Position numbers and translations under genes: made by a program. Below are positions 1-64,000 of a stretch of 64,000 bases of DNA, in pieces. The stretch covers positions 186,001 to 250,000 of the forward strand of contig CM074139.1 in NCBI GenBank assembly GCA_037178625.1, in the 5' to 3' direction. Position 1 is the stretch's first letter, and the number at the start of each line of letters is the position of its first letter. The stretch comes from Skeletonema tropicum. Its lineage: Eukaryota; Bacillariophyta; Thalassiosirophyceae; Thalassiosirales; Thalassiosiraceae. The notes under the pieces are model-generated. The model did not search any database, was not told the DNA's origin, and saw nothing but the letters and a program-made list of their open reading frames with translations.

Positions 1-352
1 CCGCATAAGTATATATTATGCATAGCAAAGAGTATCGAGAGGCAAGAGTGCAGAGCAGCAGTGCGATAGTATTGAAACTTCCCTCCGACAAAAATGACAC
101 ACATGACTTCGCCAATGATATGTATGGTACGTACATAAGTAGGTACATATTTACTCTTGACTCTTCCGACTGCAACACACATTTACATTGATGATTATTT
201 GTACTTGTACCACCAAACGACGATAGGCGTAACAAAGAACAAATATGATCTCATCAATGATGATGGCAGCCAAGCCGCCTACCCATCTCAATACAACAAC
301 ATAAACATCTTGATGATGAAGAAGAAGACGAAGATGAAATCTCCCTAACCAA

Positions 353-565
353 ATGCTCCAACTATCACAACCTCAGCATCCAATACTCCACGACCATCCC
401 CTCTCAGCATCTATAATATGGATTATCAATCGACACGGGAGGATGCTCCCTCTCCACGCGGCGCTATTGTACGGTGCTCCATCTAACGTCACGCTAAAAA
501 TACTTGACGCAGCACGCGTGATAAACCCACAAGTCAGCACACAATCTCTTTCCATTGATACATAA
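353..565 (+). pseudogene. Ankyrin-repeat-like remnant (unit 1)
   Basis: A 70-residue open frame contains HGRMLPLHAALLYGAPSN followed by a short leucine-rich helix. This resembles the LPLH-A-x-GAP signature of a diatom ankyrin repeat. Only about one repeat is visible, no longer ankyrin protein can be assembled around it, and the upstream acidic stretch (about 310-350) is in another frame. I take it as a decayed gene fragment. The unit 1 version has 2 extra bases near 529, so its C-terminus differs from the other units. Confidence 0.35.
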
Positions 566-1665
566 ATGAGATGGATGCACAAAACATTACAGCCGCAGTT
601 GCTATTTGATCACGCGGCGTTGCTGGGTCTTCAATTACAAATCAGTGGCGTTAGATTTTCCCCGACGGCCATCCATTGACTCACAAAACAAGGGAGTAGG
701 GGAAGTTAGAGGTGGAGCAAAATGATGAGCGAATAAGTGAACGGTATAACATCCCTCCTATAATCCGACAATTCAGCTCACATCAGCACAAAGCGACGCT
801 TTCCTGGAAGGTGTGAGTGTGAGGAGGGGCCTGACAGAATGTATTCAGAGCTAGTCTACACGAGCAGTAGAGGAATCTCTCCCTTGACATTTCAGCAAGG
901 TTGCCATGTTTTTGATATATAGTTAATAGAGCTCACAAGATGCTGCGAAGCCAACATTTCAGCAAAGTTTCAGTGATGAGAATTGCAAGCTGCTGATACA
1001 ACATTGGCACAATGCAAAGGCGACTAACTGCTACCAAGAGAGAATGAGAGATGAAGATGAGTATGTAGGGAGATAGAGGAAGGTTGGCTTCATCATGGTG
1101 ATGGTGTCGGCGGTGTTCTGTCTGCTTCTTTGTTGAGGCTTTAGGTATTTCTGTGATAGGTAAACTACGTATCACTGGTATTGTAAACAACACAAACATC
1201 AAGCATCTGTGTTCTTTGATCTTGAATCTTGAGCTTTTGTGACGTTGTGTGCGCGTTTTCAGTCCAACACCCGTTTTCGGACCTTCCTAGCCCTTACTTG
1301 AGTTCGCACAGCAGTTCGCACACTGAAATCACAAACGAGACCCAGTGCATGTGTGTTGTTTGCTTTGCAGAGGTGGAATACTTAGGAGCCAACTTGAGCG
1401 GGAACCAAGGGAAGATATAACGGGAACGAACCGGCAACCGGCTCTCTCTCTAGCTGGCTACATAATAAGTATTGATGTACTGCAAAGATAAAAAATTATG
1501 ATGTTCCAATTACTTACTTGAACTTTTGTAGGCCTTAAACTTTAAACTTACATTTTACTCCTACATTTTACCGGCCCATAAGGTTCCGACATCCATTAGT
1601 ATTCAGATGATAACACTCTACCTGATCTCTAGAGCTAGGGAGGAATAAGAATAAACAATCGCATC
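566..1665. other. Gene-poor stretch with a dispersed repeat member
   Basis: No protein family is recognisable. About 585-900 is related to 3040-3345 and 20665-21000, forming a dispersed repeat family. The small open frames on both strands have no family signature. The counterparts are 24157-25270 and 57137-58243. The stretch just before the AP2 start (about 1480-1665) is AT-rich and probably the 5' flank of that gene. Confidence 0.6.
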
Positions 1666-2566
1666 ATGGCTGCGGACAACAACAACGACGTTAAACATGG
1701 CGGCGGATTGGTTCAGTTATGTCAATTTAGGGGATGCACCAATGTGGTACATTTCGAGTTAAGAGGCGGCCTATGTTGCATTCATCACACTGGTGAGCTA
1801 ATGGACTCAGATGCTAAGGATAAGAGTGAAGCTGAAGAGCATAGTCAACAGAGTAGACTTGAAGGATGCACCGACAGCGCTACCACCGATAAGAAGTGCT
1901 GCGATGAGTACTCAGTACATGGCCAAAATGATGAAAGTGTAGGAGAGAAGAAACGTGTTCCATTCAAGTCGAAGACGAAGACGAAGAAGCGCCAGAAGGT
2001 TGACGCATTCTTGCTTGATTTGAGCGATGTTCCTCCACAGATGCCAATTATCAAGAGCAAAGGGACGAATCAAAGAGGGTTCCTCAAAATACGCTGGAAT
2101 CTGTCTTGACAAAGCAACCAACAAATGGAGGGCAAAAATCAAAATCGATGGGAAGCAGCGATACATTGGCTCGTATGAAAATGAAGAAGAAGCAGCTTCT
2201 GATTTTGCCCGTGCAGTAGTCAAGTACAAAGGTCACATTAAGTCCTTCATTACTCAATTGAGCGATGTGCCACCACAACGCCCAATACTGAAAAGCGAGG
2301 GATATGTGAAAGATGGCACTTCAAAATACGCTGGTGTCTCTTTCAATAAAGCACTCAAGAAATGGAAGGCGCAACTACGGGTGAACGGGAAGCAGAGTTG
2401 CATTGGGCATTATGAGAATGAGGAGGAAGCTGCTGTGGATTATGCAAGAGCAGTGTTCAAGTACAAGAAGCAAAAGGACAAAGAAGTAGAAAAAGAAGTG
2501 CAAGATGCTTCAAAGATCTTGAGTCATATTTGTGAAGGTTCCACGTCATTAGTCTCTTCGAGTTAG
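1666..2566 (+). pseudogene. AP2-domain protein gene, frameshifted (unit 1)
   Basis: Same gene as 25271-26170 but with one extra A at 2065, which puts the Cys-rich N-terminus plus basic region (147 codons) and the two AP2 domains (frame open from 2027 to 2566) in different frames. Translation from the normal start stops at 2109, just after the basic region, so both DNA-binding domains are lost. A downstream ATG at 2027 could in principle give a 179-residue protein holding both AP2 domains but no zinc-binding-like N-terminus. One substitution (R for Q) in the second AP2 domain also distinguishes it. A base-calling error at this one site cannot be excluded. Confidence 0.88.
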
Positions 2567-3776
2567 GTGTTGGGGTAGGTGATGAAATATGAAGGAATCT
2601 CGTTTCCCTATGCTTAGCTGCTACGACGACGAGAAGGCACAAAGCATTAATTGATTGTAAAGCCTGCCTGTAGTCTAAGCTTCTATCTAATGCTGCAATT
2701 GTTATTGCATTTGGTAGGCTCTCTGATTTATGCTGGATGAAGCAGCTTGAGATGTTTCTCTTCAATTCTCAATCTCAGGAGGACATGCCAAATACAGGGA
2801 GGCAGCATTAAGTCGGCAGATAGGCTCATACATCTCTAGAGAGAGTCTCTCTTTTGAGCTCTTAATTATCTCTAGCCTACCGCTATGAAGAAACAGGAGG
2901 AGAGTGTATGTAAATGTTCTCTACCAACCTCCACAGCACGCAAGCCTTCACGAACGTAAATGTCCAACCTCTCTATCAACCTCCATACCATCTGTCGGTT
3001 GCTCCCTCCCATCAACTCAACCATCAAACAAAACTGGCTCTCTGAGAGAGTAGGAGAAGTTGGAGAGGCGCGCGAGGGAACGAAATGATCTGCGAGTTAG
3101 TAGTGAACATATCCTTCCTAATCCGCCAGGACAACTCACATCTAAGCTAAACGCTTTCCAGAGAATATTCAGAGATCTAGTCTACAAGAACAGTAGAGGA
3201 ATCTCTACTTTTACATCAACATGCTTTCTTCGTCGATAGGTTCACAGTGAAGGATTGCCTTTGACGAATGCAATTCAGTAGCTCGAAGAACGCCATCACT
3301 CTAAATTCTGAGCATAAGGAATCAGATGAGAGGTATGAATTTCTTTGCAATGCATAAGCGTCAGCGGCACTGGGAAAGATACGAAGGGCTTGGTTAGAGG
3401 AGCGGCTAGGGGCACTCCATTCGGGGGTAGAAGGTATTCAAACGATGGGAGTAATGCACGCAAGGAGCGATCTCACGATCAGCTGACCGGCGCGCTTCAA
3501 TCCGTGCTTCAATTTCATCTTTTCTCGAAATGAAGAATTTTCGCACGAGACCTTTAAAATTGAATATCTAACTATGTAGGGACTACTAGCTCAATGGGAC
3601 CCCTGCGACACCAACGCCGTGCCCACCCGCTCGAGTAACCATGGGCCAAACATGATACTACTACCCCATACGAACAACTTTGGCCCCATGGTGACTCGAG
3701 CGGGTGGAATCGGGAGTGTGTAATCGACATTCTAGTACGTGTCCGCCCGCAGCAGTGTCGTCGTCAGCATAATATC
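2567..3776. other. Gene-poor stretch: dispersed repeat and hairpin
   Basis: No recognisable gene. It holds a second member of the dispersed repeat family (about 3040-3345) and the long imperfect palindrome at 3623-3707. Short open frames, such as 3345-3533, have no family signature and are altered in the other units by a small deletion. The counterparts are 26171-27376 and 59144-60359. Confidence 0.6.
3623..3707. repeat. Long imperfect inverted repeat (hairpin), unit 1
   Basis: Arms 3623-3650 and 3679-3707 are reverse complements over 28-29 bases with one mismatch and one bulge. Both contain CTCGAG and CCATGG cores. The loop is 28 bases. It could be the stem of a terminator, a small fold-back element or a protein-binding site. 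Confidence 0.85.
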
Positions 3777-4385
3777 ATGTGTTGTATGTCTGCATGTGGC
3801 TTCTGCGTCTTTAATCGAATTGAAATTGCGCACCTCCTTACCGAGACACAATTGCCGAAGATAGATGGAGCCATGCGAGTTTTTCCCCTTAAGGATGGGC
3901 GTTGCTCTTATCAAGAAAGATGGATAGCTAGTACGGAATCAGCCATGGTAGCTCGCAGAGTACACCGGGCTAGACGGAGTCGGCGTGTTCGACTACCTAA
4001 TCTGCGGAACAGACGACGTTTGCGCAACTCTGCTTCGGACACCTCGGCTTCCAGTTCAGACGACACATATGTTGATGTTGGATCGGATGACGAAGATGAG
4101 GATGATGATGACGACTCACCCTCTAGTGTGGATTCCGAAAGTGATATTGCGGTTCCCCCAGTGCTTCAAGCTCGACAATACATCACGTCATACTTTCCAC
4201 CTCGTAGAGACTCAGAAGATAGCATTCGTTTTCGAAACAGACGCCGACGCAGAAAACGACTCGTTCACCTTCAAGCACAGTATATCTATCCACCATTCAT
4301 AAGTACTTTCGTCCAACCTTCCTCCTGGACTCATGAGGCAGCTTCTCCTTCTGACGCACTAGCAATGGCTGTATCGCAATTGTAA
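3777..4385 (+). CDS. Hypothetical acidic/arginine-rich protein (unit 1)
   Basis: 202 residues, no family recognised. A short Cys-containing N-terminus is followed by an Arg-rich block (about 60-83, RRVHRARRSRRVRLPNLRNR), a Ser/Asp-rich acidic block (about 86-122, with a run of D/E) and a second basic block (about 155-161, RNRRRRRKR). Alternating strongly basic and acidic low-complexity blocks suggest a nuclear or nucleic-acid-associated disordered protein, but this is inference. The start is uncertain because several ATGs lie within the first 20 bases. A decayed copy of the middle of this gene follows immediately downstream. Proline at residue 37 is serine in units 2 and 3. Confidence 0.5.
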   Translation: MCCMSACGFCVFNRIEIAHLLTETQLPKIDGAMRVFPLKDGRCSYQERWIASTESAMVARRVHRARRSRRVRLPNLRNRRRLRNSASDTSASSSDDTYVDVGSDDEDEDDDDDSPSSVDSESDIAVPPVLQARQYITSYFPPRRDSEDSIRFRNRRRRRKRLVHLQAQYIYPPFISTFVQPSSWTHEAASPSDALAMAVSQL

Positions 4386-4440
4386 AGTGCATTACAAAGC
4401 AGATGGCAGATTGATTTCGCTAATTTGGCCAAAGGACCAA

Positions 4441-4796
4441 CTCTAGATCAAGAGAGATGGATAGCTAGTATGAACCAGCTCGAAGAATACACGTGCCAGA
4501 CGGGGTCGCCGAGTTAGACTACCTAATCTGCGTACCAGACAACGTTGAGGTAGTTCTGCTTCGGACACCTCGACATCTAATTCGGACGAGACATATGTAG
4601 ATACTGGATCAGACGACGATATATCATCATTATCATCAGATTCGTCATCATTGATGACGAATCATCCATCAGTGTGATAGTGTGGTACCCCCCCCCAGTT
4701 CTTAGATCTCGACAATATATCACGTAGCGCTTTCCACCTCTTCGAGATTCAGAGGGTAGCATTCGGTTTCGACGCAGACGACGAAGATCATAATAA
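4441..4796 (+). pseudogene. Decayed tandem duplicate of the acidic/Arg-rich gene (unit 1)
   Basis: This segment matches the middle of the preceding gene from the ERWIAS region through the Arg-rich and Ser/Asp blocks to the second Arg-rich block, with many substitutions, indels and stop codons. It includes a poly-C run and an ATCATC-type run. It is an old local duplication that no longer codes. Confidence 0.75.
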
Positions 4797-5259
4797 GTGT
4801 TTGTGAGTTGTGTCATGAACGACCAAATTCCCCGAAAAGCCTTGTTGAGGCTTCTTGGGTGATGGTATCACTACCATTGTGTTTCCCGGAGCCAAAGAAA
4901 CACGAACACGAGAGAGATTGTGTACTTGTCTAATTTAGAGTAATTTTCTAATGAAGCTTTCAGCGATGCATTAGGTATTTACTTATGAGTTGTTGCAGTG
5001 GCGCACTGTCACAGAAAAGTTGTGATCAATTGGGAGTGATATGTAAGCGACAGCAAGCAAAACAATATTAATATCAAGTGCAATGTAGAAGAGAATTGGT
5101 TCTTTTATTATTTATGGTACTCCTACACATTATCTAGCTTTGAGTTCCTCCTCTTCCAAAGACTCGGCCCAAGCACAAAAAATGTACGAGCGTGTTCCTT
5201 CTATTATATATATGGTACAACATGTGTTTTGTATATGTACAATATATCATACAGGCAAT
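4797..5259. other. Intergenic stretch, 3' flank of the FCP gene
   Basis: No gene. About 5085-5259 is the shared 3' flank of the FCP genes and probably their 3' UTR (minus strand). It recurs at 11113-11287, 28687-28861, 34717-34891 and 63699-63873. The part before about 5085 is specific to the first FCP locus of each unit. Confidence 0.6.
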
Positions 5260-5419
5260 TTATTGAAGGTGTCCAATGATGGGAAGATCGGGATCATATC
5301 CAAGAGGCTGGATCTCCTCGTGGACCATAAGTCCAAGGATTCCGAACATGGCAGCACGGCCGTTGTTCAACTCAATAGCACGCTTCTGAAGCTTGGTCTC
5401 TTCATCAAAGTCATCCCAG

Positions 5420-5460
<41 letters not shown>

Positions 5461-5656
5461 ATTTCCAGTTCCGGGAACATCACGCATGAAGGCAATCTCC
5501 AACCAGCCAATGAAGGCGATGATCTGGCCTTGTCCCTCGAAGGGGATGGCATCAGGTCCGATCAAGGCGGCAACACCGTTGGGGAAGGAGTCGAAGGAGT
5601 TTCCAGCGTAGTCAATGTTTCCGGGAAGGTGGATTCCGGCACGGGTGACGATCTGG

Positions 5657-5724
<68 letters not shown>

Positions 5725-5892
5725 TTGGGAGCAGTCTCCAGAGAGCATGCCGAAGGGATCGAAGAATCCGAGAGGAGGCTGGGCACCGAGCTCATCCTCG
5801 AAGGCGTTCAAGGAGGTGGTGGCGGCCTTGTTTTGGGCAGGGGCGAAAGCGGCGGCAGAGCCGATAAGGGCAGCGATGATGGCAGACTTCAT
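5260..5892 (-). CDS. Fucoxanthin chlorophyll a/c-binding protein (FCP, locus A, unit 1)
   Basis: 210-residue plastid light-harvesting antenna protein that binds chlorophyll a/c and fucoxanthin in the thylakoid and passes excitation energy to the photosystems. Residues 1-15 are a signal peptide ending in AAAFAP (13-18), the diatom plastid cleavage motif, where F16 starts the transit peptide. First helix: E66-IKHGR71, chlorophyll-ligand and ion-pair motif. Middle helix: about 123-138 (QIIAFIGWLEIAFMRD). Third helix: E174-LNNGR179. The length is normal for this family. Upstream lies a conserved ~210-base promoter region and then a 275-bp inverted-repeat element. The long open frame on the opposite strand is a codon-bias shadow. 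No intron is needed. Confidence 0.97.
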
Positions 5893-6104
5893 GATTGATA
5901 TGTTGTTGTGGTCGATTTGATTTTATGAGCAGGCAGAGTGCATGCATGCGCAGAGCTTTTTTGATCTTGATTCTGCAAATCCAAAATCTTGAAATCTTGT
6001 GCTTCAAGTGGGTGCGTATTTTTAATTACAGCACGTTTAAAGCCTTTTCCTGTGTCACATTATTTGTAGAAAAAATGAAGGCAGGGTCATTAGTCATTAC
6101 CTAT
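5893..6104 (-). promoter_or_regulatory. FCP upstream region (unit 1, locus A)
   Basis: About 210 bases upstream of the ATG are almost identical in all FCP copies. They contain a GCATGCATGC palindrome and an AT-rich CATAAAATCAAAT stretch about 35 bases before the ATG, a plausible transcription start area. Conservation ends at the inverted-repeat element. No individual transcription factor site can be assigned. Confidence 0.5.
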
Positions 6105-6379
6105 CCTGATTTATGGTGATAACGAGACTGGTCTCGTTTTGACTTTTTGCATGGTCTCGTTACCAAGGCCACCTCGAGACACTAGTCTCGTTACTGAAAA
6201 ATGGTCTCGTTATCAAGAAGAGATCTCGTTTCTCCTACAAGCAACCCTACAAACAGCACGTATTTACACGTGCACTAGTCTCGTTTTCTCCTGTTGATGG
6301 ACTTATCTCGTTATCAAAACAAGACTCGATCACTGGTCTCGTTTTCTGAGAGTGGTCTCGTTATCACCATAAATCAGGG
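6105..6379. mobile_element. 275-bp inverted-repeat (MITE-like) element, unit 1
   Basis: Ends are inverted repeats: CCTGATTTATGGTGATAACG at the left and its reverse complement followed by GG at the right. The interior is packed with GTCTCGTT or its complement, about ten times in both orientations. There is no coding capacity. Size, terminal inverted repeats and probable TA flanks (seen best in the copy at 35742) suggest a non-autonomous DNA transposon, perhaps of the TA-inserting Tc1/mariner kind. Confidence 0.75.
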
Positions 6380-6873
6380 TACTTTGTATTGTGCATAAGT
6401 AGAGAGAGAGAGACATACAGAGCGAGAGCGCAGCTGCATAGCTAGCGAGTGAGCAACCATCATAAGAGATGGTGATAATATTGGCTCTAATATCGACTGC
6501 AGCTATGAACAAAAACGAATAGAATAGTCGCGGCTGTTCGAGTACGGCTGTGTTTGTCAAGCATCAAAAGTCCATCAAAAAGAGATGCAGATGCGTATCT
6601 CTAGAGAGAACAAAGATAGAGAGGGATAACACTGAAAAGCAAACGCAAATTATTATCATTGACCTTTTCCAATTCATTGTCATTACAAACTACTTACCTG
6701 AATGCTACTTGAAACTTTGCAATGAGAGGGGAATCTCTCCATGTATTTAAGATCCAAAGATGATCACTCTTGTCACCCACTTTCAATTTTCAAGTGCAAA
6801 AAGCGAGCAAGCAAAGAGTATCTACATGTAATAAAAGGATCAAGCAGGAAGCATGGGCAAAATAAAAGGATAG
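6380..6873. other. Intergenic stretch before the tRNA gene
   Basis: No gene recognised. It contains a short GA microsatellite (about 6401-6413). The part next to the tRNA has TTTT runs on the minus strand that serve as its terminator. Counterparts: 29982-30475 and 36018-36506. Confidence 0.6.
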
Positions 6874-6946
6874 TTCCGATACTGGGACTCGAACCCAGGT
6901 ATGCCGCGTGAGAGGCGGCTATGATAACCACCTACATCATATCGGA
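6874..6946 (-). tRNA. tRNA-Glu (anticodon CTC), unit 1
   Basis: The minus strand folds into a 73-base cloverleaf. Acceptor stem TCCGATA/TATCGGA with discriminator A; T arm CTGGG-TTCGAGT-CCCAG; anticodon stem GCCGC/GCGGC with loop CTCTCAC, giving anticodon CTC (reads GAG, glutamate). The B box GGTTCGAGTCC is intact. There is no intron and no encoded CCA, and TTTT follows within ten bases, as for a pol III eukaryotic tRNA gene. Confidence 0.95.
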
Positions 6947-7279
6947 GCGCGCCATTTTTCTGGACAAATCGGTCGAGATACAAACTATGAAGTACAGTTA
7001 CAGTAACCACTAGTACATGCTCATCATGGCAACAAATTAAAAATTGTCGCAGTCCACACTTACTGTCTCTTGTATTATTTTGTATTGCTAACACTAATAT
7101 CATGATTTCTATTCGCTTAAATTAAATTTAGATTTCCTATCGAGGTGTGTTTTGCTTTGTTACCTCAGTATTGTTAAGATGGCTCTACTGCAATATAGTC
7201 AAAAAAATACAGATATAGCCACCCTCTTTCAGCAATATCTAGCCAAATAATGCTTACTTCTTCAGCAACCTAGATAATC
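6947..7279. other. Intergenic stretch between tRNA and retroelement remnant
   Basis: AT-rich, nothing recognised. Counterpart 30549-30881. Confidence 0.5.
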
Positions 7280-9300
7280 GAGGCAAGCAAGGAGCCGGGT
7301 GTCTGCCCCTTGGGTTGCGGTGAAATCTGGATGAGACTGTTTCAGGAACAATCCTTGATCAGTGCAAGGAGCGAGCGTGGGATGGCTGTAACAATGTTCA
7401 ACTTCAACTCTGACTCTGGCTGGACTTCAGTCTGGCATAGAAGGTGCGACCCATGCCATGCTGGAAGTATGTCTAGAGCTGGCTGGGTGGCTGAACATGC
7501 AGGAGGCAGCGACTTTCGAGACGGAGAAAAGAGATGGAGGACGGGACAGATGGGGATGATGTTGATGAGTGATGAGCCGATGCCGATGGCGGATGCCTCA
7601 ACATCGGTTTCGAGCACTAACCCTACACCCCTATCCTTCCCTGATTATCCCATCCCCCCTGACACGGAAAACTCGCTCTACATCCTAGGGAGTGGCTATG
7701 GTTTGCTCTTAGTGGATGCTCGAAATGCCTTCAATGAACTCAATCGATACACTATCCCACAGCCTTTGCCTTATACGGAATGAAATGGGCGAGGACCCTA
7801 CCATCATTGCGTACAAGGAGGGAATCACGCAGGGGTGTTGTCTGTCTATGGTGTGCTGTGGCATTGCCATCGCTCTGATGCCCCTAGCTGAATGGTTGAG
7901 GAGAAAAGTCCCTGGGGCTGTCCAACCCTGGTATGCTGATGATCTCGGCGGAGTCGGTACTGCATCTGATAACGCTACCGCTACTATGCTTCAGCTTCTC
8001 AAGGTGATAGGAAGCAGATCGGCCGCCATGGTTCGTAGGGAGAAGGTGTTTTTTTTGCTAGATAATACTACGTACGACGGTAAAAGGGGCTAGGAAGATT
8101 GTTGGCGCAAAAAACGACTTACCCGGAAAGCTGTTAACGCATGCTGACAGATCCGTGTACTTTGGGACTGTTACAGATAACTCAACCTCATTCCACCACA
8201 TGACATCCTTCTATAGATTATATGAAGTGATGTGAAGCAGTTTCTTATGGTGTGTAGTCTATGATGTAAGAGACATAGCCCCATAACACAAAAATTCGAT
8301 TATTTTGGAGAGCTAAATTTGACACCTAAATTTGCAAATATTGAAAGGGACAATCAATGCGTGTGACATAGATCCACGCAAACAATGCCTATATATATAC
8401 GTCGAGAGTAGTTGCCATTCTGTTCGTTATTGATAATCATCCCGTCATGCTATTGCAGAATATACGAGCGAAAATTCATGAGAGTCGATTCGGATGTCAT
8501 GCTTCGCTCACGGAATATATCACTGCTATGAAGACCAGAACGGGCACTCCAGCCTTTGCGAATCCACCTTATATATCAATAGAAAGAGGTTGTGTGCTGA
8601 CTTGGGTGTATTACGTCTCAAGGGGGATGATATGCTCCTTCTTCATGGTGATGACATGATCTTGTGGCCACTTGCCAGCTCATTCTACATGATTACAGTC
8701 CAGGAACACGAATGAATAGCCCAAAATTTTATCAAATATCATTGCATATACACTGGTACATGAGTTCCGCATATAGTTTACATCATGAGATGAGTATTAT
8801 CTGTGGTAAGCGACGATATAGGGGCAAAGATACCATGGTTCGAGCCATTTTTGGTCTTGTGAGATCTGATGATGGATGGCGCCATTATTTTCATAACCGG
8901 TTGGTATCCTCCTACAAAAAGCATATTTTTAATTCTGGTAGAATATGCGCTCCCCAATGCAAGGTGGGCGGTCTCGTCCACTGCCGCCACAATGATGTTA
9001 CGACGGAATTTGGAATATGGTCTCCCACTTCTGGCAGAGACATCGTCGAACTGTCTTGACACTCGCATCACTGACGCGGAATGCCGATCCTACCGTAACA
9101 AGGCACCTTCGTCTGTCTTGAGGCAAGAGAGGGAGAAAATCCGCAAGTATAAGCAGGCTTGTCTTTAACGACGTCAGGACTTCGCCCCCCTCTGCTTAAC
9201 GGCTGATGGAATGCCAGGTATAGAGAGGCCCTAAATGCGATGCGTCAACTAGAGGTAAACACTTCGCGCTGATAAATGGGAGCGTCAGCGTAGCCAGATG
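7280..9300 (+). pseudogene. Decayed reverse transcriptase (retrotransposon remnant), unit 1
   Basis: Pieces of one reverse transcriptase appear in order but in shifting frames: CPLGCGEIW (about 7301); LAGLQSGIEGATHAM (about 7410-7465, another frame); LLVDARNAFNELNR with the catalytic Asp of motif A (about 7706-7747); KEGITQGCCLSM, motif B (about 7816); WYADDLGG, the motif C YADD active site (about 7929); then CKVGGLVHCRHNDV (about 8960-9000) and RSYRNK...KYKQACL (about 9090-9165). These C-terminal blocks are typical of RVT_1 retroelement proteins common in diatoms and related protists. Several frameshifts and stops, and an unrelated-looking stretch at about 8200-8900, show it is inactive. No LTRs were found. 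Confidence 0.85.
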
Positions 9301-10190
9301 GTATTTATGAGCAATCACGCATGTCCCTAGCCCAAGAGTCCGGGCAAATTCACTGCTTCCCCAAGGGAGTAATGATAGATGATAGGCGCCACCGCATCCG
9401 GCCACTATTTGAGAATGGGCCGGGGATGTCCAACTGGCATACCTGGAGTGGGGAGTAGTCCCCTCTCCACACCTCTGCGGTGGTGGTGGAGGAGGAGTCT
9501 CACTCTCACCTGTTGATGGGCACAGATGAGAGTGAGAGAGAGGGGGGGGGGGGGGGGAACACGCCATCACCTAGCACAGGCGACAAGAGGTGTGACGGAC
9601 TTGTTACGGAACAACGAGAAATAGGCCCCTCTTATTACCTGTTCAGATCCAGCTTGCCCCAAAGATGGTTCCTAAATACCATGCCAATTCTATATTTTAT
9701 GGGGAAACTCGGACCAAAGGGTGAGGGACAGATCCGAAATGAGGAGTGAAGGCACCCGTCTCGACTGTCCATCAATAGCGAACCCATGCCTACTACTCCT
9801 GCTCGATGTAGAATAAGGTTTGCATTAGCATACATAAGCGGATGAAGACTAAGATGTGCTTCAGTAGTATGAAGTAGTAGATCTTGCACCTCTTGACTAA
9901 TCAGGCAAAGGCAAAGAGATGTAAAGAATACTGATTCCTAATTCCTACCTACTTGGTAAACTGTGACGTCGACACGAATGAAGTATAATATAATGTGTAC
10001 GTTCACATTCACATTGACATCGGTAGTAATAGTAATAGCATTGCTTTCACTTTCATTCTATCAAACCATGAAATTAGACCTTACTCTATCCGTTCAATAT
10101 TCTTCTTTGTATTCGGAAGAGTTGTATTTGTATTCTTCATGCTCAAACTTTTCCTCCGAGATTACATCTTTGCTCATAGGGTTATCATTA
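9301..10190. other. Gene-poor stretch with poly-G tract
   Basis: No gene recognised. It holds CTCACTCTC/GAGAGTGAG inverted repeats and a poly-G run at 9542-9557 (16 G; 13 G in the counterpart). Some conceptual similarity to the end of the reverse transcriptase may continue to about 9400. Counterpart 32908-33794. Confidence 0.5.
9542..9557 (+). repeat. Poly-G tract (unit 1)
   Basis: 16 consecutive G after GAGAGAGA; 13 G in the counterpart near 33149-33161. Could form a quadruplex, and its length is prone to sequencing error. Confidence 0.85.
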
Positions 10191-10664
10191 TCAGTTATCA
10201 ATAACATTCTTTCCGGCTGTGCAAGCTTCGCACTCACTGTTGTGATATTTGCCGCTGTCACATGCGTAGCCTGCACTGGGGTGGGAAGAGTTGAAATCCA
10301 TCCTGAGTTGGCGCACTCGACCAAGGTCTTGGGTTTTCTTAGGCATAGACCTACCACGTGCGTTGGCTTTGGAAGTTAAGGTTAAGAAATTAGAGGAAGG
10401 AGTGTTGTCAGGGCAGTAGTTCATACAGTGCGCAACAAGTCTTACGAACTTTGTCAAGAGAACATATACATTTGTCGTGAGTGTCCTTTGGCCCAGTGCA
10501 GGGACCGCCGAACGAGGTGGCATGTGGCATCGCCCCAGCCGGCAGAGCTGGAGCTGGAAGAGCTGCAAGAACTGGCACCGCCCGCTGAAGAACCGGCACC
10601 GCTGTCGGAGAGTCGAGAAGACGAGAGGCGCCAGCACGAAAACGTGAACGTTCGGAAAGGACAC
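10191..10664 (-). other. Possible Cys-rich protein fragment (unit 1)
   Basis: A 157-codon open frame ends in GYACDSGKYHNSECEACTAGK, a spacing reminiscent of the C-x-x-GKY...C-x-x-C-x-AG repeats of diatom extracellular Cys-rich proteins. The rest matches nothing I recognise, and the plus-strand frame 9963-10379 overlaps it. This is at most an exon or remnant of a larger gene. The open frame is kept in the unit 2 copy. Confidence 0.22.
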
Positions 10665-11112
10665 CTATCTTTATTCTAAAAGCACTAGAGGTACGACAAC
10701 TCGAGCGACCAACCTTCATCTGCATACTTATTAAGGAGCTGATATTGTCTCCTCTCCAATAGTTGAAAGGCTACTGAATAGTTACCTTGCAATAAGGATC
10801 GACTGCAACAATGAGTGAGTGAGTGATGATATGTGCTGATATAAGCGCAGATAGAGATTCAGATGGCAACTGTGCTGTGTGTAGTGCTTCCTTCGTTATC
10901 TGAGAATAGCACCACTTGCCAACTCAAAACTTAAAGGTGTTGCAGCTTAACTTGCCAATATCATAACAATACAAGCTAGAAGTAGTCATGTAGGAAATGA
11001 AGTGATGGTGACCACTGGAATAAGAGCTAGCTGAACGATGAAGATGATGCAATGTGTACAAAAACTTAAAATACTGAATATAATAAATAGTACCATACTT
11101 ATGATTTGCATT
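10665..11112. other. Intergenic stretch before FCP locus B
   Basis: Nothing recognised. It ends at the shared FCP 3' flank. Counterpart 34269-34716. Confidence 0.5.
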
Positions 11113-11287
11113 GTAGAAGAGAATTGGTTCTTTTATTATTTATGGTACTCCTACACACTATCTAGCTTTGAGTTCCTCCTCTTCCAAAGACTCGGCCCAA
11201 GCACAAAAAATGTACGAGCGTGTTCCTTCTATTATATATATGGTACAACATGTGTTCTGTATATGTACAATACATCAAACAAGCAAT

Positions 11288-11447
11288 TTATTGGAGGTGT
11301 CCAATGATGGGAAGATCGGGATCATATCCAAGAGGCTGGATCTCCTCGTGGACCATAAGTCCAAGGATTCCGAACATGGCAGCACGGCCGTTGTTCAACT
11401 CAATAGCACGCTTCTGAAGCTTGGTCTCTTCATCAAAGTCATCCCAG

Positions 11448-11488
<41 letters not shown>

Positions 11489-11684
11489 ATTTCCAGTTCC
11501 GGGAACATCACGCATGAAGGCAATCTCCAACCAGCCAATGAAGGCGATGATCTGGCCTTGTCCCTCGAAGGGGATGGCATCAGGTCCGATCAAGGCGGCA
11601 ACACCGTTGGGGAAGGAGTCGAAGGAGTTTCCAGCGTAGTCAATGTTTCCGGGAAGGTGGATTCCGGCACGGGTGACGATCTGG

Positions 11685-11752
<68 letters not shown>

Positions 11753-11920
11753 TTGGGAGCAGTCTCCAGAGAGCATGCCGAAGGGATCGAAGAATCCGAG
11801 AGGAGGCTGGGCACCGAGCTCATCCTCGAAGGCGTTCAAGGAGGTGGTGGCGGCCTTGTTTTGGGCAGGGGCGAAAGCGGCGGCAGAGCCGATAAGGGCA
11901 GCGATGATGGCAGACTTCAT
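11288..11920 (-). CDS. Fucoxanthin chlorophyll a/c-binding protein (FCP, locus B, unit 1)
   Basis: Protein identical to the copy at 5260. The 3' flank is locus-B type (ACATCAAAC just after the stop, against ATATCATAC in locus A), and one silent change lies near the stop codon (CTC for CTT). Unlike the other copies it has no inverted-repeat element upstream. Its ~205-base 5' flank abuts the 5S rDNA array directly, so it is divergently arranged with the first 5S gene. Confidence 0.97.
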
Positions 11921-12125
11921 GATTGATATGTTGTTGTGGTCGATTTGATTTTATGAGCAGGCAGAGTGCATGCATGCGCAGAGCTTTTTTGATCTTGATT
12001 CTGCAAATCCAAAATCTTGAAATCTTGTGCTTCAAGTGGGTGCGTATTTTTAATTACAGCACGTTTAAAGCCTTTTCCTGTGTCACATTATTTGTAGAAA
12101 AAATGAAGGCAGGGTCATTAGTCAT
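11921..12125 (-). promoter_or_regulatory. FCP upstream region (unit 1, locus B), shared with the 5S array
   Basis: Same conserved block as 5893-6104. Here it ends at the 5S rDNA junction, so only about 235 bases separate the FCP start codon from the first 5S gene on the other strand. Confidence 0.5.
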
Positions 12126-12155
12126 ATCATAGTGTTTGTATGGTCCCGCTGCGAC

Positions 12156-12277
12156 AGGAACGACCATACCACAGTGACAGCACCGCTTCCCGTCTGCTCA
12201 GCGAAGTTACATAAGCACTGTCGGGCCAGGTTAGTACTACGGTGGGGGACCACGTTGGAATCCCTGGTGTTGTTCTT
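12156..12277 (+). rRNA. 5S rRNA, variant with 4-base insertion
   Basis: First gene of the array, 122 bases instead of 118. GTTAAGC of the internal control region reads GTTACATAAGC. The terminal stem AGGAACGAC/GTTGTTCTT and the TTTT terminator are intact. The insertion falls in the box A region and in a conserved helix, so the gene is probably non-functional. Confidence 0.9.
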
Positions 12278-13027
12278 TTGCTCCTTTTGCCATTCATTTT
12301 GGCCCCTACTTACTCTGTCTACAATACGAAACATTATTGCACTTATTTACTACCCGCCTTTGTCCTGTTTCTTTTGCTCGGCCTTCGCTCTTGCAGGTTT
12401 GGTGGCCGAATTTTGAGAAGTCGTGATTAAGATAAGAAGCTGGCTGCGTTGTATATATTGTATGTCTCATCGTCCGTCTATCTTCAGTCATCCAGACGTA
12501 CATATATGAAAGATGTCAAGAGTTCAACCTGCTGATCCTCGTTTGGCTCCATCTTCATGAGAAGCGTTATCCCCTCTCAGCTATGTCTGACATGTCGTAG
12601 ATCGAAGTTGAAGCCTTCCACACGTCTACTGGTCCACTGCTGGCGCTGCTGAGCCGAGGCCGAGTGCAATGCTTCCCACGAAGGGTTCAATCTGCTGAGA
12701 CTATAATAGGATTGGCTCCAGCTCGATTTCGATTGGAATCCATTCATAGTGAATCTCTGTCTCTGTGTAGTCAGTCCTCTCGTTGAGCTGAGGATGACGA
12801 GTAATACATATATATACATCATAGAGTGATGTATATGTATCTTCTACCTCCGTCTTGGCACCTTGGGTCAAAGATGGCGAGTTTAGTCGAGGGCGAAGCA
12901 GTCGATATCCTCAAGGGAATTAAATAGAAGAAGTGAACGCAGTTTCAGCGCAAAACAGCAGAGCAACAAAGTAAGAAGTCGATAAAAAAATATGCAGTTT
13001 ATAGTGTTTGTATGGTCCCGCTGCGAC

Positions 13028-13145
13028 AGGAACGACCATACCACAGTGACAGCACCGCTTCCCGTCTGCTCAGCGAAGTTAAGCACTGTCGGGCCAGGTT
13101 AGTACTACGGTGGGGGACCACGTTGGAATCCCTGGTGTTGTTCTT
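13028..13145 (+). rRNA. 5S rRNA
   Basis: Consensus copy, 118 bases. The ends pair as AGGAACGAC with GTTGTTCTT. The internal pol III promoter is present (box A around GAAGTTAAGCACTG, box C around GCCAGGTTAGTACTACGG). TTTT terminates transcription at the 3' end. The sequence follows the eukaryotic 5S pattern (GACCATACCAC near the 5' end, TGGGGGACC in the 3' half). Confidence 0.97.
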
Positions 13146-13897
13146 TTGCTCCTTTTGCCATTCATTTTGGCCCCTACTTACTCTGTCTACAATACGAAAC
13201 ATTATTGCACTTATTTACTACCCGCCTTTGTCCTGTTTCTTTTGCTCGGCCTTCGCTCTTGCAGGTTTGGTGGCCGAATTTTGAGAAGTCGTGATTAAGA
13301 TAAGAAGCTGGCTGCGTTGTATATATTGTATGTCTCATCGTCCGTCTATCTTCAGTCATCCAGACGTACATATATGAAAGATGTCAAGAGTTCAACCTGC
13401 TGATCCTCGTTTGGCTCCATCTTCATGAGAAGCGTTATCCCCTCTCAGCTATGTCTGACATGTCGTAGATCGAAGTTGAAGCCTTCCACACGTCTACTGG
13501 TCCACTGCTGGCGCTGCTGAGCCGAGGCCGAGTGCAATGCTTCCCACGAAGGGTTCAATCTGCTGAGACTATAATAGGATTGGCTCCAGCTCGATTTCGA
13601 TTGGAATCCATTCATAGTGAATCTCTGTCTCTGTGTAGTCAGTCCTCTCGTTGAGCTGAGGATGACGAGTAATACATATATATATACATCATAGAGTGAT
13701 GTATATGTATCTTCTACCTCCGTCTTGGCACCTTGGGTCAAAGATGGCGAGTTTAGTCGAGGGCGAAGCAGTCGATATCCTCAAGGGAATTAAATAGAAG
13801 AAGTGAACGCAGTTTCAGCGCAAAACAGCAGAGCAACAAAGTAAGAAGTCGATAAAAAAATATGCAGTTTATAGTGTTTGTATGGTCCCGCTGCGAC

Positions 13898-14015
13898 AGG
13901 AACGACCATACCACAGTGACAGCACCGCTTCCCGTCTGCTCAGCGAAGTTAAGCACTGTCGGGCCAGGTTAGTACTACGGTGGGGGACCACGTTGGAATC
14001 CCTGGTGTTGTTCTT
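13898..14015 (+). rRNA. 5S rRNA
   Basis: Consensus copy, identical to 13028-13145. Confidence 0.97.
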
Positions 14016-14767
14016 TTGCTCCTTTTGCCATTCATTTTGGCCCCTACTTACTCTGTCTACAATACGAAACATTATTGCACTTATTTACTACCCGCCTTTG
14101 TCCTGTTTCTTTTGCTCGGCCTTCGCTCTTGCAGGTTTGGTGGCCGAATTTTGAGAAGTCGTGATTAAGATAAGAAGCTGGCTGCGTTGTATATATTGTA
14201 TGTCTCATCGTCCGTCTATCTTCAGTCATCCAGACGTACATATATGAAAGATGTCAAGAGTTCAACCTGCTGATCCTCGTTTGGCTCCATCTTCATGAGA
14301 AGCGTTATCCCCTCTCAGCTATGTCTGACATGTCGTAGATCGAAGTTGAAGCCTTCCACACGTCTACTGGTCCACTGCTGGCGCTGCTGAGCCGAGGCCG
14401 AGTGCAATGCTTCCCACGAAGGGTTCAATCTGCTGAGACTATAATAGGATTGGCTCCAGCTCGATTTCGATTGGAATCCATTCATAGTGAATCTCTGTCT
14501 CTGTGTAGTCAGTCCTCTCGTTGAGCTGAGGATGACGAGTAATACATATATATATACATCATAGAGTGATGTATATGTATCTTCTACCTCCGTCTTGGCA
14601 CCTTGGGTCAAAGATGGCGAGTTTAGTCGAGGGCGAAGCAGTCGATATCCTCAAGGGAATTAAATAGAAGAAGTGAACGCAGTTTCAGCGCAAAACAGCA
14701 GAGCAACAAAGTAAGAAGTCGATAAAAAAATATGCAGTTTATAGTGTTTGTATGGTCCCGCTGCGAC

Positions 14768-14885
14768 AGGAACGACCATACCACAGTGACAGCACCGCTT
14801 CCCGTCTGCTCAGCGAAGTTAAGCACTGTCGGGCCAGGTTAGTACTACGGTGGGGGACCACGTTGGAATCCCTGGTGTTGTTCTT
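14768..14885 (+). rRNA. 5S rRNA
   Basis: Consensus copy. Confidence 0.97.
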
Positions 14886-15639
14886 TTGCTCCTTTTGCCA
14901 TTCATTTTGGCCCCTACTTACTCTGTCTACAATACGAAACATTATTGCACTTATTTACTACCCGCCTTTGTCCTGTTTCTTTTGCTCGGCCTTCGCTCTT
15001 GCAGGTTTGGTGGCCGAATTTTGAGAAGTCGTGATTAAGATAAGAAGCTGGCTGCGTTGTATATATTGTATGTCTCATCGTCCGTCTATCTTCAGTCATC
15101 CAGACGTACATATATGAAAGATGTCAAGAGTTCAACCTGCTGATCCTCGTTTGGCTCCATCTTCATGAGAAGCGTTATCCCCTCTCAGCTATGTCTGACA
15201 TGTCGTAGATCGAAGTTGAAGCCTTCCACACGTCTACTGGTCCACTGCTGGCGCTGCTGAGCCGAGGCCGAGTGCAATGCTTCCCACGAAGGGTTCAATC
15301 TGCTGAGACTATAATAGGATTGGCTCCAGCTCGATTTCGATTGGAATCCATTCATAGTGAATCTCTGTCTCTGTGTAGTCAGTCCTCTCGTTGAGCTGAG
15401 GATGACGAGTAATACATATATATATATACATCATAGAGTGATGTATATGTATCTTCTACCTCCGTCTTGGCACCTTGGGTCAAAGATGGCGAGTTTAGTC
15501 GAGGGCGAAGCAGTCGATATCCTCAAGGGAATTAAATAGAAGAAGTGAACGCAGTTTCAGCGCAAAACAGCAGAGCAACAAAGTAAGAAGTCGATAAAAA
15601 AATATGCAGTTTATAGTGTTTGTATGGTCCCGCTGCGAC

Positions 15640-15757
15640 AGGAACGACCATACCACAGTGACAGCACCGCTTCCCGTCTGCTCAGCGAAGTTAAGCACTG
15701 TCGGGCCAGGTTAGTACTACGGTGGGGGACCACGTTGGAATCCCTGGTGTTGTTCTT
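15640..15757 (+). rRNA. 5S rRNA
   Basis: Consensus copy; the preceding spacer has one extra TA. Confidence 0.97.
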
Positions 15758-16511
15758 TTGCTCCTTTTGCCATTCATTTTGGCCCCTACTTACTCTGTCT
15801 ACAATACGAAACATTATTGCACTTATTTACTACCCGCCTTTGTCCTGTTTCTTTTGCTCGGCCTTCGCTCTTGCAGGTTTGGTGGCCGAATTTTGAGAAG
15901 TCGTGATTAAGATAAGAAGCTGGCTGCGTTGTATATATTGTATGTCTCATCGTCCGTCTATCTTCAGTCATCCAGACGTACATATATGAAAGATGTCAAG
16001 AGTTCAACCTGCTGATCCTCGTTTGGCTCCATCTTCATGAGAAGCGTTATCCCCTCTCAGCTATGTCTGACATGTCGTAGATCGAAGTTGAAGCCTTCCA
16101 CACGTCTACTGGTCCACTGCTGGCGCTGCTGAGCCGAGGCCGAGTGCAATGCTTCCCACGAAGGGTTCAATCTGCTGAGACTATAATAGGATTGGCTCCA
16201 GCTCGATTTCGATTGGAATCCATTCATAGTGAATCTCTGTCTCTGTGTAGTCAGTCCTCTCGTTGAGCTGAGGATGACGAGTAATACATATATATATATA
16301 CATCATAGAGTGATGTATATGTATCTTCTACCTCCGTCTTGGCACCTTGGGTCAAAGATGGCGAGTTTAGTCGAGGGCGAAGCAGTCGATATCCTCAAGG
16401 GAATTAAATAGAAGAAGTGAACGCAGTTTCAGCGCAAAACAGCAGAGCAACAAAGTAAGAAGTCGATAAAAAAATATGCAGTTTATAGTGTTTGTATGGT
16501 CCCGCTGCGAC

Positions 16512-16629
16512 AGGAACGACCATACCACAGTGACAGCACCGCTTCCCGTCTGCTCAGCGAAGTTAAGCACTGTCGGGCCAGGTTAGTACTACGGTGGGGG
16601 ACCACGTTGGAATCCCTGGTGTTGTTCTT
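16512..16629 (+). rRNA. 5S rRNA
   Basis: Consensus copy; the preceding spacer has one extra TA. Confidence 0.97.
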
Positions 16630-17381
16630 TTGCTCCTTTTGCCATTCATTTTGGCCCCTACTTACTCTGTCTACAATACGAAACATTATTGCACTTATTT
16701 ACTACCCGCCTTTGTCCTGTTTCTTTTGCTCGGCCTTCGCTCTTGCAGGTTTGGTGGCCGAATTTTGAGAAGTCGTGATTAAGATAAGAAGCTGGCTGCG
16801 TTGTATATATTGTATGTCTCATCGTCCGTCTATCTTCAGTCATCCAGACGTACATATATGAAAGATGTCAAGAGTTCAACCTGCTGATCCTCGTTTGGCT
16901 CCATCTTCATGAGAAGCGTTATCCCCTCTCAGCTATGTCTGACATGTCGTAGATCGAAGTTGAAGCCTTCCACACGTCTACTGGTCCACTGCTGGCGCTG
17001 CTGAGCCGAGGCCGAGTGCAATGCTTCCCACGAAGGGTTCAATCTGCTGAGACTATAATAGGATTGGCTCCAGCTCGATTTCGATTGGAATCCATTCATA
17101 GTGAATCTCTGTCTCTGTGTAGTCAGTCCTCTCGTTGAGCTGAGGATGACGAGTAATACATATATATATACATCATAGAGTGATGTATATGTATCTTCTA
17201 CCTCCGTCTTGGCACCTTGGGTCAAAGATGGCGAGTTTAGTCGAGGGCGAAGCAGTCGATATCCTCAAGGGAATTAAATAGAAGAAGTGAACGCAGTTTC
17301 AGCGCAAAACAGCAGAGCAACAAAGTAAGAAGTCGATAAAAAAATATGCAGTTTATAGTGTTTGTATGGTCCCGCTGCGAC

Positions 17382-17499
17382 AGGAACGACCATACCACAG
17401 TGACAGCACCGCTTCCCGTCTGCTCAGCGAAGTTAAGCACTGTCGGGCCAGGTTAGTACTACGGTGGGGGACCACGTTGGAATCCCTGGTGTTGTTCTT
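17382..17499 (+). rRNA. 5S rRNA
   Basis: Consensus copy. Confidence 0.97.
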
Positions 17500-18251
17500 T
17501 TGCTCCTTTTGCCATTCATTTTGGCCCCTACTTACTCTGTCTACAATACGAAACATTATTGCACTTATTTACTACCCGCCTTTGTCCTGTTTCTTTTGCT
17601 CGGCCTTCGCTCTTGCAGGTTTGGTGGCCGAATTTTGAGAAGTCGTGATTAAGATAAGAAGCTGGCTGCGTTGTATATATTGTATGTCTCATCGTCCGTC
17701 TATCTTCAGTCATCCAGACGTACATATATGAAAGATGTCAAGAGTTCAACCTGCTGATCCTCGTTTGGCTCCATCTTCATGAGAAGCGTTATCCCCTCTC
17801 AGCTATGTCTGACATGTCGTAGATCGAAGTTGAAGCCTTCCACACGTCTACTGGTCCACTGCTGGCGCTGCTGAGCCGAGGCCGAGTGCAATGCTTCCCA
17901 CGAAGGGTTCAATCTGCTGAGACTATAATAGGATTGGCTCCAGCTCGATTTCGATTGGAATCCATTCATAGTGAATCTCTGTCTCTGTGTAGTCAGTCCT
18001 CTCGTTGAGCTGAGGATGACGAGTAATACATATATATATACATCATAGAGTGATGTATATGTATCTTCTACCTCCGTCTTGGCACCTTGGGTCAAAGATG
18101 GCGAGTTTAGTCGAGGGCGAAGCAGTCGATATCCTCAAGGGAATTAAATAGAAGAAGTGAACGCAGTTTCAGCGCAAAACAGCAGAGCAACAAAGTAAGA
18201 AGTCGATAAAAAAATATGCAGTTTATAGTGTTTGTATGGTCCCGCTGCGAC

Positions 18252-18369
18252 AGGAACGACCATACCACAGTGACAGCACCGCTTCCCGTCTGCTCAGCGA
18301 AGTTAAGCACTGTCGGGCCAGGTTAGTACTACGGTGGGGGACCACGTTGGAATCCCTGGTGTTGTTCTT
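18252..18369 (+). rRNA. 5S rRNA
   Basis: Consensus copy. Confidence 0.97.
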
Positions 18370-19121
18370 TTGCTCCTTTTGCCATTCATTTTGGCCCCTA
18401 CTTACTCTGTCTACAATACGAAACATTATTGCACTTATTTACTACCCGCCTTTGTCCTGTTTCTTTTGCTCGGCCTTCGCTCTTGCAGGTTTGGTGGCCG
18501 AATTTTGAGAAGTCGTGATTAAGATAAGAAGCTGGCTGCGTTGTATATATTGTATGTCTCATCGTCCGTCTATCTTCAGTCATCCAGACGTACATATATG
18601 AAAGATGTCAAGAGTTCAACCTGCTGATCCTCGTTTGGCTCCATCTTCATGAGAAGCGTTATCCCCTCTCAGCTATGTCTGACATGTCGTAGATCGAAGT
18701 TGAAGCCTTCCACACGTCTACTGGTCCACTGCTGGCGCTGCTGAGCCGAGGCCGAGTGCAATGCTTCCCACGAAGGGTTCAATCTGCTGAGACTATAATA
18801 GGATTGGCTCCAGCTCGATTTCGATTGGAATCCATTCATAGTGAATCTCTGTCTCTGTGTAGTCAGTCCTCTCGTTGAGCTGAGGATGACGAGTAATACA
18901 TATATATATACATCATAGAGTGATGTATATGTATCTTCTACCTCCGTCTTGGCACCTTGGGTCAAAGATGGCGAGTTTAGTCGAGGGCGAAGCAGTCGAT
19001 ATCCTCAAGGGAATTAAATAGAAGAAGTGAACGCAGTTTCAGCGCAAAACAGCAGAGCAACAAAGTAAGAAGTCGATAAAAAAATATGCAGTTTATAGTG
19101 TTTGTATGGTCCCGCTGCGAC

Positions 19122-19239
19122 AGGAACGACCATACCACAGTGACAGCACCGCTTCCCGTCTGCTCAGCGAAGTTAAGCACTGTCGGGCCAGGTTAGTACT
19201 ACGGTGGGGGACCACGTTGGAATCCCTGGTGTTGTTCTT
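19122..19239 (+). rRNA. 5S rRNA
   Basis: Consensus gene. Its downstream spacer has the A variant (GAATTATGAG) that marks a sub-lineage of units. Confidence 0.97.
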
Positions 19240-19976
19240 TTGCTCCTTTTGCCATTCATTTTGGCCCCTACTTACTCTGTCTACAATACGAAACATTATT
19301 GCACTTATTTACTACCCGCCTTTGTCCTGTTTCTTTTGCTCGGCCTTCGCTCTTGCAGGTTTGGTGGCCGAATTATGAGAAGTCGTGATTAAGATAAGAA
19401 GCTGGCTGCGTTGTATATATTGTATGTCTCATCGTCCGTCTATCTTCAGTCATCCAGACGTACATATATGAAAGATGTCAAGAGTTCAACCTGCTGATCC
19501 TCGTTTGGCTCCATCTTCATGAGAAGCGTTATCCCCTCTCAGCTATGTCTGACATGTCGTAGATCGAAGTTGAAGCCTTCCACACGTCTACTGGTCCACT
19601 GCTGGCGCTGCTGAGCCGAGGCCGAGTGCAATGCTTCCCACGAAGGGTTCAATCTGCTGAGACTATAATAGGATTGGCTCCAGCTCGATTTCGATTGGAA
19701 TCCATTCATAGTGAATCTCTGTCTCTGTGTAGTCAGTCCTCTCGCTGAGCTGAGGATGACGAGTAATACATATATATATACATCATAGAGTGATGTATAT
19801 GTATCTTCTACCTCCGTCTTGGCACCTTGGGTCAAAGATGGCGAGTTTAGTCGAGGGCGAAGCAGTCGATATCCTCAAGGGAATTAAATAGAAGAAGTGA
19901 ACGCAGTTTCAGCGCAAAACAGCAGAGCAACAAAGTAAGAAGTCGATAAAAAAATATGCAGTTTATAGTGTTTGTA

Positions 19977-20106
19977 TGGTCCCGCTGCGACACTCGAAGG
20001 GTAGTAACTTGTGACATTGCTCTAGATAATTGTAGATAATTTCGCCCCTGGATGGCCAACCATGACGTACTTTAAGATTTCCGTTAATTTTGGTCCCGCT
20101 GCGACA
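19977..20106. mobile_element. 98-bp insertion flanked by 16-bp direct repeats
   Basis: TGGTCCCGCTGCGACA, the 16 bases directly upstream of every 5S gene, occurs at 19977-19992 and again at 20091-20106. Between them (19993-20090) lie 98 bases found nowhere else in the window. An exact 16-bp target duplication around a short, tail-less sequence resembles insertion of a reverse-transcribed small RNA or a minimal mobile element. The insert is not recognised. Confidence 0.8.
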
Positions 20107-20222
20107 GGAACGACCATACCACAGTGACAGCACCGCTTCCCGTCTGCTCAGCAAGTTAAGCACTGTCGGGCCAGGTTAGTACTACGGTGGGGGACCACGT
20201 TGGAATCCCTGGTGTTGTTCTT
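20106..20222 (+). rRNA. 5S rRNA, variant with 1-base deletion
   Basis: Last gene of the array, 117 bases. CAGCGAAGTTAAG reads CAGCAAGTTAAG. The upstream 98-bp insertion separates it from the usual spacer promoter elements, and its downstream spacer is cut after about 60 bases. Probably a degenerating edge copy. Confidence 0.93.
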
Positions 20223-20282
20223 TTGCTCCTTTTGCCATTCATTTTGGCCCCTACTTACTCTGTCTACAATACGAAACATTAT

Positions 20283-22185
20283 AAGTAGAGGCAGCAGATG
20301 TGCCACTGATGAAGATACGCGATGGGATTGTAGGGCACTAGTTGGGGATGAGATGGCCCCCCTCACTGCTCAAAATCCAAGCTGCTATCTTGTCCCTACC
20401 GATGCCACGACAAACTCTGTCTGAGTAACAATGGTGGTAAGTAAGTGTGAACGGTGACGGTTTGTACTTATGCTGGTGAATAGTGTCCTCCAAATGCGGA
20501 CAAGTTGAGTACCGAGTGTTTGTATGTTGAAGGAACACATCACATTTTTGAGGCTCACATGTCTCATACCTCTTCCTTCAACGACTGTTTTGTCGTAAGC
20601 AAGATTATTCCGTATCGATGATGAAGAACAATGTTGACAGCAGCCAAACATGGCGATAACTCTGTTCCAAGAATTACAGCAGCCATTGTTGCTATTTGAT
20701 CACGCTGCGTTGCCGCGTCTTCAATTACAAATCAGTGGCGTTAGATTTTCCACGACGGCCATTTATGACGTAATGCAAAATGTGGGAGTAGGAGAAGTTG
20801 GAGAGGGAACGAAATGATCTGCGAGTAAGTGAACGGTATTATATCCTTCCTAGTCCGCCAGGACTTACAACTCACAACCTTTACATCAACATGCTTTCTG
20901 CGTCGAAAGGTTCACAGTAAATGATTGCATTGACGATGCAATTCAGTAGCTTGAAGAACGCCATCACTGTAAAATCTGAGCAGAAGGAATCAGATGATAA
21001 TAACTGAAATTTCAAAGTACGTCTGATTAGCCCTCTAGGTGCGAAATAATGATGATTAACCAACATGTGTGCTGCGACGTCAGTATTGATGCTTCATACT
21101 GCCTCCACAGCTGTTTCTCAGATCGCACCCCAAGCCAGAAGACCCAATTGGTCTCCTGGCCAGGATTGATTCAACCTTATGGTTGTGTTACGTCTTCGAT
21201 TTCTCGAGTCAATTGAGGACAGAGCCCATCCTTGGCTGTCCTTTCTCACGATATAATAAGTACTACTTTATGAGCGGTTCAGGAATCAGATGAGTACAGG
21301 TATGAATTTCTTTGCAATACATAGCGTCAGCGGCACTCATTAGATGAAGCTTGACGCCGCAATATTGTACTTTTAGATGCTTTAGGGTTAGGGTTAGGTT
21401 GTGAGGTGAATCCTTGTGTCTTACGAACAGCATAGTTAAAGCAAGGTTGATCCTTGCAACGTGGATTCATTTGTGACATCATATCAATGAACGGTAATCG
21501 GACGACACATCATTGGCGCAGCAAATTTGTCAGAATTCACAATCTCAATCTCAAGAGACGAAGACTAACGACTCTCTCCAGCTGTATTCATCCACAAAGA
21601 AGTCAGTCAGCTGAATCATCCATCATTGCGCCATGTGGTATTTTTATCAGTTGTTCGTTTTTCCCATCTTCCACTAAAGCAGAGGGAATGATGAATGTAC
21701 TTCGAGCATTGGAGGCCCTGCACTTGTCCCTGGGGCAAGCCATGGAACGATGTGAAAATAACTCTCTCATACGCAGTAGCGGTAGCGGTAACGAAGAACG
21801 ACTCTACACAACTACAGAGGATTATTGTGCCAATTAGATCAGCTCTGAGATACAAACAAATTTCTGTTACATATATCTCCTTCTACAAAGAAGCTGCAGA
21901 AATGATACATTCAAAGCTGTCGAAATCATCTTCGCAGGTCACTTACTGATGTATAGAAGTAGCACTGAAGATGATTGCCATGAATGAACACATTAATGAA
22001 TGCGTTAAAACTTTTATGAATGGGGGTGTCGATCTGATCACGTCTCATGTAATAGCAGCTAAGAATGTGCTTTTGGCTTTCATTTGCTGTCGTGTAAGTA
22101 TGTCATGATAAGTAACTAGTAAGGAAGACCAAGACTTCTTTTCTCGTACCAACTTCAACTTAAACATCACTCGGTACTCGAAATA
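20283..22185. other. Gene-poor tail after the 5S array (unit 1)
   Basis: No gene recognised. It holds the third member of the dispersed repeat family (about 20665-21000), related sequence again near 21281-21340, and a telomere-like tract at 21382-21398. The 127-codon frame at 21454-21837 has no family signature. Counterpart 53259-55161. Confidence 0.55.
21382..21398 (+). repeat. Interstitial telomere-like tract (unit 1)
   Basis: TTAGGGTTAGGGTTAGG: nearly three telomere repeats inside the tandem unit. Confidence 0.8.
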
Positions 22186-23364
22186 ATGTCCACCAAAATC
22201 GCTCACAAAAAATCAATCATGCCGACCATCGCAACGTCAATTCAATCATGCCGACCAAAAGCACCGGAGAGCCATTCATTCAATCATGCCGACAGACAGC
22301 ATCGTGAGGATCTCTCACAGCCATTCATTCAATCATGGATGGCAAATTGCTGTTGCGAGCCTCATGCCGCTGCTTGCTGTGCTCATAATTTTTCATCGAG
22401 CAAACTGTCAACATCATTCGCTACCAAACCACCATGTCGGCCAATTCTCCGCCCTCCGCTGGCCGGCCGCTTGCTATACTACCGCTGCCTCCCAACAGCG
22501 TTCACCCGCAAGCATCGCCACCGCTTTGAAGCAGGCTCCGCCGCGAACGACTGCAACCGACGATCGATGATTACAGGTGAGTTACAACCGATTCATGATC
22601 CCCTGTCCGGTTTTAATGGCTGATCGAGCAACAACTTCAGCGCCGTGGAAGCCGGCGCTATACAAATTGGCCCAGCACCGTGGAAGCCGGTGCTATACAA
22701 ATTGGCCCAGCACCGTGGAAGCCGGTGCTATACAAATTGGCCCAGGGCTCAGTCCCAGCACCGAGGCAAAGCCGGTGCTATACAAATAAGGCCCATCGCC
22801 GAGGATAGCCGGCGATTAATTAAATTGGCCCAGCTTTTCTTTGCGCCTTCGGGTGTACTCGATTTGGGGTTCCGAGAGAGATAGTAACGGTCGGTTTCCA
22901 AGGTTGGTCACGGCGGCCTTCGGAGGTGCTGAGAGGCTTAAACAGAGTGTCCGTCCTCCTCAGGGAAAGATTGGCACAGTTCCTTTAGGGTTTGCTAGAC
23001 CATAAATCCGTCGCTAAACTACCGTTCAATCTCGTTGAAAAGCATCTCCACCAACATTTTTAAATCTTGATGTGTTTGTTTGTTTGCTGTCTCTATCTTT
23101 GTATTTTGTATTTCTAATGAATCTTTGTTTTGTTTCCTATCTCTAAAAACAGTGCTTGGTAATTCATATAGAGGCAGTCTCTTCGCAAGGCGTATCGCAA
23201 GCTACACAGCTACCGTCCAGAGACGACTCTTGACGAAAGGCCTTACAGCAGGGCAGGAACAAGACGGAAAGTTTAGTTTGATCAATCGAGCAGGGCCTGC
23301 TCTCAAGTTGTTGCGTCCATCGCCGTCGCGTGTCTTATGGCACATTATTGCTGCCTCTCTCTAG
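22186..23364 (+). other. Candidate two-exon gene with structured intron (unit 1)
   Basis: Speculative. A 145-codon frame starts at 22186. At 22576/22577 it meets ACAG|GTGAGT, a consensus 5' splice site. At 23152 a pyrimidine-rich CTATCTCTAAAAACAG is a good acceptor. Joining them keeps the frame open to TAG at 23364 (VLGNSYRGSLF... to ...HIIAASL), giving about 197 residues. The product matches nothing I know, and exon 1 contains four TTCAATCATG-type repeats. The hairpin array 22639-22816 would lie in the intron. The frame is unchanged in unit 2. Confidence 0.22.
22639..22816. repeat. Array of five hairpins with compensatory changes (unit 1)
   Basis: Five stem-loops in a row at 22639-22659, 22674-22694, 22709-22729, 22757-22779 and 22795-22816. 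Stems are AGCGCCG/CGGCGCT, AGCACCG/CGGTGCT (three times) and ATCGCCG/CGGCGAT. Stem bases differ in pairs that keep pairing. The first four stems are followed by TATACAAAT, and TGGCCCA recurs between them. A sixth hairpin with a TTCG loop follows (GCGCC-TTCG-GGTGT, 22843-22856). Confidence 0.85.
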
Positions 23365-23604
23365 AGATAGTGAGACGGGATGATTGGGAATTGACGTTTT
23401 TGTCTCCGTAGCTCTTAGAATGAAAGTTAGATAATGTGTCTCATGTTTTGTCAGATGTAAATAATAGGTCCTATTTCACTGCTAGCTTGATCTTTTGCTA
23501 TCCCTCTTTTGATCCACTCAACAAGTGTGTCCGTCAAGCTCGGTTCCAATACACATCACTCGATCATATCGTCCTCGTCTCTACTTGTTGCTTTCATTGT
23601 CCTT
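23365..23604. other. Unit end, nothing recognised
   Basis: Last part of unit 1; counterpart 56341-56580. No gene or repeat boundary motif is apparent where one unit joins the next. Confidence 0.5.
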
Positions 23605-23952
23605 CCGCATAAGTATATATTATGCATAGCAAAGAGTATCGAGAGGCAAGAGTGCAGAGCAGCAGTGCGATAGTATTGAAACTTCCCTCCGACAAAAATG
23701 ACACACATGACTTCGCCAATGATATGTATGGTACGTACATAAGTAGGTATTTACTCTTGACTCTTCCGACTGCAACACACATTTACATTGATGATTATTT
23801 GTACTTGTACCACCAAACGACGATAGGCGTAACAAAGAACAAATATGATCTCATCAATGATGATGGCAGCCAAGCCGCCTACCCATCTCAATACAACAAC
23901 ATAAACATCTTGATGATGAAGAAGAAGACGAAGATGAAATCTCCCTAACCAA

Positions 23953-24156
23953 ATGCTCCAACTATCACAACCTCAGCATCCAATACTCCACGACCATCCC
24001 CTCTCAGCATCTATAATATGGATTATCAATCGACACGGGAGGATGCTCCCTCTCCACGCGGCGCTATTGTACGGTGCTCCATCTAACGTCACGCTAAAAA
24101 TACTTGACGCAGCACGCGTGATAAACCCAAGTCAGCACACAATCTCTTTCCATTGA
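23953..24156 (+). pseudogene. Ankyrin-repeat-like remnant (unit 2)
   Basis: 67-residue version of the fragment at 353, with the same LPLHAA...GAPSN core. A 2-base difference shifts the last dozen residues, which argues against selection on the C-terminus. Confidence 0.33.
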
Positions 24157-25270
24157 TACATAAATGAGATGGATGCACAAAACATTACAGCCGCAGTTGC
24201 TATTTGATCACGCGGCGTTGCTGGGTCTTCAATTACAAATCAGTGGCGTTAGATTTTCCCCGACGGCCATCCATTGACTCACAAAACAAGGGAGTAGGGG
24301 AAGTTAGAGGTGGAGCAAAATGATGAGCGAATAAGTGAACGGTATTACATCCCTCCTATAATCCGACAATGCAGCTCACATCAGCACAAAGCGACGCTTT
24401 CCTGGAAGGTGTGAGTGTGAGGAGGGGCCTGACAGAATGTATTCAGAGCTAGTCTACACGAGCAGTAGAGGAATCTCTCCCTTGACATTTCAGCAAGGTT
24501 GCCATGTTTTTGATATATAGTTAATAGAGCTCACAAGATGCTGCGAAGCCAACATTTCAGCAAAGTTTCAGTGATGAGAATTGCAAGCTGCTGATACAAC
24601 ATTGGCACAATGCAAAGGCGACTAACTGCTACCAAGAGAGAATGAGAGATGAAGATGAGTATGTAGGGAGATAGAGGAAGGTTGGCTTCATCATGGTGAT
24701 GGTGTCGGCGGTGTTCTGTCTGCTTCTTTGTTGAGGCTTTAGGTATTTCTGTGATAGGTAAACTACGTATCACTGGTATTGTAAACAACACAAACATCAA
24801 GCATCTGTGTTCTTTGATCTTGAATCTTGAGCTTTTGTGACGTTGTGTGCGCGTTTTCAGTCCAACACCCGTTTTCGGACCTTCCTAGCCCTTACTTGAG
24901 TTCGCACAGCAGTTCGCACACTGAAATCACAAACGAGACCCAGTGCATGTGTGTTGTTTGCTTTGCAGAGGTGGAATACTTAGGAGCCAACTTGAGCGGG
25001 AACCAAGGGAAGATATAACGGGAACGAACCGGCAACCGGCTCTCTCTCTAGCTGGCTACATAGTAAGTATTGATGTACTGCAAAGATAAAAAAATTATGA
25101 TGTTCCAATTACTTACTTGAACTTTTGTAGTTGTAGGCCTTAAACTTTAAACTTACATTTTACTCCTACATTTTACCGGCCCATAAGGTTCCGACATCCA
25201 TTAGTATTCAGATGATAACACTCTACCTGATCTCTAGAGCTAGGGAGGAATAAGAATAAACAATCGCATC

Positions 25271-26170
25271 ATGGCTGCGGACAACAACAACGACGTTAAA
25301 CATGGCGGCGGATTGGTTCAGTTATGTCAATTTAGGGGATGCACCAATGTGGTACATTTCGAGTTAAGAGGCGGCCTATGTTGCATTCATCACACTGGTG
25401 AGCTAATGGACTCAGATGCTAAGGATAAGAGTGAAGCTGAAGAGCATAGTCAACAGAGTAGACTTGAAGGATGCACCGACAGCGCTACCACCGATAAGAA
25501 GTGCTGCGATGAGTACTCAGTACATGGCCAAAATGATGAAAGTGTAGGAGAGAAGAAACGTGTTCCATTCAAGTCGAAGACGAAGACGAAGAAGCGCCAG
25601 AAGGTTGACGCATTCTTGCTTGATTTGAGCGATGTTCCTCCACAGATGCCAATTATCAAGAGCAAAGGGCGAATCAAAGAGGGTTCCTCAAAATACGCTG
25701 GAATCTGTCTTGACAAAGCAACCAACAAATGGAGGGCAAAAATCAAAATCGATGGGAAGCAGCGATACATTGGCTCGTATGAAAATGAAGAAGAAGCAGC
25801 TTCTGATTTTGCCCGTGCAGTAGTCAAGTACAAAGGTCACATTAAGTCCTTCATTACTCAATTGAGCGATGTGCCACCACAACGCCCAATACTGAAAAGC
25901 GAGGGATATGTGAAAGATGGCACTTCAAAATACGCTGGTGTCTCTTTCAATAAAGCACTCAAGAAATGGAAGGCGCAACTACAGGTGAACGGGAAGCAGA
26001 GTTGCATTGGGCATTATGAGAATGAGGAGGAAGCTGCTGTGGATTATGCAAGAGCAGTGTTCAAGTACAAGAAGCAAAAGGACAAAGAAGTAGAAAAAGA
26101 AGTGCAAGATGCTTCAAAGATCTTGAGTCATATTTGTGAAGGTTCCACGTCATTAGTCTCTTCGAATTAG
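25271..26170 (+). CDS. Two-AP2-domain DNA-binding protein (unit 2)
   Basis: 299 residues. The N-terminus (about 19-41) has C-x4-C...GG-x-CC-x-HH spacing like the small Cys/His finger repeats common in diatom proteins, and a second weaker match lies at 68-86. Residues 101-111 (KSKTKTKKRQK) are a probable nuclear localisation signal. Two AP2 domains follow at about 139-188 and 218-267, each with SKYAG...W-A...G-K...IG-YENEEEAA-D-ARAV-KY. Each is preceded by the same linker (LSDVPPQ-x-PI), so the second half is an internal duplication. AP2 domains bind DNA, so a nuclear transcription factor is likely; the targets are unknown. The ATG follows an AT-rich leader with no upstream in-frame extension. 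The gene stands alone on the plus strand. Confidence 0.9.
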   Translation: MAADNNNDVKHGGGLVQLCQFRGCTNVVHFELRGGLCCIHHTGELMDSDAKDKSEAEEHSQQSRLEGCTDSATTDKKCCDEYSVHGQNDESVGEKKRVPFKSKTKTKKRQKVDAFLLDLSDVPPQMPIIKSKGRIKEGSSKYAGICLDKATNKWRAKIKIDGKQRYIGSYENEEEAASDFARAVVKYKGHIKSFITQLSDVPPQRPILKSEGYVKDGTSKYAGVSFNKALKKWKAQLQVNGKQSCIGHYENEEEAAVDYARAVFKYKKQKDKEVEKEVQDASKILSHICEGSTSLVSSN

Positions 26171-27222
26171 GTGTTGGGGTAGGTGATGAAATATGAAGGA
26201 ATCTCGTTTCCCTATGCTTAGCTGCTACGACGACGAGAAGGCACAAAGCATTAATTGATTGTAAAGCCTGCCTGTAGTCTAAGCTTCTATCTAATGCTGC
26301 AATTGTTATTGCATTTGGTAGGCTCTCTGATTTATGCTGGATGAAGCAGCTTGAGATGTTTCTCTTCAATTCTCAATCTCAGGAGGACATGCCAAATACA
26401 GGGAGGCAGCATTAAGTCGGCAGATAGGCTCATACATCTCTAGAGAGAGTCTCTCTTTTGAGCTCTTAATTATCTCTAGCCTACCGCTATGAAGAAACAG
26501 GAGGAGAGTGTATGTAAATGTTCTCTACCAACCTCCACAGCACGCAAGCCTTCACGAACGTAAATGTCCAACCTCTCTATCAACCTCCATACCATCTGTC
26601 GGTTGCTCCCTCCCATCAACTCAACCATCAAACAAAACTGGCTCTCTGAGAGAGTAGGAGAAGTTGGAGAGGCGCGCGAGGGAACGAAATGATCTGCGAG
26701 TTAGTAGTGAACATATCCTTCCTAATCCGCCAGGACAACTCACATCTAAGCTAAACGCTTTCCAGAGAATATTCAGAGATCTAGTCTACAAGAACAGTAG
26801 AGGAATCTCTACTTTTACATCAACATGCTTTCTTCGTCGATAGGTTCACAGAGAAGGATTGCCTTTGACGAATGCAATTCAGTAGCTCGAAGAACGCCAT
26901 CACTCTAAATTCTGAGCATAAGGAATCAGATGAGAGGTATGAATTTCTTTGCAATGCATAAGCGTCAGCGGCACTGGGAAAGATACGAAGGGCTTGGTTA
27001 GAGGAGCGGCTAGGGGCACTCCATTCGGGGGTAGAAGGTATTCAAACGATGGGAGTAATGCAAGGAGCGATCTCACGATCAGCTGACCGGCGCGCTTCAA
27101 TCCGTGCTTCAATTTCATCTTTTCTCGAAATGAAGAATTTTCGCACGAGACCTTTAAAATTGAATATCTAACTATGTAGGGACTACTAGCTCAATGGGAC
27201 CCCTGCGACACCAACGCCGTGC

Positions 27223-27307
27223 CCACCCGCTCGAGTAACCATGGGCCAAACATGATACTACTACCCCATACGAACAACTTTGGCCCCATGGTGACTCGAG
27301 CGGGTGG
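27223..27307. repeat. Long imperfect inverted repeat (hairpin), unit 2
   Basis: Identical to the unit 1 hairpin, with arms 27223-27250 and 27279-27307. It lies 70 bases upstream of the acidic/Arg-rich gene. Confidence 0.85.
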
Positions 27308-27376
27308 AATCGGGAGTGTGTAATCGACATTCTAGTACGTGTCCGCCCGCAGCAGTGTCGTCGTCAGCATAATATC

Positions 27377-27985
27377 ATGTGTTGTATGTCTGCATGTGGC
27401 TTCTGCGTCTTTAATCGAATTGAAATTGCGCACCTCCTTACCGAGACACAATTGCCGAAGATAGATGGAGCCATGCGAGTTTTTTCCCTTAAGGATGGGC
27501 GTTGCTCTTATCAAGAAAGATGGATAGCTAGTACGGAATCAGCCATGGTAGCTCGCAGAGTACACCGGGCTAGACGGAGTCGGCGTGTTCGACTACCTAA
27601 TCTGCGGAACAGACGACGTTTGCGCAACTCTGCTTCGGACACCTCGGCTTCCAGTTCAGACGACACATATGTTGATGTTGGATCGGATGACGAAGATGAG
27701 GATGATGATGACGACTCACCCTCTAGTGTGGATTCCGAAAGTGATATTGCGGTTCCCCCAGTGCTTCAAGCTCGACAATACATCACGTCATACTTTCCAC
27801 CTCGTAGAGACTCAGAAGATAGCATTCGTTTTCGAAACAGACGCCGACGCAGAAAACGACTCGTTCACCTTCAAGCACAGTATATCTATCCACCATTCAT
27901 AAGTACTTTCGTCCAACCTTCCTCCTGGACTCATGAGGCAGCTTCTCCTTCTGACGCACTAGCAATGGCTGTATCGCAATTGTAA
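27377..27985 (+). CDS. Hypothetical acidic/arginine-rich protein (unit 2)
   Basis: 202 residues, identical to the unit 1 product except Ser for Pro at residue 37. Strict conservation of the open frame in all three units, including the long low-complexity blocks, mildly supports a real gene. The recent age of the duplication makes that weak evidence. Confidence 0.5.
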   Translation: MCCMSACGFCVFNRIEIAHLLTETQLPKIDGAMRVFSLKDGRCSYQERWIASTESAMVARRVHRARRSRRVRLPNLRNRRRLRNSASDTSASSSDDTYVDVGSDDEDEDDDDDSPSSVDSESDIAVPPVLQARQYITSYFPPRRDSEDSIRFRNRRRRRKRLVHLQAQYIYPPFISTFVQPSSWTHEAASPSDALAMAVSQL

Positions 27986-28040
27986 AGTGCATTACAAAGC
28001 AGATGGCAGATTGATTTCGCTAATTTGGCCAAAGGACCAA

Positions 28041-28398
28041 CTCTAGATCAAGAGAGATGGATAGCTAGTATGAACCAGCTCGAAGAATACACGTGCCAGA
28101 CGGGGTCGCCGAGTTAGACTACCTAATCTGCGTACCAGACAACGTTGAGGTAGTTCTGCTTCGGACACCTCGACATCTAATTCGGACGAGACATATGTAG
28201 ATACTGGATCAGACGACGATATATCATCATTATCATCAGATTCGTCATCATTGATGACGAATCATCCATCAGTGTGATAGTGTGGTACCCCCCCCCCCAG
28301 TTCTTAGATCTCGACAATATATCACGTAGCACTTTCCACCTCTTCGAGATTCAGAGGGTAGCATTCGGTTTCGACGCAGACGACGAAGATCATAATAA
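28041..28398 (+). pseudogene. Decayed tandem duplicate of the acidic/Arg-rich gene (unit 2)
   Basis: Counterpart of 4441-4796. The poly-C run is longer here than in unit 1, a typical slippage difference. Confidence 0.75.
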
Positions 28399-28861
28399 GT
28401 GTTTGTGAGTTGTGTCATGAACGACCAAATTCCCCGAAAAGCCTTGTTGAGGCTTCTTGGGTGATGGTATCACTACCATTGTGTTTCCCGGAGCCAAAGA
28501 AACACGAACACGAGAGAGATTGTGTACTTGTCTAATTTAGAGTAATTTTCTAATGAAGCTTTCAGCGATGCATTAGGTATTTACTTATGAGTTGTTGCAG
28601 TGGCGCACTGTCACAGAAAAGTTGTGATCAATTGGGAGTGATATGTAAGCGACAGCAAGCAAAACAATATTAATATCAAGTGCAATGTAGAAGAGAATTG
28701 GTTCTTTTATTATTTATGGTACTCCTACACATTATCTAGCTTTGAGTTCCTCCTCTTCCAAAGACTCGGCCCAAGCACAAAAAATGTACGAGCGTGTTCC
28801 TTCTATTATATATATGGTACAACATGTGTTTTGTATATGTACAATATATCATACAGGCAAT

Positions 28862-29021
28862 TTATTGAAGGTGTCCAATGATGGGAAGATCGGGATCATA
28901 TCCAAGAGGCTGGATCTCCTCGTGGACCATAAGTCCAAGGATTCCGAACATGGCAGCACGGCCGTTGTTCAACTCAATAGCACGCTTCTGAAGCTTGGTC
29001 TCTTCATCAAAGTCATCCCAG

Positions 29022-29062
<41 letters not shown>

Positions 29063-29258
29063 ATTTCCAGTTCCGGGAACATCACGCATGAAGGCAATCT
29101 CCAACCAGCCAATGAAGGCGATGATCTGGCCTTGTCCCTCGAAGGGGATGGCATCAGGTCCGATCAAGGCGGCAACACCGTTGGGGAAGGAGTCGAAGGA
29201 GTTTCCAGCGTAGTCAATGTTTCCGGGAAGGTGGATTCCGGCACGGGTGACGATCTGG

Positions 29259-29326
<68 letters not shown>

Positions 29327-29494
29327 TTGGGAGCAGTCTCCAGAGAGCATGCCGAAGGGATCGAAGAATCCGAGAGGAGGCTGGGCACCGAGCTCATCCT
29401 CGAAGGCGTTCAAGGAGGTGGTGGCGGCCTTGTTTTGGGCAGGGGCGAAAGCGGCGGCAGAGCCGATAAGGGCAGCGATGATGGCAGACTTCAT
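28862..29494 (-). CDS. Fucoxanthin chlorophyll a/c-binding protein (FCP, locus A, unit 2)
   Basis: Identical protein to 5260. Locus-A type 3' flank, same promoter region and the same upstream inverted-repeat element at 29707-29981. It keeps the AAAFAP plastid cleavage motif and both E-x3-GR helix motifs. Confidence 0.97.
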
Positions 29495-29706
29495 GATTGA
29501 TATGTTGTTGTGGTCGATTTGATTTTATGAGCAGGCAGAGTGCATGCATGCGCAGAGCTTTTTTGATCTTGATTCTGCAAATCCAAAATCTTGAAATCTT
29601 GTGCTTCAAGTGGGTGCGTATTTTTAATTACAGCACGTTTAAAGCCTTTTCCTGTGTCACATTATTTGTAGAAAAAATGAAGGCAGGGTCATTAGTCATT
29701 ACCTAT
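29495..29706 (-). promoter_or_regulatory. FCP upstream region (unit 2, locus A)
   Basis: Identical in layout to 5893-6104, bounded by the inverted-repeat element at 29707. Confidence 0.5.
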
Positions 29707-29981
29707 CCTGATTTATGGTGATAACGAGACTGGTCTCGTTTTGACTTTTTGCATGGTCTCGTTACCAAGGCCACCTCGAGACACTAGTCTCGTTACTGAA
29801 AAATGGTCTCGTTATCAAGAAGAGATCTCGTTTCTCCTACAAGCAACCCTACAAACAGCACGTATTTACACGTGCACTAGTCTCGTTTTCTCCTGTTGAT
29901 GGACTTATCTCGTTATCAAAACAAGACTCGATCACTGGTCTCGTTTTCTGAGAGTGGTCTCGTTATCACCATAAATCAGGG
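29707..29981. mobile_element. 275-bp inverted-repeat (MITE-like) element, unit 2 locus A
   Basis: Same sequence and position relative to FCP as in unit 1, so it was inherited by duplication rather than inserted independently. Confidence 0.75.
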
Positions 29982-30475
29982 TACTTTGTATTGTGCATAA
30001 GTAGAGAGAGAGAGACATACAGAGCGAGAGCGCAGCTGCATAGCTAGCGAGTGAGCAACCATCATAAGAGATGGTGATAATATTGGCTCTAATATCGACT
30101 GCAGCTATGAACAAAAACGAATAGAATAGTCGCGGCTGTTCGAGTACGGCTGTGTTTGTCAAGCATCAAAAGTCCATCAAAAAGAGATGCAGATGCGTAT
30201 CTCTAGAGAGAACAAAGATAGAGAGGGATAACACTGAAAAGCAAACGCAAATTATTATCATTGACCTTTTCCAATTCATTGTCATTACAAACTACTTACC
30301 TGAATGCTACTTGAAACTTTGCAATGAGAGGGGAATCTCTCCATGTATTTAAGATCCAAAGATGATCACTCTTGTCACCCACTTTCAATTTTCAAGTGCA
30401 AAAAGCGAGCAAGCAAAGAGTATCTACATGTAATAAAAGGATCAAGCAGGAAGCATGGGCAAAATAAAAGGATAG

Positions 30476-30548
30476 TTCCGATACTGGGACTCGAACCCAG
30501 GTATGCCGCGTGAGAGGCGGCTATGATAACCACCTACATCATATCGGA
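30476..30548 (-). tRNA. tRNA-Glu (anticodon CTC), unit 2
   Basis: Identical 73-base cloverleaf to the unit 1 gene, with the same CTTTTATTTT downstream terminator on the minus strand. Confidence 0.95.
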
Positions 30549-30881
30549 GCGCGCCATTTTTCTGGACAAATCGGTCGAGATACAAACTATGAAGTACAGT
30601 TACAGTAACCACTAGTACATGCTCATCATGGCAACAAATTAAAAATTGTCGCAGTCCACACTTACTGTCTCTTGTATTATTTTGTATTGCTAACACTAAT
30701 ATCATGATTTCTATTCGCTTAAATTAAATTTAGATTTCCTATCGAGGTGTGTTTTGCTTTGTTACCTCAGTATTGTTAAGATGGCTCTACTGCAATATAG
30801 TCAAAAAAATACAGATATAGCCACCCTCTTTCAGCAATATCTAGCCAAATAATGCTTACTTCTTCAGCAACCTAGATAATC

Positions 30882-32907
30882 GAGGCAAGCAAGGAGCCGG
30901 GTGTCTGCCCCTTGGGTTGCGGTGAAATCTGGATGAGACTGTTTCAGGAACAATCCTTGATCAGTGCAAGGAGCGAGCGTGGGATGGCTGTAACAATGTT
31001 CAACTTCAACTCTGACTCTGGCTGGACTTCAGTCTGGCATAGAAGGTGCGACCCATGCCATGCTGGAAGTATGTCTAGAGCTGGCTGGGTGGCTGAACAT
31101 GCAGGAGGCAGCGACTTTCGAGACGGAGAAAAGAGATGGAGGACGGGACAGATGGGGATGATGTTGATGAGTGATGAGCCGATGCCGATGGCGGATGCCT
31201 CAACATCGGTTTCGAGCACTAACCCTACACCCCTATCCTTCCCTGATTATCCCATCCCCCCTGACACGGAAAACTCGCTCTACATCCTAGGGAGTGGCTA
31301 TGGTTTGCTCTTAGTGGATGCTCGAAATGCCTTCAATGAACTCAATCGATACACTATCCCACAGCCTTTGCCTTATACGGAATGAAATGGGCGAGGACCC
31401 TACCATCATTGCGTACAAGGAGGGAATCACGCAGGGGTGTTGTCTGTCTATGGTGTGCTGTGGCATTGCCATCGCTCTGATGCCCCTAGCTGAATGGTTG
31501 AGGAGAAAAGTCCCTGGGGCTGTCCAACCCTGGTATGCTGATGATCTCGGCGGAGTCGGTACTGCATCTGATAACGCTACCGCTACTATGCTTCAGCTTC
31601 TCAAGGTGATAGGAAGCAGATCGGCCGCCATGGTTCGTAGGGAGAAGGTGTTTTTTTTTGCTAGATAATACTACGTATGTACGACGGTAAAAGGGGCTAG
31701 GAAGATTGTTGGCGCAAAAAACGACTTACCCGGAAAGCTGTTAACGCATGCTGACAGATCCGTGTACTTTGGGACTGTTACAGATAACTCAACCTCATTC
31801 CACCACATGACATCCTTCTATAGATTATATGAAGTGATGTGAAGCAGTTTCTTATGGTGTGTAGTCTATGATGTAAGAGACATAGCCCCATAACACAAAA
31901 ATTCGATTATTTTGGAGAGCTAAATTTGACACCTAAATTTGCAAATATTGAAAGGGACAATCAATGCGTGTGACATAGATCCACGCAAACAATGCCTATA
32001 TATATACGTCGAGAGTAGTTGCCATTCTGTTCGTTATTGATAATCATCCCGTCATGCTATTGCAGAATATACGAGCGAAAATTCATGAGAGTCGATTCGG
32101 ATGTCATGCTTCGCTCACGGAATATATCACTGCTATGAAGACCAGAACGGGCACTCCAGCCTTTGCGAATCCACCTTATATATCAATAGAAAGAGGTTGT
32201 GTGCTGACTTGGGTGTATTACGTCTCAAGGGGGATGATATGCTCCTTCTTCATGGTGATGACATGATCTTGTGGCCACTTGCCAGCTCATTCTACATGAT
32301 TACAGTCCAGGAACACGAATGAATAGCCCAAAATTTTATCAAATATCATTGCATATACACTGGTACATGAGTTCCGCATATAGTTTACATCATGAGATGA
32401 GTATTATCTGTGGTAAGCGACGATATAGGGGCAAAGATACCATGGTTCGAGCCATTTTTGGTCTTGTGAGATCTGATGATGGATGGCGCCATTATTTTCA
32501 TAACCGGTTGGTATCCTCCTACAAAAAGCATATTTTTAATTCTGGTAGAATATGCGCTCCCCAATGCAAGGTGGGCGGTCTCGTCCACTGCCGCCACAAT
32601 GATGTTACGACGGAATTTGGAATATGGTCTCCCACTTCTGGCAGAGACATCGTCGAACTGTCTTGACACTCGCATCACTGACGCGGAATGCCGATCCTAC
32701 CGTAACAAGGCACCTTCGTCTGTCTTGAGGCAAGAGAGGGAGAAAATCCGCAAGTATAAGCAGGCTTGTCTTTAACGACGTCAGGACTTCGCCCCCCTCT
32801 GCTTAACGGCTGATGGAATGCCAGGTATAGAGAGGCCCTAAATGCGATGCGTCAACTAGAGGTAAACACTTCGCGCTGATAAATGGGAGCGTCAGCGTAG
32901 CCAGATG
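30882..32907 (+). pseudogene. Decayed reverse transcriptase (retrotransposon remnant), unit 2
   Basis: Near-identical copy of 7280-9300. It differs by a short TGTA insertion and a poly-T length change just after the YADD segment, which alters the broken frame again (116 rather than 125 codons in that piece). It came with the large duplication, not by fresh transposition. Confidence 0.85.
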
Positions 32908-33794
32908 GTATTTATGAGCAATCACGCATGTCCCTAGCCCAAGAGTCCGGGCAAATTCACTGCTTCCCCAAGGGAGTAATGATAGATGATAGGCGCCACC
33001 GCATCCGGCCACTATTTGAGAATGGGCCGGGGATGTCCAACTGGCATACCTGGAGTGGGGAGTAGTCCCCTCTCCACACCTCTGCGGTGGTGGTGGAGGA
33101 GGAGTCTCACTCTCACCTGTTGATGGGCACAGATGAGAGTGAGAGAGAGGGGGGGGGGGGGAACACGCCATCACCTAGCACAGGCGACAAGAGGTGTGAC
33201 GGACTTGTTACGGAACAACGAGAAATAGGCCCCTCTTATTACCTGTTCAGATCCAGCTTGCCCCAAAGATGGTTCCTAAATACCATGCCAATTCTATATT
33301 TTATGGGGAAACTCGGACCAAAGGGTGAGGGACAGATCCGAAATGAGGAGTGAAGGCACCCGTCTCGACTGTCCATCAATAGCGAACCCATGCCTACTAC
33401 TCCTGCTCGATGTAGAATAAGGTTTGCATTAGCATACATAAGCGGATGAAGACTAAGATGTGCTTCAGTAGTATGAAGTAGTAGATCTTGCACCTCTTGA
33501 CTAATCAGGCAAAGGCAAAAAGATGTAAAGAATACTGATTCCTAATTCCTACCTACTTGGTAAACTGTGACGTCGACACGAATGAAGTATAATATAATGT
33601 GTATGTTCACATTCACATTGACATCGGTAGTAATAGTAATAGCATTGCTTTCACTTTCATTCTATCAAACCATGAAATTAGACCTTACTCTATCCGTTCA
33701 ATATTCTTCTTTGTATTCGGAAGAGTTGTATTTGTATTCTTCATGCTCAAACTTTTCCTCCGAGATTACATCTTTGCTCATAGGGTTATCATTA

Positions 33795-34268
33795 TCAGTT
33801 ATCAATAACATTCTTTCCGGCTGTGCAAGCTTCGCACTCACTGTTGTGATATTTGCCGCTGTCACATGCGTAGCCTGCACTGGGGTGGGAAGAGTTGAAA
33901 TCCATCCTGAGTTGGCGCACTCGACCAAGGTCTTGGGTTTTCTTAGGCATAGACCTACCACGTGCGTTGGCTTTGGAAGTTAAGGTTAAGAAATTAGAGG
34001 AAGGAGTGTTGTCAGGGCAGTAGTTCATACAGTGCGCAACAAGTCTTACGAACTTTGTCAAGAGAACATATACATTTGTCGTGAGTGTCCTTTGGCCCAG
34101 TGCAGGGACCGCCGAACGAGGTGGCATGTGGCATCGCCCCAGCCGGCAGAGCTGGAGCTGGAAGAGCTGCAAGAACTGGCACCGCCCGCTGAAGAACCGG
34201 CACCGCTGTCGGAGAGTCGAGAAGACGAGAGGCGCCAGCACGAAAACGTGAACGTTCGGAAAGGACAC
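33795..34268 (-). other. Possible Cys-rich protein fragment (unit 2)
   Basis: Same 157-codon frame as 10191-10664, unchanged in sequence. No additional support. Confidence 0.22.
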
Positions 34269-34891
34269 CTATCTTTATTCTAAAAGCACTAGAGGTACGA
34301 CAACTCGAGCGACCAACCTTCATCTGCATACTTATTAAGGAGCTGATATTGTCTCCTCTCCAATAGTTGAAAGGCTACTGAATAGTTACCTTGCAATAAG
34401 GATCGACTGCAACAATGAGTGAGTGAGTGATGATATGTGCTGATATAAGCGCAGATAGAGATTCAGATGGCAACTGTGCTGTGTGTAGTGCTTCCTTCGT
34501 TATCTGAGAATAGCACCACTTGCCAACTCAAAACTTAAAGGTGTTGCAGCTTAACTTGCCAATATCATAACAATACAAGCTAGAAGTAGTCATGTAGGAA
34601 ATGAAGTGATGGTGACCACTGGAATAAGAGCTAGCTGAACGATGAAGATGATGCAATGTGTACAAAAACTTAAAATACTGAATATAATAAATAATACCAT
34701 ACTTATGATTTGCATTGTAGAAGAGAATTGGTTCTTTTATTATTTATGGTACTCCTACACATTATCTAGCTTTGAGTTCCTCCTCTTCCAAAGACTCGGC
34801 CCAAGCACAAAAAATGTACGAGCGTGTTCCTTCTATTATATATATGGTACAACATGTGTTCTGTATATGTACAATACATCAAACAAGCAAT

Positions 34892-35051
34892 TTATTGAAG
34901 GTGTCCAATGATGGGAAGATCGGGATCATATCCAAGAGGCTGGATCTCCTCGTGGACCATAAGTCCAAGGATTCCGAACATGGCAGCACGGCCGTTGTTC
35001 AACTCAATAGCACGCTTCTGAAGCTTGGTCTCTTCATCAAAGTCATCCCAG

Positions 35052-35092
<41 letters not shown>

Positions 35093-35288
35093 ATTTCCAG
35101 TTCCGGGAACATCACGCATGAAGGCAATCTCCAACCAGCCAATGAAGGCGATGATCTGGCCTTGTCCCTCGAAGGGGATGGCATCAGGTCCGATCAAGGC
35201 GGCAACACCGTTGGGGAAGGAGTCGAAGGAGTTTCCAGCGTAGTCAATGTTTCCGGGAAGGTGGATTCCGGCACGGGTGACGATCTGG

Positions 35289-35356
<68 letters not shown>

Positions 35357-35524
35357 TTGGGAGCAGTCTCCAGAGAGCATGCCGAAGGGATCGAAGAATC
35401 CGAGAGGAGGCTGGGCACCGAGCTCATCCTCGAAGGCGTTCAAGGAGGTGGTGGCGGCCTTGTTTTGGGCAGGGGCGAAAGCGGCGGCAGAGCCGATAAG
35501 GGCAGCGATGATGGCAGACTTCAT
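34892..35524 (-). CDS. Fucoxanthin chlorophyll a/c-binding protein (FCP, locus B, unit 2)
   Basis: Identical protein. Locus-B 3' flank. Upstream it retains the inverted-repeat element (35742-36017) and then a locus-A-like flank down to a truncated tRNA. Locus B therefore once carried the same 5' flank as locus A, and unit 1 lost it. Confidence 0.97.
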
Positions 35525-35741
35525 GATTGATATGTTGTTGTGGTCGATTTGATTTTATGAGCAGGCAGAGTGCATGCATGCGCAGAGCTTTTTTGATCTT
35601 GATTCTGCAAATCCAAAATCTTGAAATCTTGTGCTTCAAGTGGGTGCGTATTTTTAATTACAGCACGTTTAAAGCCTTTTCCTGTGTCACATTATTTGTA
35701 GAAAAAATGAAGGCAGGGTCATTAGTCATTATGTACCTATA
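35525..35741 (-). promoter_or_regulatory. FCP upstream region (unit 2, locus B)
   Basis: Same conserved block. It carries a few extra bases (TATGTACCTATA) just before the inverted-repeat element, giving the fullest view of that element's left junction. Confidence 0.5.
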
Positions 35742-36017
35742 CCCTGATTTATGGTGATAACGAGACTGGTCTCGTTTTGACTTTTTGCATGGTCTCGTTA
35801 CCAAGGCCACCTCGAGACACTAGTCTCGTTACTGAAAAATGGTCTCGTTATCAAGAAGAGATCTCGTTTCTCCTACAAGCAACCCTACAAACAGCACGTA
35901 TTTACACGTGCACTAGTCTCGTTTTCTCCTGTTGATGGACTTATCTCGTTATCAAAACAAGACTCGATCACTGGTCTCGTTTTCTGAGAGTGGTCTCGTT
36001 ATCACCATAAATCAGGG
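35742..36017. mobile_element. 276-bp inverted-repeat (MITE-like) element, unit 2 locus B
   Basis: Left end CCCTGATTTATGG preceded by TATA, right end CCATAAATCAGGG followed by TAC. The ends are therefore 13 or more perfectly inverted bases flanked by TA on each side. This copy keeps one terminal C that copies 6105 and 29707 have lost. Confidence 0.78.
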
Positions 36018-36506
36018 TACTTAGTATTGTGCATAAGTAGAGAGAGAGAGACATACAGAGCGAGAGCGCAGCTGCATAGCTAGCGAGTGAGCAACCATCA
36101 TAAGAGATGGTGATAATATTGGCTCTAATATCGACTGCAGCTATGAACAAAAACGAATAGAATAGTCGCGGCTGTTCGAGTACGGCTGTGTTTGTCAAGC
36201 ATCAAAAGTCCATCAAAAAGAGATGCAGATGCGTATCTCTAGAGAGAACAAAGATAGAGAGGGATAACACTGAAAAGCAAACGCAAATTATTATCATTGA
36301 CCTTTTCCAATTCATTGTCATTACAAACTACTTACCTGAATGCTACTTGAAACTTTGCAATGAGAGGGGAATCTCTCCATGTATTTAAGATCCAAAGATG
36401 ATCACTCTTGTCACCCACTTTCAATTTTCAAGTGCAAAAAGCGAGCAAGCAAAGAGTATCTACATGTAATAAAAGGATCAAGCAGGAAGCATGGGCAAAA
36501 GGATAG

Positions 36507-36547
36507 TTCCGATACTGGGACTCGAACCCAGGTATGCCGCGTGAGAG
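36507..36547 (-). pseudogene. Truncated tRNA-Glu fused to 5S spacer
   Basis: Only the 3' part of the tRNA remains: discriminator, 3' acceptor strand, T arm and the 3' half of the anticodon arm. At about 36546 it passes directly into 5S spacer (GTGAATCTCTG). The 5' acceptor strand, D arm and A box are gone. The junction has a 2-base overlap (AG), consistent with end joining. Confidence 0.92.
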
Positions 36548-36827
36548 TGAATCTCTGTCTCTGTGTAGTCAGTCCTCTCGTTGAGCTGAGGATGACGAGT
36601 AATACATATATATATACATCATAGAGTGATGTATATGTATCTTCTACCTCCGTCTTGGCACCTTGGGTCAAAGATGGCGAGTTTAGTCGAGGGCGAAGCA
36701 GTCGATATCCTCAAGGGAATTAAATAGAAGAAGTGAACGCAGTTTCAGCGCAAAACAGCAGAGCAACAAAGTAAGAAGTCGATAAAAAAATATGCAGTTT
36801 ATAGTGTTTGTATGGTCCCGCTGCGAC

Positions 36828-36945
36828 AGGAACGACCATACCACAGTGACAGCACCGCTTCCCGTCTGCTCAGCGAAGTTAAGCACTGTCGGGCCAGGTT
36901 AGTACTACGGTGGGGGACCACGTTGGAATCCCTGGTGTTGTTCTT
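36828..36945 (+). rRNA. 5S rRNA, altered terminator
   Basis: The gene is consensus, but the terminator TTTT reads TTCT. The next TTTT lies eight bases further on. Confidence 0.95.
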
Positions 36946-37706
36946 CTGCTCCTTTTGCCATTCATTTTGGCCCCTACTTACTCTGTCTACAATACGAAAC
37001 ATTATTGCACTTATTTACTACCCGCCTTTGTCCTGTTTCTTTTGCTCGGCCTTCGCTCTTGCAGGTTTGGTGGCCGAATTTTGAGAAGTCGTGATTAAGA
37101 TAAGAAGCTGGCTGCGTTGTATATATTGTATGTCTCATCGTCCGTCTATCTTCAGTCATCCAGACGTACATATATGAAAGATGTCAAGAGTTCAACCTGC
37201 TGATCCTCGTTTGGCTCCATCTTCATGAGAAGCGTTATCCCCTCTCAGCTATGTCTGACATGTCGTAGATCGAAGTTGAAGCCTTCCACACGTCTACTGG
37301 TCCACTGCTGGCGCTGCTGGCGCTGCTGAGCCGAGGCCGAGTGCAATGCTTCCCACGAAGGGTTCAATCTGCTGAGACTATAATAGGATTGGCTCCAGCT
37401 CGATTTCGATTGGAATCCATTCATAGTGAATCTCTGTCTCTGTGTAGTCAGTCCTCTCGCTGAGCTGAGGATGACGAGTAATACATATATATATACATCA
37501 TAGAGTGATGTATATGTATCTTCTACCTCCGTCTTGGCACCTTGGGTCAAAGATGGCGAGTTTAGTCGAGGGCGAAGCAGTCGATATCCTCAAGGGAATT
37601 AAATAGAAGAAGTGAACGCAGTTTCAGCGCAAAACAGCAGAGCAACAAAGTAAGAAGTCGATAAAAAAATATGCAGTTTATAGTGTTTGTATGGTCCCGC
37701 TGCGAC

Positions 37707-37824
37707 AGGAACGACCATACCACAGTGACAGCACCGCTTCCCGTCTGCTCAGCGAGGTTAAGCACTGTCGGGCCAGGTTAGTACAACGGTGGGGGACCAC
37801 GTTGGAATCCCTGGTGTTGTTCTT
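37707..37824 (+). rRNA. 5S rRNA, two substitutions
   Basis: Carries GCGAGGTTAAG (consensus GCGAAGTTAAG) and GTACAACGG (consensus GTACTACGG). The first change is shared with the two genes that received the TTAA element. Confidence 0.95.
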
Positions 37825-38585
37825 TTGCTCCTTTTGCCATTCATTTTGGCCCCTACTTACTCTGTCTACAATACGAAACATTATTGCACTTATTTACTAC
37901 CCGCCTTTGTCCTGTTTCTTTTGCTCGGCCTTCGCTCTTGCAGGTTTGGTGGCCGAATTTTGAGAAGTCGTGATTAAGATAAGAAGCTGGCTGCGTTGTA
38001 TATATTGTATGTCTCATCGTCCGTCTATCTTCAGTCATCCAGACGTACATATATGAAAGATGTCAAGAGTTCAACCTGCTGATCCTCGTTTGGCTCCATC
38101 TTCATGAGAAGCGTTATCCCCTCTCAGCTATGTCTGACATGTCGTAGATCGAAGTTGAAGCCTTCCACACGTCTACTGGTCCACTGCTGGCGCTGCTGGC
38201 GCTGCTGAGCCGAGGCCGAGTGCAATGCTTCCCACGAAGGGTTCAATCTGCTGAGACTATAATAGGATTGGCTCCAGCTCGATTTCGATTGGAATCCATT
38301 CATAGTGAATCTCTGTCTCTGTGTAGTCAGTCCTCTCGTTGAGCTGAGGATGACGAGTAATACATATATATATACATCATAGAGTGATGTATATGTATCT
38401 TCTACCTCCGTCTTGGCACCTTGGGTCAAAGATGGCGAGTTTAGTCGAGGGCGAAGCAGTCGATATCCTCAAGGGAATTAAATAGAAGAAGTGAACGCAG
38501 TTTCAGCGCAAAACAGCAGAGCAACAAAGTAAGAAGTCGATAAAAAAATATGCAGTTTATAGTGTTTGTATGGTCCCGCTGCGAC

Positions 38586-38703
38586 AGGAACGACCATACC
38601 ACAGTGACAGCACCGCTTCCCGTCTGCTCAGCGAAGTTAAGCACTGTCGGGCCAGGTTAGTACTACGGTGGGGGACCACGTTGGAATCCCTGGTGTTGTT
38701 CTT
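38586..38703 (+). rRNA. 5S rRNA, altered terminator
   Basis: Consensus gene body with the same TTTT to TTCT terminator change as 36828. Confidence 0.95.
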
Positions 38704-39464
38704 CTGCTCCTTTTGCCATTCATTTTGGCCCCTACTTACTCTGTCTACAATACGAAACATTATTGCACTTATTTACTACCCGCCTTTGTCCTGTTTCTTT
38801 TGCTCGGCCTTCGCTCTTGCAGGTTTGGTGGCCGAATTTTGAGAAGTCGTGATTAAGATAAGAAGCTGGCTGCGTTGTATATATTGTATGTCTCATCGTC
38901 CGTCTATCTTCAGTCATCCAGACGTACATATATGAAAGATGTCAAGAGTTCAACCTGCTGATCCTCGTTTGGCTCCATCTTCATGAGAAGCGTTATCCCC
39001 TCTCAGCTATGTCTGACATGTCGTAGATCGAAGTTGAAGCCTTCCACACGTCTACTGGTCCACTGCTGGCGCTGCTGGCGCTGCTGAGCCGAGGCCGAGT
39101 GCAATGCTTCCCACGAAGGGTTCAATCTGCTGAGACTATAATAGGATTGGCTCCAGCTCGATTTCGATTGGAATCCATTCATAGTGAATCTCTGTCTCTG
39201 TGTAGTCAGTCCTCTCGTTGAGCTGAGGATGACGAGTAATACATATATATATACATCATAGAGTGATGTATATGTATCTTCTACCTCCGTCTTGGCACCT
39301 TGGGTCAAAGATGGCGAGTTTAGTCGAGGGCGAAGCAGTCGATATCCTCAAGGGAATTAAATAGAAGAAGTGAACGCAGTTTCAGCGCAAAACAGCAGAG
39401 CAACAAAGTAAGAAGTCGATAAAAAAATATGCAGTTTATAGTGTTTGTATGGTCCCGCTGCGAC

Positions 39465-39582
39465 AGGAACGACCATACCACAGTGACAGCACCGCTTCCC
39501 GTCTGCTCAGCGAAGTTAAGCACTGTCGGGCCAGGTTAGTACTACGGTGGGGGACCACGTTGGAATCCCTGGTGTTGTTCTT
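39465..39582 (+). rRNA. 5S rRNA
   Basis: Consensus gene, A variant in the downstream spacer. Confidence 0.97.
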
Positions 39583-40389
39583 TTGCTCCTTTTGCCATTC
39601 ATTTTGGCCCCTACTTACTCTGTCTACAATACGAAACATTATTGCACTTATTTACTACCCGCCTTTGTCCTGTTTCTTTTGCTCGGCCTTCGCTCTTGCA
39701 GGTTTGGTGGCCGAATTATGAGAAGTCGTGATTAAGATAAGAAGCTGGCTGCGTTGTATATATTGTATGTCTCATCGTCCGTCTATCTTCAGTCATCCAG
39801 ACGTACATATATGAAAGATGTCAAGAGTTCAACCTGCTGATCCTCGTTTGGCTCCATCTTCATGAGAAGCGTTATCCCCTCTCAGCTATGTCTGACATGT
39901 CGTAGATCGAAGTTGAAGCCTTCCACACGTCTACTGGTCCACTGCTGGCGCTGCTGAGCCGAGGCCGAGTGCAATGCTTCCCACGAAGGGTTCAATCTGC
40001 TGAGACTATAATAGGATTGGCTCCAGCTCGATTTCGATTGGAATCCATTCATAGTGAATCTCTGTCTCTGTGTAGTCAGTCCTCTCGCTGAGCTGAGGAT
40101 GACGAGTAATACATATATATATACATCATAGAGTGATGTATATGTATCTTCTACCTCCGTCTTGGCACCTTGGGTCAAAGATGGCGAGTTTAGTCGAGGG
40201 CGAAGCAGTCGATATCCTCAAGGGAATTAAATAGAAGAAGTGAACGCAGTTTCAGCGCAAAACAGCAGAGCAACAAAGTAAGAAGTCGATAAAAAAATAT
40301 GCAGTTTATAGTGTTTGTATGGTCCCGCTGCGACAGGAACGACCATACCACAGTGACAGCACCGCTTCCCGTCTGCTCAGCGAGGTTAA

Positions 40390-40868
40390 GGTTACGGGGT
40401 CGCTTGTTTTTAAGGGCTAGTACGCTCTAAAATAATGTGAGGGAGCCCTTACAGGTACTTAGTCTTTTTTGTAGTGGTACAGTATGAGGCGTTTCACATC
40501 ACCACCGATCAACCATCAAACCATGGCACAAAGTTAGCGCTCTCCACCCCATACGGCACGTGTGTACTACGCCAAAATCACTGGGGTCGGTGAAATAACT
40601 ACGACGGTAAATCATTACTAATACCATTAGCCGCCATTATTCGCTGGAATTCTATCACTGGAACCTTTCGAATTTTTTAATTAATACACCCACCGTCGTC
40701 ATTGCATCCGACGGTACATGCACCACTCGACACAACAGCATCCTCCCCTACACATCGTTGCGGCGCTCTTACTACACAAAAATTGTCACGGGCGCTTCAC
40801 CTATCAATATACCATCGACCGCCGTCGGAATTGTCTCACTGGTCACCGCATAATTTGAAAACAACAGC
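40390..40868 (+). repeat. Left terminal inverted repeat, copy 1
   Basis: 479 bases. Near the end an inner inverted repeat AAGGGCT...AGCCCTT can form a hairpin. A CCGTCG motif recurs at least five times in both orientations and is a candidate protein-binding site. It ends 41 bases before the start codon of the plus-strand gene, so it must hold that gene's promoter. Confidence 0.9.
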
Positions 40869-40909
40869 GCTCCTATTGTAATTTGAAAATAATAATATTT
40901 ATTCACAGC

Positions 40910-41719
40910 ATGAGTGAGGAGGGCGAGGAAAGACAACCAAAGAGGAGTAAGGGGGATTCAATTCAAGAGAAGAAAGAGGATAAAATGAAGGCCGAGGATA
41001 TGTGGACACACATTGAGAACAATAAAAACTTGCTCAATCATATCAAGGCCAACAAAGATGAATGGAAACAGGAACACTTCGCATATATTCGTGAATTTTG
41101 TTCCCATGTGCAGATGCACAAGAAAGACTTCCCCCTTGTTATGGGAGATAAATACCCTGATTATGAGAGCCCCCCGGCAACTGAGGGGAGTGGAATTGAG
41201 CTTACAATGGGATACATCACAAAGGTTGCGCGGAGGGAGGATACATCTTCCATCACCGATGAACCGATCTTACAGGTTGTGGAACGAGAGACCAAGTATC
41301 GAGGAACTGTTGAAATGAAAGGAGGGAAAGGTGGATCTTCTACTGTCACTCAAGTACAATTTACTCATCTCACGTTGTGCGACGGTGACGGCAACATTAT
41401 TGTCGGACGTGTTGTTACTCACCTCACACACGAAGCAAGGAAGCTGGAAAGGGGGGACATAATCAAGTTACCAGTGTTCACAGAGCTGACACACAGAATT
41501 GGCAACAGCAACCCAATGCCAGCTTTATTCATTGTCGAGTTTCGAAAGATTGGCTATGCTATAATCCCAGAGAATGTGAAGCAACAGCAACTATCGTGCG
41601 ACCTGTCGAACTCATCCGACAAGTCTAATGATACTCCATCTGCGAATGATAATGATACTGCGATCGGATTCTTTAACCTCTTCGTACTTCTGGGCAAGGT
41701 ACATTGCGGAGCTGTATGA
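40910..41719 (+). CDS. Element protein A, unknown (copy 1)
   Basis: 269 residues from the ATG at 40910 (MSEEGEER). The frame is open nine codons further up, but that stretch looks like AT-rich leader and includes a TTCACAG splice-acceptor-like sequence. The N-terminus is charged and lysine-rich with a basic KRSK patch; the middle is helical. From about residue 90 to 225 it is strand-rich, with VTQVQFTHLTLCDGDGN and PALFIVEFRKIGYAII, and could be an OB-type nucleic-acid-binding fold; I rate that low. The last 55 codons overlap the convergent gene 41554-42114. No transposase catalytic motif is visible. Confidence 0.7.
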   Translation: MSEEGEERQPKRSKGDSIQEKKEDKMKAEDMWTHIENNKNLLNHIKANKDEWKQEHFAYIREFCSHVQMHKKDFPLVMGDKYPDYESPPATEGSGIELTMGYITKVARREDTSSITDEPILQVVERETKYRGTVEMKGGKGGSSTVTQVQFTHLTLCDGDGNIIVGRVVTHLTHEARKLERGDIIKLPVFTELTHRIGNSNPMPALFIVEFRKIGYAIIPENVKQQQLSCDLSNSSDKSNDTPSANDNDTAIGFFNLFVLLGKVHCGAV

Positions 41720-42114
41720 CCAGGTTGTCGACAAATGCCACACTTCCTGACTGTAGTTGACTTCTTCTTCTTTACTGAACTCTTCGCTGACTCACCCAAT
41801 GGCACTTGGGCTCTGCGATAGCTCGTCTTCTTTGCAGCTTCCTTGCCCATTACTGACGCTCTCATCAAAGATGTTCTCATGCGTTGTTTCTTTGCATCTT
41901 CACCATTCAGTCTCTTGCGATCTTCTTCACACCTCTTCGCCTGCTTCAGCATGCTTTCAATCTCAGCCGAAGTCAATTCTATACCAAGAAGTTCCGACAA
42001 TTGCCGATGTGTCTTCTCCTTATTGCCCTTGCCAGTGACACAGACTGCCAACTCAGCCATTGCCTTCCATGCATCAGTCTGGTCCAAATTAAGTCGCTTT
42101 CCTTCAGAGTACAT
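41554..42114 (-). CDS. Element protein C with CCHC zinc knuckle (copy 1)
   Basis: 186 residues. Basic and helical through about residue 120, then a zinc knuckle C125-GI-C128-RQPG-H133-TAPQ-C138 (C-x2-C-x4-H-x4-C), a nucleic-acid-binding motif common in retroelement Gag and at the C-terminus of some DNA transposases. Its ATG lies two bases after the stop of gene B (TAG-CA-ATG), so the two may be made from one transcript by reinitiation, or may be halves of one protein joined by splicing or frameshift. The 3' end overlaps protein A on the other strand by 166 bases. Confidence 0.65.
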   Translation of the reverse strand: MYSEGKRLNLDQTDAWKAMAELAVCVTGKGNKEKTHRQLSELLGIELTSAEIESMLKQAKRCEEDRKRLNGEDAKKQRMRTSLMRASVMGKEAAKKTSYRRAQVPLGESAKSSVKKKKSTTVRKCGICRQPGHTAPQCTLPRSTKRLKNPIAVSLSFADGVSLDLSDEFDRSHDSCCCFTFSGIIA

Positions 42115-42116
42115 TG

Positions 42117-42788
42117 CTATTGTCCTTCTGCCTCTTTGGCTGAACCCTCAATCATGTCGATACCCGATTCAAATTCTACTTCAACATGAGCTTCCTCTTC
42201 AACATAAGCTTCCTGCGTTTCATCTTCTCGCACGCTAGTATCTGGTGGCTGCGTTCCTTCATCTTCTGGCCTCTCGCCGACTGTTTCATGCGTTTCATCT
42301 TCCTGTGCACCAGAGTCTGGTTGATGCGTTCCTTCGTCACGAGCTTCAGTCCTCTCCTGCTGCGTTTGGGTTTCCACCTGTGCAAGCTCATCCAGTGCAT
42401 CGTTCACTCTCTTCAAATGGTCTGCTGCTTCTGCACAAGTTTTGAAAAAATTTCTTTCAGGATTAATATTTATACGTTTACCCCCACCTCCTGCCTTGAA
42501 CCGTTGCTCGTTCGGAAGCTGTATTGCTTTGGGGGAGTTCTTCGGGATATAGTAGGCAGTGTTGCGAAACATATTTTTCCAGAGAAATATTTCCCCTTTA
42601 TTAACCACCTTCAGTGCATTGATGACCATGACGTCTGTCAACGAACTATGCACCCCACAGTGGACATGACGGTCGCGTATTTCTTTTGGTGTCAACCACA
42701 GCTTCCTTTTGTCATCCGGAAGGCACTGAGTGAGAAATAACATGCTTGCTTTCACTTCACGGTTAATTGGGGATGTCGTTACTGACAT
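42117..42788 (-). CDS. Element protein B, unknown (copy 1)
   Basis: 223 residues. Residues about 30-90 (LTPKEIRDR...YYIPKN) look like a small winged-helix or similar DNA-binding fold, by pattern only. The C-terminal third is very acidic with two diverged copies of an 18-residue repeat (DEGTHQPD...EDETHE and DEGTQPPD...EDETQE). It starts 10 bases inside the right inverted repeat and is followed by gene C with TAG-CA-ATG spacing. No homolog is recognised. Confidence 0.65.
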   Translation of the reverse strand: MSVTTSPINREVKASMLFLTQCLPDDKRKLWLTPKEIRDRHVHCGVHSSLTDVMVINALKVVNKGEIFLWKNMFRNTAYYIPKNSPKAIQLPNEQRFKAGGGGKRININPERNFFKTCAEAADHLKRVNDALDELAQVETQTQQERTEARDEGTHQPDSGAQEDETHETVGERPEDEGTQPPDTSVREDETQEAYVEEEAHVEVEFESGIDMIEGSAKEAEGQ

Positions 42789-42798
42789 TTTTTATGTT

Positions 42799-43277
42799 GC
42801 TGTTGTTTTCAAATTATGCGGTGGCCAGTGAGACAATTCCGACGGCGGTCGATGGTATATTGATAGGTGAAGCGCCCGTGACAATTTTTGTGTAGTAAGA
42901 GCGCCGCAACGATGTGTAGGGGAGGATGCTGTTGTGTCGAGTGGTGCATGTACCGTCGGATGCAATGACGACGGTGGGTGTATTAATTAAAAAATTCGAA
43001 AGGTTCCAGTGATAGAATTCCAGCGAATAATGGCGGCTAATGGTATTAGTAATGATTTACCGTCGTAGTTATTTCACCGACCCCAGTGATTTTGGCGTAG
43101 TACACACGTGCCGTATGGGGTGGAGAGCGCTAACTTTGTGCCATGGTTTGATGGTTGATCGGTGGTGATGTGAAACGCCTCATACTGTACCACTACAAAA
43201 AAGACTAAGTACCTGTAAGGGCTCCCTCACATTATTTTAGAGCGTACTAGCCCTTAAAAACAAGCGACCCCGTAACC
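42799..43277 (-). repeat. Right terminal inverted repeat, copy 1
   Basis: Inverted copy of 40390-40868 with one visible mismatch (C/T near the inner end). It ends 10 bases before the start of the minus-strand gene, giving it the same upstream sequence as the plus-strand gene. Confidence 0.9.
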
Positions 43278-44096
43278 TTAAGCACTGTCGGGCCAGGTTA
43301 GTACTACGGTGGGGGACCACGTTGGAATCCCGGGTGTTGTTCTTTTGCTCCTTTTGCCATTCATTTTGGCCCCTACTTACTCTGTCTACAATACGAAACA
43401 TTATTGCACTTATTTACTACCCGCCTTTGTCCTGTTTCTTTTGCTCGGCCTTCGCTCTTGCAGGTTTGGTGGCCGAATTTTGAGAAGTCGTGATTAAGAT
43501 AAGAAGCTGGCTGCGTTGTATATATTGTATGTCTCATCGTCCGTCTATCTTCAGTCATCCAGACGTACATATATGAAAGATGTCAAGAGTTCAACCTGCT
43601 GATCCTCGTTTGGCTCCATCTTCATGAGAAGCGTTATCCCCTCTCAGCTATGTCTGACATGTCGTAGATCGAAGTTGAAGCCTTCCACACGTCTACTGGT
43701 CCACTGCTGGCGCTGCTGAGCCGAGGCCGAGTGCAATGCTTCCCACGAAGGGTTCAATCTGCTGAGACTATAATAGGATTGGCTCCAGCTCGATTTCGAT
43801 TGGAATCCATTCATAGTGAATCTCTGTCTCTGTGTAGTCAGTCCTCTCGCTGAGCTGAGGATGACGAGTAATACATATATATATACATCATAGAGTGATG
43901 TATATGTATCTTCTACCTCCGTCTTGGCACCTTGGGTCAAAGATGGCGAGTTTAGTCGAGGGCGAAGCAGTCGATATCCTCAAGGGAATTAAATAGAAGA
44001 AGTGAACGCAGTTTCAGCGCAAAACAGCAGAGCAACAAAGTAAGAAGTCGATAAAAAAATATGCAGTTTATAGTGTTTGTATGGTCCCGCTGCGAC

Positions 44097-44214
44097 AGGA
44101 ACGACCATACCACAGTGACAGCACCGCTTCCCGTCTGCTCAGCGAAGTTAAGCACTGTCGGGCCAGGTTAGTACTACGGTGGGGGACCACGTTGGAATCC
44201 CTGGTGTTGTTCTT
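44097..44214 (+). rRNA. 5S rRNA
   Basis: Consensus copy, first intact gene after element copy 1. Confidence 0.97.
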
Positions 44215-44966
44215 TTGCTCCTTTTGCCATTCATTTTGGCCCCTACTTACTCTGTCTACAATACGAAACATTATTGCACTTATTTACTACCCGCCTTTGT
44301 CCTGTTTCTTTTGCTCGGCCTTCGCTCTTGCAGGTTTGGTGGCCGAATTTTGAGAAGTCGTGATTAAGATAAGAAGCTGGCTGCGTTGTATATATTGTAT
44401 GTCTCATCGTCCGTCTATCTTCAGTCATCCAGACGTACATATATGAAAGATGTCAAGAGTTCAACCTGCTGATCCTCGTTTGGCTCCATCTTCATGAGAA
44501 GCGTTATCCCCTCTCAGCTATGTCTGACATGTCGTAGATCGAAGTTGAAGCCTTCCACACGTCTACTGGTCCACTGCTGGCGCTGCTGAGCCGAGGCCGA
44601 GTGCAATGCTTCCCACGAAGGGTTCAATCTGCTGAGACTATAATAGGATTGGCTCCAGCTCGATTTCGATTGGAATCCATTCATAGTGAATCTCTGTCTC
44701 TGTGTAGTCAGTCCTCTCGCTGAGCTGAGGATGACGAGTAATACATATATATATACATCATAGAGTGATGTATATGTATCTTCTACCTCCGTCTTGGCAC
44801 CTTGGGTCAAAGATGGCGAGTTTAGTCGAGGGCGAAGCAGTCGATATCCTCAAGGGAATTAAATAGAAGAAGTGAACGCAGTTTCAGCGCAAAACAGCAG
44901 AGCAACAAAGTAAGAAGTCGATAAAAAAATATGCAGTTTATAGTGTTTGTATGGTCCCGCTGCGAC

Positions 44967-45084
44967 AGGAACGACCATACCACAGTGACAGCACCGCTTC
45001 CCGTCTGCTCAGCGAAGTTAAGCACTGTCGGGCCAGGTTAGTACTACGGTGGGGGACCACGTTGGAATCCCTGGTGTTGTTCTT
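44967..45084 (+). rRNA. 5S rRNA
   Basis: Consensus copy. Confidence 0.97.
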
Positions 45085-45836
45085 TTGCTCCTTTTGCCAT
45101 TCATTTTGGCCCCTACTTACTCTGTCTACAATACGAAACATTATTGCACTTATTTACTACCCGCCTTTGTCCTGTTTCTTTTGCTCGGCCTTCGCTCTTG
45201 CAGGTTTGGTGGCCGAATTTTGAGAAGTCGTGATTAAGATAAGAAGCTGGCTGCGTTGTATATATTGTATGTCTCATCGTCCGTCTATCTTCAGTCATCC
45301 AGACGTACATATATGAAAGATGTCAAGAGTTCAACCTGCTGATCCTCGTTTGGCTCCATCTTCATGAGAAGCGTTATCCCCTCTCAGCTATGTCTGACAT
45401 GTCGTAGATCGAAGTTGAAGCCTTCCACACGTCTACTGGTCCACTGCTGGCGCTGCTGAGCCGAGGCCGAGTGCAATGCTTCCCACGAAGGGTTCAATCT
45501 GCTGAGACTATAATAGGATTGGCTCCAGCTCGATTTCGATTGGAATCCATTCATAGTGAATCTCTGTCTCTGTGTAGTCAGTCCTCTCGCTGAGCTGAGG
45601 ATGACGAGTAATACATATATATATACATCATAGAGTGATGTATATGTATCTTCTACCTCCGTCTTGGCACCTTGGGTCAAAGATGGCGAGTTTAGTCGAG
45701 GGCGAAGCAGTCGATATCCTCAAGGGAATTAAATAGAAGAAGTGAACGCAGTTTCAGCGCAAAACAGCAGAGCAACAAAGTAAGAAGTCGATAAAAAAAT
45801 ATGCAGTTTATAGTGTTTGTATGGTCCCGCTGCGAC

Positions 45837-45954
45837 AGGAACGACCATACCACAGTGACAGCACCGCTTCCCGTCTGCTCAGCGAAGTTAAGCACTGTCG
45901 GGCCAGGTTAGTACTACGGTGGGGGACCACGTTGGAATCCCTGGTGTTGTTCTT
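45837..45954 (+). rRNA. 5S rRNA
   Basis: Consensus copy. Confidence 0.97.
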
Positions 45955-46706
45955 TTGCTCCTTTTGCCATTCATTTTGGCCCCTACTTACTCTGTCTACA
46001 ATACGAAACATTATTGCACTTATTTACTACCCGCCTTTGTCCTGTTTCTTTTGCTCGGCCTTCGCTCTTGCAGGTTTGGTGGCCGAATTTTGAGAAGTCG
46101 TGATTAAGATAAGAAGCTGGCTGCGTTGTATATATTGTATGTCTCATCGTCCGTCTATCTTCAGTCATCCAGACGTACATATATGAAAGATGTCAAGAGT
46201 TCAACCTGCTGATCCTCGTTTGGCTCCATCTTCATGAGAAGCGTTATCCCCTCTCAGCTATGTCTGACATGTCGTAGATCGAAGTTGAAGCCTTCCACAC
46301 GTCTACTGGTCCACTGCTGGCGCTGCTGAGCCGAGGCCGAGTGCAATGCTTCCCACGAAGGGTTCAATCTGCTGAGACTATAATAGGATTGGCTCCAGCT
46401 CGATTTCGATTGGAATCCATTCATAGTGAATCTCTGTCTCTGTGTAGTCAGTCCTCTCGCTGAGCTGAGGATGACGAGTAATACATATATATATACATCA
46501 TAGAGTGATGTATATGTATCTTCTACCTCCGTCTTGGCACCTTGGGTCAAAGATGGCGAGTTTAGTCGAGGGCGAAGCAGTCGATATCCTCAAGGGAATT
46601 AAATAGAAGAAGTGAACGCAGTTTCAGCGCAAAACAGCAGAGCAACAAAGTAAGAAGTCGATAAAAAAATATGCAGTTTATAGTGTTTGTATGGTCCCGC
46701 TGCGAC

Positions 46707-46824
46707 AGGAACGACCATACCACAGTGACAGCACCGCTTCCCGTCTGCTCAGCGAAGTTAAGCACTGTCTGGCCAGGTTAGTACTACGGTGGGGGACCAC
46801 GTTGGAATCCCTGGTGTTGTTCTT
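46707..46824 (+). rRNA. 5S rRNA, G64T variant
   Basis: CACTGTCGGGCC reads CACTGTCTGGCC (base 46770), between box A and box C. Downstream spacer is the A variant. Confidence 0.95.
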
Positions 46825-47576
46825 TTGCTCCTTTTGCCATTCATTTTGGCCCCTACTTACTCTGTCTACAATACGAAACATTATTGCACTTATTTACTAC
46901 CCGCCTTTGTCCTGTTTCTTTTGCTCGGCCTTCGCTCTTGCAGGTTTGGTGGCCGAATTATGAGAAGTCGTGATTAAGATAAGAAGCTGGCTGCGTTGTA
47001 TATATTGTATGTCTCATCGTCCGTCTATCTTCAGTCATCCAGACGTACATATATGAAAGATGTCAAGAGTTCAACCTGCTGATCCTCGTTTGGCTCCATC
47101 TTCATGAGAAGCGTTATCCCCTCTCAGCTATGTCTGACATGTCGTAGATCGAAGTTGAAGCCTTCCACACGTCTACTGGTCCACTGCTGGCGCTGCTGAG
47201 CCGAGGCCGAGTGCAATGCTTCCCACGAAGGGTTCAATCTGCTGAGACTATAATAGGATTGGCTCCAGCTCGATTTCGATTGGAATCCATTCATAGTGAA
47301 TCTCTGTCTCTGTGTAGTCAGTCCTCTCGCTGAGCTGAGGATGACGAGTAATACATATATATATACATCATAGAGTGATGTATATGTATCTTCTACCTCC
47401 GTCTTGGCACCTTGGGTCAAAGATGGCGAGTTTAGTCGAGGGCGAAGCAGTCGATATCCTCAAGGGAATTAAATAGAAGAAGTGAACGCAGTTTCAGCGC
47501 AAAACAGCAGAGCAACAAAGTAAGAAGTCGATAAAAAAATATGCAGTTTATAGTGTTTGTATGGTCCCGCTGCGAC

Positions 47577-47694
47577 AGGAACGACCATACCACAGTGACA
47601 GCACCGCTTCCCGTCTGCTCAGCGAAGTTAAGCACTGTCGGGCCAGGTTAGTACTACGGTGGGGGACCACGTTGGAATCCCTGGTGTTGTTCTT
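47577..47694 (+). rRNA. 5S rRNA
   Basis: Consensus gene, A variant in the downstream spacer. Confidence 0.97.
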
Positions 47695-48446
47695 TTGCTC
47701 CTTTTGCCATTCATTTTGGCCCCTACTTACTCTGTCTACAATACGAAACATTATTGCACTTATTTACTACCCGCCTTTGTCCTGTTTCTTTTGCTCGGCC
47801 TTCGCTCTTGCAGGTTTGGTGGCCGAATTATGAGAAGTCGTGATTAAGATAAGAAGCTGGCTGCGTTGTATATATTGTATGTCTCATCGTCCGTCTATCT
47901 TCAGTCATCCAGACGTACATATATGAAAGATGTCAAGAGTTCAACCTGCTGATCCTCGTTTGGCTCCATCTTCATGAGAAGCGTTATCCCCTCTCAGCTA
48001 TGTCTGACATGTCGTAGATCGAAGTTGAAGCCTTCCACACGTCTACTGGTCCACTGCTGGCGCTGCTGAGCCGAGGCCGAGTGCAATGCTTCCCACGAAG
48101 GGTTCAATCTGCTGAGACTATAATAGGATTGGCTCCAGCTCGATTTCGATTGGAATCCATTCATAGTGAATCTCTGTCTCTGTGTAGTCAGTCCTCTCGC
48201 TGAGCTGAGGATGACGAGTAATACATATATATATACATCATAGAGTGATGTATATGTATCTTCTACCTCCGTCTTGGCACCTTGGGTCAAAGATGGCGAG
48301 TTTAGTCGAGGGCGAAGCAGTCGATATCCTCAAGGGAATTAAATAGAAGAAGTGAACGCAGTTTCAGCGCAAAACAGCAGAGCAACAAAGTAAGAAGTCG
48401 ATAAAAAAATATGCAGTTTATAGTGTTTGTATGGTCCCGCTGCGAC

Positions 48447-48564
48447 AGGAACGACCATACCACAGTGACAGCACCGCTTCCCGTCTGCTCAGCGAAGTTA
48501 AGCACTGTCTGGCCAGGTTAGTACTACGGTGGGGGACCACGTTGGAATCCCTGGTGTTGTTCTT
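48447..48564 (+). rRNA. 5S rRNA, G64T variant
   Basis: Same substitution as 46707 (base 48510), pointing to duplication of a two-unit block. Confidence 0.95.
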
Positions 48565-49893
48565 TTGCTCCTTTTGCCATTCATTTTGGCCCCTACTTAC
48601 TCTGTCTACAATACGAAACATTATTGCACTTATTTACTACCCGCCTTTGTCCTGTTTCTTTTGCTCGGCCTTCGCTCTTGCAGGTTTGGTGGCCGAATTA
48701 TGAGAAGTCGTGATTAAGATAAGAAGCTGGCTGCGTTGTATATATTGTATGTCTCATCGTCCGTCTATCTTCAGTCATCCAGACGTACATATATGAAAGA
48801 TGTCAAGAGTTCAACCTGCTGATCCTCGTTTGGCTCCATCTTCATGAGAAGCGTTATCCCCTCTCAGCTATGTCTGACATGTCGTAGATCGAAGTTGAAG
48901 CCTTCCACACGTCTACTGGTCCACTGCTGGCGCTGCTGAGCCGAGGCCGAGTGCAATGCTTCCCACGAAGGGTTCAATCTGCTGAGACTATAATAGGATT
49001 GGCTCCAGCTCGATTTCGATTGGAATCCATTCATAGTGAATCTCTGTCTCTGTGTAGTCAGTCCTCTCGCTGAGCTGAGGATGACGAGTAATACATATAT
49101 ATATACATCATAGAGTGATGTATATGTATCTTCTACCTCCGTCTTGGCACCTTGGGTCAAAGATGGCGAGTTTAGTCGAGGGCGAAGCAGTCGATATCCT
49201 CAAGGGAATTAAATAGAAGAAGTGAACGCAGTTTCAGCGCAAAACAGCAGAGCAACAAAGTAAGAAGTCGATAAAAAAATATGCAGTTTATAGTGTTTGT
49301 ATGGTCCCGCTGCGACAGGAACGACCATACCACAGTGACAGCACCGCTTCCCGTCTGCTCAGCGAGGTTAAGGTTACGGGGTCGCTTGTTTTTAAAAGGG
49401 CTAGTACGCTCTAAAATAATGTGAGGGAGCCCTTACAGGTACTTAGTCTTTTTTGTAGTGGTACAGTATGAGGCGTTTCACATCACCACCGATCAACCAT
49501 CAAACCATGGCACAAAGTTAGCGCTCTCCACCCCATACGGCACGTGTGTACTACGCCAAAATCACTGGGGTCGGTGAAATAACTACGACGGTAAATCATT
49601 ACTAATACCATTAGCCGCCGTTATTCGCTGGAATTCTATCACTGGAACCTTTCGAATTTTTTAATTAATACACCCACCGTCGTCATTGCATCCGACGGTA
49701 CATGCACCACTCGACACAACAGCATCCTCCCCTACACATCGTTGCGGCGCTCTTACTACACAAAAATTGTCACGGGCGCTTCACCTATCAATATACCATC
49801 GACCGCCGTCGGAATTGTCTCACTGGCCACCGCATAATTTGAAAACAACAGCGCTCCTATTGTAATTTGAAAATAATAATATTTATTCACAGC

Positions 49894-50703
49894 ATGAGTG
49901 AGGAGGGCGAGGAAAGACAACCAAAGAGGAGTAAGGGGGATTCAATTCAAGAGAAGAAAGAGGATAAAATGAAGGCCGAGGATATGTGGACACACATTGA
50001 GAACAATAAAAACTTGCTCAATCATATCAAGGCCAACAAAGATGAATGGAAACAGGAACACTTCGCATATATTCGTGAATTTTGTTCCCATGTGCAGATG
50101 CACAAGAAAGACTTCCCCCTTGTTATGGGAGATAAATACCCTGATTATGAGAGCCCCCCGGCAACTGAGGGGAGTGGAATTGAGCTTACAATGGGATACA
50201 TCACAAAGGTTGCGCGGAGGGAGGATACATCTTCCATCACCGATGAACCGATCTTACAGGTTGTGGAACGAGAGACCAAGTATCGAGGAACTGTTGAAAT
50301 GAAAGGAGGGAAAGGTGGATCTTCTACTGTCACTCAAGTACAATTTACTCATCTCACGTTGTGCGACGGTGACGGCAACATTATTGTCGGACGTGTTGTT
50401 ACTCACCTCACACACGAAGCAAGGAAGCTGGAAAGGGGGGACATAATCAAGTTACCAGTGTTCACAGAGCTGACACACAGAATTGGCAACAGCAACCCAA
50501 TGCCAGCTTTATTCATTGTCGAGTTTCGAAAGATTGGCTATGCTATAATCCCAGAGAATGTGAAGCAACAGCAACTATCGTGCGACCTGTCGAACTCATC
50601 CGACAAGTCTAATGATACTCCATCTGCGAATGATAATGATACTGCGATCGGATTCTTTAACCTCTTCGTACTTCTGGGCAAGGTACATTGCGGAGCTGTA
50701 TGA
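49894..50703 (+). CDS. Element protein A, unknown (copy 2)
   Basis: 269 residues from MSEEGEER, identical to the product at 40910. It overlaps the convergent gene C. Confidence 0.7.
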   Translation: MSEEGEERQPKRSKGDSIQEKKEDKMKAEDMWTHIENNKNLLNHIKANKDEWKQEHFAYIREFCSHVQMHKKDFPLVMGDKYPDYESPPATEGSGIELTMGYITKVARREDTSSITDEPILQVVERETKYRGTVEMKGGKGGSSTVTQVQFTHLTLCDGDGNIIVGRVVTHLTHEARKLERGDIIKLPVFTELTHRIGNSNPMPALFIVEFRKIGYAIIPENVKQQQLSCDLSNSSDKSNDTPSANDNDTAIGFFNLFVLLGKVHCGAV

Positions 50704-51098
50704 CCAGGTTGTCGACAAATGCCACACTTCCTGACTGTAGTTGACTTCTTCTTCTTTACTGAACTCTTCGCTGACTCACCCAATGGCACTTGGGCTCTGC
50801 GATAGCTCGTCTTCTTTGCAGCTTCCTTGCCCATTACTGACGCTCTCATCAAAGATGTTCTCATGCGTTGTTTCTTTGCATCTTCACCATTCAGTCTCTT
50901 GCGATCTTCTTCACACCTCTTCGCCTGCTTCAGCATGCTTTCAATCTCAGCCGAAGTCAATTCTATACCAAGAAGTTCCGACAATTGCCGATGTGTCTTC
51001 TCCTTATTGCCCTTGCCAGTGACACAGACTGCCAACTCAGCCATTGCCTTCCATGCATCAGTCTGGTCCAAATTAAGTCGCTTTCCTTCAGAGTACAT
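50538..51098 (-). CDS. Element protein C with CCHC zinc knuckle (copy 2)
   Basis: 186 residues, identical to the product at 41554-42114, zinc knuckle intact. Confidence 0.65.
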   Translation of the reverse strand: MYSEGKRLNLDQTDAWKAMAELAVCVTGKGNKEKTHRQLSELLGIELTSAEIESMLKQAKRCEEDRKRLNGEDAKKQRMRTSLMRASVMGKEAAKKTSYRRAQVPLGESAKSSVKKKKSTTVRKCGICRQPGHTAPQCTLPRSTKRLKNPIAVSLSFADGVSLDLSDEFDRSHDSCCCFTFSGIIA

Positions 51099-51100
51099 TG

Positions 51101-51772
51101 CTATTGTCCTTCTGCCTCTTTGGCTGAACCCTCAATCATGTCGATACCCGATTCAAATTCTACTTCAACATGAGCTTCCTCTTCAACATAAGCTTCCTGC
51201 GTTTCATCTTCTCGCACGCTAGTATCTGGTGGCTGCGTTCCTTCATCTTCTGGCCTCTCGCCGACTGTTTCATGCGTTTCATCTTCCTGTGCACCAGAGT
51301 CTGGTTGATGCGTTCCTTCGTCACGAGCTTCAGTCCTCTCCTGCTGCGTTTGGGTTTCCACCTGTGCAAGCTCATCCAGTGCATCGTTCACTCTCTTCAA
51401 ATGGTCTGCTGCTTCTGCACAAGTTTTGAAAAAATTTCTTTCAGGATTAATATTTATACGTTTACCCCCACCTCCTGCCTTGAACCGTTGCTCGTTCGGA
51501 AGCTGTATTGCTTTGGGGGAGTTCTTCGGGATATAGTAGGCAGTGTTGCGAAACATATTTTTCCAGAGAAATATTTCCCCTTTATTAACCACCTTCAGTG
51601 CATTGATGACCATGACGTCTGTCAACGAACTATGCACCCCACAGTGGACATGACGGTCGCGTATTTCTTTTGGTGTCAACCACAGCTTCCTTTTGTCATC
51701 CGGAAGGCACTGAGTGAGAAATAACATGCTTGCTTTCACTTCACGGTTAATTGGGGATGTCGTTACTGACAT
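51101..51772 (-). CDS. Element protein B, unknown (copy 2)
   Basis: 223 residues, identical to the product at 42117-42788, with the same TAG-CA-ATG link to gene C. Confidence 0.65.
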   Translation of the reverse strand: MSVTTSPINREVKASMLFLTQCLPDDKRKLWLTPKEIRDRHVHCGVHSSLTDVMVINALKVVNKGEIFLWKNMFRNTAYYIPKNSPKAIQLPNEQRFKAGGGGKRININPERNFFKTCAEAADHLKRVNDALDELAQVETQTQQERTEARDEGTHQPDSGAQEDETHETVGERPEDEGTQPPDTSVREDETQEAYVEEEAHVEVEFESGIDMIEGSAKEAEGQ

Positions 51773-53080
51773 TTTTTATGTTGCTGTTGTTTTCAAATTA
51801 TGCGGTGACCAGTGAGACAATTCCGACGGCGGTCGATGATATATTGATAGGTGAAGCGCCCGTGACAATTTTTGTGTAGTAAGAGCGCCGCAACGATGTG
51901 TAGGGGAGGATGCTGTTGTGTCGAGTGGTGCATGTACCGTCGGATGCAATGACGACGGTGGGTGTATTAATTAAAAAATTCGAAAGGTTCCAGTGATAGA
52001 ATTCCAGCGAATAATGGCGGCTAATGGTATTAGTAATGATTTACCGTCGTAGTTATTTCACCGACCCCAGTGATTTTGGCGTAGTACACACGTGCCGTAT
52101 GGGGTGGAGAGCGCTAACTTTGTGCCATGGTTTGATGGTTGATCGGTGGTGATGTGAAACGCCTCATACTGTACCACTACAAAAAAGACTAAGTACCTGT
52201 AAGGGCTCCCTCACATTATTTTAGAGCGTACTAGCCCTTAAAAACAAGCGACCCCGTAACCTTAAGCACTGTCGGGCCAGGTTAGTACTACGGTGGGGGA
52301 CCACGTTGGAATCCCGGGTGTTGTTCTTTTGCTCCTTTTGCCATTCATTTTGGCCCCTACTTACTCTGTCTACAATACGAAACATTATTGCACTTATTTA
52401 CTACCCGCCTTTGTCCTGTTTCTTTTGCTCGGCCTTCGCTCTTGCAGGTTTGGTGGCCGAATTTTGAGAAGTCGTGATTAAGATAAGAAGCTGGCTGCGT
52501 TGTATATATTGTATGTCTCATCGTCCGTCTATCTTCAGTCATCCAGACGTACATATATGAAAGATGTCAAGAGTTCAACCTGCTGATCCTCGTTTGGCTC
52601 CATCTTCATGAGAAGCGTTATCCCCTCTCAGCTATGTCTGACATGTCGTAGATCGAAGTTGAAGCCTTCCACACGTCTACTGGTCCACTGCTGGCGCTGC
52701 TGAGCCGAGGCCGAGTGCAATGCTTCCCACGAAGGGTTCAATCTGCTGAGACTATAATAGGATTGGCTCCAGCTCGATTTCGATTGGAATCCATTCATAG
52801 TGAATCTCTGTCTCTGTGTAGTCAGTCCTCTCGCTGAGCTGAGGATGACGAGTAATACATATATATATACATCATAGAGTGATGTATATGTATCTTCTAC
52901 CTCCGTCTTGGCACCTTGGGTCAAAGATGGCGAGTTTAGTCGAGGGCGAAGCAGTCGATATCCTCAAGGGAATTAAATAGAAGAAGTGAACGCAGTTTCA
53001 GCGCAAAACAGCAGAGCAACAAAGTAAGAAGTCGATAAAAAAATATGCAGTTTATAGTGTTTGTATGGTCCCGCTGCGAC

Positions 53081-53198
53081 AGGAACGACCATACCACAGT
53101 GACAGCACCGCTTCCCGTCTGCTCAGCGAAGTTAAGCACTGTCGGGCCAGGTTAGTACTACGGTGGGGGACCACGTTGGAATCCCTGGTGTTGTTCTT
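53081..53198 (+). rRNA. 5S rRNA (last of unit 2 array)
   Basis: Consensus gene. The spacer after it ends at about 53258, exactly where the unit 1 array ends. It lacks the 98-bp upstream insertion and 1-base deletion seen in the corresponding unit 1 gene. Confidence 0.97.
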
Positions 53199-54357
53199 TT
53201 GCTCCTTTTGCCATTCATTTTGGCCCCTACTTACTCTGTCTACAATACGAAACATTATAAGTAGAGGCAGCAGATGTGCCACTGATGAAGATACGCGATG
53301 GGATTGTAGGGCACTAGTTGGGGATGAGATGGCCCCCCTCACTGCTCAAAATCCAAGCTGCTATCTTGTCCCTACCGATGCCACGACAAACTCTGTCTGA
53401 GTAACAATGGTGGTAAGTAAGTGTGAACGGTGACGGTTTGTACTTATGCTGGTGAATAGTGTCCTCCAAATGCGGACAAGTTGAGTACCGAGTGTTTGTA
53501 TGTTGAAGGAACACATCACATTTTTGAGGCTCACATGTCTCATACCTCTTCCTTCAACGACTGTTTTGTCGTAAGCAAGATTATTCCGTATCGATGATGA
53601 AGAACAATGTTGACAGCAGCCAAACATGGCGATAACTCTGTTCCAAGAATTACAGCAGCCATTGTTGCTATTTGATCACGCTGCGTTGCCGCGTCTTCAA
53701 TTACAAATCAGTGGCGTTAGATTTTCCACGACGGCCATTTATGACGTAATGCAAAATGTGGGAGTAGGAGAAGTTGGAGAGGGAACGAAATGATCTGCGA
53801 GTAAGTGAACGGTATTATATCCTTCCTAGTCCGCCAGGACTTACAACTCACAACCTTTACATCAACATGCTTTCTGCGTCGAAAGGTTCACAGTAAATGA
53901 TTGCATTGACGATGCAATTCAGTAGCTTGAAGAACGCCATCACTGTAAAATCTGAGCAGAAGGAATCAGATGATAATAACTGAAATTTCAAAGTACGTCT
54001 GATTAGCCCTCTAGGTGCGAAATAATGATGATTAACCAACATGTGTGCTGCGACGTCAGTATTGATGCTTCATACTGCCTCCACAGCTGTTTCTCAGATC
54101 GCACCCCAAGCCAGAAGACCCAATTGGTCTCCTGGCCAGGATTGATTCAACCTTATGGTTGTGTTACGTCTTCGATTTCTCGAGTCAATTGAGGACAGAG
54201 CCCATCCTTGGCTGTCCTTTCTCACGATATAATAAGTACTACTTTATGAGCGGTTCAGGAATCAGATGAGTACAGGTATGAATTTCTTTGCAATACATAG
54301 CGTCAGCGGCACTCATTAGATGAAGCTTGACGCCGCAATATTGTACTTTTAGATGCT

Positions 54358-54374
54358 TTAGGGTTAGGGTTAGG
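54358..54374 (+). repeat. Interstitial telomere-like tract (unit 2)
   Basis: Same 17 bases as in unit 1. Confidence 0.8.
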
Positions 54375-55161
54375 TTGTGAGGTGAATCCTTGTGTCTTAC
54401 GAACAGCATAGTTAAAGCAAGGTTGATCCTTGCAACGTGGATTCATTTGTGACATCATATCAATGAACGGTAATCGGACGACACATCATTGGCGCAGCAA
54501 ATTTGTCAGAATTCACAATCTCAATCTCAAGAGACGAAGACTAACGACTCACTCCAGCTGTATTCATCCACAAAGAAGTCAGTCAGCTGAATCATCCATC
54601 ATTGCGCCATGTGGTATTTTTATCAGTTGTTCGTTTTTCCCATCTTCCACTAAAGCAGAGGGAATGATGAATGTACTTCGAGCATTGGAGGCCCTGCACT
54701 TGTCCCTGGGGCAAGCCATGGAACGATGTGAAAATAACTCTCTCATACGCAGTAGCGGTAGCGGTAACGAAGAACGACTCTACACAACTGCAGAGGATTA
54801 TTGTGCCAATTAGATCAGCTCTGAGATACAAACAAATTTCTGTTACATATATCTCCTTCTACAAAGAAGCTGCAGAAATGATACATTCAAAGCTGTCGAA
54901 ATCATCTTCGCAGGTCACTTACTGATGTATAGAAGTAGCACTGAAGATGATTGCCATGAATGAACACATTAATGAATGCGTTAAAACTTTTATGAATGGG
55001 GGTGTCGATCTGATCACGTCTCATGTAATAGCAGCTAAGAATGTGCTTTTGGCTTTCATTTGCTGTCGTGTAAGTATGTCATGATAAGTAAGAAGTAAGG
55101 AAGACCAAGACTTCTTTTCTCGTACCAACTTCAACTTAAACATCACTCGGTACTCGAAATA

Positions 55162-56340
55162 ATGTCCACCAAAATCGCTCACAAAAAATCAATCATGCCG
55201 ACCATCGCAACGTCAATTCAATCATGCCGACCAAAAGCACCGGAGAGCCATTCATTCAATCATGCCGACAGACAGCATCGTGAGGATCTCTCACAGCCAT
55301 TCATTCAATCATGGATGGCAAATTGCTGTTGCGAGCCTCATGCCGCTGCTTGCTGTGCTCATAATTTTTCATCGAGCAAACTGTCAACATCATTCGCTAC
55401 CAAACCACCATGTCGGCCAATTCTCCGCCCTCCGCTGGCCGGCCGCTTGCTATACTACCGCTGCCTCCCAACAGCGTTCACCCGCAAGCATCGCCACCGC
55501 TTTGAAGCAGGCTCCGCCGCGAACGACTGCAACCGACGATCGATGATTACAGGTGAGTTACAACCGATTCATGATCCCCTGTCCGGTTTTAATGGCTGAT
55601 CGAGCAACAACTTCAGCGCCGTGGAAGCCGGCGCTATACAAATTGGCCCAGCACCGTGGAAGCCGGTGCTATACAAATTGGCCCAGCACCGTGGAAGCCG
55701 GTGCTATACAAATTGGCCCAGGGCTCAGTCCCAGCACCGAGGCAAAGCCGGTGCTATACAAATAAGGCCCATCGCCGAGGATAGCCGGCGATTAATTAAA
55801 TTGGCCCAGCTTTTCTTTGCGCCTTCGGGTGTACTCGATTTGGGGTTCCGAGAGAGATAGTAACGGTCGGTTTCCAAGGTTGGTCACGGTGGCCTTCGGA
55901 GGTGCTGAGAGGCTTAAACAGAGTGTCCGTCCTCCTCAGGGAAAGATTGGCACAGTTCCTTTAGGGTTTGCTAGACCATAAATCCGTCGCTAAACTACCG
56001 TTCAATCTCGTTGAAAAGCATCTCCACCAACATTTTTAAATCTTGATGTGTTTGTTTGTTTGCTGTCTCTATCTTTGTATTTTGTATTTCTAATGAATCT
56101 TTGTTTTGTTTCCTATCTCTAAAAACAGTGCTTGGTAATTCATATAGAGGCAGTCTCTTCGCAAGGCGTATCGCAAGCTACACAGCTACCGTCCAGAGAC
56201 GACTCTTGACGAAAGGCCTTACAGCAGGGCAGGAACAAGACGGAAAGTTTAGTTTGATCAATCGAGCAGGGCCTGCTCTCAAGTTGTTGCGTCCATCGCC
56301 GTCGCGTGTCTTATGGCACATTATTGCTGCCTCTCTCTAG
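55162..56340 (+). other. Candidate two-exon gene with structured intron (unit 2)
   Basis: Counterpart of 22186-23364 with the same splice-site-like sequences. The hairpin array is at 55615-55792. Confidence 0.22.
55615..55792. repeat. Array of five hairpins with compensatory changes (unit 2)
   Basis: Same array as in unit 1, all stems unchanged. Confidence 0.85.
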
Positions 56341-56932
56341 AGATAGTGAGACGGGATGATTGGGAATTGACGTTTTTGTCTCCGTAGCTCTTAGAATGAA
56401 AGTTAGATAATGTGTCTCATGTTTTGTCAGATGTAAATAATAGGTCCTATTTCACTGCTAGCTTGATCTTTTGCTATCCCTCTTTTGATCCACTCAACAA
56501 GTGTGTCCGTCAAGCTCGGTTCCAATACACATCACTCGATCATATCGTCCTCGTCTCTACTTGTTGCTTTCATTGTCCTTCCGCATAAGTATATATTATG
56601 CATAGCAAAGAGTATCGAGAGGCAAGAGTGCAGAGCAGCAGTGCGATAGTATTGAAACTTCCCTCCGACAAAAATGACACACATGACTTCGCCAATGATA
56701 TGTATGGTACGTACATAAGTAGGTACATATTTACTCTTGACTCTTCCGACTGCAACACACATTTACATTGATGATTATTTGTACTTGTACCACCAAACGA
56801 CGATAGGCGTAACAAAGAACAAATATGATCTCATCAATGATGATGGCAGCCAAGCCGCCTACCCATCTCAATACAACAACATAAACATCTTGATGATGAA
56901 GAAGAAGACGAAGATGAAATCTCCCTAACCAA

Positions 56933-57136
56933 ATGCTCCAACTATCACAACCTCAGCATCCAATACTCCACGACCATCCCCTCTCAGCATCTATAATATG
57001 GATTATCAATCGACACGGGAGGATGCTCCCTCTCCACGCGGCGCTATTGTACGGTGCTCCATCTAACGTCACGCTAAAAATACTTGACGCAGCACGCGTG
57101 ATAAACCCAAGTCAGCACACAATCTCTTTCCATTGA
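56933..57136 (+). pseudogene. Ankyrin-repeat-like remnant (unit 3)
   Basis: Identical in translation to the unit 2 fragment. No extension into a larger ankyrin gene is visible on either side. Confidence 0.33.
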
Positions 57137-58243
57137 TACATAAATGAGATGGATGCACAAAACATTACAGCCGCAGTTGCTATTTGATCACGCGGCGTTG
57201 CTGGGTCTTCAATTACAAATCAGTGGCGTTAGATTTTCCCCGACGGCCATCCATTGACTCACAAAACAAGGGAGTAGGGGAAGTTAGAGGTGGAGCAAAA
57301 TGATGAGCGAATAAGTGAACGGTATTACATCCCTCCTATAATCCGACAATGCAGCTCACATCAGCACAAAGCGACGCTTTCCTGGAAGGTGTGAGTGTGA
57401 GGAGGGGCCTGACAGAATGTATTCAGAGCTAGTCTACACGAGCAGTAGAGGAATCTCTCCCTTGACATTTCAGCAAGGTTGCCATGTTTTTGATATATAG
57501 TTAATAGAGCTCACAAGATGCTGCGAAGCCAACATTTCAGCAAAGTTTCAGTGATGAGAATTGCAAGCTGCTGATACAACATTGGCACAATGCAAAGGCG
57601 ACTAACTGCTACCAAGAGAGAATGAGAGATGAAGATGAGTATGTAGGGAGATAGAGGAAGGTTGGCTTCATCATGGTGATGGTGTCGGCGGTGTTCTGTC
57701 TGCTTCTTTGTTGAGGCTTTAGGTATTTCTGTGATAGGTAAACTACGTATCACTGGTATTGTAAACAACACAAACATCAAGCATCTGTGTTCTTTGATCT
57801 TGAATCTTGAGCTTTTGTGACGTTGTGTGCGCGTTTTCAGTCCAACACCCGTTTTCGGACCTTCCTAGCCCTTACTTGAGTTCGCACAGCAGTTCGCACA
57901 CTGAAATCACAAACGAGACCCAGTGCATGTGTGTTGTTGCTTTGCAGAGGTGGAATACTTAGGAGCCAACTTGAGCGGGAACCAAGGGAAGATATAACGG
58001 GAACGAACCGGCAACCGGCTCTCTCTCTAGCTGGCTACATAATAAGTATTGATGTACTGCAAAGATAAAAAAATTATGATGTTCCAATTACTTACTTGAA
58101 CTTTTGTAGGCCTTAAACTTTAAACTTACATTTTACTCCTACATTTTACCGGCCCATAAGGTTCCGACATCCATTAGTATTCAGATGATAACACTCTACC
58201 TGATCTCTAGAGCTAGGGAGGAATAAGAATAAACAATCGCATC

Positions 58244-59143
58244 ATGGCTGCGGACAACAACAACGACGTTAAACATGGCGGCGGATTGGTTCAGATATGT
58301 CAATTTAGGGGATGCACCAATGTGGTACATTTCGAGTTAAGAGGCGGCCTATGTTGCATTCATCACACTGGTGAGCTAATGGACTCAGATGCTAAGGATA
58401 AGAGTGAAGCTGAAGAGCATAGTCAACAGAGTAGACTTGAAGGATGCACCGACAGCGCTACCACCGATAAGAAGTGCTGCGATGAGTACTCAGTACATGG
58501 CCAAAATGATGAAAGTGTAGGAGAGAAGAAACGTGTTCCATTCAAGTCGAAGACGAAGACGAAGAAGCGCCAGAAGGTTGACGCATTCTTGCTTGATTTG
58601 AGCGATGTTCCTCCACAGATGCCAATTATCAAGAGCAAAGGGCGAATCAAAGAGGGTTCCTCAAAATACGCTGGAATCTGTCTTGACAAAGCAACCAACA
58701 AATGGAGGGCAAAAATCAAAATCGATGGGAAGCAGCGATACATTGGCTCGTATGAAAATGAAGAAGAAGCAGCTTCTGATTTTGCCCGTGCAGTAGTCAA
58801 GTACAAAGGTCACATTAAGTCCTTCATTACTCAATTGAGCGATGTGCCACCACAACGCCCAATACTGAAAAGCGAGGGATATGTGAAAGATGGCACTTCA
58901 AAATACGCTGGTGTCTCTTTCAATAAAGCACTCAAGAAATGGAAGGCGCAACTACAGGTGAACGGGAAGCAGAGTTGCATTGGGCATTATGAGAATGAGG
59001 AGGAAGCTGCTGTGGATTATGCAAGAGCAGTGTTCAAGTACAAGAAGCAAAAGGACAAAGAAGTAGAAAAAGAAGTGCAAGATGCTTCAAAGATCTTGAG
59101 TCATATTTGTGAAGGTTCCACGTCATTAGTCTCTTCGAATTAG
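58244..59143 (+). CDS. Two-AP2-domain DNA-binding protein (unit 3)
   Basis: 299 residues and intact. It differs from the unit 2 protein by one conservative substitution near residue 18 (I for L). Domain order is the same: Cys/His N-terminus, basic nuclear localisation stretch, and two AP2 domains joined by repeated LSDVPPQ linkers. The near-absence of change between units 2 and 3, against a frameshift in unit 1, fits a young duplication in which one copy has been lost. Flanks match the other units up to 60359. Confidence 0.9.
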   Translation: MAADNNNDVKHGGGLVQICQFRGCTNVVHFELRGGLCCIHHTGELMDSDAKDKSEAEEHSQQSRLEGCTDSATTDKKCCDEYSVHGQNDESVGEKKRVPFKSKTKTKKRQKVDAFLLDLSDVPPQMPIIKSKGRIKEGSSKYAGICLDKATNKWRAKIKIDGKQRYIGSYENEEEAASDFARAVVKYKGHIKSFITQLSDVPPQRPILKSEGYVKDGTSKYAGVSFNKALKKWKAQLQVNGKQSCIGHYENEEEAAVDYARAVFKYKKQKDKEVEKEVQDASKILSHICEGSTSLVSSN

Positions 59144-60201
59144 GTGTTGGGGTAGGTGATGAAATATGAAGGAATCTCGTTTCCCTATGCTTAGCTGCTA
59201 CGACGACGAGAAGGCACAAAGCATTAATTGATTGTAAAGCCTGCCTGTAGTCTAAGCTTCTATCTAATGCTGCAATTGTTATTGCATTTGGTAGGCTCTC
59301 TGATTTATGCTGGATGAAGCAGCTTGAGATGTTTCTCTTCAATTCTCAATCTCAGGAGGACATGCCAAATACAGGGAGGCAGCATTAAGTCGGCAGATAG
59401 GCTCATACATATACATCTCTAGAGAGAGTCTCTCTTTTGAGCTCTTAATTATCTCTAGCCTACCGCTATGAAGAAACAGGAGGAGAGTGTATGTAAATGT
59501 TCTCTACCAACCTCCACAGCACGCAAGCCTTCACGAACGTAAATGTCCAACCTCTCTATCAACCTCCATACCATCTGTCGGTTGCTCCCTCCCATCAACT
59601 CAACCATCAAACAAAACTGGCTCTCTGAGAGAGTAGGAGAAGTTGGAGAGGCGCGCGAGGGAACGAAATGATCTGCGAGTTAGTAGTGAACATATCCTTC
59701 CTAATCCGCCAGGACAACTCACATCTAAGCTAAACGCTTTCCAGAGAATATTCAGAGATCTAGTCTACAAGAACAGTAGAGGAATCTCTACTTTTACATC
59801 AACATGCTTTCTTCGTCGATAGGTTCACAGAGAAGGATTGCCTTTGACGAATGCAATTCAGTAGCTCGAAGAACGCCATCACTCTAAATTCTGAGCATAA
59901 GGAATCAGATGAGAGGTATGAATTTCTTTGCAATGCATAAGCGTCAGCGGCACTGGGAAAGATACGAAGGGCTTGGTTAGAGGAGCGGCTAGGGGCACTC
60001 CATTCGGGGGTAGAAGGTATTCAAACGATGGGAGTAATGCAAGGAGCGATCTCACGATCAGCTGACCGGCGCGCTTCAATCCGTGCTTCAATTTCATCTT
60101 TTCTCGAAATGAAGAATTTTCGCACGAGACCTTTAAAATTGAATATCTAACTATGTAGGGACTACTAGCTCAATGGGACCCCTGCGACACCAACGCCGTG
60201 C

Positions 60202-60286
60202 CCACCCGCTCGAGTAACCATGGGCCAAACATGATACTACTACCCCATACGAACAACTTTGGCCCCATGGTGACTCGAGCGGGTGG
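60202..60286. repeat. Long imperfect inverted repeat (hairpin), unit 3
   Basis: Arms 60202-60229 and 60258-60286, unchanged. In this unit a 2.03-kb element separates the hairpin from the gene it precedes elsewhere. Confidence 0.85.
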
Positions 60287-60482
60287 AATCGGGAGTGTGT
60301 AATCGACATTCTAGTACGTGTCCGCCCGCAGCAGTGTCGTCGTCAGCATAATATCATGTCACGGTTGCATCAAACTCTTTCCCGCCAGAAGTAGTGAGTC
60401 AGTCACGGATTAATCCGTGATTAAAATCTGATGCATCTTCAATCTATAACAATCTACATATAATATCTTTGTAAGAGTTACT

Positions 60483-61106
60483 CTAACTCAATGCAATCAA
60501 TTCAATAACAAACAACTCCACCTCCACACTCTCCAGCGTTGACATCCTCACTTTGTCTCGCTTCTTCTTGCGCTCTTCTTCTTTGGATGTGTAATCCTTA
60601 CGTGGTCCACGGCATAAATCTGCATCAACAGTTGCGCCGTGTGCAACAACATCTGGATGCGATTCTTCTTGGCGCAGTCCCGCCATGGCTTCGGCACGGA
60701 TCTGCCTATCCTTTGTGAACTGGAATTGCTCTCGCAACTTCGAAGACTCTTGGTGCTGTTTCTCACCCCAGTCTTCACGTTTGTTACCCAAGCCTCCTTC
60801 AGATTTCATCTGTTCTAGTACATGAGCCCACATCAAGTGCACTTTAGGTGTGACGTTCAATCCCATTTTAACATGTTCGTGGACTGCAGCTGTGATAAAA
60901 CGCTCGTACATTCTGGCATCCTTTGCAGTCGGGTTGATCTTGCTTGCATAAGAAAAGGCACCATCCCACAAGATGCATAGGGTTGCATAATTCTTGCATA
61001 CTTGTTGTACCTCTTCTTTTTTGTCTTGATGATCCGCTTTGCACTTTTGATCCTGGAGTCGTCGTCTTTGGCGCCGCAATTCATATCGATGGCCTTTTCG
61101 ATCCAA
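60483..61106 (-). CDS. Transposon-encoded protein, C-terminal part (unit 3 element)
   Basis: 207 codons; the meaningful part begins around residue 40. The block LWDGAFSYASKINP, then NVTPKVHLMWAHVLEQM, GGLGNKREDWGEKQHQ resembles the conserved tail (TPK-x-H...H...GLG...E...E-x-x-H) of some large eukaryotic transposon proteins I have seen in algae. I cannot name the superfamily with confidence. It is in the same frame as 61287-62270. Confidence 0.45.
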   Translation of the reverse strand: MDRKGHRYELRRQRRRLQDQKCKADHQDKKEEVQQVCKNYATLCILWDGAFSYASKINPTAKDARMYERFITAAVHEHVKMGLNVTPKVHLMWAHVLEQMKSEGGLGNKREDWGEKQHQESSKLREQFQFTKDRQIRAEAMAGLRQEESHPDVVAHGATVDADLCRGPRKDYTSKEEERKKKRDKVRMSTLESVEVELFVIELIALS

Positions 61107-61537
61107 TTGCTGCTTTTGGTAAACGATTCATCAGTATCATCCAGTTTGTTCTTTGGCACTCGTACATATTGCATCCTCTTACGGTTCTTCACATTTTGAT
61201 ACGAGAATGCGTAACTGTCATTCGATTCTTCATGTTGCTTCTTCATCATTTGTGCAAACAAAGTGTTGAATACCTTTGGATCTAAGTTAGAGACAAACTG
61301 TGCTGCTTCGTCTTCGCTGATGGTCCCATTCTCGCGACACTTCAATGAATGCTCTACAAATGTAGTTGGTTTGGCTTTCTTTGCAGGCGGCTCGCTGCAA
61401 TCGCTCCATGGCATCGTCATCATCTTTGACATCGTCGTCAGCGTCATCATCTTCGACATCGTCGTCAGTGTCATCATCTTCGACATCGTCGTCAGCGTCA
61501 TCACTTGGTCTCGCAAATTTGTTGGCCCAGAAGTCAA
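60857..61537 (-). CDS. Transposon-encoded protein, middle part (unit 3 element)
   Basis: 226 codons overlapping the previous frame. The useful part starts after the repeat: a basic PPAKKAKP patch, then a helical region (ISEDEAAQFVSNLDPKVFNTLF) and a Lys-rich stretch (about 160-185). It continues into the frame of 60483-61106. The three frames are probably exons or frameshifted pieces of one gene. Confidence 0.45.
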   Translation of the reverse strand: MTSGPTNLRDQVMTLTTMSKMMTLTTMSKMMTLTTMSKMMTMPWSDCSEPPAKKAKPTTFVEHSLKCRENGTISEDEAAQFVSNLDPKVFNTLFAQMMKKQHEESNDSYAFSYQNVKNRKRMQYVRVPKNKLDDTDESFTKSSNWIEKAIDMNCGAKDDDSRIKSAKRIIKTKKKRYNKYARIMQPYASCGMVPFLMQARSTRLQRMPECTSVLSQLQSTNMLKWD

Positions 61538-62270
61538 TGTCGGCGGAGATAGTGTCAGTACACAAATTGCGAATGCTGTAAATAAAAGTGCGTTGACGTG
61601 ATGATAGTTTCGCCAGAGGCGGTGGTTTATGTACGCCGTCGCTCCGTTTTCTTAGTTGTGTACCATAATTCTTAAAGCTCCATCCGATCTGATCCTCCTC
61701 ATCTTCACCTATTTCAGTTGTTCTTCTCTCTCCAATACGAATGACATTTAACCTGGACTTCTCCTTGTCTTTCTGCGTTAGACCTTTCATAGCATTCTTC
61801 CAATCAACATTAAATTGCTGCACCTCAAATTCACTTTTATGTTCAACCAACAAAGCTTCCCATCGATCTCTTTCGATTTGTATCTCCTCCGTCTTCTCGC
61901 TCTCTTTAGTAACCGGATCGACAGCATAAGTGTATGATGCCAGCCCAGTGCCGACCAGGAAAGCATAGTACTCATCCTTCCTGAAGAATCCAAGTCGACG
62001 AGCAAGGCTGTACTCTTCTGCGCCTCCGCTGATGGTGTACCAACATGACTCCCCGACCGACAGGAACAACAAAAGTTCCAATAATAAGTTTCGCGCACGC
62101 ATCATGGATTCGTTGGGCTGCATTACCGAGTCTGCGTGCCCTTTTCGTATGGAATGTTCGGCTGCACTTGATGAAGCTACGCACGCAAAAGCAGTATGTG
62201 GAAGCAATGGCAATGGTTCTTCTGAGCAAGGTAGGGCGTAGTTGTGCAACTTTTTGGAATTTTTGGCCAT
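61287..62270 (-). CDS. Transposon-encoded protein, N-terminal part (unit 3 element)
   Basis: 327 codons, no family recognised. A helical, charged protein (about 90-240), then an acidic tract encoded by a 30-bp tandem repeat (61413-61503; DDDVEDDD units, about residues 258-280). The frame probably shifts to the next reading frame at or after the acidic tract, because the sequence after it (SEPPAKKAKPTTFVEHSLKC) reads sensibly only in the frame of 60857-61537. Confidence 0.55.
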   Translation of the reverse strand: MAKNSKKLHNYALPCSEEPLPLLPHTAFACVASSSAAEHSIRKGHADSVMQPNESMMRARNLLLELLLFLSVGESCWYTISGGAEEYSLARRLGFFRKDEYYAFLVGTGLASYTYAVDPVTKESEKTEEIQIERDRWEALLVEHKSEFEVQQFNVDWKNAMKGLTQKDKEKSRLNVIRIGERRTTEIGEDEEDQIGWSFKNYGTQLRKRSDGVHKPPPLAKLSSRQRTFIYSIRNLCTDTISADIDFWANKFARPSDDADDDVEDDDTDDDVEDDDADDDVKDDDDAMERLQRAACKESQTNYICRAFIEVSREWDHQRRRSSTVCL

Positions 62271-62389
62271 TGCGCGAGGGCTTCTCTAAGTGGGGGCGGA
62301 CAGGAGTGAAACTTATTGAAGCAGATGGGCATCTGAAATGACGAAGAAAAATCGCTAAAATTCACTAATTCCTCTCCGGGACAGCCGTG

Positions 62390-62998
62390 ATGTGTTGTAT
62401 GTCTGCATGTGGCTTCTGCGTCTTTAATCGAATTGAAATTGCGCACCTCCTTACCGAGACACAATTGCCGAAGATAGATGGAGCCATGCGAGTTTTTTCC
62501 CTTAAGGATGGGCGTTGCTCTTATCAAGAAAGATGGATAGCTAGTACGGAATCAGCCATGGTAGCTCGCAGAGTACACCGGGCTAGACGGAGTCGGCGTG
62601 TTCGACTACCTAATCTGCGGAACAGACGACGTTTGCGCAACTCTGCTTCGGACACCTCGGCTTCCAGTTCAGACGACACATATGTTGATGTTGGATCGGA
62701 TGACGAAGATGAGGATGATGATGACGACTCACCCTCTAGTGTGGATTCCGAAAGTGATATTGCGGTTCCCCCAGTGCTTCAAGCTCGACAATACATCACG
62801 TCATACTTTCCACCTCGTAGAGACTCAGAAGATAGCATTCGTTTTCGAAACAGACGCCGACGCAGAAAACGACTCGTTCACCTTCAAGCACAGTATATCT
62901 ATCCACCATTCATAAGTACTTTCGTCCAACCTTCCTCCTGGACTCATGAGGCAGCTTCTCCTTCTGACGCACTAGCAATGGCTGTATCGCAATTGTAA
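62390..62998 (+). CDS. Hypothetical acidic/arginine-rich protein (unit 3)
   Basis: Same 202-residue product as unit 2. The mobile element 60360-62389 ends one base before the A of this start codon, and its ATGT target duplication supplies the ATG. The coding frame is therefore intact (an extra in-frame ATG now lies at 62387), but the whole native 5' flank has been moved 2 kb away. Expression probably depends on the end of the element. Confidence 0.5.
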   Translation: MCCMSACGFCVFNRIEIAHLLTETQLPKIDGAMRVFSLKDGRCSYQERWIASTESAMVARRVHRARRSRRVRLPNLRNRRRLRNSASDTSASSSDDTYVDVGSDDEDEDDDDDSPSSVDSESDIAVPPVLQARQYITSYFPPRRDSEDSIRFRNRRRRRKRLVHLQAQYIYPPFISTFVQPSSWTHEAASPSDALAMAVSQL

Positions 62999-63053
62999 AG
63001 TGCATTACAAAGCAGATGGCAGATTGATTTCGCTAATTTGGCCAAAGGACCAA

Positions 63054-63410
63054 CTCTAGATCAAGAGAGATGGATAGCTAGTATGAACCAGCTCGAAGAA
63101 TACACGTGCCAGACGGGGTCGCCGAGTTAGACTACCTAATCTGCGTACCAGACAACGTTGAGGTAGTTCTGCTTCGGACACCTCGACATCTAATTCGGAC
63201 GAGACATATGTAGATACTGGAACAGACGACGATATATCATCATTATCATCAGATTCGTCATCATTGATGACGAATCATCCATCAGTGTGATAGTGTGGTA
63301 CCCCCCCCCCAGTTCTTAGATCTCGACAATATATCACGTAGCACTTTCCACCTCTTCGAGATTCAGAGGGTAGCATTCGGTTTCGACGCAGACGACGAAG
63401 ATCATAATAA
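63054..63410 (+). pseudogene. Decayed tandem duplicate of the acidic/Arg-rich gene (unit 3)
   Basis: Counterpart of 4441-4796 with another poly-C length and one private substitution near 63221. Confidence 0.75.
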
Positions 63411-63873
63411 GTGTTTGTGAGTTGTGTCATGAACGACCAAATTCCCCGAAAAGCCTTGTTGAGGCTTCTTGGGTGATGGTATCACTACCATTGTGTTTCC
63501 CGGAGCCAAAGAAACACGAACACGAGAGAGATTGTGTACTTGTCTAATTTAGAGTAATTTTCTAATGAAGCTTTCAGCGATGCATTAGGTATTTACTTAT
63601 GAGTTGTTGCAGTGGCGCACTGTCACAGAAAAGTTGTGATCAATTGGGAGTGATATGTAAGCGACAGCAAGCAAAACAATATTAATATCAAGTGCAATGT
63701 AGAAGAGAATTGGTTCTTTTATTATTTATGGTACTCCTACACATTATCTAGCTTTGAGTTCCTCCTCTTCCAAAGACTCGGCTCAAGCACAAAAAATGTA
63801 CGAGCGTGTTCCTTCTATTATATATATGGTACAACATGTGTTCTGTATATGTACAATACATCAAACAAGCAAT

Positions 63874-64000
63874 TTATTGAAGGTGTCCAATGATGGGAAG
63901 ATCGGGATCATATCCAAGAGGCTGGATCTCCTCGTGGACCATAAGTCCAAGGATTCCGAACATGGCAGCACGGCCGTTGTTCAACTCAATAGCACGCTTC
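63874..64000 (-). CDS. Fucoxanthin chlorophyll a/c-binding protein, 3' end only (unit 3)
   Basis: The last 41 codons plus stop are visible and match the other copies. The gene continues past the window. It sits at the locus-A position (after the acidic/Arg-rich gene), but the ~35 bases after the stop are locus-B type, so it is a locus A/B chimera. Confidence 0.93.
   Translation of the reverse strand, partial: KRAIELNNGRAAMFGILGLMVHEEIQPLGYDPDLPIIGHLQ

What the first reader, a model, noticed from the sequence alone, without database searches (positions are those of the whole stretch)
40386..43281. A TTAA-inserting element with 479-bp inverted repeats placed inside a 5S rRNA gene
The element begins GGTTACGGGG and ends CCCCGTAACC. 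It is flanked by TTAA that comes from the conserved GTTAAGC of 5S rRNA, and deleting it restores a perfect 118-base gene. Known TTAA families are piggyBac, Kolobok and Sola3, but their hallmark transposases are not visible; the three proteins are a possible OB-type protein, a possible winged-helix/acidic protein and a zinc-knuckle protein. The TTAA within box A is common to many eukaryotic 5S genes, so such an element could use the array as a safe harbour, as the piggyBac-family element Pokey does in 28S rDNA of Daphnia. This is my best candidate for an undescribed system.
Basis: partly seen in the sequence, partly recalled or inferred. Interest (0 to 1): 0.85.

Follow-up and report, generated by a model that had tools for sequence, protein, structure and literature searches.

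The report
Deleted Kolobok transposon in diatom 5S
A jumping gene of the known Kolobok group, with the core of its enzyme deleted, landed in a 5S ribosomal RNA gene of a diatom; nearly all its relatives in that genome sit elsewhere, so this is not a new 5S-seeking system.

Summary
Element 40390-43277 (2,888 bp, 479-nt inverted arms, one mismatch) lies between two TTAA inside a 5S gene. A second copy, 49372-52261, came from array duplication.

It is not an undescribed system. Its exact 14-nt end occurs 44 times in this diatom genome; 43 of 44 ends abut TTAA, at about 25 independent sites, one of them in 5S. The two minus-strand ORFs are the N- and C-terminal ends of one DDE transposase whose core is deleted here. 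Sister copies keep parts of it, and an 815-aa relative shows Pfam PF20700, D/D/E, DxxH and a zinc finger. The plus-strand ORF is a truncated accessory protein: RPA70N-like OB fold plus, in longer copies, a weak match to the P2X7 ballast domain. TTAA, GG...CC ends and the two-protein plan match Kolobok, most like the KolX-bearing Kol0 type (PMC9587614).

Best reading: a young, internally deleted, non-autonomous Kolobok, moved in trans. The less ordinary part is a KolX-like protein in a diatom: print calls the ballast domain metazoan.

The parts
40335..40389 (+). 5' part of the interrupted 5S rRNA gene (55 nt, ending in TTAA)
   Evidence: flank joining; coordinates read
40386..40389 (.). TTAA target site, left copy
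40390..40868 (+). left terminal inverted repeat, 479 nt
40910..41719 (+). truncated KolX-like accessory ORF (269 aa); its first 253 aa match P0040 residues 1-243 at 96%; the ballast-like end is lost by deletion
   Evidence: longer form in L024
41661..41662 (.). internal deletion 1 (about 420 bp present here in L024, L016 and others)
41554..42114 (-). remnant of the transposase C-terminus (186 aa) with a CCHC-like zinc knuckle; matches P0039 residues 709-814 at 76%
42125..42126 (.). internal deletion 2 (670 bp present here in L024, 877 bp in L021, not the same stretch of the gene); removes the D, D and E of the catalytic core
42117..42788 (-). remnant of the transposase N-terminus (223 aa): winged-helix-like region and acidic linker; matches P0039 residues 1-191 at 51%
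42799..43277 (-). right terminal inverted repeat, 479 nt
43278..43281 (.). TTAA target site, right copy
43282..43345 (+). 3' part of the interrupted 5S rRNA gene (64 nt)
   Evidence: flank joining
49372..52261 (+). second copy of the element in another 5S unit, flanked by TTAA; result of array duplication

Best explanation
It is an internally deleted, non-autonomous DNA transposon of the Kolobok superfamily, of the two-gene kind (transposase plus KolX-like protein), in a diatom. SHOWN: TTAA-flanked copies with related 479-nt arms at about 25 sites; two internal deletions in the window copy relative to sister copies; loss of the catalytic D, D and E from the transposase gene and of the ballast-like end from the accessory gene; a later duplication of the insertion with its piece of the 5S array. 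INFERRED: a transposase made by another copy cut this element out elsewhere at its ends and pasted it into the TTAA of a 5S gene, duplicating TTAA. No same-family copy with a whole transposase frame was found here, so the source is lost, split by introns, not assembled, or not among the scored candidates. The 5S gene was hit because it holds a TTAA and exists in about 190 copies, not because the element seeks it. SPECULATION: the RPA70N-like OB fold of the accessory protein docks host repair proteins or the acidic linker of the transposase.
Against: No reference Kolobok protein was on hand, so no direct alignment or tree. PF20700 is named 'Mutator-like', and the L024 piece is under its cut-off (24.7). 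The transposase model has no significant Foldseek match and the alignment finds nothing in the PDB by sequence. THAP, usual in Xenopus Kolobok, was not seen (PMC6004289). Ballast support is weak: 5 of 20 relatives at E<=0.001, P0040 below the cut-off.
Confidence: 0.92

Rival explanations
1. A 5S-targeting element that uses the array as a safe harbour, as Dada families do in other small RNA genes.
For: One insertion in 5S where about 0.02 is expected for 25 uniform TTAA insertions (184 exact 5S cores; about 232,650 TTAA by extrapolation).
Against: About 24 of 25 independent sites are outside 5S; of 192 flexible 5S-core matches the two interrupted window units are one event; length changes at the 5S TTAA (5 in the listed places) are no clear excess over a control site (4) and one control had 0.
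Confidence: 0.04
2. A TTAA element of another superfamily (piggyBac, or a separate MULE-like group), not Kolobok.
For: piggyBac also duplicates TTAA, and a few piggyBac families carry a protein like the KolX C-terminus (PMC9587614). The Pfam family is named Mutator-like.
Against: GG...CC ends, given in PMC9587614 as the contrast to piggyBac; DxxH and the zinc finger before the last E; only PF20700 and zf-CCHC reach E<=0.001 in 20 relatives, no piggyBac-type domain.
Confidence: 0.04
3. An undescribed three-protein transposition system, as first proposed.
For: The three window ORFs are open and have no significant Pfam match by themselves.
Against: Sister copies join the two minus ORFs into one frame and restore parts of a DDE core at the same junctions; the 815-aa relative aligns with both in order.
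Confidence: 0.01

Closest known systems
Kolobok superfamily, Kol0 type (transposase + KolX; Kolobok-1_XT) as described in PMC9587614
   Same: TTAA duplication, 5'-RR...YY-3' ends, DDE with DxxH and a zinc finger before the last E, second protein with a P2X7-ballast-like C-terminus
   Different: 479-nt arms, a CCHC-like set after the first D (print gives this for KolobokP, E, D, 5 and a few solitary families), winged-helix-like N-terminus with no THAP seen, diatom host, window copy internally deleted
KolobokP (PMC9587614)
   Same: Kolobok; two convergent genes; CCHC after the first D; long terminal repeats near 450-480 nt
   Different: [quoted passage not shown] here the repeats are inverted and the second protein is KolX-like
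T2-MITE / XKol elements of Xenopus (PMC6004289, passages)
   Same: TTAA sites, RR ends, non-autonomous copies moved by Kolobok transposases
   Different: Xenopus transposases usually carry THAP; T2-MITEs are short, this one is 2.9 kb with gene remnants
Dada (PMC3706591, passages)
   Same: DDE element found inside multicopy small RNA genes
   Different: Dada is site-specific with 6-7 bp duplications; this family is dispersed at TTAA

Membership tests
Kolobok superfamily | TTAA 4-bp target site duplication | tested here: met
   43 of 44 ends abut TTAA; all 14 places with both exact ends have TTAA on both sides
Kolobok superfamily | termini 5'-RR ... YY-3' | tested here: met
   GG...CC; also in the C3 family
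Kolobok superfamily | DDE transposase with C/DxxH between second D and E | tested here: met
   in relatives and, by pieces, in sister copies; deleted in the window copy itself
Kolobok superfamily | zinc finger between DxxH and the last E | tested here: met
   H622, H626, C629, C635 in 20 of 20 rows
Kolobok superfamily | groups with reference Kolobok transposases in a tree | not testable with these tools
   no Repbase or named Kolobok proteins on hand
Kolobok superfamily | THAP domain (usual, not universal, per PMC6004289) | tested here: not met
   no THAP at E<=0.001 in 20 relatives; described as usual, so not treated as defining
Kol0 lineage | second protein KolX with P2X7-ballast-like C-terminus | tested here: inconclusive
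   PF20478 just over cut-off in L024 and L009 forms, 5 of 20 relatives at E<=0.001, PDB profile finds only P2X7, E 0.044-0.22; six Cys invariant against seven described
Kol0 lineage | no CCHC set after the first D (Kol0 is not among the lineages listed as having it) | tested here: not met
   C437 16 of 20, C440 17 of 20, H471 and C475 20 of 20; so likeness to Kol0 is claimed, membership is not
piggyBac | TTAA duplication | tested here: met
piggyBac | piggyBac-type transposase domain | tested here: not met
   only PF20700 and zf-CCHC match at E<=0.001 in 20 relatives
Dada | 6-7 bp duplication and insertion at one site of an RNA gene | tested here: not met
   4-bp TTAA, about 24 of 25 sites outside 5S
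MuDR/MULE | long target duplication (8-11 bp, recalled) | tested here: not met
   flanks repeat only TTAA

The most novel reading that the evidence does not exclude
Diatoms carry a Kolobok lineage of their own whose second protein joins an RPA70N-like OB fold to a KolX/P2X7-type ballast domain, with a transposase that also bears the CCHC set. The ballast domain, described in print as a metazoan invention, would then be an older transposon domain, spread among eukaryotes by Kolobok and captured by P2X7 in vertebrates.
Probability: 0.5. Interest if true: 0.5.

Novelty: new member of a known kind. Interest (0 to 1): 0.33.

Why it matters
It shows that this is not a new transposition system, and how internal deletions can make one transposon look like an unrelated three-gene element. 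The useful by-product is the KolX-like protein in a diatom. Rump et al. 2020 (PMC7016195, passages seen) did not detect the ballast domain in fungi, plants, bacteria or one choanoflagellate and called it a metazoan invention; Kojima and Bao 2022 (PMC9587614, sections and passages seen) report the Kol0/KolX lineage from animals. If the weak homology is confirmed, the domain is far older and its part in transposition can be studied by comparison.

Tried and rejected
Pfam on the window's own three ORFs: nothing significant. PDB sequence search with the plus-strand ORF: one weak hit, E 0.086, not pursued. PDB profile search with the transposase alignment: nothing. Foldseek with the transposase model: nothing at E<=0.001; only the second look ranked DDE recombinases first. 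For the accessory model, P2X7 is not among the 50 rows shown by either program, so the ballast claim rests on sequence alone.

5S excision-scar test: if elements left the 5S TTAA often, length changes should gather there. In the listed places (about 100 each, of 192, 202 and 199 matches) I count 5 length changes at the TTAA, 4 at one control site and 0 at another. Several read TACATA at a TA, which I recall as a Tc1/mariner-type scar. This gives no support for Kolobok excision from 5S.

An autonomous copy was sought with P0039 in the own genome: 53 matches; the longest in same-family copies covers about 300 of 815 residues (C6), and the longest of all, 453 residues at 31%, is the distant C17 relative, whose 559-aa frame spans the D, D and E. 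Literature listings: 'KolX' 1 paper, 'P2X7, ballast domain, transposon' the same 1, 'Kolobok, diatom' 3, 'Kolobok, 5S rRNA' 6, 'TTAA, transposon, Thalassiosira' 1, a five-term 5S and transposon search 24 with 15 listed, four Kolobok/TTAA terms 4. From those listings none describes this element; most of these papers I saw only as listings, and Repbase was not on hand.
Full report
What is there. The window is C13:186001-250000 of genome G000 (78.4 Mb, 125 contigs). I read it as a diatom from a chlorophyll-binding protein of fucoxanthin type in the window (Pfam Chloroa_b-bind; 'fucoxanthin type' is recalled) and from Skeletonema and Thalassiosira relatives of its transposases. The window holds a 5S array: Rfam finds 21 uninterrupted 5S genes. 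At 40386-43281 a 5S gene is split by a 2,888-bp element, GGTTACGGGG...CCCCGTAACC, between two TTAA. Its arms are 479 nt with one mismatch. Joining the flanks gives a 119-nt 5S gene with two substitutions relative to the sequence shared by 14 of the 21.

Two copies, one event. A second copy lies at 49372-52261. Its 300-nt flanks are identical to the first's, and the array segment around it is a duplicate (36546-44274 vs 45555-53258, 99.4%). Over 3,094 aligned columns with flanks the two copies differ by 4 mismatches and one 2-nt gap.

The family is dispersed. The 479-nt arm finds 41 places (40 of 94 candidates scored, so a lower bound). In 26 fetched stretches, 41 arm matches fall into two groups plus one outlier: 18 differ from the window's left arm by one mismatch, 6 more are at 97.8-99.8%, 16 are at 89-92%, and one is at 71%. 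The exact 14-nt end occurs 44 times, 22 on each strand. I read the flanks of all 44: 43 abut TTAA directly; in L009 one extra A intervenes, while its twin L025 has TTAA (the script prints 45 ends, one C16 end being read twice). The ends make 30 places, 14 with two exact ends and 16 with one. Collapsing places with 100% identical flanks (window pair; L009/L025; L019/L020/L021; L028/L029) leaves 25; L011 and L026 share a 93% flank, so 24 is possible, and the four ends on C6 and C11 read had only short flanks. Only the window's site is in 5S. With 184 exact 5S cores and about 232,650 TTAA by extrapolation from the fetched stretches, uniform choice expects about 0.02 insertions in 5S for 25. One is mildly unexpected, but it is a single event, noticed because of where it lies.

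The three ORFs. By themselves they match nothing significant in Pfam. L024 (C4:553582-557563, 3,982 bp) has the same ends plus about 420 bp at window position 41661 and 670 bp at 42125/42126. There the two minus-strand ORFs are one 621-aa frame and the plus-strand ORF becomes 383 aa stop to stop. L019-L021 on C6 keep another part, a 480-aa frame that includes the first catalytic D. PF20700 ('Mutator-like transposase') is over its cut-off in these three copies (27.6 vs 26.5 bits) and in one further place on C17 (29.8), and under it in L024 (24.7) and another C17 place (25.7). The 815-aa relative P0039 matches PF20700 at 54.3 bits, and 15 of 20 relatives match. The window's 223-aa ORF matches P0039 residues 1-191 (51%), its 186-aa ORF residues 709-814 (76%). 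The core between them, with D, D and E, is gone.

A second family with the same plan. On C3 a distant relative (transposase 34%; accessory 40%) lies between TTAA-GGCGGTTATGATGC and its inverted copy-TTAA (L051:947-4641). Its accessory ORF is on one strand and the transposase ORFs converge on the other. On C17 a third (L052) pairs ballast-like and transposase ORFs likewise; its ends were not found with my simple scan.

Comparison with print. PMC9587614 (abstract, passages, sections 3, 9, 10 and 12) describes Kolobok as TTAA-duplicating, with RR/YY ends, DDE plus C/DxxH, a zinc finger before the last E in almost all lineages and, in Kol0, a second protein, KolX, similar to the P2X7 ballast. It names diatoms (Fragilariopsis cylindrus) among hosts; PMC7466962 lists Kolobok in Cyclotella cryptica (one passage). 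The features I could test are met, except that no THAP was seen, which PMC6004289 calls usual (passages). I file it as Kolobok on that basis. Its place within the superfamily was not tested, and Kol0 membership is not claimed: the CCHC set is given in print for other lineages, and the ballast match is weak.

How it works, most likely. A Kolobok transposase made by another copy cut this deleted element from elsewhere and pasted it into the TTAA of a 5S gene (inferred). The near-identity of many arms points to recent movement. No same-family copy with a whole transposase in one frame was found (capped candidates), so the source is missing, lost, intron-split, unassembled or unscored. The array then duplicated the interrupted unit (shown).

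Verdict. A sound observation with a largely ordinary answer. What remains new is the KolX-like, possibly ballast-bearing accessory protein in diatoms, suggestive rather than proven here.

Noticed in passing
window 12156-12278; G000 C2:5212907, C10:1370827, C10:1373286, C10:1375734: Some 5S genes carry 4-bp or 2-bp insertions that read TACATA or TATA where the norm has one TA, at two different TA sites. I recall TACATA as a Tc1/mariner-type excision scar; this hints that TA-inserting elements visited 5S genes.
   Followed up: partly
G000 C6:3954634-3954667: One 5S core reads GTTAAGCTTAAGC, a 6-bp gain at the TTAA: either slippage of TTAAGC or a scar TTAA-G-C-TTAA of a G...C-ended TTAA element; not separable here.
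   Followed up: no
L011 left flank and L026 right flank: Two copies from different arm subgroups (99.8% and 92% to the window arm) share a 300-nt flank at 93% identity up to the same TTAA: an old duplicated insertion, or two insertions in copies of one repeat.
   Followed up: no
L017:2312-2944 (-): Where a one-ended copy on C8 loses family similarity, an ORF continues into a DDE_1 domain (PF03184, E 6e-8): a fusion with a different transposon.
   Followed up: partly
L018:2115-7550: Behind 260 bp of family sequence a one-ended copy on C7 runs into three tandem units of about 2.07 kb, each with ORFs starting alike (277 and 264 aa, the last cut short); the 277-aa ORF has no Pfam match.
   Followed up: no
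window 1-12125 vs 23605-35729; 20091-27380 vs 53066-60359: Large near-identical duplications (99.7%) carry a chlorophyll-binding gene and AP2-domain ORFs between 5S blocks, so the whole region is being copied in blocks.
   Followed up: no
L016:6062-6904 (-): A Ulp1-type peptidase ORF (PF02902, E 3e-17) lies about 5 kb from the end of a one-ended copy on C10; whether it belongs to another mobile element was not tested.
   Followed up: no
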